Part shown: positions 1-64,000 of the stretch, piece after piece | How the letters are laid out: each line of letters begins with the position of its first letter | Numbering within the stretch: position 1 is the stretch's first letter | NCBI GenBank assembly: GCA_037783545.1 | Contig: JBBELK010001259.1 | Span: 186,001-250,000 of the forward strand | DNA: 64,000 nt | Reading direction: 5' to 3' | From: Henricia sp. BOLD:AAB3569 | Lineage: Eukaryota > Echinodermata > Asteroidea > Spinulosida > Echinasteridae | The notes under the pieces: generated by a model | Database searches by the model: none | What the model was told of the DNA's origin: nothing | What the model saw: the letters and a program-made list of their open reading frames with translations, nothing else | Program-made: the position numbers and the translations under genes

Positions 1-639
1 GAACCAGTGCTTCAGGCGTTGTCGTTGCCAGTCCAGGTCATTTATCCACTAAGCGTTCGCCGTTATTGCCAAATTTCCTCATTCGTAGTCGTTGCCAGTC
101 CAGGTCATTTATCCACTAAGCGTTCGCCGTTATTGCCAAATTTCCTCATTCGTAGTCGTTGCCAGTCCAGGTCATTTATCCACCAATTGTTCGCCGTTAT
201 TGCCAAATTTCCTCATTCGTTGTCGTTGCCAGTCCAGGTCATTTATCCACCAAATTTCCTCATTCGTTGTCGTTGCCAATCCAGGTCATTATCCGGCGAG
301 TATTCTCCATCACAATCATCACCAATCTTGGTCGATCGTGTCCGAGTATCAGGTCATATCCTTCGAGAAGCACCACAGGTACATCCTCATAAAACCACAA
401 TCGTCACCAGTCCAGGTCTGGAAGAATCAAGACCGCAGACTCGGATCCAATCGTGTTCCAAAATTGCATCGGCGTTCCCCGTGACGTACGTACTGGTCAC
501 TCCATCATTGAGCAACGTTCCAGGACATCACGGGATTCCGCGAAAAACTCCTCCAAACTACCTATGTGCAAGGGTAGTCCTTTGGAAAGCGGTCATCACA
601 GGCCAGCAAGGAAAGAACCCGTACGCCAACCCGACCGCC
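1..639 (-). mobile_element. Non-autonomous satellite-inserted element, copy A (3' end cut by window edge)
   Basis: Read on the minus strand, the element begins at the right with a tRNA-like head (GGGGCGGTCGGGTTGG) and runs left through a body with 67 bp tandem repeats. Its LINE-like 3' tail lies beyond base 1. It matches copies C-F from their GAACCAGTGC segment to the right end with the same length (639 bp), so it is the long form. It differs from them at single bases (for example CAGGCG and GCATCGGCG). Its right junction is odd. The adjoining satellite carries subfamily-B bases (CTGCGGTGCGTTAACG), and a 27 bp stretch is tandemly duplicated there. No coding function is seen: open frames across it are a by-product of the repeats. 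Confidence 0.8.
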
Positions 640-693
640 CCAAACTGCGGTGCGTTAACGACCGAGCCAAACTGCGGTGCGTTAACGACAGTC
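640..693. repeat. 27 bp tandem duplication of B-type satellite at element junction
   Basis: Immediately right of copy A, the segment starting CCAAACTGCGGTGCGTTAAC occurs twice with a 27 bp period. It then joins an ordinary A-type unit (GTCCGAAGGACTGAG). The bases TGCGG and GTTAACG are diagnostic of the 297 bp subfamily otherwise found only after about 57900. It may be a target duplication from insertion into a B-type unit, or a recombination scar. The sequence does not decide between these. Confidence 0.65.
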
Positions 694-2036
694 CGAAGGA
701 CTGAGCATGCGCACGAGTCAGGAGTACACCAAAGAGGTGTGTACAGACAGCCACGGGTTGCGTGAGCAGTCAGGAAGCTCCAACCCAGTTTTCACTAAAC
801 TTTGAAATTTCTCTGCCATTTCCCGGCGAAAGTCTGTCAATTTTTTAGGACAAGTGCGCAATATAGAGTGTTTGGAGCATGCAAAATTTGAAGTTCGTCG
901 GAAAATTTTTCGACCTCCAAATTTGCCGACGTTTGAACCACACTTTGACCAAATTGCCGTGGCAAACTGGGGTGCGTCAACGACAGTCCGAAGGACTGAG
1001 CATGCGCACGAGTCAGGAGTACACCAAAGAGGTGTGTACAGACAGCCACGGGTTGCGTGAGCAGTCAGGAAGCTCCAACCCAGTTTTCCCTAAACTTTGA
1101 AATTTCTCTGCCATTTCCCGGCGAAAGTCTGTCAATTTTTTAGGACTAGTGCGCAATATAGAGTGTTTGGAGCATGCAAAATTTGAAGTTCGTCGGAAAA
1201 TTTTTCGACCTCCAAATTTGCCGACGTTTGAACCACACTTTGACCAAATTGCCGTGCCAAACTGGGGTGCGTCAACGACAGTCCGAAGGACTGAGCATGC
1301 GCACGAGTCAGGAGTACACCAAAGAGGTGTGTACAGACAGCCACGGGTTGCGTGAGCAGTCAGGAAGCTCCAACCCAGTTTTCCCTAAACTTTGAAATTT
1401 CTCTGCCATTTCCCGGCGAAAGTCTGTCAATTTTTTAGGACAAGTGCGCAATATAGAGTGTTTGGAGCATGCAAAATTTGAAGTTCGTCGGAAAATTTTT
1501 CGACCTCCAAATTTGCCGACGTTTGAACCACACTTTGACCAAATTGCCGTGCCAAACTGGGGTGCGTCAACGACAGTCCGAAGGACTGAGCATGCGCACG
1601 AGTCAGGAGTACACCAAAGAGGTGTGTACAGACAGCCACGGGTTGCGTGAGCAGTCAGGAAGCTCCAACCCAGTTTTCCCTAAACTTTGAAATTTCTCTG
1701 CCATTTCCCGGCGAAAGTCTGTCAATTTTTTAGGACAAGTGCGCAATATAGAGTGTTTGGAGCATGCAAAATTTGAAGTTCGTCGGAAAATTTTTCGACC
1801 TTCAAATTTGCCGACGTTTGAACCACACTTTGACCAAATTGCCGTGCCAAACTGGGGTGCGTCAACGACAGTCCGAAGGACTGAGCAGCATGCGCACGAG
1901 TCAGGAGTACACCAAAGAGGTGTGTACAGACAGCCACGGGTTGCGTGAGCAGTCAGGAAGCTCCAACCCAGTTTTCCCTAAACTTTGAAATTTCTCTGCC
2001 ATTTTCCGGCGAAAGTCTGTCAATTATTTAGGACAA

Positions 2037-3818
2037 GTGCGCAATATAGAGTGTTTGGAGCATGCAAAATTTGAAGTTCGTCGGAAAATTTTTCGACCTC
2101 CAAATTTGCCGACGTTTGAACCACACTTTGACCAAATTGCCGTGCCAAACTGGGGTGCGTCAACGACAGTCCGAAGGACTGAGCAGCATGCGCACGAGTC
2201 AGGAGTACACCAAAGAGGTGTGTACAGACAGCCACGGGTTGCGTGAGCAGTCAGGAAGCTCCAACCCAGTTTTCCCTAAACTTTGAAATTTCTCTGCCAT
2301 TTCCCGGCGAAAGTCTGTCAATTTTTTAGGACAAGTGCGCAATATAGAGTGTTTGGAGCATGCAAAATTTGAAGTTCGTCGGAAAATTTTTCGACCTCCG
2401 AATTTGCCGACGTTTGAACCACACTTTGACAAAATTGCCGTGCCAAACTGGGGTGCGTCAACGACAGTCCGAAGGACTGAGCAGCATGCGCACGAGTCAG
2501 GAGTACACCAAAGAGGTGTGTACAGACAGCCACGGGTTGCGTGAACAGTCAGGAAGCTCCAACCCAGTTTTCCCTAAACTTTGAAATTTCTCTGCCATTT
2601 TCCGGCGAAAGTCTGTCATTTTTTTAGGACAAGTGCGCAATATAGATTGTTTGGAGCATGCAAAATTTGAAGTTCGTCGGAAAATTTTTCGACCTCCGAA
2701 TTTGCCGACGTTTGAACCACACTTTGACCAAATTTTCGTGCCAAACTGGGGTGCGTCAACGACAGTCCGAAGGACTGAGCATGCGCACGAGTCAGGAGTA
2801 CACCAAAGAGGTGTGTACAGACAGCCACGGGTTGCGTGAGCAGTCAGGAAGCTCCAACCCAGTTTTCCCTAAACTTTGAAATTTCTCTGCCATTTTCCGG
2901 CGAAAGTCTGTCAATTATTTAGGACAAGTGCGCAATATAGAGTGTTTGGAGCATGCAAAATTTGAAGTTCGTCGGAAAATTTTTCGACCTCCAAATTTGC
3001 CGACGTTTGAACCACACTTTGACCAAATTGCCGTGCCAAACTGGGGTGCGTCAACGACAGTCCGAAGGACTGAGCAGCATGCGCACGAGTCAGGAGTACA
3101 CCAAAGAGGTGTGTACAGACAGCCACGGGTTGCGTGAGCAGTCAGGAAGCTCCAACCCAGTTTTCCCTAAACTTTGAAATTTCTCTGCCATTTCCCGGCG
3201 AAAGTCTGTCAATTTTTTAGGACAAGTGCGCAATATAGAGTGTTTGGAGCATGCAAAATTTGAAGTTCGTCGGAAAATTTTTCGACCTCCGAATTTGCCG
3301 ACGTTTGAACCACACTTTGACAAAATTGCCGTGCCAAACTGGGGTGCGTCAACGACAGTCCGAAGGACTGAGCAGCATGCGCACGAGTCAGGAGTACACC
3401 AAAGAGGTGTGTACAGACAGCCACGGGTTGCGTGAACAGTCAGGAAGCTCCAACCCAGTTTTCCCTAAACTTTGAAATTTCTCTGCCATTTTCCGGCGAA
3501 AGTCTGTCATTTTTTTAGGACAAGTGCGCAATATAGATTGTTTGGAGCATGCAAAATTTGAAGTTCGTCGGAAAATTTTTCGACCTCCGAATTTGCCGAC
3601 GTTTGAACCACACTTTGACCAAATTTTCGTGCCAAACTGGGGTGCGTCAACGACAGTCCGAAGGACTGAGCATGCGCACGAGTCAGGAGTACACCAAAGA
3701 GGTGTGTACAGACAGCCACGGGTTGCGTGAGCAGTCAGGAAGCTCCAACCCAGTTTTCCCTAAACTTTGAAATTTCTCTGCCATTTCCCGGCGAAAGTCT
3801 GTCAATTTTTTAGGACTA
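2037..3818. repeat. Higher-order repeat, 891 bp trimer, two copies
   Basis: Units starting at 2037, 2335 and 2633 recur at 2928, 3226 and 3524. They share private variants: AATTATTTAGG before the first unit, TTGACAAAATTG in the second, and ATAGATTGTTTGG with AATTTTCGTGCC in the third. The copies sit directly in tandem, as expected from unequal exchange or replication slippage over three units. Confidence 0.93.
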
Positions 3819-4408
3819 GTGCGCAATATAGAGTGTTTGGAGCATGCAAAATTTGAAGTTCGTCGGAAAATTTTTCGACCTCCAAATTTGCCGACGTTTG
3901 AACCACACTTTGACCAAATTGCCGTGCCAAACTGGGGTGCGTCAACGACAGTCCGAAGGACTGAGCATGCGCACGAGTCAGGAGTACACCAAAGAGGTGT
4001 GTACAGACAGCCACGGGTTGCGTGAGCAGTCAGGAAGCTCCAATCCAGTTTTCCCTAAACTTTGAAATTTCTCTGCCATTTCCGGGCGAAAGTCTGTCAA
4101 TTTTTTAGGACTAGTGCGCAATATAGAGTGTTTGGAGCATGCAAAATTTCAAGTTCGTCGGAAAATTTTTCGACCTCCGAATTTGCCGACGTTTGAACCA
4201 CACTTTGACCAAATTGCCGTGCCAAACTGGGGTGCGTCAACGACAGTCCGAAGGACTGAGCATGCGCACGAGTCAGGAGTACACCAAAGAGGTGTGTACA
4301 GACAGCCACGGGTTGCGTGAGCAGTCAGGAAGCTCCAACCCAGTTTTCCCTAAACTTTGAAATTTCTCTGCCATTTCCCGGCGAAAGTCTGTCAATTTTT
4401 TAGGACAG

Positions 4409-7400
4409 TGCGCAATATAGAGTGTTTGGAGCATGCAAAATTTGAAGTTCGTCGGAAAATTTTTCGACCTCCAAATTTGCCGACGTTTGAACCACACTTT
4501 GACCAAATTGCCGTGGCAAACTGGGGTGCGTCAACGACAGTCCGAAGGACTGAGCATGCGCACGAGTCAGGAGTACACCAAAGAGGTGTGTACAGACAGC
4601 CACGGGTTGCGTGAGCAGTCAGGAAGCTCCAACCCAGTTTTCCCTAAACTTTGAAATTTCTCTGCCATTTCCCGGCGAAAGTCTGTCATTTTTTTAGGAC
4701 AAGTGCGCAATATAGAGTGTTTGGAGCATGCAAAATTTGAAGTTCGTCGGAAAATTTTTCAACCTCCGAATTTGCCGACGTTTGAACCACACTTTGACCA
4801 AATTGCCGTGCCAAACTGGGGTGCGTCAACGACAGTCCGAAGGACTGAGCAGCATGCGCACGAGTCAGGAGTACACCAAAGAGGTGTGTACAGACAGCCA
4901 CGGGTTGCGTGAGCAGTCAGGAAGCTCCAACCCAGTTTTCCCTAAACTTTGAAATTTCTCTGCCATTTTCCGGCGAAAGTCTGTCATTTTTTTAGGACAA
5001 GTGCGCAATATAGATTGTTTGGAGCATGCAAAATTTGAAGTTCGTCGGAAAATTTTTCGACCTCCGAATTTGCCGACGTTTGAACCACACTTTGACCAAA
5101 TTGCCGTGCCAAACTGGGGTGCGTCAACGACAGTCCGAAGGACTGAGCATGCGCACGAGTCAGGAGTACACCAAAGAGGTGTGTACAGACAGCCACGGGT
5201 TGCGTGAGCAGTCAGGAAGCTCCAACCCAGTTTTCCTTAAACTTTGAAATTTCTCTGCCATTTCCCGGCGAAAGTCTGTCAATGTTTTAGGACAAATGCG
5301 CAATATAGAGTGTTTGGAGCATGCAAAATTTTTCGACTTCCAAATTTGCCGACGTTTGAACCACACTTTGACCAAATTGCCGTGCCAAACTGGGGTGCGT
5401 CAACGACAGTCCGAAGGACTGAGCATGCGCACGAGTCAGGTGTACACCAAAGAGGTGTGTACAGACAGCCACGGGTTGCGTGAGCAGTCAGGAAGCTCCA
5501 ACCCAGTTTTCCCTAAACTTTGAAATTTCTCTGCCATTTCCCAGCGAAAGTCTGTCATTTTTTTAGGACAAGTGCGCAATATAGAGTGTTTGGAGCATGC
5601 AAAATTTGAAGTTCGTCGGAAATTTTTTCGACCTCCAAATTTGCCGACGTTTGAACCATACTTTGACCAAATTGCCGTGCCAAACTGGGGTGCGTCAACG
5701 ACAGTCCGAAGGACTGAGCAGCATGCGCACGAGTCAGGAGTACACCAAAGAGGTGTGTACAGACAGCCACGGGTTGCGTGAGCAGTCAGGAAGCTCCAAC
5801 CCAGTTTTCCCTAAACTTTGAAATTTCTCTGCCATTTTCCGGCGAAAGTCTGTCATTTTTTTAGGACAAGTGCGTAATATAGAGTGTTTGGAGCATGCAA
5901 AATTTGAAGTTCGTCGGAAAATTTTTCGACCTCCGAATTTGCCGACGTTTGAACCACACTTTGACCAAATTGCCGTGCCAAACTGGGGTGCGTCAACGAC
6001 AGTCCGAAGGACTGAGCATGCGCACGAGTCAGGAGTACACCAAAGAGGTGTGTACAGACAGCCACGGGTTGCGTGAGCAGTCAGGAAGCTCCAACCCAGT
6101 TTTCCCTAAACTTTGAAATTTCTCTGCCATTTCCCGGCGAAAGTCTGTCAATTTTTTAGGACAGTGCGCAATATAGAGTGTTTGGAGCATGCAAAATTTG
6201 AAGTTCGTCGGAAAATTTTTCGACCTCCAAATTTGCCGACGTTTGAACCACACTTTGACCAAATTGCCGTGGCAAACTGGGGTGCGTCAACGACAGTCCG
6301 AAGGACTGAGCATGCGCACGAGTCAGGAGTACACCAAAGAGGTGTGTACAGACAGCCACGGGTTGCGTGAGCAGTCAGGAAGCTCCAACCCAGTTTTCCC
6401 TAAACTTTGAAATTTCTCTGCCATTTCCCGGCGAAAGTCTGTCATTTTTTTAGGACAAGTGCGCAATATAGAGTGTTTGGAGCATGCAAAATTTGAAGTT
6501 CGTCGGAAAATTTTTCAACCTCCGAATTTGCCGACGTTTGAACCACACTTTGACCAAATTGCCGTGCCAAACTGGGGTGCGTCAACGACAGTCCGAAGGA
6601 CTGAGCAGCATGCGCACGAGTCAGGAGTACACCAAAGAGGTGTGTACAGACAGCCACGGGTTGCGTGAGCAGTCAGGAAGCTCCAACCCAGTTTTCCCTA
6701 AACTTTGAAATTTCTCTGCCATTTTCCGGCGAAAGTCTGTCATTTTTTTAGGACAAGTGCGCAATATAGATTGTTTGGAGCATGCAAAATTTGAAGTTCG
6801 TCGGAAAATTTTTCGACCTCCGAATTTGCCGACGTTTGAACCACACTTTGACCAAATTGCCGTGCCAAACTGGGGTGCGTCAACGACAGTCCGAAGGACT
6901 GAGCATGCGCACGAGTCAGGAGTACACCAAAGAGGTGTGTACAGACAGCCACGGGTTGCGTGAGCAGTCAGGAAGCTCCAACCCAGTTTTCCCTAAACTT
7001 TGAAATTTCTCTGCCATTTCCCGGCGAAAGTCTGTCAATGTTTTAGGACAAATGCGCAATATAGAGTGTTTGGAGCATGCAAAATTTTTCGACTTCCAAA
7101 TTTGCCGACGTTTGAACCACACTTTGACCAAATTGCCGTGCCAAACTGGGGTGCGTCAACGACAGTCCGAAGGACTGAGCATGCGCACGAGTCAGGTGTA
7201 CACCAAAGAGGTGTGTACAGACAGCCACGGGTTGCGTGAGCAGTCAGGAAGCTCCAACCCAGTTTTCCCTAAACTTTGAAATTTCTCTGCCATTTCCCAG
7301 CGAAAGTCTGTCATTTTTTTAGGACAAGTGCGCAATATAGAGTGTTTGGAGCATGCAAAATTTGAAGTTCGTCGGAAATTTTTTCGACCTCCAAATTTGC

Positions 7401-7920
7401 CGACGTTTGAACCATACTTTGACCAAATTGCCGTGCCAAACTGGGGTGCGTCAACGACAGTCCGAAGGACTGAGCAGCATGCGCACGAGTCAGGAGTACA
7501 CCAAAGAGGTGTGTACAGACAGCCACGGGTTGCGTGAGCAGTCAGGAAGCTCCAACCCAGTTTTCCCTAAACTTTGAAATTTCTCTGCCATTTTCCGGCG
7601 AAAGTCTGTCATTTTTTTAGGACAAGTGCGTAATATAGAGTGTTTGGAGCATGCAAAATTTGAAGTTCGTCGGAAAATTTTTCGACCTCCGAATTTGCCG
7701 ACGTTTGAACCACACTTTGACCAAATTGCCGTGCCAAACTGGGGTGCGTCAACGACAGTCCGAAGGACTGAGCATGCGCACGAGTCAGGAGTACACCAAA
7801 GAGGTGTGTACAGACAGCCACGGGTTGCGTGAGCAGTCAGGAAGCTCCAACCCAGTTTTCCCTAAACTTTGAAAATTCTCTGCCATTTTCCGGCGAAAGT
7901 CTGTCAATTTTTTAGGACTA
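4409..7920. repeat. Higher-order repeat, 1756 bp six-mer, two copies
   Basis: Six units from 4409 recur at 6165. Shared private variants are GGACAGTGCGC (one base missing), TTTTTCAACCTCC, ATAGATTGTTTGG, the 276 bp deleted unit with CAGGTGTACACC, AATTTTTTCGACC with CCATACTTTG, and GTGCGTAATATAG. At least one later difference separates the copies (TTCCTTAAAC near 5235 against TTCCCTAAAC near 6991). Confidence 0.93.
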
Positions 7921-10900
7921 GTGCGCAATATAGAGTGTTTGGAGCATGCAAAATTTGAAGTTCGTCGGAAAATTTTTCGACCTCCAAATTTGCCGACGTT
8001 TGAACCACACTTTGACCAAATTGCCGTGCCAAACTGGGGTGCGTCAACGACAGTCCGAAGGACTGAGCATGCGCACGAGTCAGGAGTACACCAAAGAGGT
8101 GTGTACAGACAGCCACGGGTTGCGTGAGCAGTCAGGAAGCTCCAACCCAGTTTTCCCTAAACTTTGAAATTTCTCTGCCATTTCCCGGCGAAAGTCTGTC
8201 AATTTTTTAGGACAAGTGCGCAATATAGAGTGTTTGGAGCATGCAAAATTTGAAGTTCGTCGGAAAATTTTTCGACCTCCAAATTTGCCGACGTTTGAAC
8301 CACACTTTGACCAAATTGCCGTGCCAAACTGGGGTGCGTCAACGACAGTCCGAAGGACTGAGCAGCATGCGCACGAGTCAGGAGTACACCAAAGAGGTGT
8401 GTACAGACAGCCACGGGTTGCGTGAGCAGTCAGGAAGCTCCAACCCAGTTTTCCCTAAACTTTGAAATTTCTCTGCCATTTTCCGGCGAAAGTCTGTCAT
8501 TTTTTTAGGACAAGTGCGCAATATAGAGTGTTTGGAGCATGCAAAATTTGAAGTTCGTCGGAAAATTTTTCGACCTCCGAATTTGCCGACGTTTGAACCA
8601 CACTTTGACCAAATTGCCGTGCCAAACTGGGGTGCGTCAACGACAGTCCGAAGGACTGAGCATGCGCACGAGTCAGGAGTACACCAAAGAGGTGTGTACA
8701 GACAGCCACGGGTTGCGTGAGCAGTCAGGAAGCTCCAACCCAGTTTTCCCTAAACTTTGAAATTTCTCTGCCATTTCCCGGCGAAAGTCTGTCAAGTTTG
8801 TAGGACTAGTGCGCAATATAGAGTGTTTGGAGCATGCAAAATTTGAAGTTCGTCGGAAAATTTTTCGACCTCCGAATTTGCCGACGTTTGAACCACACTT
8901 TGACCAAATTGCCGTGCCAAACTGGGGTGCGTCAACGACAGTCCGAAGGACTGAGCATGCTCACGAGTCAGGAGTACACCAAAGAGGTGTGTACAGACAG
9001 CCACGGGTTGCGTGAGCAGTCAGGAAGCTCCAACCCAGTTTTCCCTAAACTTTGAAATTTCTCTGCCATTTCCCGGCGAAAGTCTGTCAATTTTGTAGGA
9101 CTAGTGCGCAATATAGAGTGTTTGGAGCATGCAAAATTTGAAGTTCGTCGGAAAATTTTTCGACCTCCAAATTTGCCGACGTTTGAACCACACTTTGACC
9201 AAATTGCCGTGCCAAACTGGGGTGCGTCAACGACAGTCCGAAGGACTGAGCATGCGCACGAGTCAGGAGTACACCAAAGAGGTGTGTACAGACAGCCACG
9301 GGTTGCGTGAGCAGTCAGGAAGCTCCAACCCAGTTTTCCCTAAACTTTGAAATTTCTCTGCCATTTCCCGGCGAAAGTCTGTCAATTTTTTAGGACAAGT
9401 GCGCAATATAGAGTGTTTGGAGCATGCAATTTTGAAGTTCGTCGGAAAATTTTTCGACCTCCAAATTTGCCGACGTTTGAACCACACTTTGACCAAATTG
9501 CCGTGGCAAACTGGGGTGCGTCAACGACAGTCCGAAGGACTGAGCATGCGCACGAGTCAGGAGTACACCAAAGAGGTGTGTACAGACAGCCACGGGTTGC
9601 GTGAGCAGTCAGGAAGCTCCAACCCAGTTTTCCCTAAACTTTGAAATTTCTCTGCCATTTCCCGGCGAAAGTCTGTCATTTTTTTAGGACAAGTGCGCAA
9701 TATAGAGTGTTTGGAGCATGCAAAATTTGAAGTTCGTCGGAAAATTTTTCGACCTCCGAATTTGCCGACGTTTGAACCACACTTTGACCAAATTGCCGTG
9801 CCAAACTGGGGTGCGTCAACGACAGTCCGAAGGACTGAGCAGCATGCGCACGAGTCAGGAGTACACCAAAGAGGTGTGTACAGACAGCCACGGGTTGCGT
9901 GAGCAGTCAGGAAGCTCCAACCCAGTTTTCCCTAAACTTTGAAATTTCTCTGCCATTTCCCGGCGAAAGTCTGTCAGTTTTGTAGGACTAGTGCGCAATA
10001 TAGAGTGTTTGGAGCATGCAAAATTTGAAGTTCGTCGGAAAATTTTTCGACCTCCGAATTTGCCGACGTTTGAACCACACTTTGACCAAATTGCCGTGCC
10101 AAACTGGGGTGCGTCAACGACAGTCCGAAGGACTGAGCATGCGCACGAGTCAGGAGTACACCAAAGAGGTGTGTACAGACAGCCACGGGTTGCGTGAGCA
10201 GTCAGGAAGCTCCAACCCAGTTTTCCCTAAACTTTGAAATTTCTCTGCCATTTCCCGGCGAAAGTCTGTCAATTTTGTAGGACTAGTGCGCAATATAGAG
10301 TGTTTGGAGCATGCAAAATTTGAAGTTCGTCGGAAAATTTTTCGACCTCCGAATTTGCCGACGTTTGAACCACACTTTGACCAAATTGCCGTGCCAAACT
10401 GGGGTGCGTCAACGACAGTCCGAAGGACTGAGCATGCGCACGAGTCAGGAGTACACCAAAGAGGTGTGTACAGACAGCCACGGGTTGCGTGAGCAGTCAG
10501 GAAGCTCCAACCCAGTTTTCCCTAAACTTTGAAATTTCTCTGCCATTTCCCGGCGAAAGTCTGTCAATTTTTTAGGACAAGTGCGCAATATAGAGTGTTT
10601 GGAACATGCAAAATTTGAAGTTCGTCGGAAAATTTTTCGACCTCCAAATTTGCCGACGTTTGAACCACACTTTGACCAAATTGCCGTGCCAAACTGGGGT
10701 GCGTCAACGACAGTCCGAAGGACTGAGCATGCGCACGAGTCAGGAGTACACCAAAGAGGTGTGTACAGACAGCCACGGGTTGCGTGAGCAGTCAGGAAGC
10801 TCCAACCCAGTTTTCCCTAAACTGTGAAATTTCTCTGCCATTTCCCGGCGAAAGTCTGTCAATTTTTTAGGACAAGTGCGCAATATAGAGTGTTTGGAGC

Positions 10901-12161
10901 ATGCAATTTTGAAGTTCGTCGGAAAATTTTTCGACCTCCAAATTTGCCGACGTTTGAACCACTCTTTGACCAAATTGCCGTGGCAAACTGGGGTGCGTCA
11001 ACGACAGTCCGAAGGACTGAGCATGCGCACGAGTCAGGAGTACACCAAAGAGGTGTGTACAGACAGCCACGGGTTGCGTGAGCAGTCAGGAAGCTCCAAC
11101 CCAGTTTTCCCTAAACTTTGAAATTTCTCTGCCATTTCCCGGCGAAAGTCTGTCAATTTTTTAGGACAAGTGCGCAATATAGAGTGTTTGGAGCATGCAA
11201 TTTTGAAGTTCGTCGGAAAAATTTTCGACCTCCAAATTTGCCGACGTTTGAACCACACTTTGACCAAATTGCCGTGGCAAACTGGGGTGCGTCAACGACA
11301 GTCCGAAGGACTGAGCATGCGCACGAGTCAGGAGTACACCAAAGAGGTGTGTACAGACAGCCACGGGTTGCGTGAGCAGTCAGGAAGCTCCAACCCAGTT
11401 TTCCCTAAACTTTGAAATTTCTCTGCCATTTCCCGGCGAAAGTCTGTCATTTTTTTAGGACAAGTGCGCAATATAGAGTGTTTGGAGCATGCAAAATTTG
11501 AAGTTCGTCGGAAAATTTTTCGACCTCCGAATTTGCCGACGTTTGAACCACACTTTGACCAAATTGCCGTGCCAAACTGGGGTGCGTCAACGACAGTCCG
11601 AAGGACTGAGCAGCATGCGCACGAGTCAGGAGTACACCAAAGAGGTGTGTACAGACAGCCACGGGTTGCGTGAGCAGTCAGGAAGCTCCAACCCAGTTTT
11701 CCCTAAACTTTGAAATTTCTCTGCCATTTTCCGGCGAAAGTCTGTCATTTTTTTAGGACAAGTGCGCAATATAGAGTGTTTGGAGCATGCAAAATTTGAA
11801 GTTCGTCGGAAAATTTTTCGACCTCCGAATTTGCCGACGTTTGAACCACACTTTGACCAAATTGCCGTGCCAAACTGGGGTGCGTCAACGACAGTCCGAA
11901 GGACTGAGCATGCGCACGAGTCAGGAGTACACCCAAGAGGTGTGTACAGACAGCCACGGGTTGCGTGAGCAGTCAGGAAGCTCCAACCCAGTTTTCCCTA
12001 AACTTTGAAATTTCTCTGCCATTTCCCGGCGAAAGTCTGTCAATTTTGTAGGACTAGTGCGCAATATAGAGTGTTTGGAGCATGCAAAATTTGAAGTTCG
12101 TCGAAAAATTTTTCGACCTCCGAATTTGCCGACGTTTGAACCACACTTTGACCAAATTGCC

Positions 12162-12403
12162 TTTTTCTAAAATGTTTTATTTTTCCAAATAAAACACACT
12201 AAGTTACATATTTACAATTTAACCAAATCTAAATAAAATGTACATTTTTTTAAAAAGTGTAACTTTCACTTTAACGAAAACGTCACAATTCAAAAACCAT
12301 ACACATGTTAAAACGTTATATTGAAGGTGGGCAAGACCGCACCCGGCCAAGAAGAACTTGAGAAAACGGTTTGAGAAATCTACGGGCCCCGACATGGGTT
12401 TCG
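12162..12403 (-). other. LINE 3' untranslated region and tail
   Basis: On the minus strand this follows the ORF2 stop codon. It holds no open frame of note. The last 40 bp or so (12162-12201) match the end of the 636-703 bp non-autonomous element. The remainder shows no similarity to it or to the satellite. Confidence 0.85.
12173..12196 (-). promoter_or_regulatory. 3'-terminal stem-loop of the LINE, with embedded AATAAA
   Basis: Minus-strand TGTTTTATTT, a four-base loop GGAA, then AAATAAAACA forms a perfect 10 bp stem. It lies 11 bases from the inserted 3' end. The 3' arm contains the polyadenylation hexamer AATAAA. The same stem-loop is found in the non-autonomous element with a C-G instead of a T-A loop-closing pair. 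In other LINE/SINE pairs a shared 3' structure is the site bound by the reverse transcriptase, and I infer the same role here. Confidence 0.7.
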
Positions 12404-15400
12404 TTAAACAAAATAACGAACTTTATGCAAAATAAGATCTGTTGAAATATTACCTTTCCTAGCAAACTTTACGTCATTCCGGCACTTCCAAACAACATAA
12501 CGAAAGTAACTTAAAACTTTAAGGATACGTAATTCTGCAGACTTTGCAGGTGAACCAAAAAGAGAAAAAACGAGATTATCCATGTCGGGGAGGGTGTAGC
12601 GCTTCGTGATGTTACCCAGGTAACGGCTGAGCCACTCCCCCACCGGTCTGACCACGCGACACTCGGTGAACAAGTGACGCGTGGACTCAAAGGTTCCACA
12701 GTGTGGACAAAGCCCTGGAGCGCCGAAAATTCGATTCAAAAACTGACCGGTGGGAAGCACTCTGTGCATAATTCGAAAGTTCAAAGAAACCTGATAATTT
12801 GGCAAATTCTTGCACAGAGCGCGTTGCCATACAGTGGCCCAGTCTTTACCGGGTTTTTTACGCTGCACCCTGGGAATGATCTTTTGGAATTCCACAATGT
12901 CTGCATATAACTGTGCCATCTTCAGGTCCCCCCAATTAGTAACCAAATGTTTGTATTTTCTGAACGAAATCAAGACAGTATCGTAAAAGGGGGAACGAGA
13001 AAAGCAGTGCGGTATGCTGTTGACGGCCAAGTGGGGGGCAATGTCCCGGAGGGACAGCCCACACCAATAGGAAGCGAGAACTTTCCACTTGGCCGCCCGT
13101 TCAGAAATTAAGTCTTTTATATGCAGACATTGGAGCGCGACTATTCTACTTTCCAGGTCAATGACTCCAAGGCCTCCTTTGGAGGGTGGCAGGTGCATGG
13201 TTTTCCGGTTGACATATTCTGTTGATTGGCCCCAAATAAATCCAAAAATAATACGATTAATCTTTGAAATTATATTCTTCCCCGGTGGATGGATTTCGGC
13301 TAGATACCATAACTGAGATAATATATATTGATTGATGACAGTGACCTTACCCTTTAGGGTTAAGTAACTGTCATCCCATTCTCCAATTGTTTTCCTGAGT
13401 TTAATTATTTTCTCCTCCCAAATGTTGTCTTTGTGTTCTCCGTACCCGAGTTCCACCCCAACGACTTTCACGGAATTTACCCAATTGATGTCAACCGGAC
13501 CATGCATCTGACCTCGCCATCGGCCTAGATAAACGCCACCCGTTTTCCTTTGGTTTAGCTTGGCCCCGGACGCGCGCTCGTATCTCTCGATCAGCCGAAA
13601 GCTTCGGGCGACCGAGCGCTCGTCCGACAAGATCAACGTGGTATCATCGGCGTACATGGACATTTTGGCTTCGGTCCCACCCGGCATTTTAACCCCGTGA
13701 ATATTAACATCGTTACGGATCGCTGCCGCCAAAGGCTCTAAAGAAAGAATGTACAAGAGGGGCGACAGGGGACATCCCTGTCGCACACCCCGAAATAAAG
13801 GAAAGGAATCCGAAACATGCCCGTTGCAAATAACTGAACTTTGAATATCTTTATACAATATTCCCACCCACTTTTTGAAATTGTCACCGAAGCCAAAGGT
13901 ATCCAAAACACGCCGAAGATATTCCCAGTCAACCCTGTCGAACGCCTTCTGCTGATCGAGAGACACGAAAATAGCGCCCAGGTTTTTCTGGTCGACGTAA
14001 CTCTGAACGTTTCGAAGGAGATGGGCGTTGTCCGATATGGACCGACCGACTACGGAGCAGGTCTGATCGATATCGATGATTCGATCGAGAACACCCCGCA
14101 GTCGGTTAGCAAGCACCTTGGCAATTAACTTGTAATCAACGTTAAGCAGAGAAATCGGTCGCCAATTACCCAGATCCCCCCTCTCCCCCTTATTCTTGTA
14201 CAGCAAAGTAATCAACCCCAATCTTTGTGAATCTGTGAGAACCCCATTATTAAAAATTTCGTTAATCAAGTCGCAAAGGTCAGAACCCAAATCATCAAAA
14301 AAATGTTTATAAAAATCAGCAGAAAAACCGTCGGAGCCAGGTGTTTTGCCAGTGCCCATATCGAACAATGCCCGTCTCAATTCAAGAAGAGTGACCGGAC
14401 ACTCGAGAGAGTCACGGTCCTCTGAACTTAAATGTCTGTTAACAGAATTACAAAAGAAATCTACGTCATTGTGGCTAATTAAAGGTGCTGAATATAAGTC
14501 TGAATAAAATTCTTTGCAGTGGTTGGTCATATCCTTAGAGTTAGAAATTATATTGCCGTGTTTGTCTTTTAAATTATCCATGCGTTTTAAATCATCATTG
14601 TTATTTAAATCAAAATTAATCGTTTCACCGGGAACCTTGGGACGTTTGTGCTGAAAAGAACTGAAATTTGGCTGGTTTTTCTCTAATTGTGTCAACTTAA
14701 AACGAATATCTTTAACTTTAACACCATATGAAGCGTCACCTTTATCTAAATTACATTGATAATCATTTAGTTTACGTAATAGGTCTTTACGTTCAGAGTT
14801 ACGTCGACGCGCTAAACCGACGGAAAAAGAAATTGCCGCTCGTTTTAGGCCCGATTTCCCCTCCTCCCACCAGTCACTTAAATTTCGAAATTCCCCTTTT
14901 TGCGTTCGCCAAAAATCCCACTCCCTTTTAATAGTGTCTTGAAACAAAACATTTCCCAAAAGACTAGAATTCAATTTCCAAAACCCCTTTCCAATGTTTG
15001 AAATCCCCCCCATTATTTTAGTGCATACCATGTCGTGGTCGGACCACGGAAAAGCGGCAATTTCACTAAGGGAACCCACCGACAACTCCCGCGATAGATA
15101 AATACGGTCGATTCTTGTCCCTTGGTTTTGTGCACTATTGTGCCAGGTGAAACGCTGCTGGTCGGGGTTTTGCTCCCGCCAGCAGTCTACTAAATTAAAA
15201 TTTGCAACTGATTTATTAAATTCCTTTATACCGGATTTTCCAAGAACAGAATCTCCCTTCGAATCTATGGCAGGTTCTGGAACACAATTAAAATCTCCCC
15301 CCAAAATAACATGACGAAAGCCGTGAAAATGGTGTGGCAACTCAGTTGAAAAAAAGGATTTTCTTTCCCCCCGGTCATTGGGGGCATAGACATTAATGAT

Positions 15401-15724
15401 ACGAACCTTTTTATCAGTGTTTGGTAAAGTAATTGTAAGGGACAAAATTCGACCGTTGTCATCCCGGAAGAGGTCCGTGGGTTTCCACGAGTGGCGCTTT
15501 GAAAGCAAAATAGCCACACCTCTACTGGAACTATTCCCAAAACACCAAAACCCTTTACCGTCGAATTCCCGGGTCCACGATCTGGCTTCGTGGAAACCAG
15601 ATGCGTGGGTCTCCTGCAACAGTAGAATATCGGTATTCTTGCCGTTGCACGAGCCGAAAATTCGACGGCGCTTATCATGATTTCTCAAACCGTTAACATT
15701 CACACTGGAAATTAAAAATTCCAT
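12404..15724 (-). CDS. LINE ORF2 protein: APE-type endonuclease and reverse transcriptase
   Basis: This 1106-residue protein nicks target DNA and copies the element RNA at the nick (target-primed reverse transcription). The N-terminal exonuclease-endonuclease-phosphatase domain (about 1-240) has the expected sites in order: NVNG (N9), LLLQETH (E38), NVYAPN (Y113), GGDFN (D144, N146), FTWHN, RIDRIY (D206) and SDHDMV (D229, H230). The reverse transcriptase core (about 480-770) has NWRPISLLNVDYK, SLDQQKAFDRVD (D589), RGVRQGCPLSP and YADD (691-694). A C-terminal knuckle C1006-X2-C-X7-H1017-X4-C1022 is typical of L1/Tx1-type proteins. No RNase H follows. The start ATG at 15724 directly precedes the endonuclease, 36 bp after the ORF1 stop and in the same frame, with stop codons between. 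The length is full for the family, and no stop or frameshift is seen. Satellite target preference would reside in the endonuclease, by analogy with site-specific Tx1-like elements. Confidence 0.95.
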   Translation of the reverse strand: MEFLISSVNVNGLRNHDKRRRIFGSCNGKNTDILLLQETHASGFHEARSWTREFDGKGFWCFGNSSSRGVAILLSKRHSWKPTDLFRDDNGRILSLTITLPNTDKKVRIINVYAPNDRGERKSFFSTELPHHFHGFRHVILGGDFNCVPEPAIDSKGDSVLGKSGIKEFNKSVANFNLVDCWREQNPDQQRFTWHNSAQNQGTRIDRIYLSRELSVGSLSEIAAFPWSDHDMVCTKIMGGISNIGKGFWKLNSSLLGNVLFQDTIKREWDFWRTQKGEFRNLSDWWEEGKSGLKRAAISFSVGLARRRNSERKDLLRKLNDYQCNLDKGDASYGVKVKDIRFKLTQLEKNQPNFSSFQHKRPKVPGETINFDLNNNDDLKRMDNLKDKHGNIISNSKDMTNHCKEFYSDLYSAPLISHNDVDFFCNSVNRHLSSEDRDSLECPVTLLELRRALFDMGTGKTPGSDGFSADFYKHFFDDLGSDLCDLINEIFNNGVLTDSQRLGLITLLYKNKGERGDLGNWRPISLLNVDYKLIAKVLANRLRGVLDRIIDIDQTCSVVGRSISDNAHLLRNVQSYVDQKNLGAIFVSLDQQKAFDRVDWEYLRRVLDTFGFGDNFKKWVGILYKDIQSSVICNGHVSDSFPLFRGVRQGCPLSPLLYILSLEPLAAAIRNDVNIHGVKMPGGTEAKMSMYADDTTLILSDERSVARSFRLIERYERASGAKLNQRKTGGVYLGRWRGQMHGPVDINWVNSVKVVGVELGYGEHKDNIWEEKIIKLRKTIGEWDDSYLTLKGKVTVINQYILSQLWYLAEIHPPGKNIISKINRIIFGFIWGQSTEYVNRKTMHLPPSKGGLGVIDLESRIVALQCLHIKDLISERAAKWKVLASYWCGLSLRDIAPHLAVNSIPHCFSRSPFYDTVLISFRKYKHLVTNWGDLKMAQLYADIVEFQKIIPRVQRKKPGKDWATVWQRALCKNLPNYQVSLNFRIMHRVLPTGQFLNRIFGAPGLCPHCGTFESTRHLFTECRVVRPVGEWLSRYLGNITKRYTLPDMDNLVFSLFGSPAKSAELRILKVLSYFRYVVWKCRNDVKFARKGNISTDLILHKVRYFV

Positions 15725-15760
15725 TATTTATAGGATTTGTTAAAAACCCCAAACCAATTC

Positions 15761-17113
15761 TCATTTCTTCTTGGCCTTACGGCAGTTCTTTTTGGTTTCC
15801 CACACACCACCCTGCTGTTCGTCAGACGACGACCGCCCCCGCTTGCTTGAAATCATTGAGACGACTGAGTCCTTGTCCGAGTCCGTGGACTCCCGCTCCG
15901 ACAACGGGGTCTCGTTGATGACAAGAGGCCCCGAAGTTATAATTGAGTCCATTTCATCCAAAAGTACTTCAAACATAGACCGTTCCGCCCAGGAACGCGT
16001 TGCGTCTGCCTTGTTTATTCCTTTCCTGGGCGGACGCGGTCCTTTTGCCGGAGCAGGAGTCGGGGCGGGTGCCAATGGCGGGGGCGGTGCAGGCTTGGTT
16101 GGTGGTGGGGCCTTGGGTGCGGTCTTGCCGGGTGGTGAAGAGGGAGCTGTCCGGCCAGGCAGGGCCGCGCCTCGTCCCATGTTTGGTTTTCCCACAGGAG
16201 TGTTCTTGCGTGGAACTGGACGGGGCGCGGATTTTTGTCCCGGTGCAGCGGCTGATGGAGGACCGGCGTTCTGTGGTCCCGGGGTACGTTCCGCGCTGGT
16301 TCCTGCGGGTTTTGGTTGCGGAGCATTGCTCGGTCCAGCGCGTTGCGGTCCCGGGGCAGGCACGGTGCGGGCTGCCGGTGTTGGGGTTGTGGTGGGGGTC
16401 GGGGTGGTGGGGGTCGGGGTGTCGGCGGTATCCTCGGAGTCGGTGTCTGAATGAATGCTTACATTGTCTCTGTGCTGGATGTTATTGCCGACTCTCTGCG
16501 CCCAGGTCTGTTGGTGTCGAGGCGGCTTCGGGCAAATGTTGCTGCGGTGCCCAGCTTCACCGCAATTATAGCAGCGAATCTGGACACAAAAAGCCGCCTT
16601 ATGCCCGGGCGCTCCACACCGCCGGCAGGTCTCTACTTGGCCGTTGTAACGTACCTTTAATTGGTAACCCCCGACCCACACGTACGACGGGATGGCCTTG
16701 TCGACATGCATGCGGATATGCCGCATGCCGTTTTCCCACGTTGGATGCAATACCCAGTGTCCCCGTCGTACTCCCAACACCGTACCGTACTGTCCAAGAA
16801 GTGTGATAATAGGCCGATCCTCCATTTCGTAGGGTGCGTAGCTAACGGTAACGTAGTCTACTGGTCGCTGCACCGGGCTGGCGTTAAACCTGACATTCCC
16901 CGCGGCAAGTTGAGTTTCCAGGATCTTCTTCCTCCCGGCGGCGGTCCTCGGCGTCACAAGCCATCGCAGGTCTCCGAGTTGTTGAAGGCACTTGATCTCG
17001 CCGTCGGGAAGGGTAGACGCAATGGTTCGGCAGACATCCTGGTAGTTCAACTTGCTGGGCAGGTCCAAAGTCACAGTCAGCTCCCTCTTCAGGTTAGAAT
17101 TAGCGTCGTTCAT
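15761..17113 (-). CDS. LINE ORF1 protein: CCHC zinc-knuckle nucleic-acid-binding protein
   Basis: This 450-residue protein probably packages element RNA. Residues about 8-160 form a globular region of mixed strand/helix character that I do not assign to a named fold with certainty. It may be RRM-like, as in other Tx1-type ORF1 proteins. Two retroviral-type knuckles follow, C163-X2-C-X4-H-X4-C176 and C181-X2-C-X4-H-X4-C194. Next comes a low-complexity Thr/Pro/Ala-rich stretch (about 225-365), then a basic C-terminus ending in KAKKK. The ATG at 17113 is the first in frame and lies about 17 bp from the element's 5' boundary. The first stop is 36 bp before ORF2, so ORF2 is probably translated by re-initiation or a similar route. 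GC-rich antisense frames across the Pro-rich part are shadows. Confidence 0.9.
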   Translation of the reverse strand: MNDANSNLKRELTVTLDLPSKLNYQDVCRTIASTLPDGEIKCLQQLGDLRWLVTPRTAAGRKKILETQLAAGNVRFNASPVQRPVDYVTVSYAPYEMEDRPIITLLGQYGTVLGVRRGHWVLHPTWENGMRHIRMHVDKAIPSYVWVGGYQLKVRYNGQVETCRRCGAPGHKAAFCVQIRCYNCGEAGHRSNICPKPPRHQQTWAQRVGNNIQHRDNVSIHSDTDSEDTADTPTPTTPTPTTTPTPAARTVPAPGPQRAGPSNAPQPKPAGTSAERTPGPQNAGPPSAAAPGQKSAPRPVPRKNTPVGKPNMGRGAALPGRTAPSSPPGKTAPKAPPPTKPAPPPPLAPAPTPAPAKGPRPPRKGINKADATRSWAERSMFEVLLDEMDSIITSGPLVINETPLSERESTDSDKDSVVSMISSKRGRSSSDEQQGGVWETKKNCRKAKKK

Positions 17114-17317
17114 GGTTCACGGCACAAGTCCCAAACTGGGGTGCGTCAACGACAGTCCGAAGGACTGAGCATGCGCACGAGTCAGGAGTACACCAAAGAG
17201 GTGTGTACAGACAGCCACGGGTTGCGTGAGCAGTCAGGAAGCTCCAACCCAGTTTTCCCTAAACTTTGAAATTTCTCTGCCATTTCCCGGCGAAAGTCTG
17301 TCAATTTTGTAGGACTA

Positions 17318-20271
17318 GTGCGCAATATAGAGTGTTTGGAGCATGCAAAATTTGAAGTTCGTCGGAAAATTTTTCGACCTCCGAATTTGCCGACGTTTGA
17401 ACCACACTTTGACCAAATTGCCGTGCCAAACTGGGGTGCGTCAACGACAGTCCGAAGGACTGAGCATGCGCACGAGTCAGGAGTACACCAAAGAGGTGTG
17501 TACAGACAGCCACGGGTTGCGTGAGCAGTCAGGAAGCTCCAACCCAGTTTTCCCTAAACTTTGAAATTTCTCTGCCATTTCCCGGCGAAAGTCTGTCAAT
17601 TTTTTAGGACAAGTGCGCAATATAGAGTGTTTGGAGCATGCAAAATTTGAAGTTCGTCGGAAAATTTTTCGACCTCCAAATTTGCCGACGTTTGAACCAC
17701 ACTTTGACCAAATTGCCGTGCCAAACTGGGGTGCGTCAACGACAGTCCGAAGGACTGAGCATGCGGACGAGTCAGGAGTACACCAAAGAGGTGTGTACAG
17801 ACAGCCACGGGTTGCGTGAGCAGTCAGGAAGCTCCAACCCAGTTTTCCCTAAACTTTGAAATTTCTCTGCCATTTCCCGGCGAAAGTCTGTCAATTTTTT
17901 AGGACAAGTGCGCAATATAGAGTGTTTGGAGCATGCAATTTTGAAGTTCGTCGGAAAATTTTTCGACCTCCAAATTTGCCGACGTTTGAACCACACTTTG
18001 ACCAAATTGCCGTGGCAAACTGGGGTGCGTCAACGACAGTCCGAAGGACTGAGCATGCGCACGAGTCAGGAGTACACCAAAGAGGTGTGTACAGACAGCC
18101 ACGGGTTGCGTGAGCAGTCAGGAAGCTCCAACCCAGTTTTCCCTAAACTTTGAAATTTCTCTGCCATTTCCCGGCGAAAGTCTGTCATTTTTTTAGGACA
18201 AGTGCGCAATATAGAGTGTTTGGAGCATGCAAAATTTGAAGTTCGTCGGAAAAGTTTTCGACCTCCGAATTTGCCGACGTTTGAACCACACTTTGACCAA
18301 ATTGCCGTGCCAAACTGGGGTGCGTCAACGACAGTCCGAAGGACTGAGCAGCATGCGCACGAGTCAGGAGTACACCAAAGAGGTGTGTACAGACAGCCAC
18401 GGATTGCGTGAGCAGTCAGGAAGCTCCAACCCAGTTTTCCCTAAACTTTGAAATTTCTCTGCCATTTTCCGGCGAAAGTCTGTCATTTTTTTAGGACAAG
18501 TGCGCAATATAGATTGTTTGGAGCATGCAAAATTTGAAGTTCGTCGGAAAATTTTTCGACCTCCGAATTTGCCGACGTTTGAACCACACTTTGACCAAAT
18601 TGCCGTGCCAAACTGGGGTGCGTCAACGACAGTCCGAAGGACTGAGCATGCGCACGAGTCAGGAGTATACCAAAGAGGTGTGTACAGACAGCCACGGGTT
18701 GCGTGAGCAGTCAGGAAGCTCCAACCCAGTTTTCCCTAAACTTTGAAATTTCTCTGCCATTTCCCGGCGAAAGTCTGTCAATTTTGTAGGACTAGTGCGC
18801 AATATAGAGTGTTTGGAGCATGCAAAATTTGAAGTTCGTCGGAAAATTTTTCGACCTCCGAATTTGCCGACGTTTGAACCACACTTTGACCAAATTGCCG
18901 TGCCAAACTGGGGTGCGTCAACGACAGTCCGAAGGACTGAGCATGCGCACGAGTCAGGAGTACACCAAAGAGGTGTGTACAGACAGCCACGGGTTGCGTG
19001 AGCAGTCAGGAAGCTCCAACCCAGTTTTCCCTAAACTTTGAAATTTCTCTGCCATTTCCCGGCGAAAGTCTGTCAATTTTTTAGGACAAGTGCGCAATAT
19101 AGAGTGTTTGGAGCATGCAAAATTTGAAGTTCGTCGGAAAATTTTTCGACCTCCAAATTTGCCGACGTTTGAACCACACTTTGACCAAATTGCCGTGCCA
19201 AACTGGGGTGCGTCAACGACAGTCCGAAGGACTGAGCATGCGGACGAGTCAGGAGTACACCAAAGAGGTGTGTACAGACAGCCACGGGTTGCGTGAGCAG
19301 TCAGGAAGCTCCAACCCAGTTTTCCCTAAACTTTGAAATTTCTCTGCCATTTCCCGGCGAAAGTCTGTCAATTTTTTAGGACAAGTGCGCAATATAGAGT
19401 GTTTGGAGCATGCAATTTTGAAGTTCGTCGGAAAATTTTTCGACCTCCAAATTTGCCGACGTTTGAACCACACTTTGACCAAATTGCCGTGGCAAACTGG
19501 GGTGCGTCAACGACAGTCCGAAGGACTGAGCATGCGCACGAGTCAGGAGTACACCAAAGAGGTGTGTACAGACAGCCACGGGTTGCGTGAGCAGTCAGGA
19601 AGCTCCAACCCAGTTTTCCCTAAACTTTGAAATTTCTCTGCCATTTCCCGGCGAAAGTCTGTCATTTTTTTAGGACAAGTGCGCAATATAGAGTGTTTGG
19701 AGCATGCAAAATTTGAAGTTCGTCGGAAAAGTTTTCGACCTCCGAATTTGCCGACGTTTGAACCACACTTTGACCAAATTGCCGTGCCAAACTGGGGTGC
19801 GTCAACGACAGTCCGAAGGACTGAGCAGCATGCGCACGAGTCAGGAGTACACCAAAGAGGTGTGTACAGACAGCCACGGGTTGCGTGAGCAGTCAGGAAG
19901 CTCCAACCCAGTTTTCCCTAAACTTTGAAATTTCTCTGCCATTTTCCGGCGAAAGTCTGTCATTTTTTTAGGACAAGTGCGCAATATAGATTGTTTGGAG
20001 CATGCAAAATTTGAAGTTCGTCGGAAAATTTTTCGACCTCCGAATTTGCCGACGTTTGAACCACACTTTGACCAAATTGCCGTGCCAAACTGGGGTGCGT
20101 CAACGACAGTCCGAAGGACTGAGCATGCGCACGAGTCAGGAGTATACCAAAGAGGTGTGTACAGACAGCCACGGGTTGCGTGAGCAGTCAGGAAGCTCCA
20201 ACCCAGTTTTCCCTAAACTTTGAAATTTCTCTGCCATTTCCCGGCGAAAGTCTGTCAATGTTTTAGGACAA
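17318..20271. repeat. Higher-order repeat, 1477 bp five-mer, two copies
   Basis: Units at 17318, 17613, 17908, 18202 and 18500 recur at 18795, 19090, 19385, 19679 and 19977. Shared variants include TTTTGTAGGACTAG, CATGCGGACGAG, CATGCAATTTTG, GGAAAAGTTTTCG and GAGTATACC. Related unit orders occur left of the LINE (from about 9104), so the LINE lies inside an already amplified block. Confidence 0.92.
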
Positions 20272-21432
20272 ATGCGCAATATAGAGTGTTTGGAGCATGC
20301 AAAATTTTTCGACTTCCAAATTTGCCGACGTTTGAACCACACTTTGACCAAATTGCCGTGCCAAACTGGGGTGCGTCAACGACAGTCCGAAGGACTGAGC
20401 ATGCGCACGAGTCAGGAGTACACCAAAGAGGTGTGTACAGACAGCCACGGGTTGCGTGAGCAGTCAGGAAGCTCCAACCCAGTTTTCCCTAAACTTTGAA
20501 ATTTCTCTGCCATTTCCCGGCGAAAGTCTGTCAATTTTTTAGGACAAGTGCGCAATATAGAGTGTTTGGAGCATGCAAAATTTGAAGTTCGTCGGAAAAT
20601 TTTTCGACCTCCAAATTTGCCGACGTTTGAACCACACTTTGACCAAATTGCCGTGCCAAACTGGGGTGCGTCAACGACAGTCCGAAGGACTGAGCATGCG
20701 CACGAGTCAGGAGTACACCAAAGAGGTGTGTACAGACAGCCACGGGTTGCGTGAGCAGTCAGGAAGCTCCAACCCAGTTTTCCCTAAACTTTGAAATTTC
20801 TCTGCCATTTCCCGGCGAAAGTCTGTCAATTTTTTAGGACTAGTGCGCAATATAGAGTGTTTGGAGCATGCAAAATTTGAAGTTCGTCGGAAAATTTTTC
20901 GACCTCCAAATTTGCCGACGTTTGAACCACACTTTGACCAAATTGCCGTGCCAAACTGGGGTGCGTCAACGACAGTCCGAAGGACTGAGCATGCGCACGA
21001 GTCAGGAGTACACCAAAGAGGTGTGTACAGACAGCCACGGGTTGCGTGAGCAGTCAGGAAGCTCCAACCCAGTTTTCCCTAAACTTTGAAATTTCTCTGC
21101 CATTTCCCGGCGAAAGTCTGTCAATTTTTTAGGACAAGTGCGCAATATAGAGTGTTTGGAGCATGCAAAATTTGAAGTTCGTCGGAAAATTTTTCGACCT
21201 CCAAATTTGCCGACGTTTGAACCACACTTTGACCAAATTGCCGTGCCAAACTGGGGTGCGTCAACGACAGTCCGAAGGACTGAGCATGCGCACGAGTCAG
21301 GAGTACACCAAAGAGGTGTGTACAGACAGCCACGGGTTGCGTGAGCAGTCAGGAAGCTCCAACCCAGTTTTCCCTAAACTTTGAAATTTCTCTGCCATTT
21401 CCCGGCGAAAGTCTGTCAATTTTTTAGGACAA

Positions 21433-24400
21433 GTGCGCAATATAGAGTGTTTGGAGCATGCAAAATTTGAAGTTCGTCGGAAAATTTGTCGACCTCCAAA
21501 TTTGCCGACGTTTGAACCACACTTTGACCAAATTGCCGTGCCAAACTGGGGTGCGTCAACGACAGTCCGAAGGACTGAGCAGCATGCGCACGAGTCAGGA
21601 GTACACCAAAGAGGTGTGTACAGACAGCCACGGGTTGCGTGAGCAGTCAGGAAGCTCCAACCCAGTTTTCCCTAAACTTTGAAATTTCTCTGCCATTTTC
21701 CGGCGAAAGTCTGTCATTTTTTTAGGACAAGTGCGCAATATAGAGTGTTTGGAGCATGCAAAATTTGAAGTTCGTCGGAAAATGTTTCGACCTCCGAATT
21801 TGCCGACGTTTGAACCACACTTTGACCAAATTGCCGTGCCAAACTGGGGTGCGTCAACGACAGTCCGAAGGACTGAGCATGCGCACGAGTCAGGAGTGCA
21901 CCAAAGAGGTGTGTACAGACAGCCACGGGTTGCGTGAGCAGTCAGGAAGCTCCAACCCAGTTTTCCCTAAACTTTGAAATTTCTCTGCCATTTCCCGGCG
22001 AAAGTCTGTCATTTTTTTAGGACAAGTGCGCAATATAGAGTGTTTGGAGCATGCAAAATTTGAAGTTCGTCGGAAAATATTTCGACCTCCGAATTTGCCG
22101 ACGTTTGAACCACACTTTGACCAAATTGCCGTGCAAAACTGGGGTGCGTCAACGACAGTCCGAAGGACTGAGCATGCGCACGAGTCAGGAGTACACCAAA
22201 GAGGTGTGTACAGACAGCCACGGGTTGCGTGAGCAGTCAGGAAGCTCCAACCCAGTTTTCCCTAAACTTTGAAATTTCTCTGCCATTTTCCGGCGAAAGT
22301 CTGTCATTTTTTTTAGGACAAGTGCGCAATATAGAGTGTTTGGAGCATGCAAAATTTGAAGTTCGTCGGAAAATTTTTCAACCTCCAAATTTGCCGACGT
22401 TTGAACCACACTTTGACCAAATTGCCGTGCCAAACTGGGGTGCGTCAACGACAGTCCGAAGGACTGAGCATGCGCACGAGTCAGGAGTACACCAAAGAGG
22501 TGTGTACAGACAGCCACGGGTTGCGTGAGCAGTCAGGAAGCTCCAACCCAGTTTTCCCTAAACTTTGAAATTTCTCTGCCATTTCCCGGCGAAAGTCTGT
22601 CAATTTTTTAGGACTAGTGCGCAATATAGAGTGTTTGGAGCATGCAAAATTTGAAGTTCGTCGGAAAATTTTTCGACCTCCAAATTTGCCGACGTTTGAA
22701 CCACACTTTGACCAAATTGCCGTGCCAAACTGGGGTGCGTCAACGACAGTCCGAAGGACTGAGCATGCGCACGAGTCAGGAGTACACCAAAGAGGTGTGT
22801 ACAGACAGCCACGGGTTGCGTGAGCAGTCAGGAAGCTCCAACCCAGTTTTCCCTAAACTTTGAAATTTCTCTGCCACTTCCCGGCGAAAGTCTGTCATTT
22901 TTTTTAGGACAAGTGCGCAATATAGAGTGTTTGGAGCATGCAAAATTTGAAGTTCGTCGGAAAATTTTTCGACCTCCGAATTTGCCGACGTTTGAACCAC
23001 ACTTTGACCAAATTGCCGTGCCAAACTGGGGTGCGTCAACGACAGTCCGAAGGACTGAGCATGCGCACGAGTCAGGAGTACACCAAAGAGGTGTGTACAG
23101 ACAGCCACGGGTTGCGTGAGCAGTCAGGAAGCTCCAACCCAGTTTTCCCTAAACTTTGAAATTTCTCTGCCATTTCCCGGCGAAAGTCTGTCAATTTTTT
23201 AGGACTAGTGCGCAATATAGAGTGTTTGGAGCATGCAAAATTTGAAGTTCGTCGGAAAATTTTTCGACCTCCAAATTTGCCGACGTTTGAACCACACTTT
23301 GACCAAATTGCCGTGCCAAACTGGGGTGCGTCAACGACAGTCCGAAGGACTGAGCAGCGTGCGCACGAGTCAGGAGTACACCAAAGAGGTGTGTACAGAC
23401 AGCCACGGGTTGCGTGAGCAGTCAGGAAGCTCCAACCCAGTTTTCCCTAAACTTTGAAATTTCTCTGCCATTTTCCGGCGAAAGTCTGTCATTTTTTTTA
23501 GGACAAGTGCGCAATATAGAGTGTTTGGAGCATGCAACATTTTTCGACCTCCGAATTTGCCGACGTTTGAACCACACTTTGACCAAATTGCCGTGCCAAA
23601 CTGGGGTGCGTCTACGACAGTCCGAAGGACTGAGCATGCGCACGAGTCAGGAGTACACCAAAGAGGTGTGTACAGACAGCCACGGGTTGCGTGAGCAGTC
23701 AGGAAGCTCCAACCCAGTTTTCCCTAAACTTTGAAATTTCTCTGCCATTTCCCGGCGAAAGTCTGTCAATTTTTTAGGACTAGTGCGCAATATAGAGTGT
23801 TTGGAGCATGCAAAATTTGAAGTTCGTCGGAAAATTTGTCGACCTCCAAATTTGCCGACGTTTGAACCACACTTTGACCAAATTGCCGTGCCAAACTGGG
23901 GTGCGTCAACGACAGTCCGAAGGACTGAGCAGCATGCGCACGAGTCAGGAGTACACCAAAGAGGTGTGTACAGACAGCCACGGGTTGCGTGAGCAGTCAG
24001 GAAGCTCCAACCCAGTTTTCCCTAAACTTTGAAATTTCTCTGCCATTTTCCGGCGAAAGTCTGTCATTTTTTTAGGACAAGTGCGCAATATAGAGTGTTT
24101 GGAGCATGCAAAATTTGAAGTTCGTCGGAAAATTTTTCGACCTCCGAATTTGCCGACGTTTGAACCACACTTTGACCAAATTGCCGTGCCAAACTGGGGT
24201 GCGTCAACGACAGTCCGAAGGACTGAGCATGCGCACGAGTCAGGAGTGCACCAAAGAGGTGTGTACAGACAGCCACGGGTTGCGTGAGCAGTCAGGAAGC
24301 TCCAACCCAGTTTTCCCTAAACTTTGAAATTTCTCTGCCATTTCCCGGCGAAAGTCTGTCATTTTTTTAGGACAAGTGCGCAATATAGAGTGTTTGGAGC

Positions 24401-26132
24401 ATGCAAAATTTGAAGTTCGTCGGAAAATATTTCGACCTCCGAATTTGCCGACGTTTGAACCACACTTTGACCAAATTGCCGTGCAAAACTGGGGTGCGTC
24501 AACGACAGTCCGAAGGACTGAGCATGCGCACGAGTCAGGAGTACACCAAAGAGGTGTGTACAGACAGCCACGGGTTGCGTGAGCAGTCAGGAAGCTCCAA
24601 CCCAGTTTTCCCTAAACTTTGAAATTTCTCTGCCATTTTCCGGCGAAAGTCTGTCATTTTTTTTAGGACAAGTGCGCAATATAGAGTGTTTGGAGCATGC
24701 AAAATTTGAAGTTCGTCGGAAAATTTTTCAACCTCCAAATTTGCCGACGTTTGAACCACACTTTGACCAAATTGCCGTGCCAAACTGGGGTGCGTCAACG
24801 ACAGTCCGAAGGACTGAGCATGCGCACGAGTCAGGAGTACACCAAAGAGGTGTGTACAGACAGCCACGGGTTGCGTGAGCAGTCAGGAAGCTCCAACCCA
24901 GTTTTCCCTAAACTTTGAAATTTCTCTGCCATTTCCCGGCGAAAGTCTGTCAATTTTTTAGGACTAGTGCGCAATATAGAGTGTTTGGAGCATGCAAAAT
25001 TTGAAGTTCGTCGGAAAATTTTTCGACCTCCAAATTTGCCGACGTTTGAACCACACTTTGACCAAATTGCCGTGCCAAACTGGGGTGCGTCAACGACAGT
25101 CCGAAGGACTGAGCATGCGCACGAGTCAGGAGTACACCAAAGAGGTGTGTACAGACAGCCACGGGTTGCGTGAGCAGTCAGGAAGCTCCAACCCAGTTTT
25201 CCCTAAACTTTGAAATTTCTCTGCCACTTCCCGGCGAAAGTCTGTCATTTTTTTTAGGACAAGTGCGCAATATAGAGTGTTTGGAGCATGCAAAATTTGA
25301 AGTTCGTCGGAAAATTTTTCGACCTCCGAATTTGCCGACGTTTGAACCACACTTTGACCAAATTGCCGTGCCAAACTGGGGTGCGTCAACGACAGTCCGA
25401 AGGACTGAGCATGCGCACGAGTCAGGAGTACACCAAAGAGGTGTGTACAGACAGCCACGGGTTGCGTGAGCAGTCAGGAAGCTCCAACCCAGTTTTCCCT
25501 AAACTTTGAAATTTCTCTGCCATTTCCCGGCGAAAGTCTGTCAATTTTTTAGGACTAGTGCGCAATATAGAGTGTTTGGAGCATGCAAAATTTGAAGTTC
25601 GTCGGAAAATTTTTCGACCTCCAAATTTGCCGACGTTTGAACCACACTTTGACCAAATTGCCGTGCCAAACTGGGGTGCGTCAACGACAGTCCGAAGGAC
25701 TGAGCAGCGTGCGCACGAGTCAGGAGTACACCAAAGAGGTGTGTACAGACAGCCACGGGTTGCGTGAGCAGTCAGGAAGCTCCAACCCAGTTTTCCCTAA
25801 ACTTTGAAATTTCTCTGCCATTTTCCGGCGAAAGTCTGTCATTTTTTTTAGGACAAGTGCGCAATATAGAGTGTTTGGAGCATGCAACATTTTTCGACCT
25901 CCGAATTTGCCGACGTTTGAACCACACTTTGACCAAATTGCCGTGCCAAACTGGGGTGCGTCTACGACAGTCCGAAGGACTGAGCATGCGCACGAGTCAG
26001 GAGTACACCAAAGAGGTGTGTACAGACAGCCACGGGTTGCGTGAGCAGTCAGGAAGCTCCAACCCAGTTTTCCCTAAACTTTGAAATTTCTCTGCCATTT
26101 CCCGGCGAAAGTCTGTCAATTTTTTAGGACTA
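21433..26132. repeat. Higher-order repeat, 2350 bp eight-mer, two copies
   Basis: Eight units from 21433 recur from 23783. Shared variants are AATTTGTCGACC, CAGGAGTGCACC, AAAATATTTCG with GTGCAAAACTG, TTTTTCAACCTCC, CTGCCACTTCCC, CAGCGTGCGCAC, and the deleted unit CATGCAACATTTTTCG with GCGTCTACGAC. A rare difference (AATGTTTCG near 21780 against AATTTTTCG near 24130) marks later change. Confidence 0.93.
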
Positions 26133-26722
26133 GTGCGCAATATAGAGTGTTTGGAGCATGCAAAATTTGAAGTTCGTCGGAAAAATCTTCGACTTCCAAA
26201 TTTGCCGACGTTTGAACCACACTTTGACCAAATTGCCGTGCAAAACTGGGGTGCGTCAACGACAGTCCGAAGGACTGAGCATGCGCACGAGTCAGGAGTA
26301 CACCAAAGAGTTGTGTACAGACAGCCACGGGTTGCGTGAGCAGTCAGGAAGCTCCAACCCAGTTTTCCCTAAACTTTGAAATTTCTCTGCCATTTCCCGG
26401 CGAAAGTCTGTCAATTTTTTAGGACAAGTGCGCAATATAGAGTGTTTGGAGCATGCAAAATTTGAAGTTCGTCGGAAAATTTTTCGACCTCCAAAATTGC
26501 CGACGTTTGAACCACACTTTGACCAAATTGCCGTGCCAAACTGGGGTGCGTCAACGACAGTCCGAAGGACTGAGCATGCGCACGAGTCAGGAGTACACCA
26601 AAGAGGTGTGTACAGACAGCCACGGGTTGCGTGAGCAGTCAGGAAGCTCCAACCCAGTTTTCCCTAAACTTTGAAATTTCTCTGCCATTTCCCGGCGAAA
26701 GTCTGTCAATTTTTTAGGACAA

Positions 26723-27908
26723 GTGCGCAATATAGAGTGTTTGGAGCATGCAAAATTTGAAGTTCGTCGGAAAATTTTTCGACTTCCAAATTTGCCGACG
26801 TTTGAACCACACTTTGACAAAATTGCCGTGCCAAACTGGGGTGCGTCAACGACAGTCCGAAGGACTGAGCATGCGCACGAGTCAGGAGTACACCAAAGAG
26901 GTGTGTACAGACAGCCACGGGTTGCGTGAGCAGTCAGGAAGCTCCAACCCAGTTTTCCCTAAACTTTGAAATTTCTCTGCCATTTCCGGGCGAAAGTCTG
27001 TCAATTTTTTAGGACAAGTGCGCAATATAGAGTGTTTGGAGCATGCAAAATTTGAAGTTCGTCGGAAAATTTTTCGACCTCCAAATTTGCCGACGTTTGA
27101 ACCACACTTTGACCAAATTGCCGTGCCAAACTGGGGTGCGTCAACGACAGTCTGAAGGACTGAGCAGCATGCGCACGAGTCAGGAGTACACCAAAGAGGT
27201 GTGTACAGACAGCCACGGGTTGCGTGAGCAGTCAGGAAGCTTCAACCCAGTTTTCCCTAAACTTTGAAATTTCTCTGCCATTTCCCGGCGAAAGTCTGTC
27301 AATTTTTTAGGACAAGTGCGCAATATAGAGTGTTTGGAGCATGCAAAATTTGAAGTTCGTCGGAAAATTTTTCGACTTCCAAATTTGCCGACGTTTGAAC
27401 CACACTTTGACAAAATTGCCGTGCCAAACTGGGGTGCGTCAACGACAGTCCGAAGGACTGAGCATGCGCACGAGTCAGGAGTACACCAAAGAGGTGTGTA
27501 CAGACAGCCACGGGTTGCGTGAGCAGTCAGGAAGCTCCAACCCAGTTTTCCCTAAACTTTGAAATGTCTCTGCCATTTCCCGGCGAAAGTCTGTCAATTT
27601 TTTAGGACAAGTGCGCAATATAGAGTGTTTGGAGCATGCAAAATTTGAAGTTCGTCGGAAAATTTTTCGACCTCCAAATTTGCCGACGTTTGAACCACAC
27701 TTTGACCAAATTGCCGTGCCAAACTGGGGTGCGTCAACGACAGTCTGAAGGACTGAGCAGCATGCGCACGAGTCAGGAGTACACCAAAGAGGTGTGTACA
27801 GACAGCCACGGGTTGCGTGAGCAGTCAGGAAGCTCCAACCCAGTTTTCCCTAAACTTTGAAATTTCTCTGCCATTTTCCGGCGAAAGTCTGTCATTTTTT
27901 TAGGACAA
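26723..27908. repeat. Higher-order repeat, 593 bp dimer, two copies
   Basis: Units at 26723 (TCGACTTCC, TTGACAAAATTG) and 27018 (AGTCTGAAGG with CAGCATGCG) recur at 27316 and 27611. The same pair appears once more, diverged, at 28499-28797 in reversed order of first occurrence. Confidence 0.85.
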
Positions 27909-29082
27909 GTGCGCAATATAGAGTGTTTGGAGCATGCAAAATTTGAAGTTCGTCGGAAAATTTTTCGACCTCCAAATTTGCCGACGTTTGAACCACACTT
28001 TGACCAAATTGCCGTGGCAAACTGGGGTGCGTCAACGACAGTCCGAAGGACTGAGCATGCGCACGAGTCAGGAGTACACCAAAGAGGTGTGTACAGACAG
28101 CCACGGGTTGCGTGAGCAGTCAGGAAGCTCCAACCCAGTTTTCCCTAAACTTTAAAATTTCTCTGCCATTTCCCGGCGAAAGTCTGTTAATTTTTTAGGA
28201 CAAGTGCGCAATATAGAGTGTTTGGAGCATGCAAAATTTGAAGTTCGTCGGAAAATTTTTCGACCTCCGAATTTGCCGACGTTTGAACCACACTTTGACC
28301 AAATTGCCGTGCCAAACTGGGGTGCGTCAACGACAGTCCGAAGGACTGAGCATGCGCACGAGTCAGGAGTACACCAAAGACGTGTGTACAGACAGCCACG
28401 GGTTGCGTGAGCAGTCAGGAAGCTCCAACCCAGTTTTCCCTAAACTTTGAAATTTCCCTGCCATTTCCCGGCGAAAGTCTGTCAATTTTTTAGGACAAGT
28501 GCGCAATATAGAGTGTTTGGAGCATGCAAAATTTGAAGTTCGTCGGAAAATTTTTCGACCTCCAAATTTGCCGACGTTTGAACCACACTTTGACCAAATT
28601 GCCGTGCCAAACTGGGGTGCGTCAACGACAGTCTGAAGGACTGAGCAGCATGCGCACGAGTCAGGAGTACACCAAAGAGGTGTGTACAGACAGCCACGGG
28701 TTGCGTGAGCAGTCAGGAAGCTCCAACCCAGTTTTCCCTAAACTTTGAAATTTCTCTGCCATTTCCCGGCGAAAGTCTGTCAATTTTTTAGGACAAGTGC
28801 GCAATATAGAGTGTTTGGAGCATGCAAAATTTGAAGTTCGTCGGAAAATTTTTCGACTTCCAAATTTGCCGACGTTTGAACCACACTTTGACAAAATTGC
28901 CGTGCCAAACTGGGGTGCGTCAACGACAGTCCGAAGGACTGAGCATGCGCACGAGTCAGGAGTACACCAAAGAGGTGTGTACAGTTAGCCACGGGTTGCG
29001 TGAGCAGTCAGGAAGCTCCAACCCAGTTTTCCCTAAACTTTGAAATTTCTCTGCCATTTCCCGGCGAAAGTCTGTCAATTTG

Positions 29083-29166
29083 CGTGAGCAGTCAGGAAGC
29101 TCCAACCCAGTTTTCCCTAAACTTTGAAATTTCTCTGCCATTTCCCGGCGAAAGTCTGTCAATTTT
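29083..29166. repeat. 84 bp partial-unit duplication
   Basis: At about 29080 the text GTCTGTCAATT jumps back to TGCGTGAGCAGTCAGG, repeating the segment up to GTCTGTCAATTTTTTAGG. The interval between neighbouring unit starts becomes 379 bp (295 + 84). A short shared TTTGCGT/TTGCGT context at the joint suggests slippage or unequal exchange out of register. Confidence 0.85.
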
Positions 29167-29575
29167 TTAGGACAAGTGCGCAATATAGAGTGTTTGGAGC
29201 ATGCAAAATTTGAAGTTCGTCGGAAAATTTTTCGACCTCCAAATTTGCCGACGTTTGAACCACACTTTGACCAAATTGCCGTGGCAAACTGGGGTGCGTC
29301 AACGACAGTCCGAAGGACTGAGCATGCGCACGAGTCAGGAGTACACCAAAGAGGTGTGTACAGACAGCCACGGGTTGCGTGAGCAGTCAGGAAGCTCCAA
29401 CCCAGTTTTCCCTAAACTTTGAAATTTCTCTGCCATTTCCCGGCGAAAGTCTGTCATTTTTTTAGGACAAGTGCGCAATATAGAGTGTTTGGAGCATGCA
29501 AAATTTGAAGTTCGTCGGAAAATTTTTCGACCTCCGAATTTGCCGACGTTTGAACCACACTTTGACCAAATTGCC

Positions 29576-30211
29576 TTTTTCTAAAATGTTTTATTCGTCC
29601 GAATAAAACACGCTAACCAGTCCAACGTTGTTACCGATAGAACCAGTGCTTCAGCCGTTGTCGTTGCCAGTCCAGGTCATTTATCCACTAAACGTTCGCC
29701 GTTATTGCCAAATTTCCTCATTCGTAGTCGTTGCCAGTCCAGGTCATTTATCCACTAAGCGTTCGCCGTTATTGCCAAATTTCCTCATTCGTAGTCGTTG
29801 CCAGTACAGGTCATTTATCCACCAAATTTCCTCATTCGTTGTCGTTGCCAATCCAGGTCATTATCCGGCGAGTATTCTCCATCACAATCATCACCAATCT
29901 TGGTCGATCGTGTCCGAGTATCAGGTCATATCCTTCGAGAAGCACCACAGGTACATCCTCATAAAACCACAATCGTCACCAGTCCAGGTCTGGAAGAATC
30001 AAGACCGCAGACTCGGATCCAATCGTGTTCCAAAATTGTATCGGCGTTCCCCGTGACGTACGTACTGGTCACTCCATCATTGAGCAACGTTCCAGGACAT
30101 CACGGGATTCCGCGAAAAACTCCTCCAAACTACCTATGTGCAAGGGTAGTCCTTTGGAAAGCGGTCATCACAGGCCAGCGAGGAAAGAACCCGTACGCCA
30201 ACCCGACCGCC
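29576..30211 (-). mobile_element. Non-autonomous satellite-inserted element, copy B (636 bp, short form)
   Basis: This is a complete element on the minus strand: tRNA-like head at the right (GGGGCGGTCGG, A-box-like TTGGCGTACGG), body with 67 bp repeats, and LINE-like tail at the left. It is 67 bp shorter than copies C-F because it has one 67 bp unit fewer. Satellite flanks are ...CCAAATTGCC at 29575 and CCAAACTGGGG from 30212, the same interruption point as the LINE with the same three bases (GTG) absent. The stem-loop TGTTTTATTC-GTCC-GAATAAAACA (plus strand) is at 29587-29610. It has no protein-coding capacity of its own. The B box of a tRNA promoter is not found. Confidence 0.9.
29587..29610 (-). 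promoter_or_regulatory. 3'-terminal stem-loop of the non-autonomous element
   Basis: A perfect 10 bp stem with a four-base loop has the same position and spacing to the end (TTTTAGAAAAA) as in the LINE. The loop-closing pair is C-G where the LINE has T-A, so both sides changed and pairing is kept. AATAAA lies in the 3' arm on the minus strand. Copy C has one mismatch (TTTTAATC); copies D-F are perfect. Confidence 0.7.
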
Positions 30212-30478
30212 CCAAACTGGGGTGCGTCAACGACAGTCCGAAGGACTGAGCATGCGCACGAGTCAGGAGTACACCAAAGAGGTGTGTACAGACAGCCACA
30301 GGTTGCGTGAGCAGTCAGGAAGCTCCAACCCAGTTTTCCCTAAACTTTGAAATTTCTCTGCCATTTCCCGGCGAAAGTCAGTCAATTTTTTAGGACTAGT
30401 GCGCAATATAGAGTGTTTGGAGCATGCAAAATTTGAAGTTCGTCGGAAAATTTTTCGACCTCCAAATTTGCCGACGTT

Positions 30479-30762
30479 GTTGTTGTTGTATATTTTATGG
30501 CATCTTCGGCAACTAAGGCCCTTTATGCCATCAACTATACGGTTTTAGCTTTAACTATACTATATATTATCAACTTGAGATGACGAAGAAGGAGTTGCAG
30601 TTTTAGAAGTGGGAGGAAAACCCCCAGAGAAATGCCCCAGGGGAAAACCCACGCGGTCAAGTAGGGACTGCAAACCCAATCCACATACACGCCCCGGATT
30701 CGAACCCGGGACCCCAGAGGTGAAAAGCGAGGAAAGAACCCGTACGCCAACCCGACCGCCCC
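30479..30762 (-). mobile_element. tRNA-derived SINE, copy 1 (minus strand, 284 bp)
   Basis: On the minus strand the SINE starts GGGGCGGTCGGGTTGG. It contains an A-box-like TTGGCGTACGG (30740-30750) and a canonical B box GGTTCGAATCC (30696-30706) in a T-arm context (CCCGGGTTCGAATCCGGGG), then a non-tRNA body, and ends in (AAC)n. It is flanked by a 13 bp target duplication ATTTGCCGACGTT at 30466-30478 and 30763-30775, proving insertion into a satellite unit. It would be transcribed by RNA polymerase III and needs an external LINE. Its tail differs from that of the LINE in this window, so another LINE is the likely partner. Confidence 0.93.
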
Positions 30763-30990
30763 ATTTGCCGACGTTTGAACCACACTTTGACCAAATTGCC
30801 GTGCAAAACTGGGGTGCGTCAACGACAGTCCGAAGGACTGAGCATGCGCACGAGTCAGGAGTACACCAAAGAGGTGTGTACAGACAGCCACGGGTTGCGT
30901 GAGCAGTCAGGAAGCTCCAACCCAGTTTTCCCTAAACTTTGAAATTTCTCTGCCATTTCCCGGCGAAAGTCAGTCAATTTTTTAGGACTA

Positions 30991-33354
30991 GTGCGCAATA
31001 TAGAGTGTTTGGAGCATGCAAAATTTGAAGTTCGTCGGAAATTTTTTTGACCTCCAAATTTGCCGACGTTTGAACCACACTTTGACCAAATTGCCGTGCA
31101 AAACTGGGGTGCGTCAACGACAGTCCGAAGGACTGAGCATGCGCACGAGTCAGGAGTACACCAAAGAGGTGTGTACAGACAGCCACGGGTTGCGTGAGCA
31201 GTCAGGAAGCTCCAACCCAGTTTTCCCTAAACTTTGAAATTTCTCTGCCATTTCCCGGCGAAAGTCTGTCAATTTTTTAGGACAAGTGCGCAATATAGAG
31301 TGTTTGGAGCATGCAAAATTTGAAGTTCGTCGGAAAATTTTTCGACCTCCAAATTTGCCGACGTTTGAACCACACTTTGACCAAATTGCCGTGCCAAACT
31401 GGGGTGCGTCAACGACAGTCCGAAGGACTGAGCATCATGCGCACGAGTCAGGAGTACACCAAAGAGGTGTGTACAGACAGCCACGGGTTGCGTGAGCAGT
31501 CAGGAAGCTCTAACCCAGTTTTCCCTAAACTTTGAAATTTCTCTGCCATTTCCCGGCGAAAGTCAGTCAATTTTTTAGGACTAGTGCGCAATATAGAGTG
31601 TTTGGAGCATGCAAAATTTGAAGTTCGTCGGAAAATTTTTCGACCTCCAAATTTGCCGACGTTTGAACCACACTTTGACCAAATTGCCGTGCAAAACTGG
31701 GGTGCGTCAACGACAGTCCGAAGGACTGAGCATGCGCACGAGTCAGGAGTACACCAAAGAGGTGTGTACAGACAGCCACGGGTTGCGTGAGCAGTCAGGA
31801 AGCTCAACCCAGTTTTCCCTAAACTTTGAAATTTCTCTGCCATTTCCCGGCGAAAGTCTGTCAATTTTTTAGGACAAGTGCGCAATATAGAGTGTTTGGA
31901 GCATGCAAAATTTGAAGTTCGTCGGAAAATTGTTCGACCTCCAAATTTGCCGACGTTTGAACCACACTTTGACCAAATTGCCGTGCCAAACTGGGGTGCG
32001 TCAACGACAGTCCGAAGGACTGAGCATGCGCACGAGTCAGGAGTACACCAAAGAGGTGTGTACAGACAGCCACGGGTTGCGTGAGCAGTCAGGAAGCTCC
32101 AACCCAGTTTTCCCTAAACTTTGAAATTTCTCTGCCATTTCCCGGCGAAAGTCAGTCAATTTTTTAGGACTAGTGCGCAATATAGAGTGTTTGGAGCATG
32201 CAAAATTTGAAGTTCGTCGGAAATTTTTTTGACCTCCAAATTTGCCGACGTTTGAACCACACTTTGACCAAATTGCCGTGCAAAACTGGGGTGCGTCAAC
32301 GACAGTCCGAAGGACTGAGCATGCGCACGAGTCAGGAGTACACCAAAGAGGTGTGTACAGACAGCCACGGGTTGCGTGAGCAGTCAGGAAGCTCCAACCC
32401 AGTTTTCCCTAAACTTTGAAATTTCTCTGCCATTTCCCGGCGAAAGTCTGTCAATTTTTTAGGACAAGTGCGCAATATAGAGTGTTTGGAGCATGCAAAA
32501 TTTGAAGTTCGTCGGAAAATTTTTCGACCTCCAAATTTGCCGACGTTTGAACCACACTTTGACCAAATTGCCGTGCCAAACTGGGGTGCGTCAACGACAG
32601 TCCGAAGGACTGAGCATCATGCGCACGAGTCAGGAGTACACCAAAGAGGTGTGTACAGACAGCCACGGGTTGCGTGAGCAGTCAGGAAGCTCCAACCCAG
32701 TTTTCCCTAAACTTTGAAATTTCTCTGCCATTTCCCGGCGAAAGTCAGTCAATTTTTTAGGACTAGTGCGCAATATAGAGTGTTTGGAGCATGCAAAATT
32801 TGAAGTTCGTCGGAAAATTTTTCGACCTCCAAATTTGCCGACGTTTGAACCACACTTTGACCAAATTGCCGTGCAAAACTGGGGTGCGTCAACGACAGTC
32901 CGAAGGACTGAGCATGCGCACGAGTCAGGAGTACACCAAAGAGGTGTGTACAGACAGCCACGGGTTGCGTGAGCAGTCAGGAAGCTCAACCCAGTTTTCC
33001 CTAAACTTTGAAATTTCTCTGCCATTTCCCGGCGAAAGTCTGTCAATTTTTTAGGACAAGTGCGCAATATAGAGTGTTTGGAGCATGCAAAATTTGAAGT
33101 TCGTCGGAAAATTGTTCGACCTCCAAATTTGCCGACGTTTGAACCACACTTTGACCAAATTGCCATGCCAAACTGGGGTGCGTCAACGACAGTCCGAAAG
33201 ACTGAGCATGCGCACGAGTCAGGAGTACACCAAAGAGGTGTGTACAGACAGCCACGGGTTGCGTGAGCAGTCAGGAAGCTCCAACCCAGTTTTCCCTAAA
33301 CTTTGAAATTTCTCTGCCATTTCCCGGCGAAAGTCTGTCAATTTTTTAGGACAA
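30991..33354. repeat. Higher-order repeat, 1182 bp four-mer, two copies
   Basis: Units at 30991, 31286, 31584 and 31878 recur at 32173, 32468, 32766 and 33060. They share AATTTTTTTGACC, GAGCATCATGCGC, GGAAGCTCAACCC (one base short) and AAAATTGTTCGACC. Small later differences include TGCCATGCC only in the second copy. Confidence 0.92.
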
Positions 33355-35124
33355 GTGCGCAATATAGAGTGTTTGGAGCATGCAAAATTTGAAGTTCGTC
33401 GGAAATTTTTTCGACCTCCAAATTTGCCGACGTTTGAACCACACTTTGACCAAATTGCCGTGCCAAACTGGGGTTCGTCAACGAGAGTCCGAAGGACCGA
33501 GCATGCGCACGAGTCAGGAGTACACCAAAGAGGTGTGTACAGACAGCCACGGGTTGCGTGAGCAGTCAGGAAGCTCCAACCCAGTTTTCCCTAAACTTTG
33601 AAATTTCTCTGCCATTTCCCGGCGAAAGTCTGTCAATTTTTTAGGACAATTGCGCAATATAGAGTGTTTGGAGCATGCAACATTTGAAGTTCGTCGGAAA
33701 ATTGTTCGACCTCCAAATTTGCCGACATTTGAACCACACTTTGACCAAATTGCCGTGCCAAACTGGGGTGCGTCAACGACAGTCCGAAGGACTGAGCATG
33801 CGCACGAGTCAGGAGTACACCAAAGAGGTCTGTACAGACAGCCACGGGTTGCGTGAGCAGTCAGGAAGCTCCAACCCAGTTTTCCCTAAACTTTGAAATT
33901 TCTCTGCCATTTCCCGGCGAAAGTCTGTCAATTTTTTAGGACAAGTGCGCAATATAGAGTGTTTGGAGCATGCAAAATTTGAAGTTCGTCGGAAAATTTT
34001 TCGACCTCCAAATTTGCCGACGTTTGAACCACACTTTGACCAAATTGCCGTGCCAAACTGGGGTTCGTCAACGAGAGTCCGAAGGACCGAGCATGCGCAC
34101 GAGTCAGGAGTACACCAAAGAGGTGTGTACAGACAGCCACGGGTTGCGTGAGCAGTCAGGAAGCTCCAACCCAGTTTTCCCTAAACTTTGAAATTTCTCT
34201 GCCATTTCCCGGCGAAAGTCTGTCAATTTTTTAGGACAATTGCGCAATATAGAGTGTTTGGAGCATGCAACATTTGAAGTTCGTCGGAAAATTGTTCGAC
34301 CTCCAAATTTGCCGACATTTGAACCACACTTTGACCAAATTGCCGTGCCAAACTGGGGTTCGTCAACGAGAGTCCGAAGGACCGAGCATGCGCACGAGTC
34401 AGGAGTACACCAAAGAGGTGTGTACAGACAGCCACGGGTTGCGTGAGCAGTCAGGAAGCTCCAACCCAGTTTTCCCTAAACTTTGAAATTTCTCTGCCAT
34501 TTCCCGGCGAAAGTCTGTCAATTTTTTAGGACAATTGCGCAATATAGAGTGTTTGGAGCATGCAACATTTGAAGTTCGTCGGAAAATTGTTCGACCTCCA
34601 AATTTGCCGACATTTGAACTACACTTTGACCAAATTGCCGTGCCAAACTGGGGTGCGTCAACGACAGTCCGAAGGACTGAGCATGCGCACGAGTCAGGAG
34701 TACACCAAAGAGGTCTGTACAGACAGCCACGGGTTGCGTGAGCAGTCAGGAAGCTCCAACCCAGTTTTCCCTAAACTTTGAAATTTCTCTGCCATTTCCC
34801 GGCGAAAGTCTGTCAATTTTTTAGGACAAGTGCGCAATATAGAGTGTTTGGAGCATGCAAAATTTGAAGTTCGTCGGAAAATTTTTCGACCTCCAAATTT
34901 GCCGACGTTTGAACCACACTTTGACCAAATTGCCGTGCCAAACTGGGGTTCGTCAACGAGAGTCCGAAGGACCGAGCATGCGCACGAGTCAGGAGTACAC
35001 CAAAGAGGTGTGTACAGACAGCCACGGGTTGCGTGAGCAGTCAGGAAGCTCCAACCCAGTTTTCCCTAAACTTTGAAATTTCTCTGCCATTTCCCGGCGA
35101 AAGTCTGTCAATTTTTTAGGACAA

Positions 35125-38048
35125 TTGCGCAATATAGAGTGTTTGGAGCATGCAACATTTGAAGTTCGTCGGAAAATTGTTCGACCTCCAAATTTGCCGA
35201 CATTTGAACCACACTTTGACCAAATTGCCGTGCCAAACTGGGGTGCGTCAACGACAGTCCGAAGGACTGAGCATGCGCACGAGTCAGGAGTACACCAAAG
35301 AGGTGTGTACAGACAGCCACGGGTTGCGTGAGCAGTCAGGAAGCTCCAACCCAGTTTTCCCTAAACTTTGAAATTTCTCTGCCATTTCCCGGCGAAAGTC
35401 TGTCAATTTTTTAGGACAAGTGCGCAATATAGAGTGTTTGGAGCATGCAAAATTTGAAGTTCGTCGGAAAATTGTTCGACCTCCAAATTTGCCGACGTTT
35501 GAACCACACTTTGACCAAATTGCCGTGCCAAACTGGGGTGCGTCAACGACAGTCCGAAAGACTGAGCATGCGCACGAGTCAGGAGTACACCAAAGAGGTG
35601 TGTACAGACAGCCACGGGTTGCGTGAGCAGTCAGGAAGCTCCAACCCAGTTTTCCCTAAACTTTGAAATTTCTCTGCCATTTCCCGGCGAAAGTCTGTCA
35701 TTTTTTTAGGACAAGTGCGCAATATAGAGTGTTTGGAGCATGCAAAATTTGAAGTTCGTCGGAAAATTTTTCGACCTCAGAATTTGCCGACATTTGAACC
35801 ACACTTTGACCAAATTGCCGTGCGTCAACGACAGTCCGAAGGACTGAGCATGCGCACGAGTCAGGAGTACACCAAAGAGGTGTGTACAGACAGCCACGGG
35901 TTGCGTGAGCAGTCAGGAAGCTCCAACCCAGTTTTCCCTAAACTTTGAAATTTCTCTGCCATTTCCCGGCGAAAGTCTGTCAATTTTTTAGGACAAGTGC
36001 GCAATATAGAGTGTTTGGAGCATGCAAAATTTGAAGTTCGTCGGAAAATTGTTCGACCTCCAAATTTGCCGACGTTTGAACCACACTTTGACCAAATTGC
36101 CATGCCAAACTGGGGTGCGTCAACGACAGTCCGAAAGACTGAGCATGCGCACGAGTCAGGAGTACACCAAAGAGGTGTGTACAGACAGCCACGGGTTGCG
36201 TGAGCAGTCAGGAAGCTCCAACCCAGTTTTCCCTAAACTTTGAAATTTCTCTGCCATTTCCCGGCGAAAGTCTGTCAATTTTTTAGGACAAGTGCGCAAT
36301 ATAGAGTGTTTGGAGCATGCAAAATTTGAAGTTCGTCGGAAAATTTTTCGACCTTCAAATTTGCCGACGTTTGAACCACACTTTGACCAAATTGCCGTGC
36401 CAAACTGGGATGCGTCAACGACAGTCCGAAGGACTGAGCATGCGCACGAGTCAGGAGTACACCAAAGAGGTGTGTACAGACAGCCACGGGTTGCGTGAGC
36501 AGTCAGGAAGCTCCAACCCAGTTTTCCCTAAACTTTGAAATTTCTCTGCCATTTCCCGACGAAAGTCTGTCAATTTTTTAGGACAATTGCGCAATATAGA
36601 GTGTTTGGAGCATGCAACATTTGAAGTTCGTCGGAAAATTGTTCGACCTCCAAATTTGCCGACATTTGAACCACACTTTGACCAAATTGCCGTGCCAAAC
36701 TGGGGTGCGTCAACGACAGTCCGAAGGACTGAGCATGCGCACGAGTCAGGAGTACACCAAAGAGGTGTGTACAGACAGCCACGGGTTGCGTGAGCAGTCA
36801 GGAAGCTCCAACCCAGTTTTCCCTAAACTTTGAAATTTCTCTGCCATTTCCCGGCGAAAGTCTGTCAATTTTTTAGGACAAGTGCGCAATATAGAGTGTT
36901 TGGAGCATGCAAAATTTGAAGTTCGTCGGAAAATTGTTCGACCTCCAAATTTGCCGACGTTTGAACCACACTTTGACCAAATTGCCGTGCCAAACTGGGG
37001 TGCGTCAACGACAGTCCGAAAGACTGAGCATGCGCACGAGTCAGGAGTACACCAAAGAGGTGTGTACAGACAGCCACGGGTTGCGTGAGCAGTCAGGAAG
37101 CTCCAACCCAGTTTTCCCTAAACTTTGAAATTTCTCTGCCATTTCCCGGCGAAAGTCTGTCATTTTTTTAGGACAAGTGCGCAATATAGAGTGTTTGGAG
37201 CATGCAAAATTTGAAGTTCGTCGGAAAATTTTTCGACCTCAGAATTTGCCGACATTTGAACCACACTTTGACCAAATTGCCGTGCGTCAACGACAGTCCG
37301 AAGGACTGAGCATGCGCACGAGTCAGGAGTACACCAAAGAGGTGTGTACAGACAGCCACGGGTTGCGTGAGCAGTCAGGAAGCTCCAACCCAGTTTTCCC
37401 TAAACTTTGAAATTTCTCTGCCATTTCCCGGCGAAAGTCTGTCAATTTTTTAGGACAAGTGCGCAATATAGAGTGTTTGGAGCATGCAAAATTTGAAGTT
37501 CGTCGGAAAATTGTTCGACCTCCAAATTTGCCGACGTTTGAACCACACTTTGACCAAATTGCCATGCCAAACTGGGGTGCGTCAACGACAGTCCGAAAGA
37601 CTGAGCATGCGCACGAGTCAGGAGTACACCAAAGAGGTGTGTACAGACAGCCACGGGTTGCGTGAGCAGTCAGGAAGCTCCAACCCAGTTTTCCCTAAAC
37701 TTTGAAATTTCTCTGCCATTTCCCGGCGAAAGTCTGTCAATTTTTTAGGACAAGTGCGCAATATAGAGTGTTTGGAGCATGCAAAATTTGAAGTTCGTCG
37801 GAAAATTTTTCGACCTTCAAATTTGCCGACGTTTGAACCACACTTTGACCAAATTGCCGTGCCAAACTGGGATGCGTCAACGACAGTCCGAAGGACTGAG
37901 CATGCGCACGAGTCAGGAGTACACCAAAGAGGTGTGTACAGACAGCCACGGGTTGCGTGAGCAGTCAGGAAGCTCCAACCCAGTTTTCCCTAAACTTTGA
38001 AATTTCTCTGCCATTTCCCGGCGAAAGTCTGTCCATTTTTTAGGACAA
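35125..38048. repeat. Higher-order repeat, 1462 bp five-mer, two copies
   Basis: Units at 35125, 35420, 35715, 35997 and 36292 recur at 36587, 36882, 37177, 37459 and 37754. The 13 bp-deleted unit, TGCCATGCC and CTGGGATGCGTC are shared. A third, shorter version from 38934 lacks the 35715-type and 35997-type units. Confidence 0.92.
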
Positions 38049-41000
38049 GTGCGCAATATAGAGTGTTTGGAGCATGCAAAATTTGAAGTTCGTCGGAAAA
38101 TTTTTCGACCTCCAAATTTGCCGACGTTTGAACCACACTTTGACCAAATTGCCGTGCCAAACTGGGGTTCGTCAACGAGAGTCCGAAGGACCGAGCATGC
38201 GCACGAGTCAGGAGTACACCAAAGAGGTGTGTACAGACAGCCACGGGTTGCGTGAGCAGTCAGGAAGCTCCAACCCAGTTTTCCCTAAACTTTGAAATTT
38301 CTCTGCCATTTCCCGGCGAAAGTCTGTCAATTTTTTAGGACAATTGCGCAATATAGAGTGTTTGGAGCATGCAACATTTGAAGTTCGTCGGAAAATTGTT
38401 CGACCTCCAAATTTGCCGACATTTGAACCACACTTTGACCAAATTGCCGTGCCAAACTGGGGTGCGTCAACGACAGTCCGAAGGACTGAGCATGCGCACG
38501 AGTCAGGAGTACACCAAAGAGGTCTGTACAGACAGCCACGGGTTGCGTGAGCAGTCAGGAAGCTCCAACCCAGTTTTCCCTAAACTTTGAAATTTCTCTG
38601 CCATTTCCCGGCGAAAGTCTGTCAATTTTTTAGGACAAGTGCGCAATATAGAGTGTTTGGAGCATGCAAAATTTGAAGTTCGTCGGAAAATTTTTCGACC
38701 TCCAAATTTGCCGACGTTTGAACCACACTTTGACCAAATTGCCGTGCCAAACTGGGGTTCGTCAACGAGAGTCCGAATGACCGAGCATGCGCACGAGTCA
38801 GGAGTACACCAAAGAGGTGTGTACAGACAGCCACGGGTTGCGTGAGCAGTCAGGAAGCTCCAACCCAGTTTTCCCTAAACTTTGAAATTTCTCTGCCATT
38901 TCCCGGCGAAAGTCTGTCAATTTTTTAGGACAATTGCGCAATATAGAGTGTTTGGAGCATGCAACATTTGAAGTTCGTCGGAAAATTGTTCGACCTCCAA
39001 ATTTGCCGACATTTGAACCACACTTTGACCAAATTGCCGTGCCAAACTGGGGTGCGTCAACGACAGTCCGAAGGACTGAGCATGCGCACGAGTCAGGAGT
39101 ACACCAAAGAGGTGTGTACAGACAGCCACGGGTTGCGTGAGCAGTCAGGAAGCTCCAACCCAGTTTTCCCTAAACTTTGAAATTTCTCTGCCATTTCCCG
39201 GCGAAAGTCTGTCAATTTTTTAGGACAAGTGCGCAATATAGAGTGTTTGGAGCATGCAAAATTTGAAGTTCGTCGGAAAATTGTTCGACCTCCAAATTTG
39301 CCGACGTTTGAACCACACTTTGACCAAATTGCCGTGCCAAACTGGGGTGCGTCAACGACAGTCCGAAAGACTGAGCATGCGCACGAGTCAGGAGTACACC
39401 AAAGAGGTGTGTACAGACAGCCACGGGTTGCGTGAGCAGTCAGGAAGCTCCAACCCAGTTTTCCCTAAACTTTGAAATTTCTCTGCCATTTCCCGGCGAA
39501 AGTCTGTCAATTTTTTAGGACAAGTGCGCAATATAGAGTGTTTGGAGCATGCCAAATTTGAAGTTCGTCGGAAAATTTTTCGACCTTCAAATTTGCCGAC
39601 GTTTGAACCACACTTTGACCAAATTGCCGTGCCAAACTGGGATGCGTCAACGACAGTCCGAAGGACTGAGCATGCGCACGAGTCAGGAGTACACCAAAGA
39701 GGTGTGTACAGACAGCCACGGGTTGCGTGAGCAGTCAGGAAGCTCCAACCCAGTTTTCCCTAAACTTTGAAATTTCTCTGCCATTTCCCGGCGAAAGTCT
39801 GTCAATTTTTTAGGACAAGTGCGCAATATAGAGTGTTTGGAGCATGCAAAATTTGAAGTTCGTCGGAAAATTTTTCGACCTCCAAATTTGCCGACGTTTG
39901 AACCACACTTTGACCAAATTGCCGTGCCAAACTGGGGTTCGTCAACGAGAGTCCGAAGGACCGAGCATGCGCACGAGTCAGGAGTACACCAAAGAGGTGT
40001 GTACAGACAGCCACGGGTTGCGTGAGCAGTCAGGAAGCTCCAACCCAGTTTTCCCTAAACTTTGAAATTTCTCTGCCATTTCCCGGCGAAAGTCTGTCAA
40101 TTTTTTAGGACAAGTGCGCAATATAGAGTGTTTAGAGCATGCAAAATTTGAAGTTCGTCGGAAAATTTTTCGACCTCCAAATTTGCCGACGTTTGGACCA
40201 CACTTTGACCAAATTGCCGTGGCAAACTGGGGTGCGTCAACGACAGTCCGAAGGACTGAGCATGCGCACGAGTCAGGAGTACACCAAAGAGGTGTGTACA
40301 GACAGCCACGGGTTGCGTGAGCAGTCAGGAAGCTCCAACCCAGTTTTCCCTAAACTTTGAAATTTCTCTGCCATTTCCCGGCGAAAGTCTGTCAATTTTT
40401 TAGGACAAGTGCGCAATATAGAGTGTTTGGAGCATGCACAATTTGAAGTTCGTCGGAAAATTTTTCGACCTCCAAATTTGCCGACGTTTGAACCACACTT
40501 TGAGCAAATTGCCGTGCCAAACTGGGGTGCGTCAACGACAGTCCGAAGGACTGAGCATGCGCACGAGTCAGGAGTACACCAAAGAGGTGTGTACAGACAG
40601 CCACGGGTTGCGTGAGCAGTCAGGAAGCTCCAATCCAGTTTTCCCTAAAGTTTGAAATTTCTCTGCCATTTCCCGGCGAAAGTCTGTCAATTTTTTAGGA
40701 CAAGTGCGCAATATAGAGTGTTTGGAGCATGCAAAATTTGAAGTTCGTCGGAAAATTTTTCGACCTCCAAATTGGCCGACGTTTGAACCACACTTTGACC
40801 AAATTGCCGTGCCAAACTGGGGTGCGTCAACGACAGTCCGAAGGACTGAGCATGCGCACGAGTCAGGAGTACACCAAAGAGGTATGTACAGACAGCCACG
40901 GGTTGCGTGAGCAGTCAGGAAGCTCCAACCCAGTTTTCCCTAAACTTTGAAATTTCTCTGCCATTTCCCGGCGAAAGTCTGTCAATTTTTTAGGACAAGT

Positions 41001-41697
41001 GCGCAATATAGAGTGTTTGGAGCATGCAAAATTTGAAGTTCGTCGGAAAATTTTTCGACCTCCAAATTTGCCGACGTTTGAACCACACTTTGACCAAATT
41101 GCCGTGCCAAACTGGGGTGCGTCAACGACAGTCCGAAGGACTGAGCATGCGCACGAGTCAGGAGTACACAAAAGAGGTGTGTACAGACAGCCACGGGTTG
41201 CGTGAGCAGTCAGGAAGCTCCAACCCAGTTTTCCCTAAACTTTGAAATTTCTCTGCCATTTCCCGGCGAAAGTCTGTCAATTTTTTTAGGACAAGTGCGC
41301 AATATAGAGTGTTTGGAGCATGCAAAATTTGAAGTTCGTCGGAAAATTTTTCGACCTCCAAATTTGCCGACGTTTGAACCACACTTTGACCAAATTGCCG
41401 TGCCAAACTGGGGTGCGTCAACGACAGTCCGAAGGACTGAGCAGCATGCGCACGAGTCAGGAGTACACCAAAGAGGTGTGTACAGACAGCCACGGGTTGC
41501 GTGAGCAGTCAGGAAGCTCCAACCCAGTTTTCCCTAAACTTTGAAATTTCTCTGCCATTTCCCGGCGAAAGTCTGTCATTTTTTTAGGACAAGTGCGCAA
41601 TATAGAGTGTTTGGAGCATGCAAAATTTGAAGTTCGTCGGAAAATTTTTCGACCTCCGAATTTGCCGACGTTTGAACCACACTTTGACCAAATTGCC

Positions 41698-42400
41698 TTT
41701 TTCTAAAATGTTTTAATCGTCCGAATAAAACACGCTAACCAGTCCAACGTTGTTACCGATAGAACCAGTGCTTCAGCCGTTGTCGTTGCCAGTCCAGGTC
41801 ATTTATCCACTAAGCGTTCGCCGTTATTGCCAAATTTCCTCATTCGTAGTCGTTGCCAGTCCAGGTCATTTATCCACTAAGCGTTCGCCGTTATTGCCAA
41901 ATTTCCTCATTCGTAGTCGTTGCCAGTCCAGGTCATTTATCCACCAATTGTTCGCCGTTATTGCCAAATTTCCTCATTCGTTGTCGTTGCCAGTCCAGGT
42001 CATTTATCCACCAAATTTCCTCATTCGTTGTCGTTGCCAATCCAGGTCATTATCCGGCGAGTATTCTCCATCACAATCATCACCAATCTTGGTCGATCGT
42101 GTCCGAGTATCAGGTCATATCCTTCGAGAAGCACCACAGGTACATCCTCAAAAAACCACAATCGTCACCAGTCCAGGTCTGGAAGAATCAAGACCGCAGA
42201 CTCGGATCCAATCGTGTTCCAAAATTGTATCGGCGTTCCCCGTGACGTACGTACTGGTCACTCCATCATTGAGCAACGTTCCAGGACATCACGGGATTCC
42301 GCGAAAAACTCCTCCAAACTACCTATGTGCAAGGGTAGTCCTTTGGAAAGCGGTCATCACAGGCCAGCGAGGAAAGAACCCGTACGCCAACCCGACCGCC
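41698..42400 (-). mobile_element. Non-autonomous satellite-inserted element, copy C (703 bp)
   Basis: This is the long form, with the same junctions as copy B (CCAAATTGCC at left, CCAAACTGGGG at right). The body carries a 67 bp tandem repeat beginning TCGTTGCCAGTCCAGGTCAT at 41783, 41850, 41917 and 41984, with a final unit shortened by 20 bp at 42031. Its stem-loop has one mismatch. The right 37 bp are the tRNA-SINE head, and the left 40 bp or so are the LINE tail. Between the two, most of the sequence matches neither. Confidence 0.9.
41783..42060. repeat. 67 bp internal tandem repeats in the non-autonomous element
   Basis: Four full steps of 67 bp and one of 47 bp are seen, all containing GTTGCCAGTCCAGGTCATT or a one-base variant. 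Copy B has one step fewer, so the number varies between copies as in a minisatellite. The same repeats cause the overlapping long open frames in this segment. Confidence 0.9.
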
Positions 42401-45400
42401 CCAAACTGGGGTGCGTCAACGACAGTCCGAAGGACTGAGCATGCGCACGAGTCAGGAGTACACCAAAGAGGTGTGTACAGACAGCCACGGGTTGCGTGAG
42501 CAGTCAGGAAGCTCTAACCCAGTTTTCCCTAAACTTTGAAATTTCTCTGCCATTTCCCGGCGAAAGTCAGTCAATTTTTTAGGACTAGTGCGCAATATAG
42601 AGTGTTTGGAGCATGCAAAATTTGAAGTTCGTCGGAAAATTTTTCGACCTCCAAATTTGCCGACGTTGTTGTTGTTGTATATTTTATGGCATCTTCGGCA
42701 ACTAAGGCCCTTTATGCCATCAACTATACGGTTTTAGCTTTAACTATACTATATATTATCAACTTGAGATGACGAAGAAGGAGTTGCAGTTTTAGAAGTG
42801 GGAGGAAAACCCCCAGAGAAATGCCCCAGGGGAAAACCCACGCGGTCAAGTAGGGACTGCAAACCCAATCCACATACACGCCCCGGATTCGAACCCGGGA
42901 CCCCAGAGGTGAAAAGCGAGGAAAGAACCCGTACGCCAACCCGACCGCCCCATTTGCCGACGTTTGAACCACACTTTGACCAAATTGCCGTGCAAAACTG
43001 GGGTGCGTCAACGACAGTCCGAAGGACTGAGCATGCGCACGAGTCAGGAGTACACCAAAGAGGTGTGTACAGACAGCCACGGGTTGCGTGAGCAGTCAGG
43101 AAGCTCCAACCCAGTTTTCCCTAAACTTTGAAATTTCTCTGCCATTTCCCGGCGAAAGTCTGTCAATTTTTTAGGACAAGTGCGCAATATAGAGTGTTTG
43201 GAGCATGCACAATTTGAAGTTCGTCGGAAAATTTTTCGACCTCCAAATTTGCCGACGTTTGGACCACACTTTGACCAAATTGCCGTGGCAAACTGGGGTG
43301 CGTCAACGACAGTCCGAAGGACTGAGCATGCGCACGAGTCAGGAGTACACCAAAGAGGTGTGTACAGACAGCCACGGGTTGCGTGAGCAGTCAGGAAGCT
43401 CCAACCCAGTTTTCCCTAAACTTTGAAATTTCTCTGCCATTTCCCGGCGAAAGTCTGTCAATTTTTTAGGACAAGTGCGCAATATAGAGTGTTTGGAGCA
43501 TGCAAAATTTGAAGTTCGTCGGAAAATTTTTCGACCTCCAAATTTGCCGACGTTTGAACCACACTTTGACCAAATTGCCGTGCCAAACTGGGGTGCGTCA
43601 ACGACAGTCCGAAGGACTGAGCATGCGCACGAGTCAGGAGTACACCAAAGAGGTGTGTACAGACAGCCACGGGTTGCGTGAGCAGTCAGGAAGCTCCAAC
43701 CCAGTTTTCCCTAAACTTTGAAATTTCTCTGCCATTTCCCGGCGAAAGTCTGTCATTTTTTTAGGACAAGTGCGCAATATAGAGTGTTTGGAGCATGCAA
43801 AATTTGAAGTTCGTCGGAAAATTTTTCGACCTCGGAATTTGCCGACGTTTGAACCACACTTTGACCAAATTGCCGTGCCAAACTGGGGTGCGTCAACGAC
43901 AGTCCGAAGGACTGAGCATGCGCACGAGTCAGGAGTACACCAAAGAGGTGTGTACAGACAGCCATGGGTTGCGTGAGCAGTCAGGAAGCTCCAACCCAGT
44001 TTTCCCTAAAGTTTGAAATTTCTCTGCCATTTCCCGGCGAAAGTCTGTCAATTTTTTAGGACAAGTGCGCAATATAGAGTGTTTGGAGCATGCAAAATTT
44101 GAAGTTCGTCGGAAAATTTTTCGACCTCCAAATTGGCCGACGTTTGAACCACACTTTGACCAAATTGCCGTGCCAAACTGGGGTGCGTCAACGACAGTCC
44201 GAAGGACTGAGCATGCGCACGAGTCAGGAGTACACCAAAGAGGTATGTACAGACAGCCACGGGTTGCGTGAGCAGTCAGGAAGCTCCAACCCAGTTTTCC
44301 CTAAACTTTGAAATTTCTCTGCCATTTCCCGGCGAAAGTCTGTCAATTTTTTAGGACAAGTGCGCAATATAGAGTGTTTGGAGCATGCAAAATTTGAAGT
44401 TCGTCGGAAAATTTTTCGACCTCCAAATTTGCCGACGTTTGAACCACACTTTGACCAAATTGCCGTGCCAAACTGGGGTGCGTCAACGACAGTCCGAAGG
44501 ACTGAGCATGCGCACGAGTCAGGAGTACACCAAAGAGGTGTGTACAGACAGCCACGGGTTGCGTGAGCAGTCAGGAAGCTCCAACCCAGTTTTCCCTAAA
44601 CTTTGAAATTTCTCTGCCATTTCCCGGCGAAAGTCTGTCAATTTTTTTAGGACAAGTGCGCAATATAGAGTGTTTGGAGCATGCAAAATTTGAAGTTCGT
44701 CGGAAAATTTTTCGACCTCCAAATTTGCCGACGTTTGAACCACACTTTGACCAAATTGCCGTGCCAAACTGGGGTGCGTCAACGACAGTCCGAAGGACTG
44801 AGCAGCATGCGCACGAGTCAGGAGTACACCAAAGAGGTGTGTACAGACAGCCACGGGTTGCGTGAGCAGTCAGGAAGCTCCAACCCAGTTTTCCCTAAAC
44901 TTTGAAATTTCTCTGCCATTTCCCGGCGAAAGTCTGTCAATTTTTTAGGACAAGTGCGCAATATAGAGTGTTTGGAGCATGCAAAATTTGAAGTTCGTCG
45001 GAAAATTTTTCGACCTCCAAATTTGCCGACGTTTGAACCACACTTTGACCAAATTGCCGTGGCAAACTGGGGTGCGTCAACGACAGTCCGAAGGACTGAG
45101 CATGCGCACGAGTCAGGAGTACACCAAAGAGGTGTGTACAGACAGCCACGGGTTGCGTGAGCAGTCAGGAAGCTCCAACCCAGTTTTCCCTAAACTTTGA
45201 AATTTCTCTGCCATTTCCCGGCGAAAGTCTGTCAATTTTTTTAGGACAAGTGCGCAATATAGAGTGTTTGGAGCATGCAAAATTTGAAGTTCGTCGGAAA
45301 ATTTTTCGACCTCCAAATTTGCCGACGTTTGAACCACACTTTGACCAAATTGCCGTGGCAAACTGGGGTGCGTCAACGACAGTCCGAAGGACTGAGCATG

Positions 45401-45649
45401 CGCACGAGTCAGGAGTACACCAAAGAGGTGTGTACAGACAGCCACGGGTTGCGTGAGCAGTCAGGAAGCTCCAACCCAGTTTTCCCTAAACTTTGAAATT
45501 TCTCTGCCATTTCCCGGCGAAAGTCTGTCATTTTTTTAGGACAAGTGCGCAATATAGAGTGTTTGGAGCATGCAAAATTTGAAGTTCGTCGGAAAATTTT
45601 TCGACCTCCGAATTTGCCGACGTTTGAACCACACTTTGACCAAATTGCC
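42401..45649. repeat. Satellite array 4, A subfamily
   Basis: About ten units lie between copies C and D, with a tRNA-SINE at 42668-42951. Local variants are GCACAATTTG with GTTTGGACC (43180), CTCGGAATTTG with CAGCCATGGG (43770), AAATTGGCCG with GAGGTATGTAC (44065), and GCAAACTGGGG preceded by GCCGTG (44954, 45250). Confidence 0.95.
42668..42951 (-). mobile_element. tRNA-derived SINE, copy 2
   Basis: It is identical in structure and insertion point to copy 1, including the ATTTGCCGACGTT repeats on both sides, and is therefore a duplicate of the same insertion event carried by the composite repeat. Confidence 0.92.
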
Positions 45650-46352
45650 TTTTTCTAAAATGTTTTATTCGTCCGAATAAAACACGCTAACCAGTCCAAC
45701 GTTGTTACCGATAGAACCAGTGCTTCAGCCGTTGTCGTTGCCAGTCCAGGTCATTTATCCACTAAGCGTTCGCCGTTATTGCCAAATTTCCTCATTCGTA
45801 GTCGTTGCCAGTCCAGGTCATTTATCTACTAAGCGTTCGCCGTTATTGCCAAATTTCCTCATTCGTAGTCGTTGCCAGTCCAGGTCATTTATCCACCAAT
45901 TGTTCGCCGTTATTGCCAAATTTCCTCATTCGTTGTCGTTGCCAGTCCAGGTCATTTATCCACCAAATTTCCTCATTCGTTGTCGTTGCCAATCCAGGTC
46001 ATTATCCGGCGAGTATTCTCCATCACAATCATCACCAATCTTGGTCGATCGTGTCCGAGTATCAGGTCATATCCTTCGAGAAGCACCACAGGTACATCCT
46101 CATAAAACCACAATCGTCACCAGTCCAGGTCTGGAAGAATCAAGACCGCAGACTCGGATCCAATCGTGTTCCAAAATTGTATTGGCGTTCCCCGTGACGT
46201 ACGTACTGGTCACTCCATCATTGAGCAACGTTCCAGGACATCACGGGATTCCGCGAAAAACTCCTCCAAACTACCTATGTGCAAGGGTAGTCCTTTGGAA
46301 AGCGGTCATCACAGGCCAGCGAGGAAAGAACCCGTACGCCAACCCGACCGCC
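45650..46352 (-). mobile_element. Non-autonomous satellite-inserted element, copy D (703 bp)
   Basis: Same structure and junctions as copy C, with a perfect stem-loop. Private changes shared with copy E are GTATTGGCGTTCC and TTATCTACTAAGCG. The right flank is CCAAACTGGGG from 46353. Confidence 0.9.
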
Positions 46353-48711
46353 CCAAACTGGGGTGCGTCAACGACAGTCCGAAGGACTGAGCATGCGCAC
46401 GAGTCAGGAGTACACCAAAGAGGTGTGTACAGACAGCCACGGGTTGCGTGAGCAGTCAGGAAGCTCCAACCCAGTTTTCCCTAAACTTTGAAATTTCTCT
46501 GCCATTTCCCGGCGAAAGTCAGTCAATTTTTTAGGACTAGTGCGCAATATAGAGTGTTTGGAGCATGCAAAATTTGAAGTTCGTCGGAAAATTTTTCGAC
46601 CTCCAAATTTGCCGACGTTGTTGTTGTTGTATATTTTATGGCATCTTCGGCAACTAAGGCCCTTTATGCCATCAACTATACGGTTTTAGCTTTAACTATA
46701 CTATATATTATCAACTTGAGATGACGAAGAAGGAGTTGCAGTTTTAGAAGTGGGAGGAAAACCCCCAGAGAAATGCCCCAGGGGAAAACCCACGCGGTCA
46801 AGTAGGGACTGCAAACCCAATCCACATACACGCCCCGGATTCGAACCCGGGACCCCAGAGGTGAAAAGCGAGGAAAGAACCCGTACGCCAACCCGACCGC
46901 CCCATTTGCCGACGTTTGAACCACACTTTGACCAAATTGCCGTGCAAAACTGGGGTGCGTCAACGACAGTCCGAAGGACTGAGCATGCGCACGAGTCAGG
47001 AGTACACCAAAGAGGTGTGTACAGACAGCCACGGGTTGCGTGAGCAGTCAGGAAGCTCCAACCCAGTTTTCCCTAAACTTTGAAATTTCTCTGCCATTTC
47101 CCGGCGAAAGTCTGTCAATTTTTTAGGACAAGTGCGCAATATAGAGTGTTTGGAGCATGCACAATTTGAAGTTCGTCGGAAAATTTTTCGACCTCCAAAT
47201 TTGCCGACGTTTGGACCACACTTTGACCAAATTGCCGTGGCAAACTGGGGTGCGTCAACGACAGTCCGAAGGACTGAGCATGCGCACGAGTCAGGAGTAC
47301 ACCAAAGAGGTGTGTACAGACAGCCACGGGTTGCGTGAGCAGTCAGGAAGCTCCAACCCAGTTTTCCCTAAACTTTGAAATTTCTCTGCCATTTCCCGGC
47401 GAAAGTCTGTCAATTTTTTAGGACAAGTGCGCAATATAGAGTGTTTGGAGCATGCAAAATTTGAAGTTCGTCGGAAAATTTTTCGACCTCCAAATTTGCC
47501 GACGTTTGAACCACACTTTGACCAAATTGCCGTGCCAAACTGGGGTGCGTCAACGACAGTCCGAAGGACTGAGCATGCGCACGAGTCAGGAGTACACCAA
47601 AGAGGTGTGTACAGACAGCCACGGGTTGCGTGAGCAGTCAGGAAGCTCCAACCCAGTTTTCCCTAAACTTTGAAATTTCTCTGCCATTTCCCGGCGAAAG
47701 TCTGTCATTTTTTTAGGACAAGTGCGCAATATAGAGTGTTTGGAGCATGCAAAATTTGAAGTTCGTCGGAAAATTTTTCGACCTCGGAATTTGCCGACGT
47801 TTGAACCACACTTTGACCAAATTGCCGTGCCAAACTGGGGTGTGTCAACGACAGTCCGAAGGACTGAGCATGCGCACGAGTCAGGAGTACACCAAAGAGG
47901 TGTGTACAGACAGCCATGGGTTGCGTGAGCAGTCAGGAAGCTCCAACCCAGTTTTCCCTAAAGTTTGAAATTTCTCTGCCATTTCCCGGCGAAAGTCTGT
48001 CAATTTTTTAGGACAAGTGCGCAATATAGAGTGTTTGGAGCATGCAAAATTTGAAGTTCGTCGGAAAATTTTTCGACCTCCAAATTGGCCGACGTTTGAA
48101 CCACACTTTGACCAAATTGCCGTGCCAAACTGGGGTGCGTCAACGACAGTCCGAAGGACTGAGCATGCGCACGAGTCAGGAGTACACCAAAGAGGTATGT
48201 ACAGACAGCCACGGGTTGCGTGAGCAGTCAGGAAGCTCCAACCCAGTTTTCCCTAAACTTTGAAATTTCTCTGCCATTTCCCGGCGAAAGTCTGTCAATT
48301 TTTTAGGACAAGTGCGCAATATAGAGTGTTTGGAGCATGCAAAATTTGAAGTTCGTCGGAAAATTTTTCGACCTCCAAATTTGCCGACGTTTGAACCACA
48401 CTTTGACCAAAATGCCGTGCCAAACTGGGGTGCGTCAACGACAGTCCGAAGGACTGAGCATGCGCACGAGTCAGGAGTACACCAAAGAGGTGTGTACAGA
48501 CAGCCACGGGTTGCGTGAGCAGTCAGGAAGCTCCAACCCAGTTTTCCCTAAACTTTGAAATTTCTCTGCCATTTCCCGGCGAAAGTCTGTCATTTTTTTA
48601 GGACAAGTGCGCAATATAGAGTGTTTGGAGCATGCAAAATTTGAAGTTCGTCGGAAAATTTTTCGACCTCCGAATTTGCCGACGTTTGAACCACACTTTG
48701 ACCAAATTGCC
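46353..48711. repeat. Satellite array 5, A subfamily (short composite copy)
   Basis: About seven units and one tRNA-SINE. Relative to arrays 4 and 6, the last three units before the next element are missing, and the final full unit has CCAAAATGCCG at about 48410. This is a deletion or unequal-exchange product within the composite repeat. Confidence 0.93.
46620..46903 (-). mobile_element. tRNA-derived SINE, copy 3
   Basis: A duplicate of the copy 1 insertion with the same position in the satellite unit and the same flanking 13 bp repeats. Confidence 0.92.
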
Positions 48712-49414
48712 TTTTTCTAAAATGTTTTATTCGTCCGAATAAAACACGCTAACCAGTCCAACGTTGTTACCGATAGAACCAGTGCTTCAGCCGTTGTCGT
48801 TGCCAGTCCAGGTCATTTATCCACTAAGCGTTCGCCGTTATTGCCAAATTTCCTCATTCGTAGTCGTTGCCAGTCCAGGTCATTTATCTACTAAGCGTTC
48901 GCCGTTATTGCCAAATTTCCTCATTCGTAGTCGTTGCCAGTCCAGGTCATTTATCCACCAATTGTTCGCCGTTATTGCCAAATTTCCTCATTCGTTGTCG
49001 TTGCCAGTCCAGGTCATTTATCCACCAAATTTCCTCATTCGTTGTCGTTGCCAATCCAGGTCATTATCCGGCGAGTATTCTCCATCACAATCATCACCAA
49101 TCTTGGTCGATCGTGTCCGAGTATCAGGTCATATCCTTCGAGAAGCACCACAGGTACATCCTCATAAAACCACAATCGTCACCAGTCCAGGTCTGGAAGA
49201 ATCAAGACCGCAGACTCGGATCCAATCGTGTTCCAAAATTGTATTGGCGTTCCCCGTGACGTACGTACTGGTCACTCCATCATTGAGCAACGTTCCAGGA
49301 CATCACGGGATTCCGCGAAAAACTCCTCCAAACTACCTATGTGCAAGGGTAGTCCTTTGGAAAGCGGTCATCACAGGCCAGCGAGGAAAGAACCCGTACG
49401 CCAACCCGACCGCC
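48712..49414 (-). mobile_element. Non-autonomous satellite-inserted element, copy E (703 bp)
   Basis: Near-identical to copy D, sharing its private changes. Junctions are CCAAATTGCC to 48711 and CCAAACTGGGG from 49415. Confidence 0.9.
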
Positions 49415-52400
49415 CCAAACTGGGGTGCGTCAACGACAGTCCGAAGGACTGAGCATGCGCACGAGTCAGGAGTACACCAAAGAGGTGTGTACAGACAGCC
49501 ACGGGTTGCGTGAGCAGTCAGGAAGCTCCAACCCAGTTTTCCCTAAACTTTGAAATTTCTCTGCCATTTCCCGGCGAAAGTCAGTCAATTTTTTAGGACT
49601 AGTGCGCAATATAGAGTGTTTGGAGCATGCAAAATTTGAAGTTCGTCGGAAAATTTTTCGACCTCCAAATTTGCCGACGTTGTTGTTGTTGTATATTTTA
49701 TGGCATCTTCGGCAACTAAGGCCCTTTATGCCATCAACTATACGGTTTTAGCTTTAACTATACTATATATTATCAACTTGAGATGACGAAGAAGGAGTTG
49801 CAGTTTTAGAAGTGGGAGGAAAACCCCCAGAGAAATGCCCCAGGGGAAAACCCACGCGGTCAAGTAGGGACTGCAAACCCAATCCACATACACGCCCCGG
49901 ATTCGAACCCGGGACCCCAGAGGTGAAAAGCGAGGAAAGAACCCGTACGCCAACCCGACCGCCCCATTTGCCGACGTTTGAACCACACTTTGACCAAATT
50001 GCCGTGCAAAACTGGGGTGCGTCAACGACAGTCCGAAGGACTGAGCATGCGCACGAGTCAGGAGTACACCAAAGAGGTGTGTACAGACAGCCACGGGTTG
50101 CGTGAGCAGTCAGGAAGCTCCAACCCAGTTTTCCCTAAACTTTGAAATTTCTCTGCCATTTCCCGGCGAAAGTCTGTCAATTTTTTAGGACAAGTGCGCA
50201 ATATAGAGTGTTTGGAGCATGCACAATTTGAAGTTCGTCGGAAAATTTTTCGACCTCCAAATTTGCCGACGTTTGGACCACACTTTGACCAAATTGCCGT
50301 GGCAAACTGGGGTGCGTCAACGACAGTCCGAAGGACTGAGCATGCGCACGAGTCAGGAGTACACCAAAGAGGTGTGTACAGACAGCCACGGGTTGCGTGA
50401 GCAGTCAGGAAGCTCCAACCCAGTTTTCCCTAAACTTTGAAATTTCTCTGCCATTTCCCGGCGAAAGTCTGTCAATTTTTTAGGACAAGTGCGCAATATA
50501 GAGTGTTTGGAGCATGCAAAATTTGAAGTTCGTCGGAAAATTTTTCGACCTCCAAATTTGCCGACGTTTGAACCACACTTTGACCAAATTGCCGTGCCAA
50601 ACTGGGGTGCGTCAACGACAGTCCGAAGGACTGAGCATGCGCACGAGTCAGGAGTACACCAAAGAGGTGTGTACAGACAGCCACGGGTTGCGTGAGCAGT
50701 CAGGAAGCTCCAACCCAGTTTTCCCTAAACTTTGAAATTTCTCTGCCATTTCCCGGCGAAAGTCTGTCATTTTTTTAGGACAAGTGCGCAATATAGAGTG
50801 TTTGGAGCATGCAAAATTTGAAGTTCGTCGGAAAATTTTTCGACCTCGGAATTTGCCGACGTTTGAACCACACTTTGACCAAATTGCCGTGCCAAACTGG
50901 GGTGTGTCAACGACAGTCCGAAGGACTGAGCATGCGCACGAGTCAGGAGTACACCAAAGAGGTGTGTACAGACAGCCATGGGTTGCGTGAGCAGTCAGGA
51001 AGCTCCAACCCAGTTTTCCCTAAAGTTTGAAATTTCTCTGCCATTTCCCGGCGAAAGTCTGTCAATTTTTTAGGACAAGTGCGCAATATAGAGTGTTTGG
51101 AGCATGCAAAATTTGAAGTTCGTCGGAAAATTTTTCGACCTCCAAATTGGCCGACGTTTGAACCACACTTTGACCAAATTGCCGTGCCAAACTGGGGTGC
51201 GTCAACGACAGTCCGAAGGACTGAGCATGCGCACGAGTCAGGAGTACACCAAAGAGGTATGTACAGACAGCCACGGGTTGCGTGAGCAGTCAGGAAGCTC
51301 CAACCCAGTTTTCCCTAAACTTTGAAATTTCTCTGCCATTTCCCGGCGAAAGTCTGTCAATTTTTTAGGACAAGTGCGCAATATAGAGTGTTTGGAGCAT
51401 GCAAAATTTGAAGTTCGTCGGAAAATTTTTCGACCTCCAAATTTGCCGACGTTTGAACCACACTTTGACCAAATTGCCGTGCCAAACTGGGGTGCGTCAA
51501 CGACAGTCCGAAGGACTGAGCATGCGCACGAGTCAGGAGTACACCAAAGAGGTGTGTACAGACAGCCACGGGTTGCGTGAGCAGTCAGGAAGCTCCAACC
51601 CAGTTTTCCCTAAACTTTGAAATTTCTCTGCCATTTCCCGGCGAAAGTCTGTCAATTTTTTTAGGACAAGTGCGCAATATAGAGTGTTTGGAGCATGCAA
51701 AATTTGAAGTTCGTCGGAAAATTTTTCGACCTCCAAATTTGCCGACGTTTGAACCACACTTTGACCAAATTGCCGTGCCAAACTGGGGTGCGTCAACGAC
51801 AGTCCGAAGGACTGAGCAGCATGCGCACGAGTCAGGAGTACACCAAAGAGGTGTGTACAGACAGCCACGGGTTGCGTGAGCAGTCAGGAAGCTCCAACCC
51901 AGTTTTCCCTAAACTTTGAAATTTCTCTGCCATTTCCCGGCGAAAGTCTGTCAATTTTTTAGGACAAGTGCGCAATATAGAGTGTTTGGAGCATGCAAAA
52001 TTTGAAGTTCGTCGGAAAATTTTTCGACCTCCAAATTTGCCGACGTTTGAACCACACTTTGACCAAATTGCCGTGGCAAACTGGGGTGCGTCAACGACAG
52101 TCCGAAGGACTGAGCATGCGCACGAGTCAGGAGTACACCAAAGAGGTGTGTACAGACAGCCACGGGTTGCGTGAGCAGTCAGGAAGCTCCAACCCAGTTT
52201 TCCCTAAACTTTGAAATTTCTCTGCCATTTCCCGGCGAAAGTCTGTCAATTTTTTTAGGACAAGTGCGCAATATAGAGTGTTTGGAGCATGCAAAATTTG
52301 AAGTTCGTCGGAAAATTTTTTCGACCTCCAAATTTGCCGACGTTTGAACCACACTTTGACCAAATTGCCGTGGCAAACTGGGGTGCGTCAACGACAGTCC

Positions 52401-52664
52401 GAAGGACTGAGCATGCGCACGAGTCAGGAGTACACCAAAGAGGTGTGTACAGACAGCCACGGGTTGCGTGAGCAGTCAGGAAGCTCCAACCCAGTTTTCC
52501 CTAAACTTTGAAATTTCTCTGCCATTTCCCGGCGAAAGTCTGTCATTTTTTTAGGACAAGTGCGCAATATAGAGTGTTTGGAGCATGCAAAATTTGAAGT
52601 TCGTCGGAAAATTTTTCGACCTCCGAATTTGCCGACGTTTGAACCACACTTTGACCAAATTGCC
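49415..52664. repeat. Satellite array 6, A subfamily
   Basis: About ten units with a tRNA-SINE, in the same order as array 4. The last but one unit carries an extra T in AAATTTTTTTCGACC near 52320, absent from array 4. Confidence 0.94.
49682..49965 (-). mobile_element. tRNA-derived SINE, copy 4
   Basis: A duplicate of the copy 1 insertion with the same flanks. Confidence 0.92.
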
Positions 52665-53367
52665 TTTTTCTAAAATGTTTTATTCGTCCGAATAAAACAC
52701 GCTAACCAGTCCAACGTTGTTACCGATAGAACCAGTGCTTCAGCCGTTGTCGTTGCCAGTCCAGGTCATTTATCCACTAAGCGTTCGCCGTTATTGCCAA
52801 ATTTCCTCATTCGTAGTCGTTGCCAGTCCAGGTCATTTATCTACTAAGCGTTCGCCGTTATTGCCAAATTTCCTCATTCGTAGTCGTTGCCAGTCCAGGT
52901 CATTTATCCACCAATTGTTCGCCGTTATTGCCAAATTTCCTCATTCGTTGTCGTTGCCAGTCCAGGTCATTTATCCACCAAATTTCCTCATTCGTTGTCG
53001 TTGCCAATCCAGGTCATTATCCGGCGAGTATTCTCCATCACAATCATCACCAATCTTGGTCGATCGTGTCCGAGTATCAGGTCATATCCTTCGAGAAGCA
53101 CCACAGGTACATCCTCATAAAACCACAATCGTCACCAGTCTAGGTCTGGAAGAATCAAGACCGCAGACTCGGATCCAATCGTGTTCCAAAATTGTATCGG
53201 CGTTCCCCGTGACGTACGTACTGGTCACTCCATCATTGAGCAACGTTCCAGGACATCACGGGATTCCGCGAAAAACTCCTCCAAACTACCTATGTGCAAG
53301 GGTAGTCCTTTGGAAAGCGGTCATCACAGGCCAGCGAGGAAAGAACCCGTACGCCAACCCGACCGCC
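52665..53367 (-). mobile_element. Non-autonomous satellite-inserted element, copy F (703 bp)
   Basis: Same structure. It shares ATCTACTAAGCG with copies D and E but not GTATTGGCG, and has a private CCAGTCTAGG. Junctions are as in the other copies. Confidence 0.9.
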
Positions 53368-53634
53368 CCAAACTGGGGTGCGTCAACGACAGTCCGAAGG
53401 ACTGAGCATGCGCACGAGTCAGGAGTACACCAAAGAGGTGTGTACAGACAGCCACGGGTTGCGTGAGCAGTCAGGAAGCTCCAACCCAGTTTTCCCTAAA
53501 CTTTGAAATTTCTCTGCCATTTCCCGGCGAAAGTCAGTCAATTTTTTAGGACTAGTGCGCAATATAGAGTGTTTGGAGCATGCAAAATTTGAAGTTCGTC
53601 GGAAAATTTTTCGACCTCCAAATTTGCCGACGTT

Positions 53635-53918
53635 GTTGTTGTTGTATATTTTATGGCATCTTCGGCAACTAAGGCCCTTTATGCCATCAACTATACGGTT
53701 TTAGCTTTAACTATACTATATATTATCAACTTGAGATGACGAAGAAGGAGTTGCAGTTTTAGAAGTGGGAGGAAAACCCCCAGAGAAATGCCCCAGGGGA
53801 AAACCCACGCGGTCAAGTAGGGACTGCAAACCCAATCCACATACACGCCCCGGATTCGAACCCGGGACCCCAGAGGTGAAAAGCGAGGAAAGAACCCGTA
53901 CGCCAACCCGACCGCCCC
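53635..53918 (-). mobile_element. tRNA-derived SINE, copy 5
   Basis: The last duplicate of the copy 1 insertion, in the partial composite repeat. Confidence 0.92.
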
Positions 53919-54185
53919 ATTTGCCGACGTTTGAACCACACTTTGACCAAATTGCCGTGCAAAACTGGGGTGCGTCAACGACAGTCCGAAGGACTGAGCA
54001 TGCGCACGAGTCAGGAGTACACCAAAGAGGTGTGTACAGACAGCCACGGGTTGCGTGAGCAGTCAGGAAGCTCCAACCCAGTTTTCCCTAAACTTTGAAA
54101 TTTCTCTGCCATTTCCCGGCGAAAGTCTGTCAATTTTTTAGGACAAGTGCGCAATATAGAGTGTTTGGAGCATGCAAAATTTGAA

Positions 54186-54466
54186 GGGCGGTCGGGTTGG
54201 CGTACGGGTTCTTTCCTCGCCTTTCACCTCTGGGGTCCCGGGTTCGAATCCGGGGCGTGCATGTGGATTGGGTTTGCAGTCCCTACTTGACCGCGTGGGT
54301 TTTCCCATGGGGCATTTCTCTGGGGGTTTTCCTCCCACTTCTAAAACTGCAACTCCTTCTTCGTCATCTCAAGTTGATAATATAGTATAGTTAAATCTAA
54401 AACCGTATAGTTGATGGCATAAAGGGCCTTAGTTGCCGAAGATGCCATAAAATATACAACAACAAC
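54186..54466 (+). mobile_element. tRNA-derived SINE, independent plus-strand insertion
   Basis: The same SINE family sits in the opposite orientation at a different place in the unit. The A-box-like TGGCGTACGG is at 54198-54207, the B box GGTTCGAATCC at 54241-54251, and the tail is (CAA)n. Target duplication AAAATTTGAA lies at 54176-54185 and 54467-54476. Differences from copies 1-5 (CTTTCACC, GTGCATG, CCCATGGGG, TTAAATCTAAA) confirm a separate source or event. It lies in the satellite shortly after the fourth composite copy. Confidence 0.93.
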
Positions 54467-57375
54467 AAAATTTGAAGTTCGTCGGAAAATTTTTCGACCT
54501 CCAAATTTTCCGACGTTTGAACCACACTTTGACCAAATAGCCGTGCCAAACTGGGGCGCGTCAACGACAGTCCGAAGGACTGAGCAGCATGCGCACGAGT
54601 CAGGAGTACACCAAAGAGGTGTGTACAGACAGCCACGGGTTGCGTGAGCAGTCAGGAAGCTCCAACCCAGTTTTCCCTAAACTTTGAAATTTCTCTGCCA
54701 TTTCCCGGCGAAAGTCAGTCAATTTTTTAGGACTAGTGCGCAATATAGAGTGTTTGGAGCATGCAAAATTTGAAGTTCGTCGGAAAATTTTTCGACCTCC
54801 AAATTTGCCGACGTTTGAACCACACTTTGACCAAATTGCCGTGCAAAACTGGGGTGCGTCAACGACAGTCCGAAGGACTGAGCATGCGCACGAGTCAGGA
54901 GTACACCAAAGAGGTGTGTACAGACAGCCACGGGTTGCGTGAGCAGTCAGGAAGCTCCAACCCAGTTTTCCCTAAACTTTGAAATTTCTCTGCCATTTCC
55001 CGGCGAAAGTCTGTCAATTTTTTAGGACAAGTGCGCAATATAGAGTGTTTGGAGCATGCAAAATTTGAAGTTCGTCGGAAAATTTTTCGACCTCCAAATT
55101 TGCCGACGTTTGAACCACACTTTGACCAAATTGCCGTGCCAAACTGGGGTGCGTCAACGACAGTCCGAAGGACTGAGCATGCGCACGAGTCAGGAGTACA
55201 CCAAAGAGGTGTGTACAGACAGCCACGGGTTGCGTGAGCAGTCAGGAAGCTCCAACCCAGTTTTCCCTAAACTTTGAAATTTCTCTGCCATTTCCCGGCG
55301 AAAGTCTGTCAATTTTTAAGGACAAGTGCGCAATATAGAGTGTTTGGAGCATGCAAAATTTGAAGTTCGTCTGAAAATTTTTCGACCTCCAAATTGGCCG
55401 ACGTTTGAACCACACTTTGACCAAATTGCCGTGCCAAACTGGGGTGCGTCAACGACAGTCCGAAGGACTGAGCATGCGCACGAGTCAGGAGTACACCAAA
55501 GAGGTATGTACAGACAGCCACGGGTTGCGTGAGCAGTCAGGAAGCTCCAACCCAGTTTTCCCTAAACTTTGAAATTTCTCTGCCATTTCCCGGCGAAAGT
55601 CAGTCAATTTTTTAGGACTAGTGCGCAATATAGAGTGTTTGGAGCATGCAAAATTTGAAGTTCGTCGGAAAATTTTTCGACCTCCAAATTTGCCGACGTT
55701 TGAACCACACTTTGACCAAATTGCCGTGCAAAACTGGGGTGCGTCAACGACAGTCCGAAGGACTGAGCATGCGCACGAGTCAGGAGTACACCAAAGAGGT
55801 GTGTACAGACAGCCACGGGTTGCGTGAGCAGTCAGGAAGCTCCAACCCAGTTTTCCCTAAACTTTGAAATTTCTCTGCCATTTCCCGGCGAAAGTCTGTC
55901 AATTTTTTAGGACAAGTGCGCAATATAGAGTGTTTGGAGCATGCAAAATTTGAAGTTCGTCGGAAAATTTTTCGACCTCCAAATTTGCCGACGTTTGAAC
56001 CACACTTTGACCAAATTGCCGTGCCAAACTGGGGTGCGTCAACGACAGTCCGAAGGACTAAGCAGCATGCGCACGAGTCAGGAGTACACCAAAGAGGTGT
56101 GTACAGACAGCCACGGGTTGCGTGAGCAGTCAGGAAGCTCCAACCCAGTTTTCCCTAAACTTTGAAATTTCTCTACCATTTCCCGGCGAAAGTCAGTCAA
56201 TTTTTTAGGACTAGTGCGCAATATAGAGTGTTTGGAGCATGCAAAATTTGAAGTTCGTCGGAAAATTTTTCGACCTCCAAATTTGCCGACGTTTGAACCA
56301 CACTTTGACCAAATTGCCGTGCAAAACTGGGGTGCGTCAACGACAGTCCGAAGGACTGAGCATGCGCACGAGTCAGGAGTACACCAAAGAGGTGTGTACA
56401 GACAGCCACGGGTTGCGTGAGCAGTCAGGAAGCTCCAACCCAGTTTTCCCTAAACTTTGAAATTTCTCTGCCATTTCCCGGCGAAAGTCTGTCAATTTTT
56501 TAGGACAAGTGCGCAATATAGAGTGTTTGGAGCATGCAAAATTTGAAGTTCGTCGGAAAATTTTTCGACCTCCAAATTTGCCGACGTTTGAACCACACTT
56601 TGACCAAATTGCCGTGCCAAACTGGGGTGCGTCAACGACAGTCCGAAGGACTGAGCATGCGCACGAGTCAGGAGTACACCAAAGAGGTGTGTACAGACAG
56701 CCACGGGTTGCGTGAGCAGTCAGGAAGCTCCAACCCAGTTTTCCCTAAACTTTGAAATTTCTCTGCCATTTCCCGGCGAAAGTCTGTCATTTTTTTAGGA
56801 CAAGTGCGCAATATAGAGTGTTTGGAGCATGCAGAATTTGAATTTCGTCGGAAAATTTTTCGACCTCTGAATTTGCCGACGTTTGAACCACACTTTGACC
56901 AAATTGCCGTGCCAAACTGGGGTGCGTCAACGACAGTCCGAAGGACTGAGCATGCGCACGAGTCAGGAGTACACCAAAGAGGTGTGTACAGACAGCCACG
57001 GGTTGCGTGAGCAGTCAGGAAGCTCCAACCCAGTTTTCCCTAAACTTTGAAAATTCTCTGCCATTTCCCGGCGAAAGTCTGTCAATTTTTTAGGACAAGT
57101 GCGCAATATAGAGTGTTTGGAGCATGCAAAATTTGAAGTTCGTCGGAAAATTTTTCGACCTCCAAATTTGCCGACGTTTGAACCACACTTTGACCAAATT
57201 GCCGTGCCAAACTGGGGTGCGTCAACGACAGTCCGAAGGACTGAGCAGCATGCGCACGAGTCAGGAGTACACCAAAGAGGTGTGTACAGACAGCCACGGG
57301 TTGCGTGAGCAGTCAGGAAGCTCCAACCCAGTTTTCCCTAAACTTTGAAATTTCTCTGCCATTTCCCGGCGAAAG

Positions 57376-60300
57376 TCAGTAAATTTTTTTAGGACTAGTG
57401 CGCAATATAGAGTGTTTGGAACATGCAAAATTTGAAGTTCGTCGGAAAATTTTTCGACCTCCAAATTTGCCGACGTTTGAACCACACTTTGACCAAATTG
57501 CCGTGCAAAACTGGGGTGCGTCAACGACAGTCCGAAGGACTGAGCATGCGCACGAGTCAGGAGTACACCAAAGAGGTGTGTACAGACAGCCACGGGTTGC
57601 GTGAGCAGTCAGGAAGCTCAACCCAGTTTTCCCTAAACTTTGAAATTTCTCTGCCATTTCCCGGCGAAAGTCTGTCAATTTTTTAGGACAAGTGCGCAAT
57701 ATAGAGTGTTTGGAGCATGCAAAATTTGAAGTTCGTCGGAAAATGTTTCGACCTCCAAATTTGCCGACGTTTGAACCACACTTTGACCAAATTGCCGTGC
57801 CAAACTGGGGTGCGTCAACGACAGTCCGAAGGACTGAGCAGCATGCGCACGAGTCAGGAGTACACCAAAGAGGTGTGTACAGACAGCCACGGGTTGCGTG
57901 AGAGCAGTCAGGAAGCCTCAACCCAGTTTTTTCTAAACTTTGAAATTTCTCTGCCATTTCCCGGCGAAAGTCTGTCAATTTTTTATGACAAGTGCGCAAT
58001 ATAGAGAGTTTAGGGCATGCAAAATTTGAAGTTCGTCGGAACATTTTTCGACCTCCAAATTTGCCGACGTTTGGACCACACTTTGACCAAATTGCCGAGC
58101 CAAACTGCGGTGCGTTAACGACAGTCCGAATGACTGAGCATGCGCACAACTCAGGAGTACCCCAAAGAGGTGTGTACAGACAGCCACGGTTTGCGTGAGA
58201 GCAGTCAGGAAGCCTCAACCCAGTTTGTTCTAAACTTTGAAATTTCTCTGCCATTTCCCGGCGAAAGTCTGTCATTTTTTTATGACAAGTGCGCAATATA
58301 GAGAGTTTAGGGCATGCAAAATTTGAAGTTCGTCGGAACATTTTTCGACCTCCAAATTTGCCGACGTTTGGACCACACTTTGACCAAATTGCCGAGCCAA
58401 ACTGCGGTGCGTTAACGACAGTCCGAATGACTGAGCATGCGCACAACTCAGGAGTACCCCAAAGAGGTGTGTACAGACAGCCACGGTTTGCGTGAGAGCA
58501 GTCAGGAAGCCTCAACCCAGTTTTTTCTAAACTTTGAAATTTCTCTGCCATTTCCCGGCGAAAGTCTGTCAATTTTTTATGACAAGTGCGCAATATAGAG
58601 AGTTCAGGGCATGCAAAATTTGAAGTTCGTCGGAACATTTTTCGACCTCCAAATTTGCCGACGTTTGGACCACACTTTGACCAAATTGCCGAGCCAAACT
58701 GCGGTGCGTTAACGACAGTCCGAATGACTGAGCATGCGCACAACTCAGGAGTACCCCAAAGAGGTGTGTACAGACAGCCACGGTTTGCGTGAGAGCAGTC
58801 AGGAAGCCTCAACCCAGTTTTTTCTAAACTTTGAAATTTCTCTGCCATTTCCCGGCGAAAGTCTGTCAATTTTTTATGACAAGTACGCAATATAGAGAGT
58901 TTAGGGCATGCAAAATTTGAAGTTCGTCGGAACATTTTTCGACCTCCAAATTTGCCGACGTTTGGACCACACTTTGACCAAATTGCCGAGCCAAACTGCG
59001 GTGCGTTAACGACAGTCCGAATGACTGAGCATGCGCACAACTCAGGAGTACCCCAAAGAGGTGTGTACAGACAGCCACGGTTTGCGTGAGAGCAGTCAGG
59101 AAGCCTCAACCCAGTTTTTTTCTAAACTTTGAAATTTCTCTGCCATTTCCTGGCGAAAGTCTGTCAATTTTTTATGACAAGTGCGCAATATAGAGAGTTT
59201 AGGGCATGCAAAATTTGAAGTTCGTCGGAACATTTTTCGACCTCCAAATTTGCCGACGTTTGGACCACACTTTGACCAAATTGCCGAGCCAAACTGCGGT
59301 GCGTTAACGACAGTCCGAATGACTGAGCATGCGCACAACTCAGGAGTACCCCAAAGAGGTGTGTACAGACAGCCACGGTTTGCGTGAGAGCAGTCAGGAA
59401 GCCTCAACCCAGTTTTTTCTAAACTTTGAAATTTCTCTGCCATTTCCCGGCGAAAGTCTGTCATTTTTTTATGACAAGTGCGCAATATAGAGAGTTTAGG
59501 GCATGCAAAATTTGAAGTTCGTCGGAACATTTTTCGACCTCCAAATTTGCCGACGTTTGGACCACACTTTGACCAAATTGCCGAGCCAAACTGCGGTGCG
59601 TTAACGACAGTCCGAATGACTGAGCATGCGCACAACTCAGGAGTACCCCAAAGAGGTGTGTACAGACAGCCACGGTTTGCGTGAGAGCAGTCAGGAAGCC
59701 TCAACCCAGTTTTTTCTAAACTTTGAAATTTCTCTGCCATTTCCCGGCGAAAGTCTGTCAATTTTTTATGACAAGTGCGCAATATAGAGAGTTCAGGGCA
59801 TGCAAAATTTGAAGTTCGTCGGAACATTTTTCGACCTCCAAATTTGCCGACGTTTGGACCACACTTTGACCAAATTGCCGAGCCAAACTGCGGTGCGTTA
59901 ACGACAGTCCGAATGACTGAGCATGCGCACAACTCAGGAGTACCCCAAAGAGGTGTGTACAGACAGCCACGGTTTGCGTGAGAGCAGTCAGGAAGCCTCA
60001 ACCCAGTTTTTTCTAAACTTTGAAATTTCTCTGCCATTTCCCGGCGAAAGTCTGTCAATTTTTTATGACAAGTGCGCAATATAGAGAGTTTAGGGCATGC
60101 AAAATTTGAAGTTCGTCGGAACATTTTTCGACCTCCAAATTTGCCGACGTTTGGACCACACTTTGACCAAATTGCCGAGCCAAACTGCGGTGCGTTAACG
60201 ACAGTCCGAATGACTGAGCATGCGCACAACTCAGGAGTACCCCAAAGAGGTGTGTACAGACAGCCACGGTTTGCGTGAGAGCAGTCAGGAAGCCTCAACC

Positions 60301-63300
60301 CAGTTTTTTCTAAACTTTGAAATTTCTCTGCCATTTCCCGGCGAAAGTCTGTCAATTTTTTATGACAAGTGCGCAATATAGAGAGTTTAGGGCATGCAAA
60401 ATTTGAAGTTCGTCGGAACATTTTTCGACCTCCAAATTTGCCGACGTTTGGACCACACTTTGACCAAATTGCCGAGCCAAACTGCGGTGCGTTAACGACA
60501 GTCCGAATGACTGAGCATGCGCACAACTCAGGAGTACCCCAAAGAGGTGTGTACAGACAGCCACGGTTTGCGTGAGAGCAGTCAGGAAGCCTCAACCCAG
60601 TTTTTTCTAAACTTTGAAATTTCTCTGCCATTTCCCGGCGAAAGTCTGTCAATTGTTTATGACAAGTGCGCAATATAGAGAGTTTAGGGCATGCAAAATT
60701 TGAAGTTCGTCGGAACATTTTTCGACCTCCAAATTTGCCGACGTTTGGACCACACTTTGACCAAATTGCCGAGCCAAACTGCGGTGCGTTAACGACAGTC
60801 CGAATGACTGAGCATGCGCACAACTCAGGAGTACCCCAAAGAGGTGTGTACAGACAGCCACGGTTTGCGTGAGAGCAGTCAGGAAGCCTCAACCCAGTTT
60901 TTTCTAAACTTTGAAATTTCTCTGCCATTTCCCGGCGAAAGTCTGTCAATTTGTTATGACAAGTGCGCAATAAAGAGAGTTTAGGGCATGCAAAATTTGA
61001 AGTTCGTCGGAACATTTTTCGACCTCCAAATTTGCCGACGTTTGGACCACACTTTGACCAAATTGCCGAGCCAAACTGCGGTGCGTTAACGACAGTCCGA
61101 ATGACTGAGCATGCGCACAACTCAGGAGTACCCCAAAGAGGTGTGTACAGACAGCCACGGTTTGCGTGAGAGCAGTCAGGAAGCCTCAACCCAGTTTTTT
61201 CTAAACTTTGAAATTTCTCTGCCATTTCCCGGCGAAAGTCTGTCAATTTTTTATGACAAGTGCGCAATATAGAGAGTTTAGGGCATGCAAAATTTGAAGT
61301 TCGTCGGAACATTTTTCGACCTCCAAATTTGCCGACGTTTGGACCACACTTTGACCAAATTGCCGAGCCAAACTGCGGTGCGTTAACGACAGTCCGAATG
61401 ACTGAGCATGCGCACAACTCAGGAGTACCCCAAAGAGGTGTGTACAGACAGCCACGGTTTGCGTGAGAGCAGTCAGGAAGCCTCAACCCAGTTTTTTCTA
61501 AACTTTGAAATTTCTCTGCCATTTCCCGGCGAAAGTCTGTCAATTTTTTATGACAAGTGCGCAATATAGAGAGTTTAGGGCGTGCAAAATTTGAAGTTCG
61601 TCGGAACATTTTTCGACCTCCAAATTTGCCGACGTTTGGACCACACTTTGACCAAATTGCCGAGCCAAACTGCGGTGCGTTAACGACAGTCCGAATGACT
61701 GAGCATGCGCACAACTCAGGAGTACCCCAAAGGGGTGTGTACAGACAGCCACGGTTTGCGTGAGAGCAGTCAGGAAGCCTCAACCCAGTTTGTTCTAAAC
61801 TTTGAAATTTCTCTGCCATTTCCTGGCGAAAGTCTGTCATTTTTTTATGACAAGTGCGCAATATAAAGAGTTTAGGGCATGCAAAATTTGAAGTTCGTCG
61901 GAACATTTTTCGACCTCCAAATTTGCCGACGTTTGGACCACACTTTGACCAAATTGCCGAGCCAAACTGCGGTGCGTTAACGACAGTCCGAATGACTGAG
62001 CATGCGCACAACTCAGGAGTACCCCAAAGAGGTGTGTACAGACAGCCACGGTTTGCGTGAGAGCAGTCAGGAAGCCTCAACCCAGTTTTTTATAAACTTT
62101 GAAATTTCTCTGCCATTTCCCGGCGAAAGTCTGTCAATTTTTTATGACAAGTGCGCAATATAGAGAGTTTAGGGCATGCAAAATTTGAAGTTCGTCGGAA
62201 CATTTTTCGACCTCCAAATTTGCCGACGTTTGGACCACACTTTGACCAAATTGCCGAGCCAAACTGCGGTGCGTTAACGACAGTCCGAATGACTGAGCAT
62301 GCGCACAACTCAGGAGTACCCCAAAGAGGTGTATACAGACAGCCACGGTTTGCGTGAGAGCAGTCAGGAAGCCTCAACCCAGTTTTGTCTAAACTTTGAA
62401 ATTTCTCTGCCATTTCCCGGCGAAAGTCTGTCAATTGTTTATGACAAGTGCGCAATATAGAGAGTTTAGGGCATGCAAAATTTGAAGTTCGTCGGAACAT
62501 TTTTCGACCTCCAAATTTGCCGACGTTTGGACCACACTTTGACCAAATTGCCGAGCCAAACTGCGGTGCGTTAACGACAGTCCGAATGACTGAGCATGCG
62601 CACAACTCAGGAGTACCCCAAAGAGGTGTGTACAGACAGCCACGGTTTGCGTGAGAGCAGTCAGGAAGCCTCAACCCAGTTTTTTCTAAACTTTGAAATT
62701 TCTCTGCCATTTCCCGGCGAAAGTCTGTCAATTTGTTATGACAAGTGCGCAATATAGAGAGTTTAGGGCATGCAAAATTTGAAGTTCGTCGGAACATTTT
62801 TCGACCTCCAAATTTGCCGACGTTTGGACCACACTTTGACCAAATTGCCGAGCCAAACTGCGGTGCGTTAACGACAGTCCGAATGACTGAGCATGCGCAC
62901 AACTCAGGAGTACCCCAAAGAGGTGTGTACAGACAGCCACGGTTTGCGTGAGAGCAGTCAGGAAGCCTCAACCCAGTTTTTTCTAAACTTTGAAATTTCT
63001 CTGCCATTTCCCGGCGAAAGTCTGTCAATTTTTTATGACAAGTGCGCAATATAGAGAGTTTAGGGCATGCAAAATTTGAAGTTCGTCGGAACATTTTTCG
63101 ACCTCCAAATTTGCCGACGTTTGGACCACACTTTGACCAAATTGCCGAGCCAAACTGCGGTGCGTTAACGACAGTCCGAATGACTGAGCATGCGCACAAC
63201 TCAGGAGTACCCCAAAGAGGTGTGTACAGACAGCCACGGTTTGCGTGAGAGCAGTCAGGAAGCCTCAACCCAGTTTTTTCTAAACTTTGAAATTTCTCTG

Positions 63301-63985
63301 CCATTTCCCGGCGAAAGTCTGTCAATTTTTTATGACAAGTGCGCAATATAGAGAGTTTAGGGCATGCAAAATTTGAAGTTCGTCGGAACATTTTTCGACC
63401 TCCAAATTTGCCGACGTTTGGACCACACTTTGACCAAATTGCCGAGCCAAACTGCGGTGCGTTAACGACAGTCCGAATGACTGAGCATGCGCACAACTCA
63501 GGAGTACCCCAAAGAGGTGTGTACAGACAGCCACGGTTTGCGTGAGAGCAGTCAGGAAGCCTCAACCCAGTTTTTTCTAAACTTTGAAATTTCTCTGCCA
63601 TTTCCCGGCGAAAGTCTGTCAATTTGTTATGACAAGTGCGCAATATAGAGAGTTTAGGGCATGCAAAATTTGAAGTTCGTCGGAACATTTTTCGACCTCC
63701 AAATTTGCCGACGTTTGGACCACACTTTGACCAAATTGCCGAGCCAAACTGCGGTGCGTTAACGACAGTCCGAATGACTGAGCATGCGCACAACTCAGGA
63801 GTACCCCAAAGAGGTGTGTACAGACAGCCACGGTTTGCGTGAGAGCAGTCAGGAAGCCTCAACCCAGTTTTTTCTAAACTTTGAAATTTCTCTGCCATTT
63901 CCCGGCGAAAGTCTGTCAATTTTTTATGACAAGTGCGCAATATAGAGAGTTTAGGGCATGCAAAATTTGAAGTTCGTCGGAACAT
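57376..63985 (-). other. Long minus-strand open frames of 99-residue repeats across the 297 bp satellite; coding doubtful
   Basis: Because 297 is 3 x 99, one minus-strand frame stays open from unit to unit. Three frames (63985-62090, 62080-59096, 59109-57376) encode about 20 copies of a Cys-containing repeat with RTVVNAPQFGSAIWSKCG and MAEKFQSLEKTGL. They are separated by one nonsense change (TTA-TAA at 62090) and one inserted T in the run 59115-59121. The last frame runs on into A-type units. There is no convincing ATG, promoter or splice context. The frame is free of stops in A-type units too, where unit length breaks it. I treat it as a by-product of unit length rather than a gene. Confidence 0.35.
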
Positions 63986-64000
63986 TTTTCGACCTCCAAA
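57901..64000. repeat. Satellite array 8, B subfamily (297 bp units)
   Basis: Twenty-one unit starts from 57992 to 63933 are spaced 297 bp apart (once 298). Diagnostic bases against subfamily A are TTATGACAAG, GAGAGTTTAGGGC, GGAACATTT, GTTTGGACC, GCCGAGCC, CTGCGGTGCGTTAACG, GAATGACTG, CACAACTCAGGAGTACCCC and CGTGAGAGCAGTCAGGAAGCC, roughly 15-20 differences per unit. Units are more alike than in the A arrays. A 1189 bp four-mer is repeated (57992 and 59181). A looser 1782 bp match links 60666-61557 to 62448-63339. No transposon interrupts it here. Confidence 0.96.

Follow-up and report, generated by a model that had tools for sequence, protein, structure and literature searches.

A LINE and SINE-like elements with a common 3' tail at the same base of a 295-bp satellite unit in the sea star Henricia sp.

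In a satellite array of the sea star Henricia sp. BOLD:AAB3569 (contig JBBELK010001259.1, positions 186,001 to 250,000; this whole stretch of 64,000 nucleotides is called the window below), a LINE and several SINE-like elements are found at one and the same base of the repeat unit. The position of a LINE and a SINE-like hitch-hiker at the same base suggests a mobile-element pair targeting one spot of the satellite. We consider it probable (roughly 0.75) that a site-specific L1/Tx1-type LINE and a SINE partner both target this 295-bp satellite. Independent insertion of the LINE and of its SINE-like partner at one base is well supported by their junctions, their shared tail and two control insertions located at other positions of the unit (Table 1).

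The satellite array and the insertion site

Tandem Repeats Finder gave a period of 295 with 211.9 copies in the 64-kb window, and the 187 unit matches found there were all on the plus strand (187/187). The satellite had no match to any Rfam family, either at the gathering level over the whole window or up to E=1 within 11860-19500, and a known RNA gene within the unit was rejected on this basis. Counting exact matches only, there are 169 copies of the left arm TTTGACCAAATTGCC, followed by GTG in 140 cases, by GAG in 20 and by ATG in three (163 together), and six that run into TTT..., at 12162 (LINE), 29576, 41698, 45650, 48712 and 52665. Exact right arms number 166, seven of them preceded by element sequence: one by the LINE (17132) and six by the elements, the sixth of these being E0 (641), of which the window start cuts off a part.

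The LINE and the 636- and 703-bp elements break the unit at one bond, AAATTGCC^, in identical orientation, and the unit resumes at CCAAACTG, the three bases between being absent at both kinds of insertion. This bond and orientation are common to all the left arms entered by an element (6/6) and to all the right arms preceded by one (7/7). For the LINE, E1 and E3 (the two elements computed), the insertion follows unit position 292 of 295. The exact junction matches bear out what the sequence-only reading had proposed, namely an identical base, the same orientation and the absence of GTG. Within the window the copies at the site are the LINE (1/1) and the elements (6/6, five with both junctions), E1-E5 being one lineage. 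The two control insertions, of a tRNA-SINE with an unrelated tail, lie at unit positions 267 and 227 and are flanked by duplications of 11-13 bp.

Table 1 Features of the satellite array and its insertions (positions in the window)
Feature	Position	Strand	Basis
Satellite array hosting the insertions, unit of 295 bp	662..64000	+	Tandem Repeats Finder and unit matches
LINE, 4,969 bp, 17-nt leader, 242-bp 3' UTR; 3' end at 12162	12162..17130	-	gap in unit matches, junctions, lengths
LINE ORF1, 450 aa, zinc knuckle (zf-CCHC)	15761..17113	-	ORF, domain match, relatives P0121-P0123
LINE ORF2, 1106 aa, APE-type endonuclease and reverse transcriptase	12404..15724	-	ORF, domains, human L1 ORF2p match
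LINE 3' tail with hairpin, common to the SINE-like elements	12162..12202	-	alignment and fold
LINE left junction, AAATTGCC^TTTTT	12159..12164	+	sequence, exact arm matches
LINE right junction, unit resumes at CCAAACTG, GTG missing	17127..17134	+	sequence, exact arm matches
E0, element copy that the window start cuts off; to its right a GCGG/GTTAACG unit variant	1..640	-	alignment, exact arms
E1, SINE-like element, 636 bp	29576..30211	-	gap in unit matches, alignments
E2, SINE-like element, 703 bp	41698..42400	-	gap in unit matches, alignments
E3, SINE-like element, 703 bp	45650..46352	-	gap in unit matches, alignments
E4, SINE-like element, 703 bp, same sequence as E3	48712..49414	-	gap in unit matches, alignments
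E5, SINE-like element, 703 bp	52665..53367	-	gap in unit matches, alignments
Control tRNA-SINE, at a different place in the unit, following each of E1-E5; duplication of 11-13 bp	30479..30763	-	
Second control insertion (tRNA-SINE), differing in orientation and position; duplication of ~12 bp, CAAAATTTGAAG	54187..54465	+	

Six independent insertions could be ruled out. Over 900 bp the right flanks of E1-E5 show 98.9-100% identity (against E5, 99.6-99.9% across 819 bp) and the same tRNA-SINE insertion lies downstream of each of them; because these flanks and this insertion are held in common, E1-E5 represent one insertion amplified with the array. The independent events in the window are two for sure, the LINE and the SINE-like element, and perhaps a third (E0). 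The sequence-only reading had suggested two independent insertions in different host-unit variants. Independence stands for the LINE with respect to the element, from the junctions, the shared tail and the two controls elsewhere, but it does not extend to E1-E5 among themselves. The host-unit variants do differ between the LINE and the elements as claimed, except that the unit preceding E2 (41698) is a 298-bp variant. None of the elements has left and right unit types matching an intact pair of neighbours in the window, so recombination has reworked the left flank of the element; these left flanks are variable and the array is rich in recombination.

With only two sure independent events, and copies seen within the 64-kb window alone, a coincidence has to be weighed, in which the target preference is weak, many copies lie elsewhere and two have come to lie at one base of this array by chance. 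We regard this as unlikely, given that a uniform null would bring two events to the same base and strand with a probability of 1/590. Furthermore, the bond is not T-rich (the sole TTTTA of the unit sits elsewhere in it), unlike the human L1 target TT/AAAA as given in the relevant part of PMC13295347, and neither the LINE nor the SINE-like insertion at the site has a short duplication. We infer that the specificity extends beyond the window.

The LINE, the SINE-like elements and their common tail

ORF1 and ORF2 of the LINE are both open. ORF2 has Pfam matches to Exo_endo_phos and RVT_1, the endonuclease domain occupying about residues 1-235, and its EN, RT and YADD all align with human L1 ORF2p (E=3e-84, versus only 8e-21 for the best R2 protein). 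Judged by these comparisons, ORF2 is of L1 type and the LINE belongs to the wider L1 superfamily; of the earlier assignment to site-specific LINEs of the Tx1 type, it is this wider membership that the ORF2 comparison upholds. In a tree of 41 rows without a named Tx1 reference, the LINE and P0001-P0006 group as one family (100/100). The genome contig collection yielded three distant relatives of ORF2 (32-36%), in bacterial MAG records that are probably eukaryotic contamination, and Tandem Repeats Finder detected no tandem repeat in the two of these three records on which it was run (L001 and L003). The viral contigs gave 0 matches for the satellite core, 0 for the empty site and 0 for the tail pattern, and none of their 86 pattern matches was an ORF2 relative.

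E0-E5 are classed as SINE-like from the match of their head to a tRNA-SINE, the match of their tail to the LINE and the common 3' hairpin. Over the first ~35 nt they match a tRNA-SINE that lies separately in the window. In a comparison with A- and B-box patterns, E0-E5 have an A box in the head and no B box, and the tRNA-SINE copies carry both. A retropepsin-like scrap in the element body was rejected, two short frames of E1 having no Pfam match.

The last 41 bp of the LINE are 90% identical to E1, E3, E4 and E5 and 88% to E2. The last 45 nt of the LINE and of E1 give the same predicted hairpin of 15 pairs (z -3.0 and -3.3), less striking in a longer fold of 75-79 nt (z -1.7 for the LINE, -2.9 for E1 and -1.8 for E2). 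In the hairpin alignment of three distinct sequences 97.8% of the cells are paired; covariation is weak, with a single pair, a value reached by 159 of 500 shuffles.

The tail and both junctions that LINE and elements have in common, in an array where recombination has left such variable flanks, could also follow from a single insertion, the SINE-like element having arisen within the array from the resident LINE by internal replacement or gene conversion and having inherited its junctions. This appears highly improbable: outside the 41-bp tail BLAST finds only a chance-level match of 16 bp between LINE and elements, the 5' end of the element is exactly the start of the tRNA-SINE head, the two tails have several base differences that leave the hairpin intact, and the host units are of different variants.

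Putative mechanism of insertion

In the preferred reading of a LINE and a SINE partner with one target, the LINE would use target-primed reverse transcription to enter the satellite at one defined site. Its endonuclease would nick the plus strand at AAATTGCC^GTG and the freed 3' end would prime the copying of an RNA ending in the hairpin and then UUUUAGAAAAA. A cut of the other strand three bases further on would remove GTG and let the unit continue from CCAAACTG. The LINE protein may carry the tRNA-headed, LINE-tailed SINE to the same site.

An exact loss of GTG is the simplest reading of the insertions; in a tandem array it looks identical to the duplication of one whole unit (292 bp), and the unit variants do not separate the two. 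Such a duplication, with the same specificity and no three-base loss, would result if the second strand were cut at the equivalent position in the neighbouring unit. The LINE is indeed flanked by units of one type (two differences in 291 bases), a type that occurs once in the local five-unit order. However, like neighbours are not rare (13 of the 79 neighbouring pairs left of 29285 differ at <=3 columns, the LINE pair among these 13), the unit to the right of the LINE is identical to the one at 10100 and nearer to three other units than to the left unit, and the two units flanking the SINE-like element are of different types. We find this form of the second cut very unlikely. There is likewise a slim chance for the fuller scenario of a satellite-specific L1/Tx1-type LINE and a SINE parasite borrowing its tail and address, with the second cut in the neighbouring unit and each LINE insertion adding one unit; if the second cut were so placed, the array would be built in part by the elements that inhabit it.

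Comparison with known systems

Microsatellites are the targets of Kibi and Koshi, and SART1Bm is a LINE of the R1 clade and of the APE type. According to the relevant passages of PMC3706591 and PMC4640811, Mutsu inserts in 5S rRNA genes, Keno in U2 snRNA genes and Dewa in a tRNA-Leu spacer. These LINEs and Tx1, all of the Tx1 clade, resemble the present one in their APE-type endonuclease and in occupying one place of a multicopy target, but the targets described there are RNA genes or a tRNA spacer, whereas the present satellite is without an Rfam match. The YURE LINEs of sea squirts are, like the present LINE, inserted in satellite repeats (U2_sat; passages on YURE in PMC4640811). They are described there as relatives of Utopia/NeSL, in the restriction-like-endonuclease group, with an occasional preference for the U2-derived satellite, while here the ORF2 endonuclease is APE-type and Rfam gave no sign that the satellite derives from an RNA gene. 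SART1Bm, the silkworm telomere-repeat LINE, also targets a tandem repeat, in its case the short TTAGG (PMC7265360, in the part concerned) and here a unit of 295 bp.

Since YURE and SART1Bm precede it, the earlier claim of a new case was too broad: related targets have precedents, and the novelty of the LINE/SINE/satellite combination is unproven. Searches of one open-access library, which did not extend to Repbase Reports or to the survey of target-specific LINEs from 2004, listed no satellite-targeting L1/Tx1-type LINE with a SINE partner. Most site-specific LINEs in the cited literature, in the parts that bear on targets, have RNA genes or short repeats as their targets. For such a LINE a long satellite would be a large niche in which it does no harm, and it would link the targeting of retrotransposons with the turnover of satellites, and a SINE with the tail and the target base of the LINE would show that the address follows the protein and not the RNA. 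Being short and present in many copies, the insertion site lends itself to direct tests of nicking and priming.

In the stringent pairs of eel UnaL2 and zebrafish ZfL2, SINE and LINE have a common 3' tail with a stem-loop recognised by the LINE protein (relevant passages of PMC4176376 and PMC3747384). A shared 3' tail and a 3' stem-loop, predicted in the present case, are found in those pairs and here, where the LINE protein would be used in the same way. UnaL2 and ZfL2 belong to the L2 clade, whereas the present LINE falls in the L1 superfamily, for which section 7 of PMC3747384 describes tail-sharing SINEs as rare, with three against over 800 LINEs.

A common base in the satellite unit

The sequence-only reading had placed the LINE and the shorter SINE-like partner elements (copies E0 to E5) at the same base of the 295-bp satellite unit, and this observation is correct. 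In an exact-match count over the window, 163 of 169 left arms (the unit sequence before the insertion bond) are continued by GTG, GAG or ATG and 6 by TTTTTCTAAAATG, while element sequence stands directly before 7 of 166 exact right arms; unit position 292 precedes the LINE, E1 and E3. Both kinds of element use one common base, without a short duplication, at a bond that is not T-rich, the single TTTTA of the unit being located elsewhere. A separate tRNA-SINE provides an internal control. The array holds two insertions of this tRNA-SINE, pointing in opposite directions; one lies at unit position 267 with a target duplication of 11-13 bp, the other at 227 with one of about 12 bp. The 3' end of the tRNA-SINE is a CAA-type repeat, not the LINE tail. 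Thus, other elements enter elsewhere and leave ordinary duplications.

All 187 satellite unit matches in the window lie on the plus strand, and the array is interrupted by the 4,969-bp LINE, five 636- or 703-bp inserts and some smaller ones. A block of about 20 units (57801-64000) is made of a distinct 297-bp variant with GCGG, GTTAACG and the target GAG instead of GTG. Just upstream of E1 one unit (28996-29165) has an 84-bp internal duplication with 100% identical copies.

Features of the satellite array and its insertions (copy numbers from Tandem Repeats Finder)
Feature	Position	Strand	67-bp tandem repeat	Description
Satellite array	662-64000	+		single array, period 295, 211.9 copies
LINE	12162-17130	-		17-nt leader, ORF1 450 aa, 36-nt spacer, ORF2 1106 aa, 242-bp 3' UTR
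E0	1-640	-	17-250, 3.5 copies	sixth short-element copy, truncated by window start
E1	29576-30211	-	29656-29826, 2.6 copies	636 bp
E2	41698-42400	-	41778-42011, 3.5 copies	703 bp
E3	45650-46352	-	45730-45963, 3.5 copies	703 bp
E4	48712-49414	-	48792-49025, 3.5 copies	703 bp
E5	52665-53367	-	52745-52978, 3.5 copies	703 bp

Independent insertions and the missing bases

Over 900 bp, the right flanks of E1 to E5 share 98.9-100% identity (comparisons with E5 cover 819 bp and give 99.6-99.9%), and the next unit after each copy holds the same tRNA-SINE. E3 and E4 are equal in sequence and the remaining pairs differ at 2-4 positions. These five copies are best read as a single insertion amplified along with the array. 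The variation among their left flanks indicates that recombination has taken place. E0 has 4-5 differences to the other copies in 571-638 positions and the GCGG/GTTAACG unit variant as right flank, and is a separate insertion or a recombinant, i.e. a possible third event. Two independent events in the window, as had been proposed from the sequence, are sure, the LINE sitting in host units that differ from those of the elements. With a uniform expectation over 295 bases and two orientations, the probability of two events agreeing is 1/590. In the right flank of E0 (632-689) a 27-bp sequence is repeated in 2.1 copies (Tandem Repeats Finder), the second having CGAGCCAAACTG intact; this may be a scar left by the insertion or by slippage afterwards.

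In a tandem array, the loss of three bases and a 292-bp duplication have the same appearance. The LINE insertion could be accompanied by duplication of the unit, as both flanking units are of one type that occurs once in the local five-unit order, with 2 differences between them in 291 bases, each private to the left unit. However, 13 of 79 neighbouring unit pairs, the LINE pair among them, have three or fewer differing columns, the unit right of the LINE is identical to the one at 10100, and the SINE is flanked by different types on its two sides. Duplication is the less simple explanation and the three-base loss the simpler one.

The LINE and its partner

ORF1 contains a zinc knuckle and ORF2 contains APE-type endonuclease and RT domains, with human L1 ORF2p as best match among solved structures (3e-84; top R2 protein, 8e-21). 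YADD and the endonuclease SDH stretch, which we take to be the catalytic motifs, are invariant across the seven aligned relatives. Searching databases with ORF2 matched 3382 of 7984 scored candidates, of which the best 120 are considered here; among the matches listed, P0001-P0006 share 52-57% with ORF2 and form one family with it (support 100/100 in a tree built from the window protein plus the first 40 matches). P0001 and P0002 are 60% identical to each other, and for each the longest contig given has 12,268 bases; if this is a single contig, two LINE families would lie close together, perhaps inside one target. Since the alignments of ORF1 with its relatives P0122 and P0123 begin at ORF1 residue 8, this LINE is probably almost full-length, and the shortness of its 17-nt leader suggests that transcription might start within the satellite. 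The G+C contrast inside the LINE (12404-17113) is marked, 59% in ORF1 versus 44% in ORF2.

Read on the minus strand, the first ~35 nt of the partner match the start of the tRNA-SINE elsewhere in the window, the body is its own sequence with 67-bp repeats, and the 3'-terminal 41 bp are 90% identical to the LINE tail (88% in E2). Judged by the usual box patterns, E0-E5 have an A box and no B box, and the tRNA-SINE copies carry both. When folded, the terminal 45 nt of the LINE and those of E1 give the same 15-pair hairpin (z -3.0 and -3.3), and longer folds of 75-79 nt gave z values of -1.7 (LINE), -2.9 (E1) and -1.8 (E2). One pair is changed on both sides, a result attained in 159 of 500 shuffles, so covariation contributes little.

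Proposed mechanism and known systems

From the orientation and the constant A5 end we infer that the plus strand would be nicked after AAATTGCC and that the freed 3' end would prime copying of the RNA tail. A second cut three bases further would give the three-base loss, and the SINE may borrow the LINE protein via the common tail, leading it to the same landing place. L2-clade LINEs have been shown to depend on a 3' stem-loop (PMC4176376), and SINEs carrying L1 tails are described as rare (PMC3747384). APE-type target-specific LINEs are known from the Tx1 and R1 clades (PMC4640811 and PMC13295347). The case had tentatively been considered new: the combination of a satellite-targeting L1/Tx1-type LINE with a SINE partner was not found in the open-access literature searched, which does not prove its absence, and the claim does not extend to the target itself, since the YURE elements (PMC4640811) are a precedent for satellites as LINE target.
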